From the IMG/VR virus record IMGVR_UViG_3300042368_000879, positions 1 to 48,845 of that record: 48,845 nt of DNA; one strand, given 5' to 3'. Below are positions 1 through 48,845 of the stretch, in pieces. Under the pieces are notes generated by a model, which was given only the letters and a program-made list of their open reading frames with translations, had not been told where the DNA came from and made no database searches. Position 1 is the first letter of the stretch, and each line of letters opens with the position of its first letter. The DNA comes from a virus. The position numbers were made by a program, and so were the translations under genes.

Positions 1-345
1 GGTCAGTGTGCTGACGGTCGCCAGCGTCTGGCTGCCGGCGATCGACGCCGTGACGGCGAGGTTGGCCGCAGTCGGCTGCCTTGCCTCCATGATCGGCCAG
101 CCCTGCGCAGACGGCAGCGACTGGCCGATGCTCCGCGTCAGCGAGTGAACCGCCATGCGCAGGGCCTCGATGGATTCGACCAACTCGCCGTACGCGGCGA
201 CCGGCAGCGGGTTCGTCGCGCTGGTGTCCGTCGCGGTGCCGTCCGCACCATGCACGGGCTTCACGCGCTGGTAGAGCACGCCGCCGATCTCGTCGGCTGC
301 GACCGTTGCACCAGTTCCTGGCGTGTACCCTACGTTGTCGGCCAT
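1..345 (-). CDS. Structural protein of 150-residue type, copy 1 (C-terminus cut by window edge)
   Basis: The first 115 codons are present and the rest lies beyond the left edge. The protein is nearly the same as the complete 150-residue protein at 43092-43544: the N-terminus MADNVGYTPG, the DEIGG and VKPVHGADGT blocks and the GQSLPSAQGWPIMEARQPT block are shared. The ATG overlaps the portal stop codon (TAATG), so translation is probably coupled to the portal. Its place among virion genes suggests a minor head or tail component; no enzymatic motif is visible. It is unlikely to be an assembly echo of the other copy, because the two differ at scattered positions and have different neighbours. 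Confidence 0.8.
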   Translation of the reverse strand, partial: MADNVGYTPGTGATVAADEIGGVLYQRVKPVHGADGTATDTSATNPLPVAAYGELVESIEALRMAVHSLTRSIGQSLPSAQGWPIMEARQPTAANLAVTASIAGSQTLATVSTLT

Positions 346-2039
346 TACCCAAGCTCCAGAGGCGTCGGCGAGACGTAGCCGCTGAACATGCCCATGACGT
401 CCTGCGGCTGCATCGGAAGGTTCTGCGCAGCACGGCCGACGTTGGCGACCGTCTGCGACTGCGTCTGCGCAAGCTGCGCCTGCTCCTTCGCAGCCATCGC
501 GGCGTTGCGCGCCTCGCGAACGCGCGCGACCTGCTCGCTCGGCACGATGATGTGCGGGTCCAGGCCCAGCATCTGCGAGTACGCATCGGCCCACTGATCC
601 GCGTCGAACTTGTCGAGCACGTCGGGCTTCATCTGCGCGACCGCGCCGAGACTGACCGTGAAGCGGTCGATGCTGTTCGTGCCGATCGCCTGCTGCGCCT
701 GCGCCAACATCGACACGAACTCGATGTTGAGGTCCATGCCCGACAACTCCTCGGGGATCGGCGGCACCTGCCCAGACTCCAGCATGTAGTCGAACGTGAG
801 TTCGATCAGCGGGTCCAGCAACTCGCTGTGCAGCCGATCGAGCACAGGCCCCAGCATCAGCAGCTTCTCCTCGTGCCGCTGCGCGACCTCCGTCGCCGTC
901 ATGCGCGTGTCGGTCGCGTTCGCCAGCATCAGGAACAGGTCGGCGTAGAAGTTCGACTGGATGCGCTGCCGCACGTCCTGGATGTCCGCCAGCATGTGGT
1001 CGAGGCTCAGGCCCACCTCCCACGCCGGACGAATGCCGGCCTGCGGACTCGCTGCGTCGACGAACGTGACACCGCCCGGCAGCGTCTCGATCTCGCGCGA
1101 CTTCATCGAGGTCGGAGCCTGCAACGGCGGCTTCGTCTGGTAGTCGATCGCCTGTGCCTTGCGCAGCTGCTCGTGCTGCAACTGCCGGATGTCGCCGAGC
1201 GCCTCCATGCCGGGGCCGTGGCCGTACACGTCGCCGCCGGCAACCGCCCACCGAGGGGCGAGCACCGGGAAGCGGTTGTAGCCACCTTCGCGCAGGTACA
1301 GGCCAGGGTCGCTACCCTGCTCAAAGTAGCACGAGGACCACGGCATGTTCAGCTTGTCGTGCTTCGACGTGTCGCGATCCGCGCGCGGCTCGATCGCGTG
1401 GATCACCGTCACCCATGCGTCGAGGTTGCCGTTGTCCCACTGGCTCCGCGTCGAGAGCGTGCAGTTCTCGTACCCGAACTCGCTGACCAGCTGCGCGACC
1501 GTCAACTGGAACTCGCGGTACATCGTGTTGACCACGCCGTCGTAGTCCGTCGCGATGGCGTACTCGCCAGCCGTCATCGGGTAGTGGTGCAGGATGCGCT
1601 CGCGATGCGGCAGCAGCAGGCTGCACGCCGTCCCGAACGCGCCGAGTTCCTCGTAGCCACCGTGCAGCGTGCGGTAGGTGTTCGACCGCTGGAACACCGT
1701 CTGCATGCGCCGCGTCATGTCGAACAGCCAGCGCTCGACAGGGTCGTACTTGTTCAGTTCGGGGTCCGCCGTCGCGAGCTTGAACCACGGCCGTGCCGGC
1801 GACGTCGCGCCAGCCATCATGCCGGCACCGAGCACGCGCAGCGCTCGCGTCGCCGTGGAGTCGTAGATGGCGTTGTGCCGGCGCTCGCCTCGGTTGCGGT
1901 CCTCGACGAAGTACCGACCGTTGCGCGGCAGCAGGTACGTCGTGATCTCCTGCCAGTGCGCCTTCCAGCTTGCTCGCTCGCTCTTCAGCGACGACCAACG
2001 GTTCTGACGATCGGTGCGTAGCTGGTGGCGGTTCTGCAT
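345..2039 (-). CDS. Head-tail connector (portal) protein, T7 type
   Basis: A 564-residue protein resembling the T7 gp8 / podoviral head-to-tail connecting protein family, which forms the dodecameric portal ring through which DNA is packaged and ejected. Family-like blocks include the N-terminal WKAHWQEITTYLLPRNGRY, RALRVLGAGMMAGATSPARPWF and a conserved stretch around QRIQSNFYADLFLMLANATD followed by MTATEV. The length fits the family. ATG at 2039 is preferred over an in-frame TTG at 2051 because GGGGAG lies about 5 nt before it. It follows the terminase genes, the normal place for a portal. The C-terminal 60 residues are Gln/Ala rich, as is common in these connectors. Confidence 0.93.
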   Translation of the reverse strand: MQNRHQLRTDRQNRWSSLKSERASWKAHWQEITTYLLPRNGRYFVEDRNRGERRHNAIYDSTATRALRVLGAGMMAGATSPARPWFKLATADPELNKYDPVERWLFDMTRRMQTVFQRSNTYRTLHGGYEELGAFGTACSLLLPHRERILHHYPMTAGEYAIATDYDGVVNTMYREFQLTVAQLVSEFGYENCTLSTRSQWDNGNLDAWVTVIHAIEPRADRDTSKHDKLNMPWSSCYFEQGSDPGLYLREGGYNRFPVLAPRWAVAGGDVYGHGPGMEALGDIRQLQHEQLRKAQAIDYQTKPPLQAPTSMKSREIETLPGGVTFVDAASPQAGIRPAWEVGLSLDHMLADIQDVRQRIQSNFYADLFLMLANATDTRMTATEVAQRHEEKLLMLGPVLDRLHSELLDPLIELTFDYMLESGQVPPIPEELSGMDLNIEFVSMLAQAQQAIGTNSIDRFTVSLGAVAQMKPDVLDKFDADQWADAYSQMLGLDPHIIVPSEQVARVREARNAAMAAKEQAQLAQTQSQTVANVGRAAQNLPMQPQDVMGMFSGYVSPTPLELG

Positions 2040-2040
2040 G

Positions 2041-2331
2041 TCACTCCCCAAGCATGGTCGACTTGCCGACGCCGCCTGGACCGGTCAGCATCGTCGGGTT
2101 GCCGCCAGTGTTCTGCGCGGCCAGCAGCGTCTCGACGTTGGCTCGCTTCGATCGCGCGCGGTTGGTCTCCATCATGCCGCGACGCTCCTGCGACATGGCT
2201 CTGGCCTCGGCGTTCTGCTGGGCCAGCTGCTGTCGCTTCACGGCCTTCTTCTGCATGTCCATGCCGCGCTCGCCTGAGTAGATGCTGTAGCCCGTTCCGA
2301 CTACAGCAGCGACTGCCATCGTGATCGCCAT
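2041..2331 (-). CDS. Small protein with N-terminal hydrophobic segment, probable virion component
   Basis: A 96-residue protein. Residues 1-19 are hydrophobic (MAITMAVAAVVGTGYSIYS), followed by a charged, probably helical segment rich in Arg, Lys and Gln, and a C-terminus ending GPGGVGKSTMLGE. The ATG overlaps the stop of the GNAT gene (TGATG), and the portal ribosome-binding site lies over its 3' end. Small proteins of this shape next to podoviral portal genes are usually virion or ejection accessory proteins, but that is inference. The C-terminus looks like a P-loop, yet no NTPase domain surrounds it. Confidence 0.7.
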   Translation of the reverse strand: MAITMAVAAVVGTGYSIYSGERGMDMQKKAVKRQQLAQQNAEARAMSQERRGMMETNRARSKRANVETLLAAQNTGGNPTMLTGPGGVGKSTMLGE

Positions 2332-2807
2332 CAGAGCTTCCTGCTGTAGATGATGTCCTGCACCGCGTACTTGCCTCGACCGCCCAGCAGCAGCGACAGC
2401 TTGCTGTGCTCCTTCGCGTGCCACAGCATCAGCTGCGCGCCGCGCTCCTTCGCTTCGACCTCGGTCTCGTGGATCAGCCGCACGCCGAGTCGGCCGTTCG
2501 CCGTGCTTCGATGCGGCGGCGACACGAACAGCACGTCGTTCTGCGCGTAGGTCATCAGCCCGTAGTGCAGGTGCTGCGTGACGAACGTCACCGAGTACCC
2601 GACCATCACGTCGTCGACGAACGCGGCGAGGCAGAACAGATGGCCCGCTCGCTGTGCCTGCTGGTACACGTCCCAGCGTGGATGCAGCACCATCACGTCC
2701 TTGTGCTTCGCGATCTCGTCGTAGTGCTCGGCGAGCAGGCTTCCGCCTTCGCGCTCGATCGTCTCGATCGTCGTGAGTTCGATCTTCGTGGCGGCTGCGG
2801 CGTGCAT
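2331..2807 (-). CDS. GNAT-family acetyltransferase-like protein
   Basis: A 158-residue protein resembling the GNAT N-acetyltransferases often encoded beside podoviral portal genes. Visible features are a HPRWDVY segment near residue 42, a central strand FVDDVMVGYSVTFVTQHLHYG, and a motif-A-like region near residues 98-115 (HRSTANGRLGVRLIHETE) where acetyl-CoA would bind. It ends with IIYSRKL, typical of these phage members. Acetyl-CoA-dependent transfer is expected from the family; the phage substrate is unknown. It overlaps both neighbours (TGATG), so it belongs to the packaging operon. Confidence 0.75.
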   Translation of the reverse strand: MHAAAATKIELTTIETIEREGGSLLAEHYDEIAKHKDVMVLHPRWDVYQQAQRAGHLFCLAAFVDDVMVGYSVTFVTQHLHYGLMTYAQNDVLFVSPPHRSTANGRLGVRLIHETEVEAKERGAQLMLWHAKEHSKLSLLLGGRGKYAVQDIIYSRKL

Positions 2808-3064
2808 CAGTAGAGGGCGTAGACGGTGGCAGAGGTGCCGGTGAGTCGCACCCGCTGCGCGCGGAACGGCAGGATGGTCCCAGCTGTCAGCGATCCGGTG
2901 GTGTCCAGCGTCGTGCCGTCGGTGTTGATCACCGACACCGTGCCAGCGACAGCCACGAACAGCGCAGCAGCGGGGATCGGGAGGTCGACCGTGTCGCTTC
3001 GCGTCACTGGCACGGCAATGCTGAACGTCGACGGACCCTGCGGCACGGTTGGGAAAGCTGGCAT
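2807..3064 (-). CDS. Small beta-rich structural protein
   Basis: An 85-residue protein with alternating hydrophobic and polar residues and many Thr, Val and Ser, suggesting a small beta-sandwich. It contains the stretch GTVSVINTDGTTL and ends TSATVYALY. Small proteins of this type are common just downstream of terL in podovirus-like genomes and may decorate the head or plug the connector, but no function can be assigned from sequence. No clear ribosome-binding site is visible before the ATG. Its stop overlaps the GNAT start. Confidence 0.65.
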   Translation of the reverse strand: MPAFPTVPQGPSTFSIAVPVTRSDTVDLPIPAAALFVAVAGTVSVINTDGTTLDTTGSLTAGTILPFRAQRVRLTGTSATVYALY

Positions 3065-3100
3065 GGGGGCAGTGTCAGGCCGGGCGCGTCGGTACGGGCA

Positions 3101-4639
3101 CTACAGCCCCCGGTACGGGTCGTAGTCGGCCACGCTGCCGCGCCTCGGGATGCCGAGGTCGTGAAGGACGTGGCGCTTCGGCGTCTCCATGCAGGCGAGG
3201 ATCAGGGCCGACGCCGAGTCGGGGCTGCGGCCGATCCGCTCGTAGATCTCCTCGCGGCTGGCGACCTTCAGCGTCTGGCCTTGCAGCTTCCAGGTCGGAG
3301 CGCACAGGTCGGCGAGCAGCATCGGGTCGGGCGGCAGCGCGATCCCGTTGTTCGCCTTGGGGTCGAGCGCCTCGCGCATGCGCCACCACAGTTCGCTGCG
3401 CAGGTTGGCGAAGCGCAGCCGGCCACTGGCGTCCATCGCCACCGCCGCCTCGGCGACGTTGACACCGACGACCTGCACTCCAGCGTCGCGCAGGATGTCG
3501 AACGGCGACGCGCCGACGCCGATCACGTCGATGTGGACGACGGCACGGTCGCGCTGCGCTGCGACGACCTGCCCAGCCACGGCTGCGCCATCAGGCGTCT
3601 GCGAGCCGGGCAACCGGATCAACATGTCGAACCACCAGCCGTGCCGGCGCGCGATCACGGTCGAGTCACGGCCGCCGCGCGCCACGTCCACGCCCACCGA
3701 GTCCATCGGCGGCAGCGTGCCAGGACGCAGCCAGCGAGCCTGTGCCGCCTCGACCCAGGCTGTGGGGATCACCTGCCAGGGGTCGTCTTCGATGCCGGCG
3801 GAGAAGTCACCGTACCGCATCTGCGACCGCAGCGGCTCCGGCAGCGCGTCGAGCGTCGCGGTGTAGCCGGTCGCCATGAGGTACGGGTTGTCGGTCACGC
3901 GCGACGGCACGAACGTCCTCGACTGCGGAGTGATGCGCTGGCCGTTGTGCTCGATCTGCGCCGGCCCGTCGACCTCGATCTCCTTGCCGTCCACCACGGC
4001 GAACCAGCGGATCTCGCCGGGCTTCGCCGGCCTCGGGTGCGTGCGGTCGAGCCACGGGGCGAAGTAGGCGACGACCCACCGGCCCTCGGCGCTGGTCGGC
4101 GGGTTGAACGTCAGCAGCACGCGGCACCGCTGGTTCGCCTCGGTCGTGCGCAGCCAGCCCATCAAGAACCGCACGTCCTCCTGCCGCATGTTCGACGCCT
4201 CGTCGAAGATCAGCAGGTCGTGCGGCCGGCCCTGGTACTTGCGGACGTCGCCGGGCGACGGGAACGAGCCAAGCTCGACCTGCGCGTCGCGGCCGTCCCA
4301 GCGGCGGAACCGCCAGATGCGGTCGCTGCCGTTGTACCCATCGCGGCTGCCGAGCACGTCGCCGAGGCGGTCGACGACGCCCTGGAGTTCGGTGCCGTTC
4401 TGGCGAAACAAGCCCGTGCGCAGGTGCCGCGTCACGGCAAGGCCGAGGGCGAGGTCGGTCTTGCCCCCGCCGGCAGCGCCACCGAAGCCGACGACCGTGG
4501 CCGGCGACTCCAGCGCCAACGTCTGCGGCCCCGGCAGCGGGTGCCACGGCCTGGGGTCAGCAGCCAGCAGCCGATCGAGTTCGGCTCGTTCCTCGTCGGT
4601 GAGCATGGCGAGCGCCGCCGCTGTGGGCGCGCGCGTCAT
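3101..4639 (-). CDS. terL: Terminase large subunit
   Basis: A 512-residue packaging motor: an N-terminal ATPase that pumps DNA into the prohead and a C-terminal RNase H-like nuclease that cuts concatemers. Walker A is GGAAGGGKT at residues 53-61 and Walker B is DLLIFDEAS at about 141-149, followed by the coupling motif LLTFNPP. The nuclease domain has a first metal-binding aspartate in VGVDVARGGRDSTV, a second acidic strand in VHIDVIGVGAS and a final DSASALILA. ATG 4639 is preferred over a longer upstream reading because the added N-terminus is low-complexity Arg-rich sequence. The gene follows terS after an unusual 206-base gap. Confidence 0.95.
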   Translation of the reverse strand: MTRAPTAAALAMLTDEERAELDRLLAADPRPWHPLPGPQTLALESPATVVGFGGAAGGGKTDLALGLAVTRHLRTGLFRQNGTELQGVVDRLGDVLGSRDGYNGSDRIWRFRRWDGRDAQVELGSFPSPGDVRKYQGRPHDLLIFDEASNMRQEDVRFLMGWLRTTEANQRCRVLLTFNPPTSAEGRWVVAYFAPWLDRTHPRPAKPGEIRWFAVVDGKEIEVDGPAQIEHNGQRITPQSRTFVPSRVTDNPYLMATGYTATLDALPEPLRSQMRYGDFSAGIEDDPWQVIPTAWVEAAQARWLRPGTLPPMDSVGVDVARGGRDSTVIARRHGWWFDMLIRLPGSQTPDGAAVAGQVVAAQRDRAVVHIDVIGVGASPFDILRDAGVQVVGVNVAEAAVAMDASGRLRFANLRSELWWRMREALDPKANNGIALPPDPMLLADLCAPTWKLQGQTLKVASREEIYERIGRSPDSASALILACMETPKRHVLHDLGIPRRGSVADYDPYRGL

Positions 4640-4845
4640 GCGGGAGAGTGAGGGGCGCGGCAGCCGGCGTCGACGGAAGCATGAACACCGGGAAACGTCG
4701 ACTGGGCGTGGGAGGGCGCAGCGGCTGCCGGCCCCTCGGTGTGACGCGCGCAGCATGCCCGACGCGCGCGGGCCGGCAAGCCGCCGCCGGCAGGATCAGC
4801 TGCGGAAGATTCCCAGATTCTCCGACAGATCGACGCGCGCATTGG
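4640..4845. other. Noncoding gap between terS and terL
   Basis: This 206-base gap is the longest intergenic stretch seen in an otherwise tightly overlapping packaging operon. No convincing ORF is present. It is rich in GCCGGC palindromes; on the minus strand one is an interrupted repeat GCCGGC-N8-GCCGGC. Packaging recognition (pac or cos) sequences often lie in or beside terS, so a role in DNA recognition is possible, but there is no direct evidence. Confidence 0.4.
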
Positions 4846-5322
4846 CTACGGGTCTCCCTTTGCTGCTTGCGGCTCGGCATCCTGCGCAGCCAGCCGCGCC
4901 GTGGCGACGGCCAGCAGGCTGTCGACGCGCCGCGCGCGCTCGGCGTCGTCGATCTTGATCGGCACGCCGGCAGGATCGCCGCCCACCTGCACCGTGCTGC
5001 GCTCGCTGTACCTCGGCGACCACCGCGCCAGCAGCTGGAGCCGCGTCCAGACGCGCAGCTTGCGGTGCGCGACGTCGTCGGGGTGATCGCTCGGCTCCTC
5101 GGCGATGGCCTCAAGCTCGTCAGCCATCACGTCGAACCCGGCCTCGCGCGCGCGCGCGAAGCGTACCGCGAAGTCCTGATCCTGCGACCTCCAGGTGTAG
5201 ATCCGCATCACGGACGGCTTGCCCGGCTGCCTCGCGTAGCTCGCCAGGGTCTTGCCGGCGGCGAGCCACTCGACGATCTCGTCGTAGTAGTCGTTCGGGT
5301 CGTAGGTCGGCTTGCGTGTCAC
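4846..5322 (-). CDS. terS: Terminase small subunit
   Basis: A 158-residue DNA-recognition subunit of the packaging motor. Residues about 8-50 form a helix-turn-helix-like domain (IVEWLAAGKTLASYARQ then RIYTWRSQDQDF), followed by FARAREAGFDVMADELEAIA and a basic helical segment (HRKLRVWTRLQLLARWSPR) of the kind used for oligomerisation. The C-terminus is Ala-rich. The GTG start overlaps the stop of the HTH gene upstream (GTGA). The overall pattern matches phage terminase small subunits that pair with the downstream TerL. Confidence 0.85.
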   Translation of the reverse strand: MTRKPTYDPNDYYDEIVEWLAAGKTLASYARQPGKPSVMRIYTWRSQDQDFAVRFARAREAGFDVMADELEAIAEEPSDHPDDVAHRKLRVWTRLQLLARWSPRYSERSTVQVGGDPAGVPIKIDDAERARRVDSLLAVATARLAAQDAEPQAAKGDP

Positions 5323-5588
5323 GGCTCGCCTCCTGCGACTCGACGCCATGAGGATGGCAGCGCTGCGCGGCGCTCGTACCGGCAGATCTTGGCGACGGTC
5401 GACTTGAGCAGACCCATGTGACGCGCGATCCAGCCGTAACTGCGTAACTCGTTCTCGTGCGCGTCGCGCACGGCGCGAACAACGGCGTCGGGGATCGTCG
5501 AGTTGTGGTGCGTCGCGCCGACTCGGTAGCCGCGCTCGTCGACGGCGACGAGGCGCGTGCGCGTGGTGGTGGTGGTGTGCGTGGTCAT
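5319..5588 (-). CDS. Small helix-turn-helix protein
   Basis: An 89-residue protein with a Thr-rich N-terminus (MTTHTTTTTRTR) and a C-terminal HTH-like segment VRAVRDAHENELRSYGWIARHMGLLKSTVAKICR at about residues 38-71, ending in basic residues. It could be an accessory DNA-binding protein for packaging or a late-gene regulator; the sequence does not decide. It lies between a GTW-repeat mini-protein and terS and overlaps both (ATGA and GTGA). Confidence 0.65.
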   Translation of the reverse strand: MTTHTTTTTRTRLVAVDERGYRVGATHHNSTIPDAVVRAVRDAHENELRSYGWIARHMGLLKSTVAKICRYERRAALPSSWRRVAGGEP

Positions 5589-5746
5589 CTCCAGGTGCCT
5601 GCGATGCGGATGAAGGGCGTGGCGACGCGCCACGTCCCTGCGATGCGGGTGTAAGGCGTCGTGGTCTTCCAGGTGCCGCTGACGCGCAGCCAGACGATCG
5701 TGCCCGTCGGCGGCGCTGCGGCAGGTGCGAGCAGCGTCAGCAGCAT
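5585..5746 (-). CDS. 53-residue protein with three GTW repeats
   Basis: A short gene translated here by hand. After a hydrophobic, Pro/Ala-rich N-terminus it carries three copies of a short repeat: VSGTWK, RIAGTWR, RIAGTWR, separated by TTTPYT and VATPFI. Repeats of the W-x-x-x-TP-x-x-R form occur in small phage tail-associated proteins, presumably as short beta-strands. It starts 4 bases after the fibre stop and its TGA overlaps the next ATG (ATGA). The function is unknown; a fibre-associated role is inferred from its place. Confidence 0.6.
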   Translation of the reverse strand: MLLTLLAPAAAPPTGTIVWLRVSGTWKTTTPYTRIAGTWRVATPFIRIAGTWR

Positions 5747-5749
5747 GGG

Positions 5750-6520
5750 CTAGACGTACTGGAGGTAGATGTCGCCGTCAGCGCCGCCGGTTGGCGCTGC
5801 GGTGCCGCTGGTGATGGTCAGCGTCGCCGCGTTGCCGAGGCCGAGCGTCGTGCGCTGCGCGGCTGCGCTGGCGTCGTCGAGCAGGTCGCGGCCCGCCTGC
5901 GTGCAGGCGATCGTCTCGGGCACTCCGGTGCTCGGAGACTGGCGACCGATCAGCGTGTCGGTGGCGAGGTTGGCGAGCTTCGCCAGCGTGACCGCGCCCG
6001 TGGAGATCGTCGTGGTGCTGCTGCCTGCTGCGGCCTCGACGTCGCCGAGCAGCTGGCTACGCCGGATGCCGCTACCGCTGAACTCGACACCGTGGCCGAC
6101 GGTGACCTCCTGCGCTGGGCCGGCGCTGCCGCTGTGGCGACCGATCAGGTGCTGCGAGGTGACGTCGACGATGTCGCTCCACTGCGCCTGGGACAGCGTG
6201 GCGAGCGCGCCGAGGCCGAGCGCTGTGCGCTGTGCTGCGGCGTCCGCTGCGGTCAGCAGCGTCTTGCCGGCGGTGGTGACGTCGCCGCCCATCTTGGTCG
6301 TCGTGACCGCTCCCGCGTCGATCGAGAACGACGTTGCGTTGCTTGCGACGGTGATATCGCCCTTGTCGCCGTCGCCGAGGCCGCGCACGACGAGATCCCA
6401 GTGCAGCGTCCACTGCGCGCCGACGCCCGGCTCGGAGACGGAGCCGCTGGTGTGGTCGACGAGCGCGACGTAGCTGCTGCCGAGGTGCTCGACGACCTGT
6501 CCGCGCAGGTAGTTCGTCAC
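5750..6520 (-). CDS. Tail fibre / fibre-tip repeat protein, copy 1
   Basis: A 256-residue protein with the repeat architecture of beta-structured phage fibres: an N-terminal VTNYLRGQVVEHLGSSYVAL head, then GDKGDITVASNATSFSIDAGAVTT, SQHLIGRHSGSAG, GVEFSGSGIRRSQLLGDVEA, GAVTLAKLANLATDTLIGR and AQRTTLGLG units, closing with GGADGDIYLQYV. The same order is seen in the paralogue at 43547-44647. It probably contacts or caps receptor-binding structures. The GTG start overlaps the stop of the preceding gene (GTGA). Confidence 0.8.
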   Translation of the reverse strand: MTNYLRGQVVEHLGSSYVALVDHTSGSVSEPGVGAQWTLHWDLVVRGLGDGDKGDITVASNATSFSIDAGAVTTTKMGGDVTTAGKTLLTAADAAAQRTALGLGALATLSQAQWSDIVDVTSQHLIGRHSGSAGPAQEVTVGHGVEFSGSGIRRSQLLGDVEAAAGSSTTTISTGAVTLAKLANLATDTLIGRQSPSTGVPETIACTQAGRDLLDDASAAAQRTTLGLGNAATLTITSGTAAPTGGADGDIYLQYV

Positions 6521-6849
6521 GACCACGCTCCCTGGGTCGGCGTGAGGAACACGCCGGCCGGCACGGTGCCGCCCCACTCGCCGGCCCACTGGAGCAGGCC
6601 GCCGCCGCCGCCGCCCGTGACGGACAGCGTGCCGTCGGTGTAGGTCAGGCCGGTGCCGATCGCCGCGCGGCCGTAGCGACCGGACAGGTCGATCGTCGAC
6701 AGCCAGACGGGCGTCTGGTCCTGGATGGCGTCGACGGTCGGGTCGATCCTGCGGATCTCCTCGACGACGTGCCGCAGATCCTCCACGACGGGATCGCGCG
6801 ACGGCATGGCGCGCGCCGCGCCGGCCGCGTTGCGACTGGGTAGGGCCAT
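6517..6849 (-). CDS. Fibre-associated protein, copy 1
   Basis: A 110-residue protein. The first half is helical and charged (PVVEDLRHVVEEIRRIDPTVDAIQ), the second half has DGTLSVTGGGGGGLLQWAGEWGGTVPAGVF and ends QGAWS. The Gly-rich linker, the LQWAGxWGGTxPxG block and the QGAWS end are shared with the 130-residue protein at 44644-45036, so both fibre genes have the same small partner upstream. The C-terminus resembles short domains that precede fibre proteins in phages. It is the first minus-strand gene left of the divergent region at 6850-6959. No strong ribosome-binding site precedes the ATG. Confidence 0.7.
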   Translation of the reverse strand: MALPSRNAAGAARAMPSRDPVVEDLRHVVEEIRRIDPTVDAIQDQTPVWLSTIDLSGRYGRAAIGTGLTYTDGTLSVTGGGGGGLLQWAGEWGGTVPAGVFLTPTQGAWS

Positions 6850-6889
6850 GGGGTGATCTTGCCCGCTCCTGCGGATGACACAAGGGGCG

Positions 6890-6909
6890 GCGAGATTTCT
6901 CGCTTTTTT
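6890..6909 (+). terminator. Possible rho-independent terminator, rightward
   Basis: A short hairpin GCGAG-ATTT-CTCGC (extendable to 6 bp) followed directly by six T residues on the plus strand. It lies just upstream of the plus-strand promoter at 6923 and would block transcripts entering from the left. The stem is short, so efficiency may be low. Confidence 0.45.
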
Positions 6910-6922
6910 GGAGATCGCACTG

Positions 6923-6951
6923 TTGACGCGATCGGCGACGGTCGATACGTT
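6923..6951 (+). promoter_or_regulatory. Sigma70-like promoter, leaderless type
   Basis: TTGACG at 6923-6928, a 17-nt spacer, and TACGTT at 6946-6951. Only eight bases (CCGCACCC) separate the -10 box from the ATG at 6960, so the predicted start of transcription falls within about two bases of the start codon. The layout is repeated at 8921, 10197 and 15610. Confidence 0.75.
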
Positions 6952-6959
6952 CCGCACCC

Positions 6960-7190
6960 ATGAGCACCAACACCCACTGCCTCTTCCTTCGTCACGAGTC
7001 GGGCAAGCTGACGCGCTTGGCGGGCCGCAACCTCAACTCGCTGCTGCGGGCGCTGCGCGCTGGCGGCGGCGGCGAACTCATCACCCGGTATCTGCTGTCG
7101 GGCTACACCGAGACGCTGGGGGGCCTCCCGCTCGACACCGAGGACACGGATGCCCTCGTCGCCGAGGCCGAAGGGCGGTTCACCGCCTGA
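6960..7190 (+). CDS. Hypothetical 76-residue early protein
   Basis: First gene of the rightward early block, probably translated from a leaderless mRNA because its ATG lies 8 bases after a -10 box. The product (MSTNTHCLFLRHESGKLTRL...) has a basic N-terminal half and an acidic C-terminus (LDTEDTDALVAEAEGRFTA). No family is recognised. Small early proteins in this position often modify host processes, but nothing in the sequence says which. Confidence 0.65.
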   Translation: MSTNTHCLFLRHESGKLTRLAGRNLNSLLRALRAGGGGELITRYLLSGYTETLGGLPLDTEDTDALVAEAEGRFTA

Positions 7191-7211
7191 TCACCTCCAA
7201 CCCAACACGCC

Positions 7212-7388
7212 ATGGACAAGTCCAAGATCCTCGTCGTCTACGCCCGCGCGCTCGCGGGCGAACTCTGCCCGTTTTGCGGTCACACCGACTCGATCGAGTC
7301 GGGGGGGCACGCGAACTACCTGTGCCTTCACTGCGAGGAGCAGTGGGACACGTCTCGCATCCACGACCTCGTCGCCGACCTCGTATGA
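7212..7388 (+). CDS. Zinc-ribbon mini-protein
   Basis: A 58-residue protein translated by hand. Two CxxC knuckles, C19-P-F-C22 and C38-L-H-C41, spaced 16 residues apart, form a typical zinc ribbon (LCPFCGHTD and LCLHCEEQW). No other domain is present. Such mini-ribbons may bind nucleic acid or a host protein; the role is unknown. It follows the 76-residue gene after 21 bases and its TGA lies just before the promoter region of the next gene. Confidence 0.6.
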   Translation: MDKSKILVVYARALAGELCPFCGHTDSIESGGHANYLCLHCEEQWDTSRIHDLVADLV

Positions 7389-7410
7389 CACACGAGGCCG
7401 AATAATCCGA

Positions 7411-7421
7411 TCCGCACCCAT
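7411..7421 (+). repeat. Orphan copy of TCCGCACCCAT initiation element
   Basis: The 11-mer TCCGCACCCAT that joins the -10 box to the start codon at 6951-6961 and 10224-10234 recurs here with no ORF starting from it (it reads ATTGAC). It directly abuts the -35 box of the next promoter. It looks like the relic of a duplicated promoter-start unit or a third copy of a protein-binding site. Confidence 0.5.
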
Positions 7422-7448
7422 TGACGCGATCCGCACCGACGCTACTGT
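7421..7448 (+). promoter_or_regulatory. Sigma70-like promoter with 5' leader
   Basis: TTGACG at 7421-7426, a 16-nt spacer and TACTGT at 7443-7448. It has the same boxes as the leaderless set but lies about 60 bases before the ATG at 7511, so this transcript has a normal leader and the gene has a GGAG ribosome-binding site at 7499-7502. Confidence 0.65.
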
Positions 7449-7510
7449 ACCCACCTGCCGCTGGCGCACTTCGCGCTGGCGGCCCCTGACCTCCATCTGG
7501 AGACCTGACG

Positions 7511-8035
7511 ATGTCCGAGTCCTTCTACCTTTGCCTCTCGACCCTCAAGACCTTCACCGCAGCCGAGGTCGCCGGCCAGCGTGCCAGCCGGCTGCGCAAG
7601 CCGGTGCTGAAGCCGCGCAAGTCGGCGCTCGCGCCGACCAGCCTCGACGAGCACTGGGCCAAGACGGCGACGTCGGCGTGCGAGGAGGCCGGACACCTCG
7701 CCTGCCTCGGTGGTGATGACGACCGCGACGACGTCGCGGCCCGGCACCTGGACATCGACGGCGAGCCGGTGGACAGCGACTGCCTCGGCCAGGAGGCGCA
7801 GGCCCTGCTGTGCGCCATCGCCCACGGCATCAACTGCCGCAGCGCCAACGACCTGAAGCAGCGCGTGGCTGACGTGCTTGCAGACCTGCGCCTGGAGTCG
7901 CGCAACTACGCTGCGGTGTGCGAGTGGGTCGTGACGTCGCTGCGCGACACGATCGACTACCCGTGGGACTCGATCGACAGCGACGAGCGCCGCGTGCTGC
8001 GCTACCTCGCGAAGCAGATCTCCTCCACCAACTGA
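7511..8035 (+). CDS. Hypothetical 174-residue early protein
   Basis: No family is recognised. The N-terminal half is basic (SRLRKPVLKPRKSALAP), the middle is very acidic (GGDDDRDDVAARHLDIDGEP) and the C-terminal half is predicted helical (ANDLKQRVADVLADLRLESR, SDERRVLRYLAKQISSTN). It is the first gene after the promoter at 7421 and has its own ribosome-binding site about 9 bases before the ATG. Cys residues are scattered and do not form a zinc site. Confidence 0.65.
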   Translation: MSESFYLCLSTLKTFTAAEVAGQRASRLRKPVLKPRKSALAPTSLDEHWAKTATSACEEAGHLACLGGDDDRDDVAARHLDIDGEPVDSDCLGQEAQALLCAIAHGINCRSANDLKQRVADVLADLRLESRNYAAVCEWVVTSLRDTIDYPWDSIDSDERRVLRYLAKQISSTN

Positions 8036-8044
8036 CCCACCCCC

Positions 8045-8064
8045 GCCGCCCCTTCGGGGGCGGC
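8045..8064 (+). promoter_or_regulatory. Intergenic hairpin with TTCG loop
   Basis: GCCGCCCC-TTCG-GGGGCGGC, a perfect 8-bp stem with a UUCG tetraloop in the 50-base gap between two early genes. No T-run follows, so it is more likely an RNA stability or processing element than a complete terminator; partial termination cannot be excluded. Confidence 0.55.
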
Positions 8065-8085
8065 ACCTCAACCGAGAACACGAAC

Positions 8086-8568
8086 ATGGCTACCACCCGC
8101 GACCTCCTCTCCTCCGTCCTCGACGCGCACGACCTCACGCTGAGCTGGCGCTCCGACGACGACACCGCGCATGGCCTCGTCGCCGACCGCGCGATCCCCA
8201 CGCCGACGGCGTACCAGATCTGCCGCGACCTGCTCGCCCTGGGCGTCATCGGCAACTACTCGACGGACGTCGACGACGCCGCCGTCGCATGGCTGTACGT
8301 CGTCGACGCGCCGGTCTATCGCGTCTGGCTCGGCCACCGCGCGAGCGGCTGGCGGCAGCGCTACGGCTACGAGGTCGTCGGCGAGTGCGTCCAGACGCGC
8401 CTCGGTCGCGTCGACGCGCTGCACATCGCGCGCCTCGAACTGGGCGCGGACATCGTCGCCGTCGAGTGCGAGGACGGCACCTACTGCTACGTCAACCAAG
8501 AGGCCGCCGACGCCGACGAGACGGGCGTGCAGGCCGATGCCGTGATCTCGCTGTGCGAGGAGGTCTGA
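8086..8568 (+). CDS. Hypothetical 160-residue early protein
   Basis: No family is recognised. The product is acidic (SWRSDDDTAHG, YSTDVDDAAVAW, VECEDGTYCYVNQEAADADE) and seems to be a mixed alpha/beta protein with several aromatic strands (VYRVWLGHRASGWRQRYGYEV). Acidic early phage proteins are often DNA mimics or host-binding proteins, but there is no direct sign of that here. The next gene follows after two bases and uses an AGGAGG site inside this gene's 3' end. Confidence 0.6.
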   Translation: MATTRDLLSSVLDAHDLTLSWRSDDDTAHGLVADRAIPTPTAYQICRDLLALGVIGNYSTDVDDAAVAWLYVVDAPVYRVWLGHRASGWRQRYGYEVVGECVQTRLGRVDALHIARLELGADIVAVECEDGTYCYVNQEAADADETGVQADAVISLCEEV

Positions 8569-8570
8569 CC

Positions 8571-8774
8571 GTGGCGCACGCGACTGGCACCTACTACATC
8601 GCACCGGCCGCAGCACCCGACGACGAGCACGCCGTCGGCTACGACGGCAACGTGTTCGCCTCGGCCGACGACGCCGAGGCCGAGATCCACGCGCTGGCTG
8701 CGGCGCTCGGCGGCGACCCGACCGACTACGTCGTCTGCCGGCGCGGCGGCGCGGACATTGGGGGCGAGCAGTGA
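8571..8774 (+). CDS. Hypothetical 67-residue early protein
   Basis: Starts at GTG 8571 with a strong AGGAGG ribosome-binding site at 8558-8563. The product begins with a short strand (THATGTYYIAP-like: AHATGTYYIAPAAAPDD) and continues acidic (ADDAEAEIHALAAALGGD), ending RRGGADIGGEQ. No family is recognised. The stop overlaps the GTG of the following membrane peptide (GTGA), implying coupled translation. Confidence 0.55.
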   Translation: MAHATGTYYIAPAAAPDDEHAVGYDGNVFASADDAEAEIHALAAALGGDPTDYVVCRRGGADIGGEQ

Positions 8775-8899
8775 GGCCGCCCCTCGTCCTCGGCGGCCAA
8801 GGCCGCAGTGGCGACGACGCCGTGCGCGACACGCTGGCGTGGCTGTCGGTCGTCGGGGCGCTGCTGGCGGTGCTCGCCGCGCTGCGAGTGTTCGGATGA
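8771..8899 (+). CDS. 42-residue single-pass membrane peptide
   Basis: A short gene translated by hand. After a basic, Gly-rich N-terminus the peptide has one hydrophobic helix of about 20 residues (LAWLSVVGALLAVLAALRVF) and ends immediately after it. The GTG start overlaps the preceding stop (GTGA). Very small membrane proteins in early phage regions may affect the host envelope or exclusion; this is inference. It could also be a chance ORF, but the coupling and the clear membrane segment argue for a gene. Confidence 0.45.
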   Translation: MRPPLVLGGQGRSGDDAVRDTLAWLSVVGALLAVLAALRVFG

Positions 8900-8920
8900 C
8901 ACAGACCGGCGGCGAGGGTA

Positions 8921-8948
8921 TTGCGCTCCTCGCCCCGGTCGGTACGAT
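8921..8948 (+). promoter_or_regulatory. Sigma70-like promoter, leaderless type
   Basis: TTGCGC at 8921-8926, a 16-nt spacer and TACGAT at 8943-8948. Nine bases (CGCCAACCC) separate it from the ATG at 8958, as in the other members of the family. Confidence 0.65.
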
Positions 8949-8957
8949 CGCCAACCC

Positions 8958-10160
8958 ATGAACGCCATCACTGCCGACGTCCGCTCCTTCGCCGTCCTCG
9001 CCGCCCGCGTCCCCGCCCTGCTCGCCGCCGTCGCGGAAGCGCGCGAGACGGCTGCCGCTCGCGGCCTGACCTACGACCTGACCTGCGAGGTCGGCCCGGT
9101 GCGCCTGGAGCGCGCGGGTGTCACGCTCGGCGCGGGCAACGTCCGCGACGGCGTGCTGGTCCAGGTCTGCGACGTCACGATCAGCGGCGTCGCGCCGCGC
9201 CTGCCGGGCGGCTGGACGCTGGCGGCGGTCGTCGACCACCGGCTGGCCGAGCCGGTCGTGCGCAGCGTCCCCGGCGTCGACGTGCCGGCCGGCGTGCGCG
9301 AGCACGGCCGCACCTGCGACCACTGCCAGACGCAGCGCCGCCGCGCCGAGACGTTCGTCGTCGCTGACGACGACGGCCGCGTGCAGCACATCGGCCGGTC
9401 GTGCCTCGCTGACTTCTTGGGCCACAAGGGCCTGACGGGCGACGCGCTGCTGACCTACGTCACGCGCGACTGGTCGGCCGAGTTCGGCGGCGGCGGCGGC
9501 GAGGGTCGCGACCAGTACGTTCTGCTGACCGAGCGCGTCGTGCTGCTGGCCGGCGCGTCGATCACGCTGCACGGCTGGACGTCGCGCAAGACCGCGCAGG
9601 AGCGCGGCACGGCGGCGACCAGCGAGCACGTCGCCGACCTGCTGTTCTCGCGCGGCGAAGAGGCCGAGCGCCTGCACGCGGCGATCGAGCCGGCCCTGAC
9701 CGACGCGCTGCGCGCCGAGGTCGCCGCCGCACTGTCCTGGGCGAGCGCGTCGACCGAGGACTCGGAGTACGGGCGCAACCTGCGCGCCATTGCGCTGACC
9801 GAGGCGATCAGCCACCGCGAACTCGGCCTCGCCTGCTCGCTGCTGCCGGCCTACCGTCGCGCGACGCAGCCGCAGGTCGAGCGCGAGCCGCGCGCGAACG
9901 ACTGGCTGGGCACGGTCGGGACGAAGCTGACGGCGACGCTGCGCCTGACGCAGGAGCCGACTGCGCACCAGTCGCAGTACGGCACGACCTACCGCGTCGT
10001 GTTCGGCGACGCCGCCGGCAACGCGGTCGTCTGGTGGGCCAGCCGCGTGCCGGCCTGGGTCGTCGCCGACCGCGACCTGACCGTGGTCGCGACGGTGAAG
10101 GGCCACGCGCTCTACCGCGACCGCAAGCAGACGGTGATCACGCGGGCGAAGCCAGCGTGA
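8958..10160 (+). CDS. 400-residue protein with zinc-knuckle and OB-like C-terminus
   Basis: The largest early protein. A treble of cysteines, C120 and C123 (RTCDHCQTQRRR) then C149 in HIGRSCLADFLGH, forms a zinc-knuckle arrangement that recurs in unknown phage and plasmid proteins. The central part is helical (about residues 220-300). The last 75 residues (LTATLRLTQEP, YGTTYRVVFGDAAGNAVVWWAS, TVVATVKGHALYRDRKQTVITRAKP) look like an OB-fold of five strands, suggesting nucleic-acid binding. Function is not established. The ATG lies nine bases after a -10 box, so a leaderless mRNA is predicted. Confidence 0.7.
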   Translation: MNAITADVRSFAVLAARVPALLAAVAEARETAAARGLTYDLTCEVGPVRLERAGVTLGAGNVRDGVLVQVCDVTISGVAPRLPGGWTLAAVVDHRLAEPVVRSVPGVDVPAGVREHGRTCDHCQTQRRRAETFVVADDDGRVQHIGRSCLADFLGHKGLTGDALLTYVTRDWSAEFGGGGGEGRDQYVLLTERVVLLAGASITLHGWTSRKTAQERGTAATSEHVADLLFSRGEEAERLHAAIEPALTDALRAEVAAALSWASASTEDSEYGRNLRAIALTEAISHRELGLACSLLPAYRRATQPQVEREPRANDWLGTVGTKLTATLRLTQEPTAHQSQYGTTYRVVFGDAAGNAVVWWASRVPAWVVADRDLTVVATVKGHALYRDRKQTVITRAKPA

Positions 10161-10196
10161 TCGACCGACCTGCCCCGGTGCGCCTGCTGCCGGGGC

Positions 10197-10224
10197 TTGC
10201 AATCCTCAGACCGATCAGTACTAT
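10197..10224 (+). promoter_or_regulatory. Sigma70-like promoter, leaderless type
   Basis: TTGCAA at 10197-10202, a 16-nt spacer and TACTAT at 10219-10224, then CCGCACCC and the ATG at 10233. The eight bases before the ATG are identical to those before the gene at 6960. Confidence 0.75.
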
Positions 10225-10232
10225 CCGCACCC

Positions 10233-10535
10233 ATGAACACCGCAGCACACCTCGCAGAGATCCTCGACTTCCAACTCGACGGCGACCCCGAGATCTCCCT
10301 CGGCACCGCCTGGGTCGCCACCGCGCGCCTCGACGGCCGCACCTACACCGTGGCCGGTCGCCTCGTCGTGCGCGACGGCAGCTGGCTGCCGCGCCCTGCG
10401 GCCGACGGCGTGTTCGCGCACGACGGCTTCGCGACGCCGGCCGATCAGCGCCGGCAGGTCGCGAAGGCCGCCATCGCGCACGTCGACGGGTACATCGACT
10501 GGGCAACGGAGCCGCAGGAGCCGATCGATGGATGA
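10233..10535 (+). CDS. Hypothetical 100-residue early protein
   Basis: The start is set at ATG 10233 because it fits the leaderless promoter pattern and matches the CCGCACCCATG junction at 6960; an upstream TTG would lie within the -35 box. The product has an acidic N-terminus, a beta-rich middle (TAWVATARLDGRTYTVAGRLVVRDGSWLPR) and a helical end. No family is recognised. Its 3' end overlaps the next start by 8 bases. Confidence 0.6.
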   Translation: MNTAAHLAEILDFQLDGDPEISLGTAWVATARLDGRTYTVAGRLVVRDGSWLPRPAADGVFAHDGFATPADQRRQVAKAAIAHVDGYIDWATEPQEPIDG

Positions 10536-10746
10536 CCGCTCCGGCCCCTGGCACGTCGACGTCGCGCCGCTGCACGCGGCGTTCGTCTCGCGCGTCCGCT
10601 ACGACGGCAAACTGCTGCACAGCACCCCGATGCGCCGGACGCGCGAGGCAGCGCTCGCCGACGGCTGGCGCTGCGTCGAGGCAATCGAGCGCGCCTCAGA
10701 GGAGTCGCCGTGCTACTACCGAGAGGTGCGCGCATGGAAGCCGTGA
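10528..10746 (+). CDS. Hypothetical 72-residue early protein
   Basis: A small protein with a short beta-like N-terminal half (GPWHVDVAPLHAAFVSRVRYDGKLLHST) and a helical segment (REAALADGWRCVEAIERASEE). No family is recognised. It overlaps both neighbouring genes, which suggests a compact co-translated set. Confidence 0.55.
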   Translation: MDDRSGPWHVDVAPLHAAFVSRVRYDGKLLHSTPMRRTREAALADGWRCVEAIERASEESPCYYREVRAWKP

Positions 10747-11126
10747 AGCCGTGCAAGAACGGACATGTCGGCCCGCGCGACAGCACCCGCCGCTGCCTGC
10801 AATGCCGGCGCGAGTCAGACGAGCGTCGTCGCGCTCGGCAGCGCCCGACCGCGTTCGGCGTCTGCTCGGCGTGCGGCGCGAAGTACCGACGACTGACCCT
10901 GGGGGGCCTGTGCCTGCTGACGTGCGCTCCCGCCAGTCCGGCCAAGCTGACGCGCCTGCGGCTGCTACAGGCCGAGTCGATCCGCCGTACCCTGCTGACG
11001 CTCGACGAGCGGCTCTGGCGGTCGTCGATGTCGTGGGAACGGGAAGACCTGCGAGCGCAGCAGGTGGCGCTGCGGTCGCAGCTGGCTACGCTGGAGGCAT
11101 GCACAGGATCAGCGACGAGCGACTGA
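10734..11126 (+). CDS. Protein with two zinc ribbons
   Basis: A 130-residue protein. The first ribbon is C7-K-N-G-H11 with C21-L-Q-C24, a pattern (PCKNGH...RRCLQCRRE) widespread in small phage proteins; the second is C44-S-A-C47 with C60 and C64. The C-terminal half is a basic, helical segment (LTRLRLLQAESIRRTLLTLDERLW, LRAQQVALRSQLATLEA) that may be a coiled coil. DNA or RNA binding is likely from composition, but the HNH catalytic residues are absent. GAGAGG lies upstream of the ATG. Confidence 0.6.
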   Translation: MEAVKPCKNGHVGPRDSTRRCLQCRRESDERRRARQRPTAFGVCSACGAKYRRLTLGGLCLLTCAPASPAKLTRLRLLQAESIRRTLLTLDERLWRSSMSWEREDLRAQQVALRSQLATLEACTGSATSD

Positions 11127-11296
11127 GCGAGTGGATCCGGTCGGCACCACTGCCGACCTCGTACCTCGCAGGTGGCGATGTGCTGGCGATGGCGGTCGAA
11201 CTGTCCGACCGGCGGGCCGCAGACCGCGACCGCCGCATGCCGTGGTCGGGCCGTGGCGTGGCGCAGGACGGCGGCACCGTCGCGATCGAGCCGTGA
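11099..11296 (+). CDS. Hypothetical 65-residue early protein
   Basis: A small protein (MHRISDERLSEWIRSAPLPTS...) that may bind its neighbours through a short helix. It overlaps the zinc-ribbon gene by 28 bases, and its stop overlaps the next GTG (GTGA). GGAGG is present but only about two bases before the ATG, so initiation may rely on coupling. No family is recognised. Confidence 0.5.
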   Translation: MHRISDERLSEWIRSAPLPTSYLAGGDVLAMAVELSDRRAADRDRRMPWSGRGVAQDGGTVAIEP

Positions 11297-11655
11297 TCCC
11301 GTCGGCTCGCCTGCGCGGCTGGATCGAGACGCTGGCAAAGCCGCGCGCCGAGTGGAGCGCGTCAGGCACCGAACTGCTGGACGCGCTGCGCGAACTGCTG
11401 GCCCGCCGGCAGAACGGCGAGCGGCAGGTCACGGCAGGATGGAGACGCAGCGCCGAGGTCTGGGCCGAGATGGCGGCGGCGGCGCGGCAGCGCGAGCAGG
11501 CGCTGCTCGATCGCCTGCCGACGCAAGAGGAGGCGAACGAGTGGACGCTCGACGCGCTCTCGTGCCTGCCGGCGGTCGACGACGTCGACCCCGAGGCGGC
11601 TGATCGACTCGCCGGCCTGATCGATCGCGCCTCGGCGTGGCTCTCGGCCGACTGA
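11293..11655 (+). CDS. Hypothetical 120-residue helical protein
   Basis: Last gene of the first rightward block. The product is almost wholly helical and rich in Ala, Arg, Glu and Trp (RLRGWIETLAKPRAEW, ELLDALRELLARRQNGERQV, RREAEVWAEMAAAARQREQALLDRL-like segments). No family is recognised. It ends 17 bases before the end of the converging leftward operon; no strong terminator is visible between them. Confidence 0.55.
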   Translation: MIPSARLRGWIETLAKPRAEWSASGTELLDALRELLARRQNGERQVTAGWRRSAEVWAEMAAAARQREQALLDRLPTQEEANEWTLDALSCLPAVDDVDPEAADRLAGLIDRASAWLSAD

Positions 11656-11672
11656 CGTTTGCCAGCGATCGG

Positions 11673-12104
11673 TCAGCAGTGTCCCGATGCGCCTGCTGGC
11701 GTCGCGCGCCACAACGTATGCCGGCGTCCGGTCTCTGGGTGCGGCGCAGTGCCGTCCTCCTCGACCAAGCCCATGCGCACGAGATCCGCACGGCGACTGC
11801 GGATCGACTGCGGCGACTGCTTCGGGAGGCTGGCGTCCATCGAGTAGAACTCGACCAGCATCCAATCAGCAAGCGGGCGGACGCGCAGCAGTGCAAGGAT
11901 CGCCTCGCGCACTTCGTTGAGGCGCAGCGAACCGATCGACCGCGCGGCCTCGTGCGACGTGTCGGGATCGGTGCTGCGCGCGCGGGCTTCCAGCTGCTCG
12001 TGGATCCAACGAGCCATGGCTCGGACCTCGCCAATGCGCGCGTTCTCAGGGAACGAACTGAGGGCCGACAGCCGCATCGGCGACGGGAGTTTTTCGGTGA
12101 TCAC
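11673..12104 (-). CDS. Winged-helix protein
   Basis: A 143-residue protein whose C-terminal two thirds reads as a winged-helix domain: NEVREAILALLRVRPLADWMLVEFY (helices 1-2), QSIRSRRADLVRMGLV (recognition helix) and a wing HPETGRRHTLWRAT. A conserved-looking TDPDTSHEAA lies before it, a motif common in phage winged-helix proteins near replication genes. It may regulate the operon or bind origin DNA. The GTG start overlaps the preceding stop (GTGA). It is the last gene of the leftward replication operon. Confidence 0.65.
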   Translation of the reverse strand: MITEKLPSPMRLSALSSFPENARIGEVRAMARWIHEQLEARARSTDPDTSHEAARSIGSLRLNEVREAILALLRVRPLADWMLVEFYSMDASLPKQSPQSIRSRRADLVRMGLVEEDGTAPHPETGRRHTLWRATPAGASGHC

Positions 12105-12481
12105 GTTCCTGCCTTTTTGCGGTTCCATTCTTGTGCAAGTTCGCAGCCGCTTCGCATGTTGCACAGACAGTTCTTGCACTCTTCGTTCGGGTACGGGTTC
12201 TTGTCCAGCAACTTGTAGTGGGCTGCGCGCAAGCGGCGGTGCTCTTCACGCAGAGCGTCGAGCTTGGTTTGCAGACTGCTTTCCCGATCACTGCGGGTCG
12301 CGGCGATTTGAAGATCGGCTTTCAGGTTGCGGACCAGTTGCCGCAACCGTTCGGCGTCCATCCTGTCGATGTCTTCGGACAGACGGTGCTCCTCGCACCG
12401 AGCGTTGCCGGCTTCGTCTCGATGCGTCGCTGCCGCATGACAGCATGCGCAAGGCCACATCGGCCAGATTGGATTTCTCAC
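12101..12481 (-). CDS. Cysteine-rich coiled-coil protein
   Basis: A 126-residue protein with a metal-binding look at both ends: CACCH near residues 11-15 with a later C-x-x-H, and ECKNCLCNMRSGC near the C-terminus. Between them is a charged helical stretch (IDRMDAERLRQLVRNLKADLQ, TKLDALREEHRRLRAAHYKLL) likely to form a coiled coil. The GTG start overlaps the preceding gene's stop (GTGA). The function is unknown; the spacing does not match a known zinc-finger family. Confidence 0.55.
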   Translation of the reverse strand: MRNPIWPMWPCACCHAAATHRDEAGNARCEEHRLSEDIDRMDAERLRQLVRNLKADLQIAATRSDRESSLQTKLDALREEHRRLRAAHYKLLDKNPYPNEECKNCLCNMRSGCELAQEWNRKKAGT

Positions 12482-12678
12482 TTCTTCCCCCTCGCCCGCT
12501 TGGGCTTGATCGGCTCGACGGTGACGCGAACCTTCTGGATGCAGTCGCCGTCTACTTTGATCCAGCACTTCGCATCTCCGAGCCGATCGAACAGCAGCCG
12601 CCCCAAGTCACCTACTTGGCGATGCAACCAGCCGCGCCGCGACACCACGGCATACGCCTTGAACGTCTGCTTCTTCAC
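12478..12678 (-). CDS. Hypothetical 66-residue basic protein
   Basis: A small basic protein (MKKQTFKAYAVVSRRGWL..., ending KPIKPKRARGKK-like) that looks like a compact beta-rich fold with a Lys/Arg tail suited to nucleic acid binding. No family is recognised. The start is GTG 12678, overlapping the stop of the gene upstream (GTGA). Confidence 0.55.
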   Translation of the reverse strand: MKKQTFKAYAVVSRRGWLHRQVGDLGRLLFDRLGDAKCWIKVDGDCIQKVRVTVEPIKPKRARGKK

Positions 12679-13022
12679 GGCGTCTCCTTCGCCGCGAGCG
12701 CGGCCTTCAACGCCTCAAGCATCGTGTCCATGCTGTTCCGGTTGCCCTCAATGTTGGCCGTGTACCACGGCATCAGTAGCTCCTTGGGCATGTTCTCCAG
12801 TTCGCGGCGGCGGTCTCCGGCGATGATGTGGCACTCGAAGTCGCGCTTCCCAGCCGCATCGAACGACTGGAAGCAGATGGCGGTTTCCCACTCATGCCAC
12901 CCGAAGCCAGTGATTCGGTAGACCACGCTGATCCAGCAATCGGGGTCGAGTTGTCGGATGAACCGCTCTTCGCCATGTTCGATTTGCCAAGACGAGAGGT
13001 TAGTGTCAGCAACAAACGTCAC
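12675..13022 (-). CDS. Hypothetical 115-residue protein
   Basis: A protein with aromatic, beta-rich sequence (SSWQIEHGEERFIRQLDPDCWISVVYRITGFGWHEWETAICFQSF) followed by a helical end MLEALKAALAAKETP. The KAALAAK ending is shared with the gene upstream and includes a GCCGCG-AG-CGCGGC hairpin in the DNA. Start is GTG 13022, overlapping the preceding TGA. No family is recognised. Confidence 0.6.
   Translation of the reverse strand: MTFVADTNLSSWQIEHGEERFIRQLDPDCWISVVYRITGFGWHEWETAICFQSFDAAGKRDFECHIIAGDRRRELENMPKELLMPWYTANIEGNRNSMDTMLEALKAALAAKETP
12691..12704. repeat. Gene-end inverted repeat, copy 1
   Basis: GCCGCG-AG-CGCGGC, a 6-bp inverted repeat inside the last codons of the 115-residue gene, embedded in a longer block (CTTCGCCGCGAGCGCGGCCTT) shared with copy 2. 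Confidence 0.6.
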
Positions 13023-13278
13023 AGCATATCCTTCGCCGCGAGCGCGGCCTTGAACGCCGACCACTCCTCACGCGACGGCTGCACGACGACGCAGCCCAAC
13101 AAGCTGTCGCTGTCGTCCTCGACGTTCGCGGCGACTTCCCTCGCCGCCGCCTCGATGGCGCGCAGCCGCTGGTTCTCGGCACGCAGCCGATCCACTTCGT
13201 CGATCGACCGTTTCCACGAGGCGATCATGGCCGACACCATGGCGTCGGCTTGGTCCTCGCTCAGCTTGTCGATGTCGG

Positions 13279-13282
<4 letters not shown>
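13019..13282 (-). CDS. Hypothetical 87-residue helical protein
   Basis: A helical, probably coiled-coil protein (SWKRSIDEVDRLRAENQRLRAIEAAAREV) with a conserved-type C-terminus PSREEWSAFKAALAAKDML. The GTG start overlaps the stop of the Ala-rich gene upstream (GTGA) and its own stop overlaps the next GTG. The ending is shared in part with the 115-residue protein, suggesting that gene ends have been exchanged or that both derive from a common tail. The function is unknown. Confidence 0.6.
13035..13048. repeat. Gene-end inverted repeat, copy 2
   Basis: GCCGCG-AG-CGCGGC inside the KAALAAK codons of the 87-residue gene; identical to copy 1 at 12691. Confidence 0.6.
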
Positions 13283-13926
<644 letters not shown>

Positions 13927-13928
13927 GG

Positions 13929-14318
13929 TCAGGTCTCTCTGAACGGCAGGCAGTTGCTGCTTGGTGATTCCCCAAGCACTTGCAGCATGGATTCCTTCTT
14001 GGCGATCAACCAGTCGAGCGGATAGATCGCAATCATGTGCGAACCACTCCCGCTCGACTTGGCAAGAAGGCGCACAGGGGTCAGTTGGAACTGCGGGAAC
14101 TCCTCGGCAAACCAGTCGCGAACGCGCGATCCGATGACCGTGCGCTTGCCATGGTCCAGCCTGTCCCAATCAATACCACACACTTCGGACACAGCGGCTC
14201 GCACCGGAAGCCACTTTGGCAACATGAGCGCAGCGATGCGCAAGCTGTCCGCGATCATGTTGTAAACCTCGACGGCTTTACGCATGCGGAGAGCTTCGTC
14301 TTGCTTGCTTTCGGTCAC
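13929..14318 (-). CDS. Hypothetical 129-residue protein
   Basis: No family is recognised. The product has a helical N-terminal half (DEALRMRKAVEVYNMIADSLRIAALML, AAVSEVCGIDWDRL) and a C-terminal half with short strands and a SSGSGSHMIAIYPLDWLIAKKESML segment. GTG 14318 overlaps the stop of the replication gene (GTGA), so it is translated with it and may act in replication. Base composition here is less GC-rich than in the structural genes. Confidence 0.6.
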   Translation of the reverse strand: MTESKQDEALRMRKAVEVYNMIADSLRIAALMLPKWLPVRAAVSEVCGIDWDRLDHGKRTVIGSRVRDWFAEEFPQFQLTPVRLLAKSSGSGSHMIAIYPLDWLIAKKESMLQVLGESPSSNCLPFRET

Positions 14319-15166
14319 TTCAATGCCTCCTTCGCGCGACGGTACGCGCTGCAACCGGGGCACGAACACGAGGCATGGCCGAGCGGCATGTTCGGGACGT
14401 GCTGCGCCTGCTTGGCCGGCGACGCCTTGCCTCCGGCCTGCGCCCAGTCGGCCTTGAAGCTCTGCCAGCCGCGCTCGACGCAGGTGCGAAGCGCCTGCTC
14501 CAGCGACATGCCGGCGGCGGCGGCCTCGCGGCGGATGCCGTCGATCACGGTCTCGGTGACCGGCGCGCGGCGCTGCTTGCGCAAGGTCAGGTAGTCGGTC
14601 CACACCACATCAGGCACGTCCTCGGGACGTGCAGCCGCGCGCGAGCGCGTGCTCTTCTTCTTCTCTGCCTCTGCCTCTGCCTCTGCCTCTGCTTGCGCAA
14701 CGGTAGACGTTGCAGCCGTAACGGATGGCGTGGCGGCACGCTGCTCCTTCAGGCGGTTGCGGTAGCGCTGCATGCGCTCTGCCGCAGTGTGGTCCCGGTC
14801 GCGGTACTTCATGAAGTTCAGAATCGCCCAGCCACCGTCGACGCGCGCGATCCTGCGGCCGTCGAACGACGCCGTGCGCGACTCAGCGTCGGGTCCGGCG
14901 AGCGCTCGCAGCGCCTCCATGCCTTCGTCCAGGCCGACGCCGGCCCGCCGAAGGACGCCAGAAGCGCTTGCAGCCACGAACCCGTACCACCCGGCCGGCA
15001 CTACCCACCCCGCCGAGATCGTCGAATCCAGGGCCAGCACAGGCTCGTCCTGAGGCAGGTGGCGCGGCGTCGCCATCAGCAGCATCGCCAGGAAGACGCG
15101 CGTCGCGCCGGGGTCGCTCCACAGGCTGGAGTCGAGGATTCCGCAGTCGAGTTTCACGAACGGCAT
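14315..15166 (-). CDS. Replication initiator / replisome organiser-like protein
   Basis: A 283-residue protein. The N-terminus (FVKLDCGILDSSLWSDPGATRVFLAMLLMATP) resembles the winged-helix domain of phage replisome organisers, which bind origin repeats. A basic middle (DHTAAERMQRYRNRLKEQRA) leads to an Ala-Glu linker (AQAEAEAEAEAEKKK) coded by GCCTCT-type direct repeats, then a C-terminal helical domain (VVWTDYLTLRKQRRAPVTETVIDGIRREAAAAGMSLEQALRTC...WQSFKADW) typical of helicase-loader-type replication proteins. It ends with a Cys pair (SCSCPGCSAYRRAKEA). It probably recruits the host helicase because no phage helicase or polymerase is seen. Confidence 0.75.
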   Translation of the reverse strand: MPFVKLDCGILDSSLWSDPGATRVFLAMLLMATPRHLPQDEPVLALDSTISAGWVVPAGWYGFVAASASGVLRRAGVGLDEGMEALRALAGPDAESRTASFDGRRIARVDGGWAILNFMKYRDRDHTAAERMQRYRNRLKEQRAATPSVTAATSTVAQAEAEAEAEAEKKKSTRSRAAARPEDVPDVVWTDYLTLRKQRRAPVTETVIDGIRREAAAAGMSLEQALRTCVERGWQSFKADWAQAGGKASPAKQAQHVPNMPLGHASCSCPGCSAYRRAKEALK

Positions 15167-15202
15167 AACGCCCCCGTAGCGTCACGTCCGTTCGCCGTCA
15201 AC

Positions 15203-15568
15203 TCATTTCGGGCGGATCAGGATTCCGACGAACCCCTGTCGATCGGGGTCGAGGTCCATCTCCTGCGACGTGCTCACGAACAGCGAGTCGTCGATGCACA
15301 GCGCGTCGGCGATTCCGTCGTAGGCCGCCTTCATGCGGGCCTGCATGTTGTCGACGTCCTGCCGGCGGCGCGACGGCGCGTAGAAGGTCGTCGTGACGCG
15401 CATCGGGCGCGAGACCCAGGACGGCGGCGTGGGGTAGTGCTTTCGCACGATGCACGCGGCGAGGAAGCGGTACTGCCGGACGTGCTTCCATCTGGTCGAC
15501 CAGTGGACGCGCGAGTTCGGCGACATGGTGCTCGACGGCCACGGCAGGCAGATTTCGATGATCTCCAT
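15203..15568 (-). CDS. RusA-like Holliday junction resolvase
   Basis: A 121-residue protein matching the RusA endodeoxyribonuclease fold in length and motif. The catalytic centre is visible: D71-V-D73-N74, K80, D84 and D93-D94 in the segment RRRQDVDNMQARMKAAYDGIADALCIDDSLF. RusA enzymes cut four-way junctions after recombination or replication and help phages process branched DNA before packaging. It is the first gene of the leftward operon, reading away from the recombination operon. A TACGAT -10-like box ends 6 bases before the ATG, so a leaderless mRNA is possible. Confidence 0.85.
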   Translation of the reverse strand: MEIIEICLPWPSSTMSPNSRVHWSTRWKHVRQYRFLAACIVRKHYPTPPSWVSRPMRVTTTFYAPSRRRQDVDNMQARMKAAYDGIADALCIDDSLFVSTSQEMDLDPDRQGFVGILIRPK

Positions 15569-15574
15569 CGCCGG

Positions 15575-15580
15575 ATCGTA
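15575..15580 (-). promoter_or_regulatory. Possible leftward -10 box, leaderless type
   Basis: On the minus strand TACGAT lies 6 bases before the ATG at 15568. No good -35 hexamer is found 16-18 bases upstream; the inverted repeat at 15585-15603 occupies that place, so the promoter may need an activator or be weak. Confidence 0.4.
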
Positions 15581-15584
15581 GCAC

Positions 15585-15603
15585 GGCGAAAAAAACTTTC
15601 GCC
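15585..15603. promoter_or_regulatory. Inverted repeat, candidate operator between divergent operons
   Basis: GGCGAAA-AAAAC-TTTCGCC, a perfect 7-bp inverted repeat in the 79-base gap between the RusA and recombination operons. It overlaps the leftward -35 region and lies 7 bases before the rightward -35 box, a position suited to a repressor or switch protein. Confidence 0.5.
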
Positions 15604-15609
15604 GCCTAC

Positions 15610-15638
15610 TTGCACCGGTCGATGCCTGTCGCTACCTT
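15610..15638 (+). promoter_or_regulatory. Sigma70-like promoter, leaderless type
   Basis: TTGCAC at 15610-15615, a 17-nt spacer and TACCTT at 15633-15638, nine bases before the ATG at 15648. It drives the recombination operon and belongs to the same family as the promoters at 6923, 8921 and 10197. Confidence 0.7.
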
Positions 15639-15647
15639 CGCCACGGC

Positions 15648-15947
15648 ATGAACACCCAAGACAACGTTCCGTCCCTCTTCGCAACGATCGCCAACCTGTA
15701 CTTCACGCTCAACGCGCCGGCACTGGTCGAACCGCCGGCCTCGGCCGAGTCCCCGTGGGAGCGGGGGTACCAGTTCGGCAATCGCGGTGCGCGCCTGCGC
15801 GCCGCGCAGTCCGCTCTGTTGGACCTCCTGGTCACACTGGACCCCAACTGGAAGGCCACCTGGGACGAGGCCAGGGAGCAGTGCGCAGCAGCCGCTGCGC
15901 GCGCAGCGCGCGCGGCCGACGTTGCCGCCGAGGAGGTGACCAAGTGA
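15648..15947 (+). CDS. Hypothetical 99-residue protein, first gene of recombination operon
   Basis: The product has a mixed N-terminal half (SLFATIANLYFTLNAPALVEP, WERGYQFGNRGARL) and a long Ala-rich helix at the end. No family is recognised. The ATG lies just after a promoter, so a leaderless mRNA is predicted. Its stop overlaps the GTG of the YqaJ exonuclease (GTGA), which suggests a role with the recombinase pair, perhaps as an accessory factor. Confidence 0.6.
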   Translation: MNTQDNVPSLFATIANLYFTLNAPALVEPPASAESPWERGYQFGNRGARLRAAQSALLDLLVTLDPNWKATWDEAREQCAAAAARAARAADVAAEEVTK

Positions 15948-16897
15948 CGTTCCGCCAAGTCGTACCCGTACAAGCCGGCAGCGCCGAATGGCGCAGCATC
16001 AGGGCCGGCGACGTTACCTCGACGGAAGTGGCGGCGCTGTACGACGCCTCGCCGTACCTCACACCGTTCGAGTTGTGGCACAGAAAGTCCCGGCGCGAGG
16101 CCGGCGAGTTCCAAGCGTCGACCCGCATGAAGTGGGGCACGCGGCTGGAGCCGGTCATCGCCCACGCCGCCGCTGAGGAGCACGGCTGGTCCGACGTCGA
16201 GCCGTACAAGAACTACATCCGGCTGCCAGTCCACCGAGCGGGGTCGTCGTTCGACTTCGTCGCGCGTGTCGACGGACACGACAGCCTGATCGAATGCAAG
16301 AACGTCGGCCTCGACCGAGTGCGCCACGGCTGGGTCTTCGACGGTGACGAACTGCGTGAGGCACCTCTGCACATCGAGTTGCAGGTGCAGCACCAGCTGG
16401 TAGTCTCTGGCATCCAGACCGCGCACATCGCGGTGCTCGTCGGCGGCAACAGCCTGCACGTTCTGCGGCGTGAACGCGACGCCGGCATCGCGGCCGACAT
16501 CCTGCGCCGCGTCGACGAGTTCTGGGTATCGGTCGACGCCGGCAAGTCGCCGGCAGCCACGACCGAGGACGCCGACTTCGTCATCCGCTCGTTGCGCGCG
16601 CAAGCCGGCGACCACAGCGTGACGTGCGACGCTCTGGAAGTGGTCGAAGACCTGCGCGAGTACTCGGTGCTCGGCGAGCAACTCAAGACCCTGGAGGCGC
16701 AGCGCGACGCCGCCAAGGCTCGCGTGCTGCTCGCGGTCGGCGACGCCGGCAGCGTCGTCACACCCATCGGCAAAGTGTCCTGCGGCATGACCAAGGACAA
16801 CCCCGGCAAACTCGTCACCGCCGACATGGTCGGCACCTACGTCGGCGCGCGCGCCGGCTTCCGCCAGTTCCGCTTCACCCCCAACAAGGCCAAGTGA
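15944..16897 (+). CDS. YqaJ/lambda-Exo-like 5'-3' exonuclease
   Basis: A 317-residue PD-(D/E)xK nuclease of the YqaJ viral recombinase family, which resects double-strand ends so a partner annealing protein can load. Motifs: E69 in WGTRLEPVIA, D104 in SSFDFVARVD, E117-C-K119 in SLIECKNVG, and a glutamine in the IELQVQHQL helix. The last 90 residues add a helical, YqaJ-C-like extension (ALEVVEDLREY...LKTLEAQRDAAKARVLLAVGDA). GTG 15944 overlaps the preceding stop. The recT gene follows after 5 bases, as in other phage exonuclease-annealase pairs. Confidence 0.88.
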   Translation: MTFRQVVPVQAGSAEWRSIRAGDVTSTEVAALYDASPYLTPFELWHRKSRREAGEFQASTRMKWGTRLEPVIAHAAAEEHGWSDVEPYKNYIRLPVHRAGSSFDFVARVDGHDSLIECKNVGLDRVRHGWVFDGDELREAPLHIELQVQHQLVVSGIQTAHIAVLVGGNSLHVLRRERDAGIAADILRRVDEFWVSVDAGKSPAATTEDADFVIRSLRAQAGDHSVTCDALEVVEDLREYSVLGEQLKTLEAQRDAAKARVLLAVGDAGSVVTPIGKVSCGMTKDNPGKLVTADMVGTYVGARAGFRQFRFTPNKAK

Positions 16898-16902
16898 TTC
16901 CC

Positions 16903-17715
16903 ATGACCGACACCACGCAAGCCCTCGCTCCGATCGAGCAGGCACGCCTGACGCTGCAACGCATGCAGCCTGAGTTCGCTGCGGCGCTTCCGCCGCAGAT
17001 CCCCGTCGAGCGGTTCATCCGCACGACCATGACCGCGATCAGCATGCAGCCCGATCTGCTGCAAGCCGACCGCCGCAGCCTGCTGGCCTCGACGATGAAG
17101 GCAGCGCAAGACGGCTTGCTTCCAGACGGCCGCGAGGCCGCCCTGGTCATCTTCAGGGGCAAGGCCGGGCCGGCTGTTCAGTACATGCCCATGATCGGGG
17201 GCATCCTGAAGAAGCTGCGCAACAGCGGAGAACTCGCTTCCATCGCAGCGCACGTCGTCTACGAGCAGGACCGCTTCGTCTACACGCTCGGCGACAACGA
17301 GTCGATCCTGCACGAGCCGCTGCTCGACGGCGACCGTGGCAAGCCGAAGGCGGTCTACGCCATCGCACGCCTGCGTGACGGCAGCGTGCTGCGAGAGGTG
17401 ATGACGATCACCGACGTCGAGAAGGTTCGGTCCGTGTCGCGAGCGCGCGACAGCGGGCCGTGGGTCCAGTGGTGGGACGAGATGGCTCGCAAGACCGTCC
17501 TGCGGCGGCTGGCGAAGCGCCTGCCGTCGAGCAGCGACGACGTGAACCGCGTGCTCGACAACGACGACGAGACGTTCGACTTCTCGCAGAAGCCGGCCCA
17601 GCCGGCCCCGGCGTCGCCGTTGGCGGCTCTTCGGGCCAGCATCGCCGTGGAGCAGCCCGCCGAGCCGATCGCCGAACAGGCAGCCGCTCAGGAAGGCGAG
17701 GAGGCGCAGCCGTGA
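16903..17715 (+). CDS. recT: RecT-family single-strand annealing protein
   Basis: A 270-residue RecT-like recombinase that coats resected single strands and promotes annealing. Diagnostic segments are the N-terminal helix pattern (RFIRTTMTAISMQPDLL), SLLASTMKAAQDGLLPDGREAALVIF, VQYMPMIGGILKKLRNSGE and, near the end, GPWVQWWDEMARKTVLRRLAKRLP. The C-terminal 50 residues are Pro/Ala-rich and probably disordered. It sits directly behind the exonuclease gene, and its stop overlaps the GTG of the next gene. Confidence 0.93.
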   Translation: MTDTTQALAPIEQARLTLQRMQPEFAAALPPQIPVERFIRTTMTAISMQPDLLQADRRSLLASTMKAAQDGLLPDGREAALVIFRGKAGPAVQYMPMIGGILKKLRNSGELASIAAHVVYEQDRFVYTLGDNESILHEPLLDGDRGKPKAVYAIARLRDGSVLREVMTITDVEKVRSVSRARDSGPWVQWWDEMARKTVLRRLAKRLPSSSDDVNRVLDNDDETFDFSQKPAQPAPASPLAALRASIAVEQPAEPIAEQAAAQEGEEAQP

Positions 17716-17933
17716 CCGTCAACCTCGACAACCTCCTGACCCCCGACGACCTCGCCAAGCGCTGGGGCTTGAAGCCCTACACGATCAAGGCGATGCGGCG
17801 GCGGGGTGAAGGGCCGCCGGCCGTCCGGTTCTCCGAGCGGCTCATCCGCTACCGCGAGGCCGACGTCATCGCCTACGAGCGCGACGTGCTCAAGAAGGCG
17901 ATGATGGAGAAGCGGGAGCGGGCTTCGCAGTAG
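17712..17933 (+). CDS. Small HTH protein, excisionase/AlpA-like
   Basis: A 73-residue protein of the MerR-like excisionase (HTH_17) type: LLTPDDLAKRWGLKPYTIKAMRRRGEGPPAVRFSERLIRYREADVIAYERD, with the LTPDDLAKRWG recognition helix and the RYREADVIAY end typical of the group. Such proteins act as excisionases or transcription activators. No integrase is present in this window, so a regulator role is at least as likely; it could bind the inverted repeat at 15585. GTG 17712 overlaps the RecT stop. Confidence 0.75.
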   Translation: MTVNLDNLLTPDDLAKRWGLKPYTIKAMRRRGEGPPAVRFSERLIRYREADVIAYERDVLKKAMMEKRERASQ

Positions 17934-18192
17934 GAGGCCCCAGCACGCGGCGCATCCCCGCCGCGATGGCTGGCTTGCCGGCGGCAACCAACCTTGCCGC
18001 CGGCAGCAGCCCCATCGCCACCAGCGCGACCACGACGGCGTCGACGAGGTCGAACGATGGGTCGCCGGGAGGGACGGCTTCGCCGCCACCACCGACCGGC
18101 GACGGGGCCGGCGCGACGGACGCAGCCCACTCTCGCAGCGACTCGCAGGACGCGAGGCACGCCAACACCAGCAGAAGAAGGAATCGGTTCAT
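17890..18192 (-). CDS. Predicted lipoprotein in lysis cassette, spanin-like place
   Basis: A 100-residue protein with a lipoprotein signal MNRFLLLLVLACLASC: basic start, hydrophobic core and a lipobox LASC with the acylated Cys at residue 16. A Pro/Gly linker (APAPSPVGGGGEAVPPGDP) follows, then a second hydrophobic stretch (LVDAVVVALVAMGLLPAA) and a Pro-rich tail. The gene is coupled to the holin-like gene (ATGA), the usual place for an outer-membrane spanin, but the second membrane segment is atypical. Its 3' end overlaps the converging HTH gene by 44 bases. Confidence 0.5.
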   Translation of the reverse strand: MNRFLLLLVLACLASCESLREWAASVAPAPSPVGGGGEAVPPGDPSFDLVDAVVVALVAMGLLPAARLVAAGKPAIAAGMRRVLGPPTAKPAPASPSSPS

Positions 18193-18536
18193 CGTGCTCG
18201 GTGGTCGTGAATCGTGGTCACGATCTCTTGAAGGGCTTGCATCTGCGACTTCGCCGTTTCGGCGAACAACTTCGTCGACGACTCAACGGACTCGGCGAAC
18301 GTCGTCGTCATCCGCTGAACGTGCTCGTGCTGCTCCTTGCGCGCTTCGCCCATGTGCCGCAGGAACACGACGACCACGACGATCACGATGCCGGCCGCTC
18401 CACTGCTCGCGACGTCTTTCCAGCTGACGTCGGCCCCAGAAACCTGGGCGAGGCCGCCGGCTCCTACGAGTCCGAGCGCAACAGTCGCGGCGAGAAGCTG
18501 ACCAGCGGTCATGGAACCTGTGTACCAACTGTCCAT
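18189..18536 (-). CDS. Holin-like membrane protein
   Basis: Up to 115 residues, or 107 if ATG 18512 is used. Two hydrophobic segments (LLAATVALGLVGAGGLAQV and GAAGIVIVVVVVFL) with a short loop, followed by a long charged, probably coiled-coil tail (GEARKEQHEHVQRMTTTFAES...). Two-TM proteins with a charged tail at the end of a late operon are usually holins that time lysis. No ribosome-binding site distinguishes the two starts. An endolysin gene is not found beside it. Confidence 0.55.
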   Translation of the reverse strand: MDSWYTGSMTAGQLLAATVALGLVGAGGLAQVSGADVSWKDVASSGAAGIVIVVVVVFLRHMGEARKEQHEHVQRMTTTFAESVESSTKLFAETAKSQMQALQEIVTTIHDHRAR

Positions 18537-18548
18537 AGGTCACGGGCA

Positions 18549-21500
18549 CTAGCGGTTGGTGATGCCGGCACGAGCCTGACCGCTGATCAGGCCGCGCGCC
18601 CAGTCGAGAGCCGTCTCTGGCTCGACGCTTCCAGCAGAGACGCGCGCCGCGAAGCCGAGCGGGCGGCCAGCCGCTTCAAACGGGAGGCCGCCGCTGATCA
18701 TCGTCAGCAAGGTCATGAAGTCGCGCGGCATGGTCGGGGAAACTTTGCCGCCTCCGAGCGTGACGGCGAGGACGTCGTCCAGGCTGCCGATCGCGCGCAT
18801 CAGGCTCTCGATCGCCGGGCCGGCGGACATGCGGTCGTTGTATTTCACGTCGTCCCAACCGTTGACCGTCGCCGACGCCAGCTGCTGGCCAAACGGGATC
18901 GCGCCTGCGGCGAAGCGCACTTGGCTGCCGACCACCATGTCGAACCACGCAGTGACCATGCGCCCGTCGTCGTCCTCCTCCTCGAATCCCCTGCCGAGCA
19001 AGCGCACCAGCGCTTCGCCGACGACCGCCGGAAGGGCGAGGCCAACGAGGTACGCCCAGAGCAGGTGCGGGACCGCCCTCGGCACGTTCCAGTTCACGCT
19101 GCGCAGCGCGGCCTCCCAGGCCGTGGCGTTGGCCTGCGCGACGCTGTTGAAGTAGCTCATGAACTGCGTGAGCAACCGCTCGAAAGGCGTGCCAGCTTCG
19201 CCGGCAGACACGTCGATCGCACGCAGGACCAGCTGCGAGGTGCGGACTACGGAGTCGGCATACGAGACCGCATGGGCGCGGACCTCGTCCTCCGTCCACG
19301 AAGCGTCTGCGGTTGCCAGCTGCTCGTCGAACGCGGCGTTCCACACGATCGTGTCGACCATGTTCTGCGTGAACCCCTGCAAGAACAAGCCGTGCTGCCC
19401 GAACCACTGGCGCGCGCGCCCATACGCAGTCGGCTGCTCGACGTAGGTCCGCATCTCGTTGATGAGGGTCGACATCTGGTTGCCCAGGTGCTGCCGCATG
19501 AACTCGCTCCGCTGGCAGTTCTGCGCCATGGTGCCCCAGCCGCCAGAGACGAAGCTCCAGATAGCGTGCGCCCAGTGCCGCATCGGGATCCGAAGCAGCG
19601 CGATCGGCAGGCCGGAGATGTTCTGCAATGCGTTCGGCACGTTCAGGAACATCTTGCCCAACGTCGTGTTGCGGCGCAGACCGCTAAACAACCAGTTGAA
19701 CGCTTTGCTGTTGTGCGGCTGCGAGGTCGTGTTGTTGAGCGCACGCGAAAGGAACGGACGCAGCACCTCCTGGTACAGCGTCGGGTCCATCAGGTGCATC
19801 TCCTGCATGACCGTGTAGTCCGTCAGCAGTCGATTGACGTCGTTGACGACAGGCGCTACCTCGGTGTAGCGCACCACCTGATCGATGTGCGACTCGATCA
19901 TGCGCAGGTCGAACGACAACGGCTCGTGGACCGACTCGTTGCGCTCGCGCGTGAAACCGTCATCGGCCATGGGAAGCTGCTGCCGCATGTCGGCCTGCAA
20001 CTCGGCGATCGACTCGACTCGCGCACCGATCGGCGACTTCGTGCTGTCGATCTTGGCCGGGACGTAACCACCCGAGAACGTGCCGTAACGGTTGACGATC
20101 GGCGTGCGGCCAACCGTCCGCATGATCGATCCCGTGATGCGCTTGTGCGCCCCCTGGATGCTCGGCAGCAGGCTCTCGTTCAGATCCCAGACAGCCTGCA
20201 AGAACTTCCAGTGCGTTGCCTGCAAGCGGCCACTCTCGTTGAGCGCCTCGACGAAGGCGTCCCATTCCTGGCTGTTCAGCACCATCTCATTCGTCGCAGC
20301 GTCTCGCTCCAGGAAGCCGAACGCCTTGCCGTAGCCAGTGCCGCCGAGCAGCAGCTTGCGCTTGTTGCTCTGGTTGCCGATGTGCAGGAGCGCACCCAGC
20401 AGTTCGCGCATGTCGGCGAAGGTGTAGATCAGCCGGCCGTCGCGCGACCGGAACTCGATCCGACGCTGCGCCGCCGGCACGTCGGCGTCGAGCGGAGCAG
20501 ACCTGAGAATCGTCGCATACGTCGACAGCACAGACTGCCGGCGTGCTTCGTACCGGACGAAGGCGTCGTTGATCGGCGTCCAGATCAGCTTCGTCCAGAT
20601 GCCAGGGGTGCCGCCGTCGAATCGCAGCATGGTGTGCTCGACTCGCTTCCACTTCGCCACGAAGCTGCCGAACCAGGAGAGCTTCTCCTCCGTGTCGGTG
20701 CGCTTGCGGTCGCGGCCAGGGACCGGGCCACGAATCCCTCGGTCGGAGATTGCCTGCAACAGCAGGTCGCGCGCGTCGCGGAACGACTGCCGACGCTGGT
20801 CGAACACCACCTCGCCGCGCTCGACGGCCGCGTCATGCAGCGCCTCGATGACGTCGCGGAGCGTCCTCCACTGCTCGACGGTCATGCGACGCCATGGCGG
20901 CTGGTCGTTGCCGCGCCCGGTGATCGTCTGGCGCGGCAGGCTCGCGATCAGCTGCCGCAGTCCGGTGACCGTCGGCTCGATCTGCGCCCACAGAGCAGCA
21001 TCCAGCTGCTGCACCGTCGACCATATCTGCTCCGCACGCTCTGGCGTGAACGATGCCGGCGCGTAGCCAGCCTCAGTCAGCAACGCCTGCGCAGCGTGGA
21101 CGTACAGCATCTCCAGCTTCCGAGCGCGCGTCTGCCCGATGTTGAACAGGCGAGACACGAACGTGCGGAACTGCTCGGCCTCGCGCCTGATCGTCAGCGC
21201 TTCCGCCGTCATCTGCTGGTAGAGCAGCTGCCTCAGCTTGGCCTGCGATGCGGCACGGTATCGGACGTCGCGACCGCCCTGCGGCATGCTCGTGATGTCC
21301 TTGCGCAGCGCCTGCTGCGCTTCGGTCGCCGACCGCCGCTCCTGAGCCAAGAAGTCGCGCGGGTTGATCTCGCCGATGACGCGCGTGCTCAGGTTCTTGC
21401 GAGCCTGACCGGCTGCGGCCTGGGCCAGCATCAACTGCGGGACGGTGCTCTCCGCAGCGCCGGCAAAGCGGCTCCTCTGCGCCTGGAGCGCTCCGATCTG

Positions 21501-24500
21501 CAAGTCGAGCCACTGCAATCGTTGCAGGTCAACTCTGTCGAGTGGGGTCTGCTCGTCGAGCAGCATGCTGCGCTCCTCTCGCGCCGCCTCCAGCTGCGGC
21601 TCGATCGACGCCACAGCGTCGCGAGCCTGCTGCATCTTCCGACGATGACCTGGGAGTGCCGCGATGGCGACCGTCGTCAGGTTGGTGTTCAGCCACATCG
21701 CCTCGGCAGCTACGAGCCGCGCGCGAAGCTCGCCATGCACAGCCTCCAGAACGGCTTGGTCGCGCGCCTTCGGGTCGACGAGGTTGCCGAACTCCTGCTG
21801 CATGCGCTCGTCGAGACGGGCATCGATCGCCTGCTGTGGAGTCGGGGCAGCTGCCAGGGTCGACATCATGCCGGCGACGTCGGCCCGCATCGTGCCATCT
21901 GGGTCGTTGCTCACGAAGCCAAACGCTGTCGCCACCTGCTCGGGGTCTGCGCCGCCCCTGCGCATGTACTTGTCGAGATTGACCGTGACCGAGATCAAGT
22001 TCCCGGACGGATCACGCTCGATGCGCGAGAACGCCGCCAGATCCGGCATGCGCGCAATCGCGTCTCGATCCAACTTATGCCCGTGCGCGGCCTTGCTGTC
22101 GTCGCGCGCGGTCTGACCATCCTGCCCCACCAGGATGCCGGTCTTGAAGTAACTGATCAGCCGGTACACCGGCTGCTCCATGACCTCTGCCGTGACTTCG
22201 GCCCGCAGGCGCTCCCTCTGCGCTCGCGCGGCGCGTTCGCGGTCGGCAGAAGCCCTCGCAATCGCAGGCTGCGACAGCTGCAACTGACGCACGCTCTGCT
22301 GCGTCAGCTGCGACACCGACTCCAGCCGCTGCGCCTCCATCAGTTCCTGCAACTCCTGCCACTGGTCGTCGCTTCCAGGGAACTGCTCGCGCGTCTGGAA
22401 CAGAGGCTCCAGAGCGTTGGCCGTGATGGCGGAATCGACCGACTGCTCGGCCGCAAGCATGCGCCCCATGACGGCACGCACCTCGTCGGTCAGCATCGGC
22501 AGGTCGTGGCCCGTGGCGGCCCGGTACGCGACGTTGATGTTCTCAATCACCTCTCGGTAGTACCTGCGGATCCATCGGGACAGGCGATCGAACAAGCCGC
22601 GCAATCCTGGCGTCGGAGCGACGCCCTCGAACAGGTACTTCTCGTAGCTGTACGCGAACGCCTCCCAGTGCCGCTCCTGCTCCTGCATGGTCATGGCGTT
22701 CCACGTCGCGAGGTCCGCAACGCCGAACCAGCCAAGCAGAACCTGCACGTCGCGAAGGTGCCTCGGGTTCGGCCAAGGACGCGACGCCGAGCGGAACAGG
22801 TAGCGCATCATGTTGTGCGCCTGCTCGTGGACGTGCGCCTTCAGGTTGCCAGTGTGCAGCAGGCGGGCGCGGCGCGTGTTGATGTCGATGTTGGCTTCTT
22901 CTTGGGATCCCTCGCTGTACAGGATGCTGGTGTTCGTCTGATCGTCTCGCTCGTCGAGAGGGATTACCGAGCCGTCTTCGGTGAACGTAACGGCATCGGC
23001 GAGCTTGATTTGCTCAGGACGGAATACGATGTACGAGTCGCGTGCCTCAGGAATGCGGCGAAGGAACTCTTCGTCGGTGGACACTTGATGAACTCGACTC
23101 CACTGCGCGTTGTCACTGTACGCTTGCGCTGCGACCTGTGCGCTCAAGGATCGTCTCTGTTTCGATCCAGGATCGCCAATCGCTATCTCGCGCCGATTCA
23201 GGTACACGACGCTGTCGTAGCCGTGCATCTGTATCAGTAGCTGAAGCCCAATCTCTTCAAGCTCCGCTTGCCCGACGTCGCTTGGCTTAATCGTTGGAGA
23301 CGTCAGCCACGACCTTGCAACACGTTCGTAGTCGGGGTCGACAGGCTTTTCTCCAATCGAATACCTGAATGCGTCGTGAGCTTTGTAGGTCTTCCCGATG
23401 GTGCCTGTAAGTAGCAATGACTTAACAATCTGCTCAAGTTGATCGAGTGCTGCGTAAGCCGCAGTCTGGTCTCCTCCAAACCAACCCATGTTGGTGAGTT
23501 GTGGGATAACTCGACCACTAGTCCAGATTCCAACATCTTGAAGACGTAGCGGGTTCCTGATCTTCAGGTAGACGCTGAACAACTTCTTCTTGTCAAGCTC
23601 CCCACTGTTGCTTGAGGCAAACTTGCCTGCGACCGCAGGCTCGACGCTGAAGTGGGCACCAAGGTTGCCCGTCTCGTAGACCGTCTTGAAGACGGTGAAC
23701 GGCTTCGCCGCCGCGTGAGCCGTCACCGGAACATCGACAGAGGTTCCGTGGAACGCGCGTACAAACCCAGACGCAGCAGCAGACTGGTCGCGCAGCTGCT
23801 GCACCGGAGCACGCTGCTCTGGCGTCGAGTTGGCGAACTTCTCCGGCGTGCCGATGTCGGCGGCGCGCACGGCGTCCATGTACTGCTCGCGCAACACGCC
23901 GACGCCCTTCGACGACAGACGCTTGCCGGCAGTCGGCTTGTTGGCCTCCTGTAGCTCAAGCGGCTTCGGCCACTCGACCATCGGGCCTTGGTCACGCTTG
24001 TACTTGCCCCTCCAGTTCGGATTGAAGGCGTACCAGAGGACGTCGGGTCGGCCGTCCTGCCACTCCTTGAACTTCTCGTAGTCCCAGTCCTCTGGCTTCT
24101 GCTTGTCGTCCCACGGCATGCGCGCAACCGGGTACAGCCCGTGCGCGGCGTAGATGGACGGCAGCGCAGTGTCGAATGAATCGGCCTTCCACCCGCCCTG
24201 GTCGATGGCGAGTTGCAGCATGTAGGTCATGTCCCCACGCTTGCTGGGGCTGCCGAAGCACGACACGATGTCGCCGTCCTTCTTCAACGCAAAACCGGCC
24301 TCGCCGTCGTCGGTGAGGAACAGCCGCATGAGCAGGTAGTCCTCGGCAGGGTAGGCGTGGACTGCGGCCCCGTACTGCGTGTTGGCCTTCTTGCTTGCCA
24401 GCACCGCTTGCCGGAACGCTTCTGCGCTTCCCTTCTCGCCCTTCCTCAACTCCACGATGCGGCGCGGGCGCATGCCGGCGTCGCGCATGATCTGCATGAA

Positions 24501-27500
24501 CGCCGGAGGGATGATCCACTCGGTGCCCTTGAGTTCGACGCCGAGAAGCTCGCCTAGCCGTACAGGCGCAGCATCTCGCGCGCTGCTGTTTCGCTTACTC
24601 CATTCACCCGCATCACCTCCTGCACCAGACTCTCTCCACTGTCGGACGATGGTGCCGGTGTTGTACTTGGCACGCTCGTTGACCTCGCCGAGGACGGTGT
24701 CGCTGGCTTGTTCCCGCCAACGATCAAGACGCCGTCGCCGATCACTGCCGATGCCTCGACCTGCTCCCACTTCAAGGGCTTCTTTTCGATCATGTGAGAA
24801 CCACGCACTGAAGAACTGCTGGCTTTCGACGAGAGGGTCGCCACCGATGGCGGCCCCCAGCGTCTCCAGCGAAGCATCGGATGGTAGCACAGCCAGCATG
24901 AAGCTGTTGTGCGTGAACGTGTCATGGAACCCGGCCTGCGCCAGCTTGGCCTGCAACCCACGAATCTGGTCGGGCGTTGCGCCGGCCGCGATGCGGAGCG
25001 CCGCAGTCGTCGTCGCGGTGGCGTCCACGAACTTGGACGCCGACACTGCGGTGACGTTGTCCAGCCCGAACACGTTCCCGATGGCGCGGGCGATCTGGCG
25101 CGTGTTGGCCGTGTTCGGGATCGTCACCGTGATCGCCAGCGACGCCTCGCCGTTCTGCATGGCGACGGTCGTTCCGACAGTGCCAGCCGTCTCAAACTCG
25201 GCCAGCACCTTGGGCAGGAAGTCGCCGATGACCTTCGACGAGACCTGCATCTTCTGCTCGTCGGTCAGCTTGGCGTAGCGACCAGCCAGAGCCGCGTCGG
25301 ACGTCGCCGGCTGCACCGGCAGCATCAGGGTCACGTTCGGATCCGGCTTGGCATCGGCGCGCTCGTTCACCACGGCGTCCATGGCCGCGCGCGACTCGCC
25401 TGCGTAGCTCGACGCTGGCTCGATCTCCGTCGAGACGTCGACCCACTCAGGGCGCGTGATGCCTTCCGCCAGCTTCCAGATCGCCTCGCGGGTTTCCTCC
25501 AGCGTGGCCTCGCCGGCACGGTACTTCGCCCACAGGTCGTTCACCGGCTTCTTCATGCCGGACTTCTTCGCAGCCTCAAACAGCCCGCGAATGGCTTCCC
25601 AGGTGATCGACTGCTCTTCACGGACCTGGACGCCGGTCTGCGCAGCCGCTCGACGGTACGCATCCAGGAAGATCGCGTAGCCACCGTGCAGGCCAAGCCG
25701 CGCGTCCTTCACCTTGCCGCCAAGCCCGTAGGCGACGGCGTCGTCGCTGGCCGACAGCGGCATCATCAGTGCCGCAGCGATGGCGTGCGTGTCGATCGTC
25801 GCCGCAGGCAAGAACCATGGCGAGTAGATGTTGTTGTAGAAGTTGCGGACCTTGTGCGCGCCTCCAACCTGGACGTGGATGTTCTCGAAACGCCCGTCCT
25901 CGAAGATCGAGATCGCCTTCAGGATCGTGTTGTAGCTGCCCCATCGCAGCTTCGCTTCCTTCCTTGCGTCCGGCTTGCCGGTCATGCTCGGGCCAGCCAT
26001 GCCGCCTTCCGGCGTGATGATCGCGAAGCTGCGCGAGTTGTGCGCCTCGTCGAACAGGCGCACCCAGTAGCCAGCCATGCGGAGATCGCCAGCGTCGAGA
26101 AGATCCTTGAGCGTGCCGCTGCGAGCCAGCTGCATCGATGGGCCAGCGTTGAAGGCGTACAACTCCGCACGCTTGGCCTCGGCCGCAGGGATCTGCTTCT
26201 CCAGCTTCGCCTTGGCCGACTCGTACTCCTCCATCAGCTTGGGGTACTCCTCCTTGCGCTCGGCGAACTCCTCAGCGGTCTCCGACTTGATGCGGCGCGG
26301 ACGCACCGGCCGCTCGGGCTTGGTGATCTTGTGCGCAGCGATCTCTTGCAGCAACGCCTCAGTGCCTTCCTTGTCCTGCGTCTCGCGAGCCTCGCCGAGT
26401 GCATCCTCAAGCTCTTCCAGGCGCTCTTCGTAGACCGCAAGCTCCTCTTCGTACTGCTGCATCAGCTTGTCGCGCCTGCGAGCGAAGCGTTCGCGACGAC
26501 GATCCCACTGCTCGTCGGTCTCTCCAACGACCGGCTTGGACGGGCGCGTCGGCTTCTCAAGCGAAGCCAGCTTCAGCTTCAAGGTGGCGACGTTGGCATC
26601 CTTCGACGCCATGAGCCTCTGCCACAAAGCCTCCATCCCTGGAGTCCACGTCGCGTCGCGCTTGGAGAACAGGATGTCGGCGATCCTGTCCCCCATGCTG
26701 ACGTTCTCGAACCAGTTCTTCTGCGGAGACAGCACAGCCAGGATGCCGGCTGCCTGCATGGGCGAGATGTTGTACCGCTTCGCCATCCAGTCGGCGATGC
26801 GACGCGCGCCGACATACCACAGCTTGGCGCGCGCACGCCACTCTGGATTCATGCGCTCGTGCAACCAGACAAGGTTGTCGCGCGCAAAGTCGATGAATCC
26901 TTCGATCTGCTGCTCGGGCGTCTGAGTCTCGTCCCAGCGGTAGGCGACGCCGAGATCGCTGTCCTTCAGCACGTCGAGGTTGCTGCTGACCAAGTCGGGG
27001 TTGGTCTTCATCACCGACCAGTCGACGAGCAGCTTCTCGTCCAGTGCCTGCATCTCAGCGCCCTTTGCCGTCGGCACGCGCGTCGATGCTTCCATCGGTG
27101 CCGACGTCCCCTCTGGAGTGGGGAGAGGCGTCGGTTCCTGCCTCGGCGACGGCATGCCCATGCTCGCCAGACGACCCGGCTTCCAGCCGGCGACCTGCTT
27201 GGCAGACTTGAGCAGCTTGAGCAACTCGGCGGCCCGCTTCTTCTGGTTGCCTGCGCCTTCCTGCTTGGCGATCGTGGCCGCCAGACGCTCGTCGGTGATG
27301 CTGCCGGCGGCCCACTTCGCCGCGTCAGGACCGAATCGATCGGCCAGCACGCCGATCTGGCGCAGGGCGGCGGCCTGCTGCCGGCGAGACAACATGCCGC
27401 CGAAGCCCGCCGGCTGCTCCGCGCCGTACACGAACGACTCCAGCTGCTGGCGCTCGGCGTCGGCGATCGTCGCGGCTGGGTCGGTGAGCAGATCGAGCGC

Positions 27501-29657
27501 CTCGGTGCGGCGGCGCTCCAGGTCGGGGTCCACGGCAGCAGGGGCTGCCTCTGCCGCAGCAGGCTCCTGCGTCGTGGCGACAGCGCTCTCTGGCCGGTTC
27601 TCCCAGATGATCCCCTCGGTCGCGGCAGCCTCGGACAGCGACTTGCCCTCGTCGATGGCGACGCCCTGAAGGAACAGCACCTCGACCTCTGCGGCGTCTG
27701 CGGCGTCCTGGCGGCCCTGCTCGGTGTCGGGGAACTTCCCGCTGGCGACGTACTTCTCGGCCAGCTGCGCGACGGCTTGGTCGCGCGCGGTGTCGTTCTG
27801 GTCCTGGGTCAGCTGCGACGCCGGGATGCTCATCACGGTGGCGTCTGCGGGGGTCATGACCGTCGCGATGCCGCCGACCTGCTCTCCAGCCGGCGGCGTC
27901 TGCTGCGGCAGCGCGGCTTCTGTCTCCAGGAACTCTTGCAGCGCCTTCTCGCTCTGCTGCCGCTCGGCCTTGGTCATGCCGTCGGCGAAGAACTTCAGCA
28001 AGCCCTGCGTCTCCAACCCCAGGCCGATCCGCTTGCCGGCGAAGTGCTCGACGAAGTCGGCGACCGAGATCTTGACGTCGACCGTGTCGTCGACGGCTTC
28101 GTCGACTTGCCGCGCCACATCGGGCAGCAACTCGCGCAGCGTCCGAGTCGCACGACCATCGCCGACGGCTCCTTCCTCGCGAGCCACGCGCGACGGCGAC
28201 GCGCCTGTCTGCGCAGCGACGTCGGCACGCTCGAAAGCATCGGCCTGCTCCAGGGCGTCGCGCATGTCGCGGACGTTGACGTACACGTTCTCGATGCCGT
28301 CACGCTTCAGGATCTTGCCAAGGCTCTCGGCGGCGGCGGCGGGCGCGTTCGCCATCACCTCTGTGCTGCGCATCTCGTTGAGGGCCGTCGTCCACTTCTT
28401 GGTCTGGTGCTCCGAAGCTCGGGCAAATGCCCTGTCGCGACGCAGCCGCCACGAGGCACCAGCGATCGACAGCGGGGCGATGCCGACGGCTGCCGCACCC
28501 ATCTCGGCCCATGCCTCCGACCACATCTGCTCGCCCATCGCCGACCAGTCGAGCCGGTTGCCGTAGGCTGGGTCGGAGTTGGCGCGCGCGACGTGATCGC
28601 CGGCAACCATGACCGCCTTCTGCAAGCCCTCGGTCAGGGTCTCCATGCCCCACGACGTCAGCATGTTCTTGCGCCACGCTGCCCATGCCTGCTTCTCGGT
28701 GACGTTCTCAAACGTCTTGGCCGCACCTCGCAGAGCACCGCGAACAAGCTGGCCGCGCCACGGCTGCGACACCGCCTTGAAGCCGACGGCGTCGATAGCG
28801 CCAGCAGCGACCGAGGCAATCGCCAGGGCCGGCGCTGCGCTGCTCAGGTCGATGGGTTCCTGCCCGGCGCTTACGCGATCTGCGTTCTCCAGGGACAACT
28901 CTGCCATCGCGGAACCGAACTCAAAGCTCGACGCGAACGCGCCGCCGGCAAGCGGGGCCGTGATGAACGCAAGGGGGCCAGATACCGCAGCAGTGCCAAG
29001 GGACACAGCAGCCGTTTCTGCCACGAACATCGACGTCTGGATCACCGTCTGCCCAGCCCACGAGAACCAGCCGTCGTTCTCGTCCGACAGCAGGTTCTGC
29101 ATGCGGCTCAGGTACTTCAGCCGCTCGATGGTCGCCGGGTCGCCACCGTTGGCGAACGCTTCCATGCCCAGCGTGCTCGTCTCCATCTGCGCCAGCTGGC
29201 CCTGCACCTGCCGGCCAAACCAGCCGAGACCGCTGATCTCCGCGCGCGCCAGATTGTCGCCTTCCTGGCCGAGGATCTTCGACCACTGCGGGTCGGTCAT
29301 CAGGCTGTACGCCAACGGAGCCGTCTGGCGGATCTCCTCCAGCCTCTTCCGCTGGTAGTTCGCCATGTCGGCCATGACCTCGGGGCTGCGGTCCGCAACC
29401 ATCGGATCGATGCCGCGATCCTTCGCGAACTGCTGCGCCTGCTGGTACAGGGCCACGTCCTGCTTCAGGCTCTGCTGCCACAGCGTGAACACGTCGGCCT
29501 CCTGCTGCGGAGGCTCGTTGTGCGGCGCGAGAACCATGCGCGGCGCGACGTCTTGCAGCGGAGGCGGCGCAGAGGCTCGCATCTGCTCGGCCTGCTGCGA
29601 CAAGCCCTGCTGCGCCACTTCTCGCTGCGGATCCTGGAACGGAGTCAGGTCGGTCAT
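18549..29657 (-). CDS. Giant polyvalent virion (ejection) protein
   Basis: A 3702-residue protein in the position of the T7 gp16-like ejected protein, after gp14- and gp15-like genes. Domains read from sequence: hydrophobic N-terminal segments (about residues 205-265); an LPD/DUF7178-like region at about 900-1400 with AAGILAVLSPQKNWFENVSM and ARLGLHGGYAIFLDAYRR; a region at about 1705-1880 with YLLMRLFLTDDGEAGFAL; an ADP-ribosyltransferase-like domain from about 1965 (RAFHGTSVDV, NLGAHFSVEP) to about 2190 (YIVFRPEQIKLAD); and a zinc-peptidase motif HEQAH at 2277-2281. The last third is helical with a hydrophobic segment near 3540. Such proteins are thought to be injected to form a conduit and act on host targets. 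No transglycosylase domain was recognised. Confidence 0.85.
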   Translation of the reverse strand: MTDLTPFQDPQREVAQQGLSQQAEQMRASAPPPLQDVAPRMVLAPHNEPPQQEADVFTLWQQSLKQDVALYQQAQQFAKDRGIDPMVADRSPEVMADMANYQRKRLEEIRQTAPLAYSLMTDPQWSKILGQEGDNLARAEISGLGWFGRQVQGQLAQMETSTLGMEAFANGGDPATIERLKYLSRMQNLLSDENDGWFSWAGQTVIQTSMFVAETAAVSLGTAAVSGPLAFITAPLAGGAFASSFEFGSAMAELSLENADRVSAGQEPIDLSSAAPALAIASVAAGAIDAVGFKAVSQPWRGQLVRGALRGAAKTFENVTEKQAWAAWRKNMLTSWGMETLTEGLQKAVMVAGDHVARANSDPAYGNRLDWSAMGEQMWSEAWAEMGAAAVGIAPLSIAGASWRLRRDRAFARASEHQTKKWTTALNEMRSTEVMANAPAAAAESLGKILKRDGIENVYVNVRDMRDALEQADAFERADVAAQTGASPSRVAREEGAVGDGRATRTLRELLPDVARQVDEAVDDTVDVKISVADFVEHFAGKRIGLGLETQGLLKFFADGMTKAERQQSEKALQEFLETEAALPQQTPPAGEQVGGIATVMTPADATVMSIPASQLTQDQNDTARDQAVAQLAEKYVASGKFPDTEQGRQDAADAAEVEVLFLQGVAIDEGKSLSEAAATEGIIWENRPESAVATTQEPAAAEAAPAAVDPDLERRRTEALDLLTDPAATIADAERQQLESFVYGAEQPAGFGGMLSRRQQAAALRQIGVLADRFGPDAAKWAAGSITDERLAATIAKQEGAGNQKKRAAELLKLLKSAKQVAGWKPGRLASMGMPSPRQEPTPLPTPEGTSAPMEASTRVPTAKGAEMQALDEKLLVDWSVMKTNPDLVSSNLDVLKDSDLGVAYRWDETQTPEQQIEGFIDFARDNLVWLHERMNPEWRARAKLWYVGARRIADWMAKRYNISPMQAAGILAVLSPQKNWFENVSMGDRIADILFSKRDATWTPGMEALWQRLMASKDANVATLKLKLASLEKPTRPSKPVVGETDEQWDRRRERFARRRDKLMQQYEEELAVYEERLEELEDALGEARETQDKEGTEALLQEIAAHKITKPERPVRPRRIKSETAEEFAERKEEYPKLMEEYESAKAKLEKQIPAAEAKRAELYAFNAGPSMQLARSGTLKDLLDAGDLRMAGYWVRLFDEAHNSRSFAIITPEGGMAGPSMTGKPDARKEAKLRWGSYNTILKAISIFEDGRFENIHVQVGGAHKVRNFYNNIYSPWFLPAATIDTHAIAAALMMPLSASDDAVAYGLGGKVKDARLGLHGGYAIFLDAYRRAAAQTGVQVREEQSITWEAIRGLFEAAKKSGMKKPVNDLWAKYRAGEATLEETREAIWKLAEGITRPEWVDVSTEIEPASSYAGESRAAMDAVVNERADAKPDPNVTLMLPVQPATSDAALAGRYAKLTDEQKMQVSSKVIGDFLPKVLAEFETAGTVGTTVAMQNGEASLAITVTIPNTANTRQIARAIGNVFGLDNVTAVSASKFVDATATTTAALRIAAGATPDQIRGLQAKLAQAGFHDTFTHNSFMLAVLPSDASLETLGAAIGGDPLVESQQFFSAWFSHDRKEALEVGAGRGIGSDRRRRLDRWREQASDTVLGEVNERAKYNTGTIVRQWRESGAGGDAGEWSKRNSSARDAAPVRLGELLGVELKGTEWIIPPAFMQIMRDAGMRPRRIVELRKGEKGSAEAFRQAVLASKKANTQYGAAVHAYPAEDYLLMRLFLTDDGEAGFALKKDGDIVSCFGSPSKRGDMTYMLQLAIDQGGWKADSFDTALPSIYAAHGLYPVARMPWDDKQKPEDWDYEKFKEWQDGRPDVLWYAFNPNWRGKYKRDQGPMVEWPKPLELQEANKPTAGKRLSSKGVGVLREQYMDAVRAADIGTPEKFANSTPEQRAPVQQLRDQSAAASGFVRAFHGTSVDVPVTAHAAAKPFTVFKTVYETGNLGAHFSVEPAVAGKFASSNSGELDKKKLFSVYLKIRNPLRLQDVGIWTSGRVIPQLTNMGWFGGDQTAAYAALDQLEQIVKSLLLTGTIGKTYKAHDAFRYSIGEKPVDPDYERVARSWLTSPTIKPSDVGQAELEEIGLQLLIQMHGYDSVVYLNRREIAIGDPGSKQRRSLSAQVAAQAYSDNAQWSRVHQVSTDEEFLRRIPEARDSYIVFRPEQIKLADAVTFTEDGSVIPLDERDDQTNTSILYSEGSQEEANIDINTRRARLLHTGNLKAHVHEQAHNMMRYLFRSASRPWPNPRHLRDVQVLLGWFGVADLATWNAMTMQEQERHWEAFAYSYEKYLFEGVAPTPGLRGLFDRLSRWIRRYYREVIENINVAYRAATGHDLPMLTDEVRAVMGRMLAAEQSVDSAITANALEPLFQTREQFPGSDDQWQELQELMEAQRLESVSQLTQQSVRQLQLSQPAIARASADRERAARAQRERLRAEVTAEVMEQPVYRLISYFKTGILVGQDGQTARDDSKAAHGHKLDRDAIARMPDLAAFSRIERDPSGNLISVTVNLDKYMRRGGADPEQVATAFGFVSNDPDGTMRADVAGMMSTLAAAPTPQQAIDARLDERMQQEFGNLVDPKARDQAVLEAVHGELRARLVAAEAMWLNTNLTTVAIAALPGHRRKMQQARDAVASIEPQLEAAREERSMLLDEQTPLDRVDLQRLQWLDLQIGALQAQRSRFAGAAESTVPQLMLAQAAAGQARKNLSTRVIGEINPRDFLAQERRSATEAQQALRKDITSMPQGGRDVRYRAASQAKLRQLLYQQMTAEALTIRREAEQFRTFVSRLFNIGQTRARKLEMLYVHAAQALLTEAGYAPASFTPERAEQIWSTVQQLDAALWAQIEPTVTGLRQLIASLPRQTITGRGNDQPPWRRMTVEQWRTLRDVIEALHDAAVERGEVVFDQRRQSFRDARDLLLQAISDRGIRGPVPGRDRKRTDTEEKLSWFGSFVAKWKRVEHTMLRFDGGTPGIWTKLIWTPINDAFVRYEARRQSVLSTYATILRSAPLDADVPAAQRRIEFRSRDGRLIYTFADMRELLGALLHIGNQSNKRKLLLGGTGYGKAFGFLERDAATNEMVLNSQEWDAFVEALNESGRLQATHWKFLQAVWDLNESLLPSIQGAHKRITGSIMRTVGRTPIVNRYGTFSGGYVPAKIDSTKSPIGARVESIAELQADMRQQLPMADDGFTRERNESVHEPLSFDLRMIESHIDQVVRYTEVAPVVNDVNRLLTDYTVMQEMHLMDPTLYQEVLRPFLSRALNNTTSQPHNSKAFNWLFSGLRRNTTLGKMFLNVPNALQNISGLPIALLRIPMRHWAHAIWSFVSGGWGTMAQNCQRSEFMRQHLGNQMSTLINEMRTYVEQPTAYGRARQWFGQHGLFLQGFTQNMVDTIVWNAAFDEQLATADASWTEDEVRAHAVSYADSVVRTSQLVLRAIDVSAGEAGTPFERLLTQFMSYFNSVAQANATAWEAALRSVNWNVPRAVPHLLWAYLVGLALPAVVGEALVRLLGRGFEEEDDDGRMVTAWFDMVVGSQVRFAAGAIPFGQQLASATVNGWDDVKYNDRMSAGPAIESLMRAIGSLDDVLAVTLGGGKVSPTMPRDFMTLLTMISGGLPFEAAGRPLGFAARVSAGSVEPETALDWARGLISGQARAGITNR
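24554..24793 (-). other. Coding-like alternative frame inside the giant gene
   Basis: A second minus-strand frame, ATG 24793 to TAG 24554 (79 codons), reads MIEKKPLKWEQVEASAVIGD..., then GESLVQEVMRVNGVSETAAR. In its first 29 and last 25 codons third positions are mostly G or C, while the main frame there is Arg-rich with many A/T third positions; in the middle the main frame looks coding instead. It may be an embedded gene, a pair of compensating frameshifts or sequence errors. Confidence 0.35.
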
Positions 29658-29664
29658 GGTCTTG

Positions 29665-31896
29665 TCAGAACCCTAGCGGAATGCGGCTGATCGCTTGCTG
29701 TTGAGTTGCAGAAAGAGCACCAGCTGCTCGCTGCTCTTCCGCCGTGCGGCTCTGGATCGCCCTCTGGCGAATCTCGATCGCGCTTTGCAGGGTCGGATCC
29801 GTGCGAACGAACGCTTCCAGACCGCCAGGGAACATGGCGAAGCCGTGCTGCTTCTCCCAAGCATCCCGCTTGTCCTTAGACGTCAGCAGTTCGCGCGCCA
29901 GCTTGTGCTTGTCCACGAGGTACTGGACAAGCCCGTGCTCCTGATTCCCGTCTCCGATCGCCGCGTAGACGTAGGTCGGCTGGATCGTCGTGCCGATTCG
30001 CAGCGCGTCGTTGCTCTCGTTAAACGACGTGATGAGGCCGTGCAGCGTCGTGGGCTTGTTACCAATCGTTCCTTCCACGACCGGCATCGGATCGATCGAC
30101 CCCGGCTTTCGGAGCGCGCCCAGAGAGCGGACTGGCACCAGCGCAGGCTCGCCGTCCTGCATGATCGGCACCATCGCGTTCTGCAAGCGCTCCTTGGACG
30201 GAAGGCCGCGCTCCAGTGCTTGCACGGTGTCCAGGCTGGCGGGGACAGGAATGCGAGATCCGCCACCCGTGTACTCGACAATGCTGCTCCGGTGTGCGTT
30301 CAGGATCGCCTGCATCTCGACGATGCTCTTGGCACCCAACGCTTGCTCCTTCAGTTCGCCTTCTTCCACCTCTCGGATGTGGGATACCCTGTCCTTCTCT
30401 TGCGTGTCCGTACCAGCGGCACGAACCGCACTCGCGAACAAGGCGTTCAAGTGCGCCTTGATCAGGGTATCCTTCTCGCGCGTCGCGACCGCATCGTCTT
30501 CGCGCTGCCGGCGCATCTCAGCCTGCTGCCTGAGAAACTGCTGCTCCTTCTCGACCTGCGCTCGCTCGTTCACGGTCCCGTGCAGCGTGGCGAGCTTGGA
30601 CAGCGAATCGTTGCTGAGTTCAAACCGCAGCGCGTTCTCGATTGCGCTCCAGTCCTGACCAACCAGAGACGACGGATCCGACCGCAGGCCGCGCATGGTC
30701 TGCACGCCGAACGAGGTGTCGCTGAACAGGACACCGTTGTTGACCATGTTGCGCAGCTGCTCGGCCTGACCAGTTGCCTCGGCACGCCTGCGAAGCTCGG
30801 GAGGGACGTCCTCCCAGATCATGGCGTCGGGAGACGTTCCGACGGCTCCTGCAATCGCAGAGCCAGAGCCTTGCATCTTGGTCCACCAGTCCACGACAGC
30901 CTGCCGCGTCTCGCGAATCTCTCGCTGCTCGCGCCGTGCCTCGACCACCTCGTACTTGTTGATGCGCTGCTCCAGTCGGTCGTACACCTCCTGCTTCACA
31001 TCGCCGGCAACCAGCATTGAGTCGAGTCGCTCGGACATCGCGGCCGGCGACAAGCCCTCTGCGCGCCACGCACGGAACTGCTCAAACTCCTCCGTGCCGA
31101 CCTGCCGGTCCTTGATGTCGGCCTCGTACTTCTGCGCAGCAGCCGGCAGGATCTCGCCGTTCTTCATGGCCGCGTCGAGGTACGCCTTCGCCTTGGCGGG
31201 CTGATCCTTGAACGCATCGAGCACCTGCTCGTGCATCTGCCCCATGATCCTCGTGCGGTACTGCTGGTAGGGGCTGTCCTTGGCGTCGCTGTACGGCAGC
31301 TGCAACAGCCCGGCCTGATCGCGAACCGCTCGGTCCAGGCCGCCCTTCGCAAGGCCGTATGGGTTGTCGGGGCCTTCTGGGGCGAAGTAGGCGTCGCGTG
31401 CCAGCAGCGCCTCGTTGGCGAACTGCTGCATGCGCGCCGTGTTCTGCGCTCCGTCCCAGACCTTGATCTGGTCGTAGTAGTGCGACTGGATCGCCTGCTG
31501 GTAGCTGCGCATGCGGCGATCCGCAGCCATGCGGAACATCGACCGCTGCGTGTCGTTCTGGAGCAGCTTCTCGGCTTCTTGCCGGCGCTTCGCCAGACCA
31601 TCGGCCAGCGGCTTGTACCCATCGACGGCCGACTTGCCGGCAAGCGATCGGAACTTCGTCAACTCCTCGACGGCGAAGTCCGCAAGCAGGCTCTCGGCCT
31701 CCTTCGTGCGGGCGTTGTCGATCTGGTTCTCGATGCGACTCAGCCCATCGCCGAGGGCTGCCACGCCCGCGCCCATCTGGGCGACCATCTGGCCGGTCGG
31801 GTCTTGGAACGGAACAACGCGACCAGCCTGAGCTACGGGCTGGCCCTGCGGCTGAATGCCGACGGTCGGCGTGTAGATGTCGGGAATGCGCGGCAT
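29665..31896 (-). CDS. Internal virion protein, T7 gp15-like
   Basis: A 743-residue, largely helical protein. The N-terminus (IYTPTVGIQPQGQPVAQAGRVVPFQDPTGQMVAQMGAGVAALGDGL) and the following charged helices (EAESLLADFAVEELTKFRSLAGK, MRSYQQAIQSHYYDQIKVW) match the pattern of podoviral internal virion proteins that sit inside the head and are ejected with the DNA. Further helices contain many Arg, Glu and Gln. It lies between the gp14-like gene and the giant protein gene, as in T7 (14-15-16). GGAG precedes the ATG. Confidence 0.75.
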   Translation of the reverse strand: MPRIPDIYTPTVGIQPQGQPVAQAGRVVPFQDPTGQMVAQMGAGVAALGDGLSRIENQIDNARTKEAESLLADFAVEELTKFRSLAGKSAVDGYKPLADGLAKRRQEAEKLLQNDTQRSMFRMAADRRMRSYQQAIQSHYYDQIKVWDGAQNTARMQQFANEALLARDAYFAPEGPDNPYGLAKGGLDRAVRDQAGLLQLPYSDAKDSPYQQYRTRIMGQMHEQVLDAFKDQPAKAKAYLDAAMKNGEILPAAAQKYEADIKDRQVGTEEFEQFRAWRAEGLSPAAMSERLDSMLVAGDVKQEVYDRLEQRINKYEVVEARREQREIRETRQAVVDWWTKMQGSGSAIAGAVGTSPDAMIWEDVPPELRRRAEATGQAEQLRNMVNNGVLFSDTSFGVQTMRGLRSDPSSLVGQDWSAIENALRFELSNDSLSKLATLHGTVNERAQVEKEQQFLRQQAEMRRQREDDAVATREKDTLIKAHLNALFASAVRAAGTDTQEKDRVSHIREVEEGELKEQALGAKSIVEMQAILNAHRSSIVEYTGGGSRIPVPASLDTVQALERGLPSKERLQNAMVPIMQDGEPALVPVRSLGALRKPGSIDPMPVVEGTIGNKPTTLHGLITSFNESNDALRIGTTIQPTYVYAAIGDGNQEHGLVQYLVDKHKLARELLTSKDKRDAWEKQHGFAMFPGGLEAFVRTDPTLQSAIEIRQRAIQSRTAEEQRAAGALSATQQQAISRIPLGF

Positions 31897-31899
31897 GGG

Positions 31900-33108
31900 T
31901 TACTCCGAAAGACCCTGCGAGGAGGCCCAGGCCGCCCAGCGGCGGTCGGCAGCCCTCTGGCTCAGGTACTGTCCGGCACCCGTCAGGAGCGACGGCATGG
32001 CCCCGGCCACGGGGTTCAGGGCGCGTGCCTGCATGCGCAGGCTGCCGGCGCTGGTCTCTGCCAGCAGTCCCTCGTTCGCCGCGTTCACGCCCTGCATGCG
32101 AGCGGCGTTCGCGGCACGGACGGCATTGGCGTCGATCGTGAAGCGGTCGATCTCCTTCATCAGTTCGATGCTCGCCATGGTCTCGGCACCGCTTCCGACG
32201 TCGGCGCGAATGCCGCGAGCGCCCATCGTGGCGCGAGCCGCCTCCCGCACTTGGCCGGCGCGCATCGTCGCCTCCATCGCCTGCTGCCTGCCGGCGGCGA
32301 TGATGTCCGCCGCCTGCCTCTCAGCCGCGCGCGCGTTGATCTGGCTCATCTTGCCCTGGAACTCCAGGGACATGGCTTGCTGCTTCAGCTGCGTCTGCTG
32401 GCTCTTCAGAGCGTAGAACTGTCCGATGACCTGCTGCGTCGTGCCAAGGACGGCAAGGGCAGCGCCCCACGTCATCCCGCTGTCAGGTGGGGCTTCCTTC
32501 TTCGGTTGCGGCGTTACAGCCGAGTCGTTGGGAAACGTGTAACCCTCGCGCCAAGGGCCGGGCTTGCTGCCCTCCAGCATCACTCCTGGCATCTCCAGGC
32601 CGGCGGGGTCTTGCAGCGCCACAGGGGCTTCCATCGGAGACTGCTCGGCGACGACCTCTGGAGCGGCCACAGGAGGCTCAGAGCCAGCCGGAAGGACACC
32701 AGCGTCCTGCACGCTAACCATCTCGACCAGCGCAGGATCTTGCGCCTTCAGCATGCCGGCGGCGTCTACCTGCTTCATGTCGGAGAACGGGCGCGGCGGC
32801 GGCTCGTAGGCGTACCGCTTGGCGGCCTCGACGCGCAGCGCGCCCTGCCGGCGAGCGCGCTCCACGCTCGCGTCTGCCAAGTCCTGCCGGAACATCTGCA
32901 ACTGCCGATCGGCTGGCCCCACCTTGGCTGCCGGCGGCAGCCCGTAACCGCTGCGCATCACCTCGGGGGCAACGTAGTCGCGAACGTGACGAAGAGCCTG
33001 CCGCTCTGCCGTCAACGGGTCGATGCCTCGGCCGATCAGCTGCTGCTTCATCAGCCCGGCCTCCCGGCGAAGCCGCAACTCGATCATCGCTTGCGTGAGT
33101 GGGTCCAT
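31900..33108 (-). CDS. Internal virion protein, T7 gp14-like
   Basis: A 402-residue protein. The N-terminal half is Pro/Ala-rich; the C-terminal half is a helical segment (ALKSQQTQLKQQAMSLEFQGKM, RAAERQAADIIAAGRQQAMEATMRAGQVREAARATMGARGIRADVGSGAE) that carries the ARGIRADVGSG motif common in phage internal core proteins. In T7, gp14 forms the outer-membrane part of the ejection channel. The ATG overlaps the tubular B stop (TGATG). Assignment rests on helix pattern and gene order. Confidence 0.7.
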   Translation of the reverse strand: MDPLTQAMIELRLRREAGLMKQQLIGRGIDPLTAERQALRHVRDYVAPEVMRSGYGLPPAAKVGPADRQLQMFRQDLADASVERARRQGALRVEAAKRYAYEPPPRPFSDMKQVDAAGMLKAQDPALVEMVSVQDAGVLPAGSEPPVAAPEVVAEQSPMEAPVALQDPAGLEMPGVMLEGSKPGPWREGYTFPNDSAVTPQPKKEAPPDSGMTWGAALAVLGTTQQVIGQFYALKSQQTQLKQQAMSLEFQGKMSQINARAAERQAADIIAAGRQQAMEATMRAGQVREAARATMGARGIRADVGSGAETMASIELMKEIDRFTIDANAVRAANAARMQGVNAANEGLLAETSAGSLRMQARALNPVAGAMPSLLTGAGQYLSQRAADRRWAAWASSQGLSE

Positions 33109-36100
33109 CAGCCTCCGATCGCGACCTCGTAGGTCATGCCAAGGATCGTCATGGGGTATGGCGTCCTGTGGCGGATCGTCACTTGACCACTATTCCGCCA
33201 GGATCCCAGAAGCGTCACGTCGATCTCCTGCATGTCTGTGCTCTGCGCAGATGCCGGCGGATTGCCAGGGACCAGCAGAGAGCCGGTCGGCCCGATCGAC
33301 ACCTTGCTCGCGGACGACACCTTGAGCCATGCCTTGTTGATGTTCTTGGCCCGGCCCTGGCCCATGCCGTCGATCTGCATCGCAGCGGGGACAGTCACGA
33401 TCTCGCTCGTGTACTTGATGCCGACGACTGCCGTGGCCGCGATCGGCCGCACGGTGCCGTCCAGAGAGATCTGCCCGTTCTCGACGGTCAGGTTCTCCAG
33501 CAGGATGCCGTCTGCGACGACGTCGACCGTCAGACCCTCCAGGTGCTCCAGTTGCGTGATCGTGCTGAAGCCGATGTACACGTTGCCGGCCGCCGGCAGC
33601 TGCGTGTAGGCAGCGCCCCACGTCCCCACCGGGGACAACGTGAACGAGTTGGCGTTGTTGTAGGTCGCGATGCCGATCAGGATCGGACCAGCCGGCGACC
33701 CGACCTGCACGACCACAGTCGTTGGCGAGACGTAGCCGTGGTTGGCGTAGGCAATCACCAGCGACTCCGGCGACCCCTTGGCGTAGGTGCCAAGTTTCTG
33801 CTGGAGCAGCGCGCCGTCGCAGTAGATCGATTCGGGTGCGACATCCTGGTTGAGCGGGGCCATGCGCTCGACCGTTCGGATGGTCGACGCGCCAACCGTC
33901 CTGCGCACAACGGCCCACAGCCGGTCCTGCTGCCCGTCTGGGATCACCGCCACCGACTCAACCACACCGCCGACGTCGTGCTGGTGCCAACCTCCGACCT
34001 GCTCCTCGGGAACGTAGGTCAGGCCGAGCAGCTTGCCGCTCGTGCTCACGAACCAGAGCACGGGGACAGGCGACTTCTGATAGGCGGCGTCGACGATGCT
34101 GTAGTCGTCGAACAGGTGCGGCGCGCGCAAGCTCAGGTCGCCCGTCACGAATCCCTGCGACTGGAAGTTGAACCCCAACTCGCGAACGTGCCCACCGCGC
34201 GCAGCGCAGAAGATCGCGCTGTTGTTGACGATGATCGGCTGGACGGCGTTCGCGCCGTTGTAGCTCTGCGGGCGCACGCTGATCGTGCTCGGGGTCAGAG
34301 CCTCGCTGTTGATCGGGCTGACGCGCCACTCGCTGGCGTTGGTCAGCAGCAGCAACTCGCCAAGCGGGACGATGTGTCGGATCCTGTTGGCCTCGCGGGC
34401 GGCGACCTCGACCTCGATCCGGTCGGAGTCGTTGCTCGGGAGCCGGTACGAGAACTCCGTCTCGGTGAACGGCTTCGACAGGTACAGCTTGTTCGGCTCG
34501 TCGAGCGCGCCGGCAAAGCACTTGCGCTGGTCGAAGTACGCAACGGCACCGGGGTACAGCCCCGCCGCGTTGAACACCGACTCGACGTATGGCGGCGTCT
34601 TGCTGAAGTCGGGTGTGATGTTGTCGTCGACGAAGCTCGTCGTCTCGCTGTTGCCGATGAAGCCGAACAGCCCGCTGACCTCCTTGTAGACGTTGTACCG
34701 AGTCGCGCCAGGAACAGCCGACCACGTCAGCGTGTTCTTGCTGCCGATCGCCAGGAGGTTGTTGGTCGCAGTGACAGATGCAGACGCTGGGCCTTCTGCG
34801 TCGTCGATCTCTGCCGTCACTCGGTACGTCGCGAGCGCGTCCTGCACGCTGGTCACGAACTGCAACAGCCCGCACCTGCCGAGCGCGTACTCCGTCTCGC
34901 GAGGCTCGTAGTGCCCAGATGCCTCCGACGTCGTGGACACGCTGCGGCCGTTCACGAGCACGGCAAATGCTACGAAGATTGGAGCAACCAAGCCGCCAGT
35001 AAGTTGACTACCATCGTCCAGGAACAAGCGGAACCGCTTCGTGGTTGCGAAGCTCGGGTCGAGATCCAAGTACGCAATCGCGCCGAGCGGTATTGCGGCA
35101 GTTGAGTTGGAGTCGCAGATGCGAACGCCGGTTCCGTTCCTCCACCACGAAGCCGACTCGTACTCCAGGGTATTCAGCTGGAACGGGTAGGTGTTCGTGC
35201 CCGTCGTCTTGGTCGCGGTGATTCGCTGGTAAACGTAGCCCTCGTCCTCCAGGCGTTGCAGGTAGGCGACGTCCTCGGACCACAGGCCGCCGAATGCGTT
35301 GCCGCCGCTCGATCCGTTCAAGATGGTGTTGGTGTTCACCATCTGGCTCGTCTGCGACGGCTCGGATGCGACCACGAAGAACTTGTCGTGCAGCAGCGGG
35401 AAGTGGTCGCAGCGGCAGTACACCAAGTCCCCCTTGCTAAACTTGTGCTGCGACGGGCCGACGACGTTGATCCAGTGCCGGTCCATGCCGCTCACGGGCG
35501 CGTCGCTGTTGGCCCAGTCCCATCGCCATGCCATGCCGTAGGTCGGCGTTGCCGTCACTCCTGTGACCTGCGGCGTCGTGTTGAACACGGAAGCCGTCAG
35601 AGACCACGCAGTCGAGCCAAAGCGTGAAAGCTCGCGCACCGGGTGATTCGGGTGCGCAAAGGAGACGACGTCGAAGCTCTGCGTGTACGTCAGGTCGAAG
35701 ATCTCCGACTCCAGGTAGCTGTGCTTCAACTCCAGGGCCGTCGAGAACTGCTGGAACCACAGAGCGTCGAGGCTGGTCGAGGTGATCAACCCCAGGCCGG
35801 CGCTGCTGTAGATCGGAACCGTCGCAAGGTAGTTGGCACCGCTGTACGTCACGACGGAGCCGACGTCGTAGAACTTGTCGACGGTGTTCGTCCCCGTGCC
35901 GGCGGTCGTGAAGGCGATGCGCGAACCAGTCGGCGACGCCTTGAGGAAGAACCCAGTGCCAGCAGTTGGGATGTCGTAGTCGACGTAGTACAGCGTGTTC
36001 GGCGACAGCTGCGGCGGAAGCGCCCCGCCCGTGTTGCGGAAGCACACCACTTCGTTCTGCGCAAACGGAGGAGTGGCCGGCGGCGTCCCTGTCCACGACG

Positions 36101-36515
36101 CCGACGAGACGCGCAGCTGGCTGCTGACACCGCTGAACGTCACCGTCGTGCCAGGGATGTACGTCGTCGGCGTCGCGTGCTGAAGCAAGCCGCTCGGCAA
36201 GTGGAACCGCATCGTGCCGAAGCGCGCGGTCTGGTTCACTCCATCCCACGCGCGAAGCTCGATGACCAAAGCCTGATCGACCGAGAACTGGAACGGGATC
36301 AGGCGGCTCTTGGTCGTGCGTGGATCGCCAGCACCTCGGGATGTGTTCGCGCGGAACTCAAACCCAGGACGCTTGACGAGTACGCCCTGCGGTCGCAGCA
36401 CCCAGTTGTTGATCCTGGCCGCGCCGTTCTGGTACTTGACGTCGTCGATCCTGCCGAACATCTCCGGCGAGATCTCGCCGCCCGAAAAGCCCTTTTGGTA
36501 GATGCGCGTGTTCAT
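33108..36515 (-). CDS. Tail tubular protein B (nozzle), T7 gp12-like
   Basis: A 1135-residue protein. The N-terminus MNTRIYQKGFSGGEISPEMFGRID, followed by INNWVLRPQGVLVKRPGFEF, is the hallmark of the T7 gp12-like stem/nozzle family that forms the distal tail tube. Most of the length is beta-rich, as expected for a large propeller-like nozzle. It is larger than T7 gp12 (about 794 residues), like many members in podoviruses of this type. The ATG overlaps the upstream stop (ATGA). It follows the tubular A gene, the standard order. Confidence 0.88.
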   Translation of the reverse strand: MNTRIYQKGFSGGEISPEMFGRIDDVKYQNGAARINNWVLRPQGVLVKRPGFEFRANTSRGAGDPRTTKSRLIPFQFSVDQALVIELRAWDGVNQTARFGTMRFHLPSGLLQHATPTTYIPGTTVTFSGVSSQLRVSSASWTGTPPATPPFAQNEVVCFRNTGGALPPQLSPNTLYYVDYDIPTAGTGFFLKASPTGSRIAFTTAGTGTNTVDKFYDVGSVVTYSGANYLATVPIYSSAGLGLITSTSLDALWFQQFSTALELKHSYLESEIFDLTYTQSFDVVSFAHPNHPVRELSRFGSTAWSLTASVFNTTPQVTGVTATPTYGMAWRWDWANSDAPVSGMDRHWINVVGPSQHKFSKGDLVYCRCDHFPLLHDKFFVVASEPSQTSQMVNTNTILNGSSGGNAFGGLWSEDVAYLQRLEDEGYVYQRITATKTTGTNTYPFQLNTLEYESASWWRNGTGVRICDSNSTAAIPLGAIAYLDLDPSFATTKRFRLFLDDGSQLTGGLVAPIFVAFAVLVNGRSVSTTSEASGHYEPRETEYALGRCGLLQFVTSVQDALATYRVTAEIDDAEGPASASVTATNNLLAIGSKNTLTWSAVPGATRYNVYKEVSGLFGFIGNSETTSFVDDNITPDFSKTPPYVESVFNAAGLYPGAVAYFDQRKCFAGALDEPNKLYLSKPFTETEFSYRLPSNDSDRIEVEVAAREANRIRHIVPLGELLLLTNASEWRVSPINSEALTPSTISVRPQSYNGANAVQPIIVNNSAIFCAARGGHVRELGFNFQSQGFVTGDLSLRAPHLFDDYSIVDAAYQKSPVPVLWFVSTSGKLLGLTYVPEEQVGGWHQHDVGGVVESVAVIPDGQQDRLWAVVRRTVGASTIRTVERMAPLNQDVAPESIYCDGALLQQKLGTYAKGSPESLVIAYANHGYVSPTTVVVQVGSPAGPILIGIATYNNANSFTLSPVGTWGAAYTQLPAAGNVYIGFSTITQLEHLEGLTVDVVADGILLENLTVENGQISLDGTVRPIAATAVVGIKYTSEIVTVPAAMQIDGMGQGRAKNINKAWLKVSSASKVSIGPTGSLLVPGNPPASAQSTDMQEIDVTLLGSWRNSGQVTIRHRTPYPMTILGMTYEVAIGG

Positions 36516-38866
36516 CGACCGCTGATCCACGGCGCGGTGTGGCTCGTGTCCGTCCGACGCTGATTCGCGTCGCTGGCAGCCGCCTTGCCGATGTAGAACT
36601 GCACCATCTGCAAACAGCGCTTGGCCTCGGCAGCGCCGACGTCGCCCTTCAGGATCGGGCCGGCGAGCTTGCTCGCCAACATCCACGACAGCGACGTGAT
36701 GAACAGCGGCGGGTAGTAGCCCGGCGTGTACACGAACTTGGTGTACCGAAGCTCGGCGTCCTCGACGTCGGTGTACAGCACCATCGAGCCTGCTGCGTTC
36801 TGCTCGATCGTGTACTCGTATGGCTCGCGCGTCGTCTGATCGACGTAGCGGTCTTTCATGCCTTCAGGAATGACCTGCAAGGTCTTCAGCACGGACGGCG
36901 GGTAGACGTAGCTGTAGCCCCAGCCATCGACTTCGTTCGACGGCGTCGTCGTCAGAGCCACGCGCGCGGTCGCGAACGACCACGCATGCATCTCCAGCAG
37001 TTCGTCGACCGCTCGGTTGTAGAACTGGACGCACAGCAGCGACTGCGCAGATCCGTCGGGAGGGGAGATGCTCTGCACAGCCGCCGACTCGCCGATGTGC
37101 GCCAGTGCAAGGTTGCAGATGTCCAGTGCGGTGACCACGCAGCGTCCCTCGACGAAGATGTTGTACGGTGCCCAGTGCTGTAGGAAGAACGACTCGTAGT
37201 TGCGGGGAGTGACAAGCGTCCCTGCGATGACGACGTCGTTGAACGTGATGTCGTGCGGCGTGTTGAGCCGGTCGCGACCGATGATGCGCGACATCCGAGC
37301 AGGGACATGCGTCGTCGTCAGCCCATCAAACAAGAAGGAACTGATCGATCCGGCCTTGTCGGCAGAGATGAGCGTCCCGCCGAGAGACTGCGACAGGAAC
37401 GGGTAGTACGCATTCTCCAGCGTCAGAAGAGCCTGCGGGATTGGTCCGTCCACAAGGCAGTCCCTGACGACGACGTTGTGCCTTCCCCATCCAGCAGGAT
37501 CATTGTCCGATCCATCAACCCATGTCTTCAGAATGCTGCTGGTGAGCGAAGCGGGTGCGCTGTACCCAACAAACGGTTGGTAGGCTCCAGCCTGCGCGCC
37601 AGTGTACAGATCCCCGCCCCAATCTCCCTCCAGGCCGAAGTGCGTGAACGTACAGCCTTCGACCAGCGTGGACGGCGTGTACGTTGTCGCCGCAGATGAC
37701 GGCAGGTTGAAGTAGCTAAACACGATGTTGGCGGCTTGCGTGTTGATGACGTAGGTGTCCGTCACCGTCGTCACTCCATCGTTACCTGCCAACACGAGTC
37801 CGTCGTCGCCTGCCATGACGAAGCAGCGGTCGATCGTCCTCGTCGGAATGGACGCATTGTTGACGGACAACCCCATGCCGTCGCAGTTGTAGAACCACGG
37901 GGTGACAACCTTCACCAACGAGCAGCTGCTGATCCCTTCGCCGAACGTGTAGAACGGGCCGCCGACGATTGTGACGTCCTGCATCGACATGGATGGGAAC
38001 GACGAGTCGCCACCATCGCCTCCGAAGCGGCCAACAACCATGCTGAACGTCAGCTGCTCCTCAAACGTCAACGGCTGTCCAGGATTGATGTGGACGTTGC
38101 CTGCTCCTTGGACCTTGGATGCCCAGTCGGCGTCGCTGCACCACTCGCCACTCAGCACGCCAGGGCCGCGAATCACCACGTCGTTCGACTGCCGCAAGTC
38201 CAGCGAGCCGACGACCCACGCTCCACGCTCCAGCCAGATCTCGGTGTACGGGCCGACGCGCCACAGCGTCGACGCGAACTCTCGCGTGGCGACAGTCGGA
38301 AGCGCAGTCGTGACCGACCCGGCCGTCGTCGGAAGTGTGTGGATGCCGGCGGGGAACTTCAGGATCGCAGGGCTGCCTACGGTTCCCGAAGGTGCCCCCG
38401 ACGCCATGGTGCCGGCGTTGAACGTCACGGCACCGACGGGCGTCGTGGCGGCGATCGGGTCGCTCCACACCATGACCGGATACCGCGTGTCGCCGTTCGC
38501 GACGATGTACAGCTTCGCCCCTGCGGGGACCGTGAGCGTCAGCTGGTTGCCGGACACGATCGGGCTGACCGACGCCGTCGACGGTCTGATCGTGTAGCTC
38601 GTGATCGAAGCGCTGTACTGCAAGCGCACCGTCCTGGACGCCGAGTCACTGCCGAAGCTCGTCCACGACATCTCGGCCTGCTGACCATTCGCCCACTGCG
38701 TCGTGGTCATCCCGCTCGCTCGCGTGAACCCGTAGACGTGGTTCGCCTGCAAGACGTTCGCGTCGTCTGAGACGGAGCAGAGCCACCGAGTGCTGCCTCG
38801 ATCGTTGGCGTACAGGGGGCCGCCGTTCGGCGTTCCAGTGGGACCGAGATCTCGCTGTAGTGGCAT
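36512..38866 (-). CDS. Fusion of beta-helix glycosidase-like tailspike with tail tubular protein A
   Basis: A 784-residue protein with two parts. Residues 1 to about 575 resemble GH49/GH28-type beta-helix enzymes: an N-terminal beta-sandwich (EMSWTSFG, TIRPSTASV), the entry segment IWLERGAWVVGSLDL with GPGVLSGEW, and acidic residues D329 in YNCDGMGL and D354-D355 in MAGDDGLVLAG that fit a polysaccharide-cleaving centre. From about 577 the protein is a T7 gp11-like adaptor (ALDICNLALAHIGE, LLCVQFYNRAVDELLEMHAWSFATARVAL) of about 208 residues, the usual full length. A GTG at codon 577 has GAGG 8 bases upstream. ATG 38866 is chosen because an upstream GTG lies within a hairpin. Confidence 0.8.
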   Translation of the reverse strand: MPLQRDLGPTGTPNGGPLYANDRGSTRWLCSVSDDANVLQANHVYGFTRASGMTTTQWANGQQAEMSWTSFGSDSASRTVRLQYSASITSYTIRPSTASVSPIVSGNQLTLTVPAGAKLYIVANGDTRYPVMVWSDPIAATTPVGAVTFNAGTMASGAPSGTVGSPAILKFPAGIHTLPTTAGSVTTALPTVATREFASTLWRVGPYTEIWLERGAWVVGSLDLRQSNDVVIRGPGVLSGEWCSDADWASKVQGAGNVHINPGQPLTFEEQLTFSMVVGRFGGDGGDSSFPSMSMQDVTIVGGPFYTFGEGISSCSLVKVVTPWFYNCDGMGLSVNNASIPTRTIDRCFVMAGDDGLVLAGNDGVTTVTDTYVINTQAANIVFSYFNLPSSAATTYTPSTLVEGCTFTHFGLEGDWGGDLYTGAQAGAYQPFVGYSAPASLTSSILKTWVDGSDNDPAGWGRHNVVVRDCLVDGPIPQALLTLENAYYPFLSQSLGGTLISADKAGSISSFLFDGLTTTHVPARMSRIIGRDRLNTPHDITFNDVVIAGTLVTPRNYESFFLQHWAPYNIFVEGRCVVTALDICNLALAHIGESAAVQSISPPDGSAQSLLCVQFYNRAVDELLEMHAWSFATARVALTTTPSNEVDGWGYSYVYPPSVLKTLQVIPEGMKDRYVDQTTREPYEYTIEQNAAGSMVLYTDVEDAELRYTKFVYTPGYYPPLFITSLSWMLASKLAGPILKGDVGAAEAKRCLQMVQFYIGKAAASDANQRRTDTSHTAPWISGR

Positions 38867-38880
38867 GGGATCGCCGAAAC

Positions 38881-38908
38881 GCAGGCAGAGCCTGACCACT
38901 CTGCCTGC
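38881..38908 (-). promoter_or_regulatory. Perfect 10-bp hairpin before the tailspike-adaptor gene
   Basis: GCAGGCAGAG-N8-CTCTGCCTGC in the 106-base gap between the cement gene and the fusion gene, ending 14 bases before the ATG. No T-run follows on the minus strand, so it is not a standard terminator; it could trim readthrough from the strong capsid transcript or control translation. Confidence 0.6.
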
Positions 38909-38972
38909 ATGCCCCTCAACTCGTCCTCGTCTGCCTGTCGCGACGCCGGTCAGAGCGTCACGACCGCGATGC

Positions 38973-39500
38973 TCAGACCGGGTTCGGCAGCGTCGCGATC
39001 GCGTCGGCGTGGTAGGTCACGCCGTCCTGCGCGTCGATCACGATCTGCGCCGAAAGGTTGCCGGCGTTGCTGCCCGTGTGCGTGCCCGTCGCGACGTACT
39101 TCAGGTAGACGTAGCGCTTGTAGCGAGCGCCGGGGGTCTCCAGGTTGGACGCTCGCGGAGCCGGCAGCGGCAAGATCAGCTGCACGGGGAGGCCAGCAGC
39201 GGTGGCCGCGACGAGCGCAATCGCTGAGGTCGAGGCGAGGACGTACTCGCCAGAACCGACCGTGCCGGCGACGCCGCCGCCAGCGCCAGCCGTCGCCGCG
39301 ACGCTCGCGGTGTCCGCTGTGAACACCTGCACGGAGACGTCGTTGCCGCCCGCGAACGCTCCGGTGCGGGTGATGACGATCTTGAGTGCCGTGCCCTCGG
39401 CGAGATCGCGGTCCACTCCGAAGTCGAGTGACGCGGAGATGTAGGTGCCGTTGGAGGTGATCGCCGGGTTGGTGATGGTGAGGAAGTTGTCGACGTACAT
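38973..39500 (-). CDS. Capsid cement protein, Bbp16-like
   Basis: A 175-residue protein matching the Bbp16 family of BPP-1, whose jelly-roll dimers clamp neighbouring capsomers. Visible family features are the N-terminus MYVDNFLTIT, the SLDFGVDRDLAEGTALKIVITRTGAF block and QLILPLPAP, with a beta-rich C-terminus (YKRYVYLKYVATGTHTGSNAGNLSAQIVID). AAGGAG precedes the ATG, giving strong translation, as needed for a protein present in hundreds of copies. It lies directly after the major capsid gene as in BPP-1. Confidence 0.88.
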   Translation of the reverse strand: MYVDNFLTITNPAITSNGTYISASLDFGVDRDLAEGTALKIVITRTGAFAGGNDVSVQVFTADTASVAATAGAGGGVAGTVGSGEYVLASTSAIALVAATAAGLPVQLILPLPAPRASNLETPGARYKRYVYLKYVATGTHTGSNAGNLSAQIVIDAQDGVTYHADAIATLPNPV

Positions 39501-39517
39501 GTTGGTGCTCCTTGGGA

Positions 39518-40519
39518 TCAGGCCGGGACCAGGGTCTCGGTGTTGTCGATGGCGTCGCAGCAACGGATCGGCACGCCCAGGAACGTCAGCCACGACTGCG
39601 GCTGCCCGAACTGCGTGATCGACTGCTGGATGTTGAGCACGCCGTTGCTCCGATCCATCGCCTGAAGGGCGAGGCCGGTGTGCGCGGCGCGGTTCATGTA
39701 GAACACGGGGCGACCCATGTTCTGGTTCGGCAGCTTGTACAGCGCCCGCAGCATCAGCTTGATCAGGAGCGTGGTCGCGTTGGCCCCCTGCGAACCGTTC
39801 TGACCACCGAGGTCGGCGACCGGCAGGTTGCAGATGCGCACGACGTAGCGCCAGTCCTTGTTGACCAGCCCGCCCTTCCACTGGTAGCGCGTGGAGAGCG
39901 CCTGCATGCGGTTGACACCGTCGTAGACGGTCTGCTCGCCGAGATCCTCGTGGACGAGGCCGGCCTTGCTGCCCTTCGGGAACGGGCAGTACAACGTGTT
40001 CTCGCCCCAGCAGGCGAGCCACACCGACGTGCCGGCCGAAGTCGTCGCGCGGATGACGTTCTCGCCCACCGTGCCCGACGCCGTGGAGTAGCGAGCCGTG
40101 AGGCCCAGGAACTCCTGCGGAGCCGTCTGCGGGTTGCCGTAGAACAGCGTCCGCGCCCAGCGCTGGTTCATCGCCTCCAGGAACGCCACGTCCTCGGACA
40201 GCCGGAACTGCGAGGTGTTGCCGTTCAGCATCGCGAGATCCTTGTCGATCTCCGAGCGCGCCTCCAGGATGGCGCACGCCTCGTCGACCTGCGTGGTCGT
40301 CGACTTGCTGTTCGGGATGCCCTGGTTCAGGGCGCGGTAGTACACGTCCGGCAGGCCCGTGCGGATGACGACGCGCTCGCCCGTCGGGAGGTTGCCCTCC
40401 TTCCAAACGGCGTCTTGCAGGATCTCGTTGCGCTGGCTCAGAAGCTCCGCGATCACCGGCGTGTTGCCGTTCGGATCGGTTCGCTTCGCCCAGTCGAGCA
40501 GGGTCAGTCGAAAGCTCAT
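39518..40519 (-). CDS. Major capsid protein, epsilon15 Gp7 / BPP-1 Bbp17 type
   Basis: A 333-residue HK97-fold capsid protein. Family-like segments are RTDPNGNTPVIAELLSQRNEIL, WKEGNLPTGERVVIRTGLP, SRSEIDKDLAMLNGNTSQFR-like RSEIDKDLAMLNGN, DVAFLEAMNQRWARTLFYGN, FLGLTARYS, CPFPKGSKAGLVHEDLGEQT and GVPIRCCDAI near the end. The length matches this family exactly (about 330 residues). It assembles the T=7 head on the scaffold encoded upstream and is stabilised by the cement protein encoded downstream. Confidence 0.95.
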   Translation of the reverse strand: MSFRLTLLDWAKRTDPNGNTPVIAELLSQRNEILQDAVWKEGNLPTGERVVIRTGLPDVYYRALNQGIPNSKSTTTQVDEACAILEARSEIDKDLAMLNGNTSQFRLSEDVAFLEAMNQRWARTLFYGNPQTAPQEFLGLTARYSTASGTVGENVIRATTSAGTSVWLACWGENTLYCPFPKGSKAGLVHEDLGEQTVYDGVNRMQALSTRYQWKGGLVNKDWRYVVRICNLPVADLGGQNGSQGANATTLLIKLMLRALYKLPNQNMGRPVFYMNRAAHTGLALQAMDRSNGVLNIQQSITQFGQPQSWLTFLGVPIRCCDAIDNTETLVPA

Positions 40520-40529
40520 CGGTCAGGTC

Positions 40530-41147
40530 TCACTTCTTGGTTGGGTACAGAGCGTCCGCGTAGGTGCTGAAATCGCCGGACTGCACGCTCTGGGCAGCCT
40601 GACGGGAACCGCCGACGTAGCGGTCCGTGTCGATCGCCTTGCCGGCCTTGAGGAAGAACCGGATCACCTCCGGGTGATTCCCGAGGCCGGACTCGTTGAG
40701 CAGGTCGCGCAGTGCCTGCGATCCGAACGCATCGAGTGCCTTCTTGGCGGTCGCCAAGTTCTCCTGGAGCTTCGCGCCGCCGAACTCCTTGTCGGCCTTG
40801 CTCGTCTCCATCCACTCGGTGCGCATCTGCTCCAGCTGCTTGCTCTGTCGCTCCTGCATCGCAGGCGCGACCCGATCGAGCAGCTTCTGCGCTGCTTCCG
40901 GTGCCAGCTGCAACTCCTTGGCGGCATCCCCGTAGGTCTTCAAGACCTCCGCGTCGAACGAGACGCCCTCGGGCGACTTGAACTCGTACGACGGCTCCAC
41001 CTTGGCCTGAGCCGTGGTGGTGGTGTTGCTGCCTTGCTGCTGCTGCCCGGCCTGCTGCTGCGACTCCGGTGCCTTGGAGGTCACGAGAGTCGTCGCGGTG
41101 GCGGCTCCTTCACTGGGGTTTGCGGACGCCATCTGCGTTGCGGTCAT
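40530..41147 (-). CDS. Scaffolding-type head assembly protein
   Basis: A 205-residue protein with the composition of a scaffold: a Gln/Ser/Thr-rich, disordered N-terminus (TSKAPESQQQAGQQQQGSNTTTTAQ) and a long helical, charged C-terminal half (VLKTYGDAAKELQLAPEAAQKLL, QERQSKQLEQMRTEWMETSKADKEFGGAKLQENLATAKKALDAF). It lies just before the capsid gene, the normal place for a scaffold. The ATG at 41147 has GAAGGAA before it and overlaps the Bbp19-like gene by 38 bases. Confidence 0.8.
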   Translation of the reverse strand: MTATQMASANPSEGAATATTLVTSKAPESQQQAGQQQQGSNTTTTAQAKVEPSYEFKSPEGVSFDAEVLKTYGDAAKELQLAPEAAQKLLDRVAPAMQERQSKQLEQMRTEWMETSKADKEFGGAKLQENLATAKKALDAFGSQALRDLLNESGLGNHPEVIRFFLKAGKAIDTDRYVGGSRQAAQSVQSGDFSTYADALYPTKK

Positions 41148-41448
41148 TGTGTTCCTTCACCATGGTGGTGTAGTGCTCAGGGCAGTGCGTGTGGATCAGG
41201 GCCAGCATGCGGTTGCCGAAGTTCCGAGTGCCCTCGGCGAATGCCATGTGCATCGCGTTGGGGTTGAACGACAGACGGAACACGCCGCTCTGATCCAGAA
41301 GCCGCCACAGGATGCGACGGCCCCGCTTGCTGCTCATCAGCCACCGGATGTCCGCCTCCTCGGATTCAGCTGCCAGCTTCTCGCGAAGGAGCCGCTCGGC
41401 TCTCTCGCGATCCTGGGCTGCCGTGTCGTGCGGGTCGTAGTGGCTCAC
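41110..41448 (-). CDS. Bbp19-like phage protein
   Basis: A 112-residue protein resembling the Bbp19 family encoded next to the head genes of BPP-1-like phages. The core is ADIRWLMSSKRGRRILWRLLDQSGVFRLSF, NAMHMAFAEGTRNFGNRMLALIH and a final HYTTMVKEHNDRN. The N-terminus is charged and helical. The role is unknown, but conservation of its position before the scaffold suggests head assembly. It overlaps the scaffold gene. Confidence 0.82.
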   Translation of the reverse strand: MSHYDPHDTAAQDRERAERLLREKLAAESEEADIRWLMSSKRGRRILWRLLDQSGVFRLSFNPNAMHMAFAEGTRNFGNRMLALIHTHCPEHYTTMVKEHNDRNADGVRKPQ

Positions 41449-41496
41449 GGTCGGACGGTATGGCCGCCGCCGGCAACTACGGGCACGCGCGGGCAG

Positions 41497-41658
41497 CTAA
41501 CCAGCGCGCAAGGTCTCAAGGTCGGCAGCGATCTGCGCCATCTCGGCGTCGATCTGCTCGATGCGGCCGACGTCACCGAGGCGCAGTGCGCATGTGCGCT
41601 GCGTGCCAAGGTTGACCAGCGCGGCCTCGTACAACTCGATGCGTTGGGCGGTGTCCAT
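41497..41658 (-). CDS. Hypothetical 53-residue helical protein
   Basis: A small protein with two predicted helices (MDTAQRIELYEAALVNLGTQRT and RIEQIDAEMAQIAADLETLRAG), like a helical hairpin. The ATG overlaps the stop of the kelch-like gene (TGATG). The function is unknown; small helical-hairpin proteins between tail and head modules may be chaperones, but this is inference. Confidence 0.6.
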   Translation of the reverse strand: MDTAQRIELYEAALVNLGTQRTCALRLGDVGRIEQIDAEMAQIAADLETLRAG

Positions 41659-43088
41659 CAGATCACCATTTGGCGCAGGTGGATTGCCGCCGTGTTGTGC
41701 ACCATGTGGACGTAATAGATCTCCGTCGCGCCGTCCTTGTAGATCACGTCGAACGCTGTGTCGCCGACGATCGCCGCGCCCTGCGGGTACAGCATCGTTG
41801 ACCACGGGAACATCTCAGACCGGGCGAAGTCGAACGCGAACCAGCGGCCCGTCACCTCCTTCTGGAGGTAAAGGATGCCGTCGATCAGCGCGTACTTGCT
41901 GCCCGTCGTGAACGTCTCCGCGTTCGGCGAGTAGGTGATCGTCGCCCAGGTGTTCGCCGCGATGTCGTAGCGGTGCAGGGCCGCCGTGCCCGCGCCCTGG
42001 AACGAGTAGATGTAACGCCCGTTCAGGATTGCCGACTCGTTCGTCCAATCCGTCTCCGACGCGCTGTGTACCCAGTGCGCGCTCATGCCCGCGCCAGGAG
42101 CCGCCGCACGCGCCGCACCGGGCGACAACGTGCTCCAGGTGTTCGCCGTGATGTCGTAGCGGTACAGCGTGACCGCGTTGTTGCCGAGGTAGTACAGGAA
42201 GTTGTCGTTGCCCTCGATCGCGTAGACGCTGGTCGCGTCCGGCGTCGCGGTCCACGTCGCAACGGTGAGCGTGTCGGCGGTGTTCGCCGTGATCGTGCGG
42301 ATCTGGCCCGCGCCGGTGCCGCCGGTGATTCGTACCTGCGAGTTGATCCACTGCGACGCCGTCCAGGTCTTGCCCGTCTGCACGAGCGTCGTGGCCGTCG
42401 CGCTCGTCGCGGTGCCGGTGGCGAACTGCTTGAAATCGCCGTCGATGATCGACGGCGTGGCCACCAGCTTGCCGTCGGTGCCGAGCGACGCCGCGAGTCC
42501 CGCCTGCGCAAGCGTCGTGTAGGTGTTCGTCGCGTAGTCGTAGACGCGGAAGCTGCCGGAGGCGAGCGTGCCACCAGTCAGCAGATACCAGCGCGGCGTC
42601 AACAGGCGGTACACCGTCGAGGCCGAGAACGCGCTCGCCTGCGTCGCTACCGTGATCACCGCCGACGCGCCCACCGTGTTGCGCACGATGTCGAGCACCG
42701 CACCGTTGTTCGGACCCGACAAGATGTGGATCTTGTAGCCGCGAAGATCACGCGCCAGCGTCTGGTTGGTCGTGATCGTGCTCGTCGTGCCCGCCGTCGC
42801 GGTGAGCGACGCCGCGCCAACCGTCGAACCCGTAGACCATGCGCTAGCCACCGCCGCCGCGCCCGCTGCCAGCGCGGGAGTCAGTGCCGGGGACGCAAGC
42901 AGCACCCATCCGTCCTCGCTCGGGTTGTAGATGTACGCCTCCGTCGCGCTGCGGAGGAAGAACTGCTGCTGCCGGAAGTGCCGCGACGAGGCGATGCACG
43001 ATGCGGCGGCGGTGGCGACTGGAGCGGGGGCGCAGAACTCCCACCGCTTCATGTCGAGGATCTTGCGATTGCCGTTCGTTGTTGCCAT
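41658..43088 (-). CDS. Kelch-like beta-propeller tail protein
   Basis: A 476-residue protein rich in Thr, Ala, Ser and aromatic residues. Repeats of the form ...RYDITANTWSTL..., ...RYDIAANTWATI... and ...VYDYATNTYTTL... are kelch-like blades, so a beta-propeller is likely. Interspersed segments (QVRITGGTGAGQIRTITANTADTL) resemble beta-modules of phage head-tail proteins. It probably sits on the tail or fibre base. It lies between the 150-residue protein and a small helical protein. Confidence 0.7.
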   Translation of the reverse strand: MATTNGNRKILDMKRWEFCAPAPVATAAASCIASSRHFRQQQFFLRSATEAYIYNPSEDGWVLLASPALTPALAAGAAAVASAWSTGSTVGAASLTATAGTTSTITTNQTLARDLRGYKIHILSGPNNGAVLDIVRNTVGASAVITVATQASAFSASTVYRLLTPRWYLLTGGTLASGSFRVYDYATNTYTTLAQAGLAASLGTDGKLVATPSIIDGDFKQFATGTATSATATTLVQTGKTWTASQWINSQVRITGGTGAGQIRTITANTADTLTVATWTATPDATSVYAIEGNDNFLYYLGNNAVTLYRYDITANTWSTLSPGAARAAAPGAGMSAHWVHSASETDWTNESAILNGRYIYSFQGAGTAALHRYDIAANTWATITYSPNAETFTTGSKYALIDGILYLQKEVTGRWFAFDFARSEMFPWSTMLYPQGAAIVGDTAFDVIYKDGATEIYYVHMVHNTAAIHLRQMVI

Positions 43089-43091
43089 GTG

Positions 43092-43544
43092 TCAGGTCAC
43101 CGAGATGTTGCGGCGCAGATTGTCGGACTGCATGTGCAGCAGCGCCGGAACGTAGTCGTTTGCGGCGAAGCCGCCGATCTGCGTCTGGTTCGTCAGTGTG
43201 CTGACGGTCGTCACCGTCGCGAGCGTCTGTGATCCTGCGATGCTGGCGGTGACGGCGAGGTTGGCCGCCGTCGGCTGCCTCGCCTCCATGATCGGCCAGC
43301 CCTGCGCAGACGGCAGCGACTGGCCGATGCTCCGCGTCAGCGAGTGGACCGCCATGCGCAGGGCCTCGATGGATTCGACCAGCTCGCCGTACGCGGCGAT
43401 CGGCAGCGGGTTCGTCGCGCTGGTGTCCGTCGCGGTGCCGTCCGCACCATGCACGGGCTTCACGCGCTGGAAGAGAACGCCGCCGATCTCGTCGGCTGCG
43501 ACCGTTGCGCCGCTTCCCGGCGTGTATCCTACGTTGTCGGCCAT
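43092..43544 (-). CDS. Structural protein of 150-residue type, copy 2 (complete)
   Basis: The complete paralogue of the gene at 1-345. The N-terminal two thirds is almost identical (MADNVGYTPGSGATVAADEIGG..., SLPSAQGWPIMEARQPTAANLAV). The C-terminal third, lost in copy 1 by the window edge, reads GGFAANDYVPALLHMQSDNLRRNISVT. It is probably a minor virion component. It follows fibre copy 2 by two bases and precedes the kelch-like gene. Confidence 0.8.
   Translation of the reverse strand: MADNVGYTPGSGATVAADEIGGVLFQRVKPVHGADGTATDTSATNPLPIAAYGELVESIEALRMAVHSLTRSIGQSLPSAQGWPIMEARQPTAANLAVTASIAGSQTLATVTTVSTLTNQTQIGGFAANDYVPALLHMQSDNLRRNISVT
43198..43544. repeat. Direct repeat of window bases 1-345 (diverged duplicate)
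   Basis: The DNA of the two 150-residue-type genes aligns over about 340 bases with scattered changes, mostly at third codon positions, plus a short indel near the left end. Both lie on the same strand. Confidence 0.85.
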
Positions 43545-43546
43545 GG

Positions 43547-44647
43547 TCAGACGTACTGGAGGTAGATGTCGCCGTCAGCGCCGCCGGTCGGCGACGCGGT
43601 GCCTTCGGAGATGTTGCGGTTGACGGCGGACTTGAAGCCGAGGTTGGCGAAGTTGGATGCGGTGGCCGTGCCTTCGATCAAGGCGAACGCGTCGACCGTC
43701 GACTCGATCTCTTTGTACGCGACATCCGTGTCGTCGCCGATCAGCACGTAGTTCTTGCTCGGCGCCTGGATCTTCGCGTAGGTGACAGCGTTGTCGGCAA
43801 TCGCCGGCGTGCTTACGCCATTGGTAGCGATCGACAACGTCGTTCCGCCTGCCGTCTTCGTCACGTCGCCCGTGAAGGCCGTCGTCTGGATGCCACCGCT
43901 GCCGGTGAACTCGATGCCGCCGCCGACCGTCAGAGCTTCGGGCGATCCAGTGCCTGCCGTGTCGCGTCCGATCAACCTGTCGGTCGCTAGGTTGGCCATC
44001 TTTGCCAACGTGACCGCGCCCGTGGCAATCGTGGTCGTGTTGCTGCCGGCGGATGCCTCGACATCGCCAAGCAACTGGCTGCGCCTGATGCCGCTACCGT
44101 GGAACTCGACACCATTGCCGACGCCGACTTCCTGCGGCGACCCGGTGCTACCAGCGTGCCGACCAACCAGATGCTGGCTGGTGATGTCCTGCATCTTGGC
44201 GAACGTGACAGCCGCATGGTCGATGGTCCACGTTGCGCCAGACGCCGAGACGGTGATGTCGCCCTTGTCGCCGTCCGTCACGCCGCCACCAGTCGCCGCC
44301 AACGTGGTGCCGGTCATCGAAAGGCCAGACCCGAGCGTGATCTCTTGCACATCGCCCGATCCGCTGTCGCCACGGCCAAGCAGCCGCGACGCCGCCGAGA
44401 CGTTCTGGATCTTCGCGTACGTCACCGCGTCGTTGTCGATCGTCCACGTTGCGCCGCCGGCGCTGACCGTGATGTCGCCCTTGTCGCCCGTCGTGAGGCC
44501 CGTACCAGCCGCCGCCACGACCGCCCAATACGTCGTCCACGAGCCGCCGACGCCCGGCTCGTCGCCCGCGCTGCTCGTGTGGTCCAGGATGCACACGTAG
44601 CTGCTGCCACCGTTCCCGACGACCTGCCCGCGATAGTAGACGGTCAA
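43547..44647 (-). CDS. Tail fibre / fibre-tip repeat protein, copy 2
   Basis: A 366-residue fibre protein with the same plan as the gene at 5750-6520 but with more repeats: YYRGQVVGNGGSSYVCILDHTS, two GDKGDITVSAxGATWTIDxxAVTxAKxQ units, RLLGRGDSGSGDVQEITLG, SQHLVGRHAGSTG, GVEFHGSGIRRSQLLGDVEA and a closing GGADGDIYLQYV. The start is probably TTG 44647, overlapping the preceding stop as TTGA, in the same place where copy 1 uses GTGA. Confidence 0.8.
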   Translation of the reverse strand: MTVYYRGQVVGNGGSSYVCILDHTSSAGDEPGVGGSWTTYWAVVAAAGTGLTTGDKGDITVSAGGATWTIDNDAVTYAKIQNVSAASRLLGRGDSGSGDVQEITLGSGLSMTGTTLAATGGGVTDGDKGDITVSASGATWTIDHAAVTFAKMQDITSQHLVGRHAGSTGSPQEVGVGNGVEFHGSGIRRSQLLGDVEASAGSNTTTIATGAVTLAKMANLATDRLIGRDTAGTGSPEALTVGGGIEFTGSGGIQTTAFTGDVTKTAGGTTLSIATNGVSTPAIADNAVTYAKIQAPSKNYVLIGDDTDVAYKEIESTVDAFALIEGTATASNFANLGFKSAVNRNISEGTASPTGGADGDIYLQYV

Positions 44648-45036
44648 GACCACGCTCCTTGGTACTGCGAAAGGAAGATGCCGTCGGGGATGGTGCCACC
44701 CCACGACCCGGCCCACTGGAGATTGCCACCTGCGCCTCCGCCTCCGCCGCCGCTCGTGGCCCACAGCCGCATGCCGCCATCGGCGTCGCGGGTTACTTCG
44801 ACTTCCGATGCGCCCGGCGCCTGCGTGCCGTGATTTCCTACGACATTCAAATGGTCCTTCTGCAGAACGACCTTCTCCAGGTCCTCCTCGAGCAACGTCG
44901 CCCGCTGCGCGACGAAGCGCCGATGGCCGTCGCGCACTTCCTGCGCGCGCCGTCGGCGGAACGCATCGACGGTGTCCTCGTGCCGCACCCGCAGTGCGAC
45001 AATCGCGGCAACCGTGCGTGCGCTCAGGCTCGTCAT
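44644..45036 (-). CDS. Fibre-associated protein, copy 2
   Basis: A 130-residue protein with a helical N-terminal two thirds (DTVDAFRRRRAQEVRDGHRRFVAQRATLLEEDLEKVVLQKD) and a C-terminus with GGGGGGAGGNLQWAGSWGGTIPDGIF ending QYQGAWS, shared with the 110-residue protein at 6517-6849. The ATG overlaps the upstream stop (TGATG). It probably links or folds the fibre encoded next. Confidence 0.7.
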   Translation of the reverse strand: MTSLSARTVAAIVALRVRHEDTVDAFRRRRAQEVRDGHRRFVAQRATLLEEDLEKVVLQKDHLNVVGNHGTQAPGASEVEVTRDADGGMRLWATSGGGGGGAGGNLQWAGSWGGTIPDGIFLSQYQGAWS

Positions 45037-45542
45037 CAGGCTTCCTGAAACGTCACCGTCGCGTGCCAGTTGCTCGTGCCCGTCGGGGCCGTCGGCACGC
45101 GCATGACGAACGCCTCGGCGCTGCCGGCGGCGAACACCAGCTGCTCATCGACCGACGGCAGCCAGACGAAGCCGTTGATGTTGTTGAAGGCTTCGTCGAT
45201 GACCGGCGTGAAGCCGCCAGCGCCTTCGGTCGTGCTCGCCGTGCCAGCCGTGCCAGCCGCCGCCGACGTGCCGCCGGTGATGGCCGAAGCCGCGTCGCTC
45301 TCGCTGTGCTTGGCCAGCAGCGGCTGCGTCGAGCCGCCGACGTTGACCGAGGTGAGGCCGGTCGCGTAGGCGCTCGCCTTGCGGCCGAGCTGCACGCGCA
45401 CCTGCTCGCTCGTCGTCGTGCCGCGCTGCGTCAGCGTCGCGCGCACGACCGACATGGCCTGCGAGGTGTTGGGGCGGATGCAGATGAGCGTCGTCGCGGC
45501 CGAGATGGTCACGGCTCCGGTGCTGATGGTGTAGGTGCGCAT
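45036..45542 (-). CDS. Beta-rich structural protein
   Basis: A 168-residue Thr/Ala/Ser-rich protein (YTISTGAVTISAATTLICIRPN, VVRATLTQRGTTTSEQVRVQLGRKASAY...) ending with a strand-rich domain (GFVWLPSVDEQLVFAAGSAEAFVMRVPT, WHATVTFQEA). Proteins like this are frequent between tail-tip and fibre genes and are probably tail accessory or decoration proteins. It overlaps both neighbours (TAATG, TGATG). No enzymatic motif. Confidence 0.65.
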   Translation of the reverse strand: MRTYTISTGAVTISAATTLICIRPNTSQAMSVVRATLTQRGTTTSEQVRVQLGRKASAYATGLTSVNVGGSTQPLLAKHSESDAASAITGGTSAAAGTAGTASTTEGAGGFTPVIDEAFNNINGFVWLPSVDEQLVFAAGSAEAFVMRVPTAPTGTSNWHATVTFQEA

Positions 45543-48500
45543 TAGTAGAGGACTTTGCGGGATGGGCTGATACCGAACTGTCCGACCTGCTGCACGTCCA
45601 CCCAGAACGTGGCCGAGGTGCCGGGCGTGTAGCCGTCAGCAGACTGCTGCGCCGAGGTGTAATCAATCCAGCGGTCGCGCAGCGAGTTGCTGCCGGTGAG
45701 CGATGCCGTGATGGTGCGGACGCGCCGAACCTGCGTGCCCGTCGGGTCGTAGATCGTGAAGCGGTAGCTCTCGACTTCCTCGTCCATCGGGTGCGGCGGC
45801 TGCGCGTTGTACGGCAGCACCTGCCGGCACCACTGGTACTGCACCGTGAAGCGCGCCGTCAGCGAGGTCGTGTCGATGACCTTGTTGACCTGCCGCACCG
45901 GCAACGGCGAGGCGTTGCGGCGCTCGTTGACGATGCTGATCGGCTCCACATCGTCCAGCGTCAGGCCGGCGGGCACGATCTTGTACGCCAGCGCCGTCGG
46001 CGTGATCTCGCCGATGAACTCGCGCCAGAACGGCGAGCCGTCGAGCAGGACCATCCTGGCGCCCGCCGGCCAGGTCTGCGGCGTCGTCCCGCGCAGGCCT
46101 CGGTAGTAGTCCTGGATCGTGAAGCGACCGCCGCCCAGCGCCGTCACGGTGCGGAAGCTGACGATCTCGGTCGGCTGCCCGGGCGAGACGATCGCCGCCC
46201 AGTTGCTGCCGCGCTCCGTGCGGGCCTGCGTCGTGCTCAGTACCCGGCTCGCCGCGCTGTCGCTGAACTGCCAGACGATGGCCTGGAAGTCGGTCGGATT
46301 CACCGGCGAGAACAGCGGGTTCGGGTCGATAATCGTTTCCGCCGACGGCCAGAAGTCGAGCTGCGCCTCGCTGGTGCCGACGACGCTGCGCTCGTCCGTC
46401 GTGCCGACGAGGTCGTAGTTCGTCCCGTCCGTGCTCTCGTAGACCGCCGCGCCGGCCCACTGGCCGCCGGTGTGGTCGATGGCGATGTGCAGGCCGGGGA
46501 TGTAGGCCGTGCTGTCCGTGACCGCCGGCGCGTCCACGATCGTGGTCTCGATGCCCGAGCTGCCGCCCGGCAGGCCAGGCACGAAGCTGGATGCCGACTG
46601 CGCCGGCGAGCCGGCCACGGTCAGGTCGAGGTCCTCGGCCAAGGCGGTGATGCTGACTCGGAAGTCGTTGCCGACGTCGCGCTGGATGATGCGCGCGACG
46701 TGCGGCCGGCCCTCGTCGTCGGTCCAGGTGACCAGATCGCTTTCGAGCAGGTGCAGGTACGCCGCCGGCAGAACGAAGCGGTACGTGCGGCGGTTGACCC
46801 ACGCGCGCCGCAGCATCGTCGCCGCGAGGTTGGTGGCCTCGCGCCGCGTCATCACGAGCTGCCGCAGGTCCACGTCCTGCTCGTTCTGCTCGTCCGTGCT
46901 TTCCGGCGAGCGCAGGCCGAACGACTGCATGCCGGCGAGCAGCAGGTTGTCCGCGTCCTGGTGCCGCACGTTGACCTGCTTGGGCAGGTCGCCCTCGCCC
47001 TTGTCCTCGATCGTCCACTTGTCGTCGGCGGCCTTGTCGCCGTCCAGGCGCGTGCCGAAGTGCGAGATGACCGCGCCGTTGTCGACGGCGACGCTGTCGG
47101 CGTTGCGGAACTCGCTGAACGCCAGCACGCCGTCGCGGTCCTGCACCGTGATCTGGCCAGCGATCAGCAGCGGCTGCAGCGCCTGCACGCACGGCACCGC
47201 GCCGCGCAGGAAGTAGCCTTGGAAAGGCCGGCTGGTCACGCCGTTCACGTCGATCGCCGGCGACAGCAGATTGCCGCGTTCCCGCAGGAGCGTTTCAATC
47301 GCCTGCGGCCAGTCCATCTGATTGTCGACTTCGAGGATGGCCTCGCACGAGTACGGCAACTGATCGCCGAACAGCGTCGAGACGAAGCCGTCGAGGACCT
47401 GGTACGCCAGGCCGCGATAGGCGGGCACGTTGGCGGTGCCGAGCGCGGCGTCGAGGATCGGGTCAGTCAGCTGCGAATCGCTGCCGGTGTAGTAGTAGGC
47501 GTCCGGGTTCCACGATGCGGCGAAGACGCCGAAGTAGAACGCCGACGTGATGCCGCGAATCGTTGCCGGCGAAAAGTCCGTCAACGGAATGCTGGGATAT
47601 TGTGTCGGATTGCTCGCGACGAGAACGCCATCAAAGCCAGAACCAATAAGTGCCCACGCACCGGGCGCGGCAACAGTTCCAGGGTTGGTGCTTGTGAGCG
47701 ATGAGAGCTGTTGTTGCCGGCGATAGAACGTGAATGGAAAATTCGGCCACGTGCTATAGATGTCTGATGAGACCCTTACTTGCTCGTTTGCCTGAAAAAC
47801 GTTCTGCGGTGTGATATGGCTGTCTGTGCGGAAGTACGCATCCCCGAACGGAAGCCCTGCCGAGGCACCGCTCGCGATGCGTCCTTGAAATGCCTGCACG
47901 CTGAAAATAGCATCATCAATGCGCTCGACAGTTGCTGGCTGAAAAGCGGACCCTGCGGTTGCCGCAACTCCTGCCAGCGGCGTTGTTGCATTGAATCGCC
48001 GCTGCATCGTCATGCTGCTAGGCGTCGTTGCGCTGTGGTCAGTGATCGCCGTGACCTTGAACGGCTTCAGCAAGACCGGCGTGCCTGCCGTCTGCACCCA
48101 ATCCCGCAGCTGGACGTAGTCGTTCAGCTTGAACTTCTCGGTGAAGGCCGGTTGCAGCGTGTCGGCCATCGTCAGCACGACATCGGTGCCGTTCGGCTGC
48201 GTGAGCGTCATCAGGTGCGTACGCACTTGCAGCTGGTTGCGCGACCGGAACAGCATCAGCCGACCGTTGCCGTACAGCGTGACGAGTCGTTGCGTCGGGC
48301 GGTCGTTCAACGCCAGCGCGGCGTCGAAAATCACGCGGCGAAGGCTGGTCTGCGTCCCCGCCTTGCTGCTGCCGCTGGTCTCCTCGCGCGTCTTGCTGTC
48401 CTGCCACATGATGTGCGTAGGCACGCGAATGCGCGTCCCGATTGCCCACACCCTTGGCGCTCCTACGTCATTGGATCCGATCGGCGCGTCGAGCAGCCGC

Positions 48501-48655
48501 TCCGGCTCGTTGCGGTCGCCGGGCTTCTTCTTGAGCGCCGGCATGATGTAGTAGTAGTCGACCAACGCCGCGGCGATGCCGACAGCCCAGCCGACGACCG
48601 GCACGGCGGCGAAGACGCCTGCCGCTGCTGCTCCTTGCACGCCTGCGGAAGCCAC
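45542..48655 (-). CDS. Tail-tip protein, siphovirus/GTA megatron-like
   Basis: A 1037-residue protein. The hydrophobic N-terminus (AAAAGVFAAVPVVGWAVGIAAALVDYYY) leads into PIGSNDVGAPRVWAIGTRIRVPTHIMW, a pattern of tail-tip proteins in siphoviruses and gene transfer agents. The middle and C-terminal parts (VNVRHQDADNLLLAG, NLAATMLRRAWVNRRTYRFVLPAAYLHLLESDLVTW) resemble the Phage-tail_3 domain. In siphoviruses it forms the tail-tip hub that contacts fibres. GTG 48655 overlaps the preceding stop (TAGTG). Residues about 215-362 lie in a less GC-rich patch. Confidence 0.75.
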   Translation of the reverse strand: MASAGVQGAAAAGVFAAVPVVGWAVGIAAALVDYYYIMPALKKKPGDRNEPERLLDAPIGSNDVGAPRVWAIGTRIRVPTHIMWQDSKTREETSGSSKAGTQTSLRRVIFDAALALNDRPTQRLVTLYGNGRLMLFRSRNQLQVRTHLMTLTQPNGTDVVLTMADTLQPAFTEKFKLNDYVQLRDWVQTAGTPVLLKPFKVTAITDHSATTPSSMTMQRRFNATTPLAGVAATAGSAFQPATVERIDDAIFSVQAFQGRIASGASAGLPFGDAYFRTDSHITPQNVFQANEQVRVSSDIYSTWPNFPFTFYRRQQQLSSLTSTNPGTVAAPGAWALIGSGFDGVLVASNPTQYPSIPLTDFSPATIRGITSAFYFGVFAASWNPDAYYYTGSDSQLTDPILDAALGTANVPAYRGLAYQVLDGFVSTLFGDQLPYSCEAILEVDNQMDWPQAIETLLRERGNLLSPAIDVNGVTSRPFQGYFLRGAVPCVQALQPLLIAGQITVQDRDGVLAFSEFRNADSVAVDNGAVISHFGTRLDGDKAADDKWTIEDKGEGDLPKQVNVRHQDADNLLLAGMQSFGLRSPESTDEQNEQDVDLRQLVMTRREATNLAATMLRRAWVNRRTYRFVLPAAYLHLLESDLVTWTDDEGRPHVARIIQRDVGNDFRVSITALAEDLDLTVAGSPAQSASSFVPGLPGGSSGIETTIVDAPAVTDSTAYIPGLHIAIDHTGGQWAGAAVYESTDGTNYDLVGTTDERSVVGTSEAQLDFWPSAETIIDPNPLFSPVNPTDFQAIVWQFSDSAASRVLSTTQARTERGSNWAAIVSPGQPTEIVSFRTVTALGGGRFTIQDYYRGLRGTTPQTWPAGARMVLLDGSPFWREFIGEITPTALAYKIVPAGLTLDDVEPISIVNERRNASPLPVRQVNKVIDTTSLTARFTVQYQWCRQVLPYNAQPPHPMDEEVESYRFTIYDPTGTQVRRVRTITASLTGSNSLRDRWIDYTSAQQSADGYTPGTSATFWVDVQQVGQFGISPSRKVLY

Positions 48656-48845
48656 TACGCCACCCCCCGAATGCGCCAGAACGCCGCCGGCTCGTAGGCC
48701 AGCCGCGTGCGCTCCACCACCTTGGCCTTCGCCCAGGCGTGGACGACCCAGACCAGGCCGTCGGCGTCGAGCTGCACAGGGACCACGACGTGCCGCGCGT
48801 GCCGGCCGATCATCACCTGCATCATGTGGGCGTCCTCGATGCGCT
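48655..48845 (-). CDS. NlpC/P60-like tail protein (N-terminus beyond window)
   Basis: Only the last 62 codons are present. The visible part (MMQVMIGRHARHVVVPVQLDADGLVWVVHAWAKAKVVER...FWRIRGVA) has the look of the C-terminal half of an NlpC/P60 peptidase: a strand with a His (RHVVVPV), then VVHAWA with a second His, and a final FWRI strand. In siphoviral tail operons this peptidase precedes the tail-tip protein, as here. With only the tail visible the assignment is tentative. Confidence 0.5.
   Translation of the reverse strand, partial: RIEDAHMMQVMIGRHARHVVVPVQLDADGLVWVVHAWAKAKVVERTRLAYEPAAFWRIRGVA

Follow-up and report, generated by a model that had tools for sequence, protein, structure and literature searches.

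In phage T7 the tail adaptor gp11 is a monomer until it assembles, exclusively on the portal, into a 12-fold ring that sits on the portal clip (PMC6702177). KP32 TTPA (gp31), the Carin-1 and LME-1 adaptors and BPP-1 bbp14 belong to the same family by sequence or fold, and the TTPA proteins of KP32 and of phiYeO3-12 have been reported to be active on saccharides (PMC5440376, PMC7060351). Carbohydrate-binding, beta-helix or esterase-type modules also occur at the neck of the lactococcal 936 and P335 phages, in the neck passage structure (PMC6669499), which undergoes domain exchange, including that of a pectin-lyase-like fold (PMC10684548). Among short-tailed phages, the tailspikes of P22, HK620 and Sf6 and the Klebsiella depolymerase tailspikes bring a beta-helix to bear on surface polysaccharide, and phage depolymerases and esterases are sought in spikes or fibres at the tail tip or baseplate. 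In the literature that we searched, with many subscription papers outside its reach, no enzyme domain fused to an adaptor is described. Here we describe a virus gene that joins an enzyme-like domain to a complete adaptor of the T7 gp11 type, and compare it with related fusions.

A gene that joins an enzyme-like domain to a tail adaptor

The window (the whole stretch of DNA analysed, 48,845 nucleotides, IMG/VR record IMGVR_UViG_3300042368_000879) contains the following features, all on the minus strand:

36512..38866, minus strand, fused gene, GH49-like N-terminal part plus tail adaptor, 784 aa
37139..38866, minus strand, N-terminal enzyme-like region, residues 1-576 (Foldseek match to 3wwg; homologue in locus L032 32% identical)
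38462..38638, minus strand, Ig-like beta-sandwich, approximately residues 77-135 (strands in the model; weak Foldseek matches to Ig domains)
37211..38365, minus strand, beta-helix of the predicted model, approximately residues 168-552, with conserved GDD (D354, D355)
36515..37138, minus strand, complete T7 gp11/bbp14-type tail adaptor, 208 aa (phrog_394, fold matches, single copy)
37136..37138, minus strand, in-frame GTG, codon 577, aligned to the starts of free adaptors; possible internal start or relic
37147..37150, minus strand, GAGG, Shine-Dalgarno-like, 8 nt upstream of GTG577
33108..36515, minus strand, tail nozzle, T7 gp12/bbp13-type (phrog_376, E=3e-156)
38973..39500, minus strand, bbp16-like small gene between the capsid and fused genes
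39518..40519, minus strand, major capsid protein (PF20911)

The reading frame runs uninterrupted from one of two possible starts, the ATG at 38866 (784 aa) or a GTG at 38899 (795 aa), to the TGA at 36514-36512; its 576-residue N-terminal region is followed by an adaptor that is complete at 208 residues. Along the strand the capsid gene is followed by the bbp16-like gene, the fused gene and then the nozzle gene, whose ATG overlaps the fused-gene stop in a 4-base ATGA, and T7 gp11/bbp14-type relatives have the same order of capsid, adaptor and nozzle.

A sequence-only reading of this DNA had proposed a genuine in-frame fusion, while noting that a missed stop codon or an indel could have created it. 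Comparison with relatives, namely the loci from an adaptor-profile search and five phage records, bears out the former and excludes the latter. The frame is also uninterrupted in contig L001, which has 100% DNA identity over 11.4 kb and is possibly from the same site as the window record, making it weak as independent evidence. Contig L002, from another metagenome, is 99.3% identical in DNA, and its 21 differences in the fused ORF include no indel and no stop; dN/dS is 0.21 in the N-terminal part, and the adaptor part has three synonymous differences and no replacement. The fused frame is under purifying selection and the fusion is genuine. That sequencing or assembly had deleted a stop between two genes could be suspected from the end of the window record (43192-48845), which looks chimeric and may be so, but the artefact is already refuted by the intact frames of L001 and L002 and by the same architecture in diverged loci, and its probability is negligible.

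Several features of the remaining record deserve mention in their own right. The nozzle protein has 1136 aa, compared with 681-775 in BPP-1 and DC33; it contains insertions (roughly residues 113-262 and 327-563), and residues 215-241 match CBM_5_12 below threshold. The 476-aa product of 41658-43088, upstream of the capsid genes, has kelch-type repeats and may be a component of the virion or bind the receptor. A giant ORF of 3702 aa (18549-29657; DUF7178), with a sub-threshold ADP-ribosyltransferase (ART-PolyVal) match, adjoins a lysozyme-like gene. Positions 5744-6615 and 43542-44742 are related (71-92% DNA identity), the second lying inside a gene with DUF5907 repeats. Positions 43192-43544 repeat 2-345 at 91%, and L002 runs on from there into the window start (portal side); 45542-48655 codes for a tail protein of the long-tailed-phage/GTA type (PF13550, Rcc01698_C) that is absent from the L001 and L002 records.

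The C-terminal part is a full-length adaptor

By sequence, the final 208 residues align with phrog_394 'tail protein' over nearly its whole length (E=1e-39, positions 3-188 of 190 in the profile) and with the adaptor 8ck1_E (E=6e-19). They share 39-47% identity with five phage adaptors that are each encoded by a gene of their own, those of BPP-1, Limnohabitans phage DC33, Caulobacter phage Jess A and two spring-water podophages. An AlphaFold model was built on a 51-row alignment (A4), a single-sequence model having been discarded (pLDDT 33), and was compared with the PDB by Foldseek. Its adaptor part, with pLDDT mostly 75-91, matched 8ck1_E (E=5e-11), T7 gp11 in 7box (E=9e-4) and also 9efk. 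Full-length homology, adaptor fold and a position between capsid and nozzle genes place this part among the T7 gp11-type adaptors, as had been recognised from the sequence alone, and the window record holds one copy.

The N-terminal part has a GH49-like predicted fold

Ahead of the confidently predicted adaptor, the alignment-based model (mean pLDDT 57.9; beta-helix mostly 50-80) contains a plausible Ig-like domain and beta-helix. The top non-adaptor match of this predicted structure is the GH49 isopullulanase 3wwg (E=2e-7, prob 1.00), and every isopullulanase chain (E from 2e-7 to 4e-5) ranked above GH28, while other beta-helix proteins in the PDB, tailspikes included, gave E values of about 0.01 or worse. 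Searches with the beta-helix sequence of Pfam, PHROGs, NCBIfam, the PDB, cultured phages and species genomes returned no informative match. The GH49-related Pfam profiles PF17433 and PF03718 did not match the N-terminal part, and the PF17433 search was uninformative, that profile having also matched nowhere in controls. The earlier suggestion of a GH49-like beta-helix is therefore good at the level of fold and has no counterpart in a sequence-family match. D329, D354 and D355, singled out in the same reading, are all present at those positions; the L032 homologue keeps both D354 and D355, and D329 is not conserved there, so that catalysis by the N-terminal part is uncertain and it may only bind rather than cut.

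GH49 enzymes are monomers whose beta-helix carries an Asp pair (GDD). This bears on a stoichiometry problem that had been raised for the fusion, that of placing trimeric beta-helix spikes on a 12-subunit ring. No tailspike domain of Pfam or PHROGs was found in the fused protein, the trimeric tailspikes are much weaker fold matches (HK620, E=0.02; Sf6, E=0.07) and, with the best match being to monomeric GH49 enzymes, the problem as posed largely disappears. It is weakened further by the esterase fusions described below, which have one adaptor gene per record and, in several cases, no start codon at the junction.

Enzyme-like domains recur on adaptors of several types

Among the profile-fetched loci and the five phages nearly all adaptors begin at their own start codon, but fused versions recur: long in-frame N-terminal extensions are present in L019, L030, L032 and L036 as well as in L001 and L002. 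In L032 and L093, which come from different records, a beta-helix 28-32% identical to that of the window is fused to a related adaptor. In L019, L030 and L036 the fused domain is a SASA (PF03629) carbohydrate esterase above the Pfam cut-off, with the motifs GQSN and D(T/G)AHYNG. A search with the esterase gave 45 loci, and SASA-type esterases lie in frame on the same adaptor family in at least 32 contigs, each contig being counted once and L019, L030 and L036 being added to the loci of the esterase search. The SASA domain was above the cut-off in all seven fusions scanned (L019, L030, L036, L102, L113, L123 and L132). A later adaptor search added L143, L144 and L154, whose N-terminal part is more distant and, in L143, weakly esterase-like by Pfam.

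The esterase is also found in frame on other connectors, in at least 10 further contigs. These include phrog_477 'head-tail adaptor Ad1'/DnaT_2 proteins (L104, L107-L111 and L140) and the gpW-like phrog_2545 adaptor (L100, L101 and L103), the fusion in L100 being followed by an apparent portal gene. At L112:6001-8388 the esterase is fused to a C-terminus that has no library match and by eye resembles a DUF1320/Mu-type connector. The fused contigs are metagenomic, several from related samples, so these counts are not numbers of independent events; they are lower bounds and yield no frequency of fusion. Judged from these sequences, an enzyme on an adaptor is a recurrent design.

No split version, with a beta-helix gene beside a free adaptor, was seen in the surveyed loci. 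No fused version was seen in cultured phages, for part of whose records the ORFs were read, and none was confirmed in two pattern scans of 84,980 species genomes. Phage zth2-2 was set aside as a candidate; its adaptor has an ORF of its own, even though the match began further upstream.

Uniformly fused or mixed adaptor rings

It had been suggested that the gene might supply both fused and unfused subunits through an internal start. The GTG at codon 577 (37138-37136) and the GAGG exactly 8 nt upstream of it (37150-37147) are confirmed, and free homologous adaptors start at this codon or one codon off. One gene could thus yield the fusion together with a free adaptor, and rings that mix the two would carry fewer than 12 enzyme domains. 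The Shine-Dalgarno energy of -6.4 kcal/mol fits such a start, and a start codon with a Shine-Dalgarno sequence also lies near the junction in L019 (ATG, -6.5) and L119/L142 (ATG, -8.8). However, 10.8% of random ATG or GTG codons in the window score as well, and GTG577 ranks fifth among 48 in-frame candidates in the fused gene. Many other esterase fusions have only weak start candidates near the junction, and in L030, L036, L114 and L116 any start codon is more than 12 codons away from the junction DICN motif, making re-initiation there unlikely and requiring either fused subunits or cleavage. Moreover, the position of GTG577 could equally well be the relic of a once separate adaptor gene. An internal start in the window is possible but unproven, and we regard the two-product reading as rather unlikely.

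Each of 18 fused records examined, several of them longer than 40 kb although the records may be incomplete, has a single adaptor match, so that no second gene in these records supplies a free adaptor. Together with the startless junctions, this argues that free adaptor is not generally needed, and rings composed wholly of fused subunits appear to work. Alternatively, the enzyme could be parted from the adaptor by cleavage after translation, leaving an ordinary adaptor in the virion and a soluble or loosely bound enzyme. The short low-confidence linker between the domains (residues ~566-577, pLDDT <50) would offer a site, but no conserved cleavage motif was seen among the fused junctions, and the retention of the fused layout in diverged lineages and on unrelated adaptors would be pointless if the protein were always cleaved; we consider this very improbable. 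On weighing these points we favour a uniform fusion over the dual product.

The fusion is old and its N-terminal part probably exchangeable

Among 90 adaptors placed in a tree, those that are fused all lie on one side of a branch with support of 90/90, which is good but not overwhelming, and the esterase (96/85) and beta-helix (93/82) subgroups are recovered within them; L002, whose adaptor is identical to that of the window, sits on a long branch. The simplest reading would be one old fusion lineage with later swaps of the N-terminal part, the alternative being two fusions in sister lineages. A recent capture of a spike, as had been proposed from the lower GC content of the beta-helix, is contradicted by the diverged beta-helix of L032 and L093 and by the single clade of fused adaptors, which indicate that the fusion is old. 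The dip in GC itself exists (59.5% at 37300-38050, against 62.8% in the whole N-terminal part, 63.6% in the adaptor and 66.7% in the window) and falls in the lowest 2.2% of 750-bp windows, but it is small, covers part of the domain and is a weak sign of recency.

Swapping is suggested more directly by L106:5974-8337 and L137:1-1527, whose identity falls from ~95% to ~79% at the boundary between esterase and adaptor, with dS of 0.24 in the esterase part and 1.03 in the adaptor. A near-identical esterase on a diverged adaptor points to a likely, and it seems recent, exchange of the N-terminal cassette at the junction. That the cassette has taken the place of the small bbp15 gene was rejected as a general rule; no bbp15-like gene was seen in the window, and L032, L106 and L120 keep one upstream.

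A model for neck display, and comparison with known systems

We think it probable that the gene encodes a tail adaptor with an N-terminal, monomeric GH49-like module, made up of an Ig-like domain and a beta-helix, that is displayed around the neck ring. The frame, the two predicted folds, the conservation, the single adaptor copy per record, the clade and one probable exchange were computed; from these we infer that the fused form assembles into rings, displays its N-terminal domain outwards and is enzymatically active. According to the model, the adaptor part would dock as a ring on the portal clip, with 12 copies if it follows T7 gp11. As many as 12 enzyme-like domains would then surround the neck of the short tail, where they could bind or cut the host's surface polysaccharide or exopolysaccharide as the phage approaches. 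T7 gp11 is a monomer until it meets the portal, and a subunit that bears a monomeric enzyme could assemble in the same way. By a rough geometry, a radius of 8-9 nm would give a circumference of 50-56 nm, which would accommodate twelve domains ~4 nm wide. The N-terminal part would be an exchangeable cassette, SASA-type carbohydrate esterases holding the same position in the related clade.

Whether head-tail adaptor rings are more generally a display platform for exchangeable N-terminal carbohydrate-active domains, one per subunit, is in our view evenly balanced. Such a platform would make use of gp11-type, DnaT_2/Ad1 and gpW-like adaptors, with GH49-like beta-helices and SASA esterases as cargo, in short-tailed and probably also long-tailed phages, and would place an enzyme at the neck that is distinct from spikes and fibres. 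If the proposed role is correct, receptor-processing enzymes have been missed in uncultured phages, where genes of this kind are labelled 'tail tubular protein' or hypothetical if they are labelled at all. It would also mean that a ring essential for assembly can bear a large domain at the N-terminus of its subunits, and that nature provides a circular scaffold able to hold as many as 12 enzymes. The site where cassette meets adaptor offers a testable recombination point.

Known adaptors of the T7 gp11/bbp14 type are stand-alone proteins of ~190-230 aa without an extra enzyme domain, and the saccharide activity in KP32 and phiYeO3-12 is attributed to the adaptor itself rather than to an added domain. 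With the GH49 isopullulanases and dextranases the predicted model shares an N-terminal Ig-like domain, a right-handed beta-helix and the GDD pair; it differs in lacking a sequence-family match, in the D329 that L032 does not conserve and in its fusion to a virion adaptor. Adaptor folds inside longer viral proteins are found in BFVD, in Vibrio phage VP2 Q6RCF4 (741 aa, Ig-like) and in the unnamed A0A516LMG1 and A0A516LTA4 (761 and 1084 aa), the latter two of which may belong to the esterase fusions. The 741-aa phrog_9239 matches adaptors of our set by its N-terminal end, and proteins of this type probably carry their extra domains after the adaptor, unlike the fused protein here. Tailspikes are separate trimers with an N-terminal virion-binding domain, whereas the anchor of the fused protein is C-terminal and is the adaptor itself. 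The lactococcal neck passage structure, non-essential in TP901-1, belongs to the collar and is a protein of its own, with a BppU-like base at its N-terminus, and the fused protein has no such separate base. Carbohydrate modules at the phage neck are thus already known as separate proteins; at the locus described here module and adaptor form a single protein.
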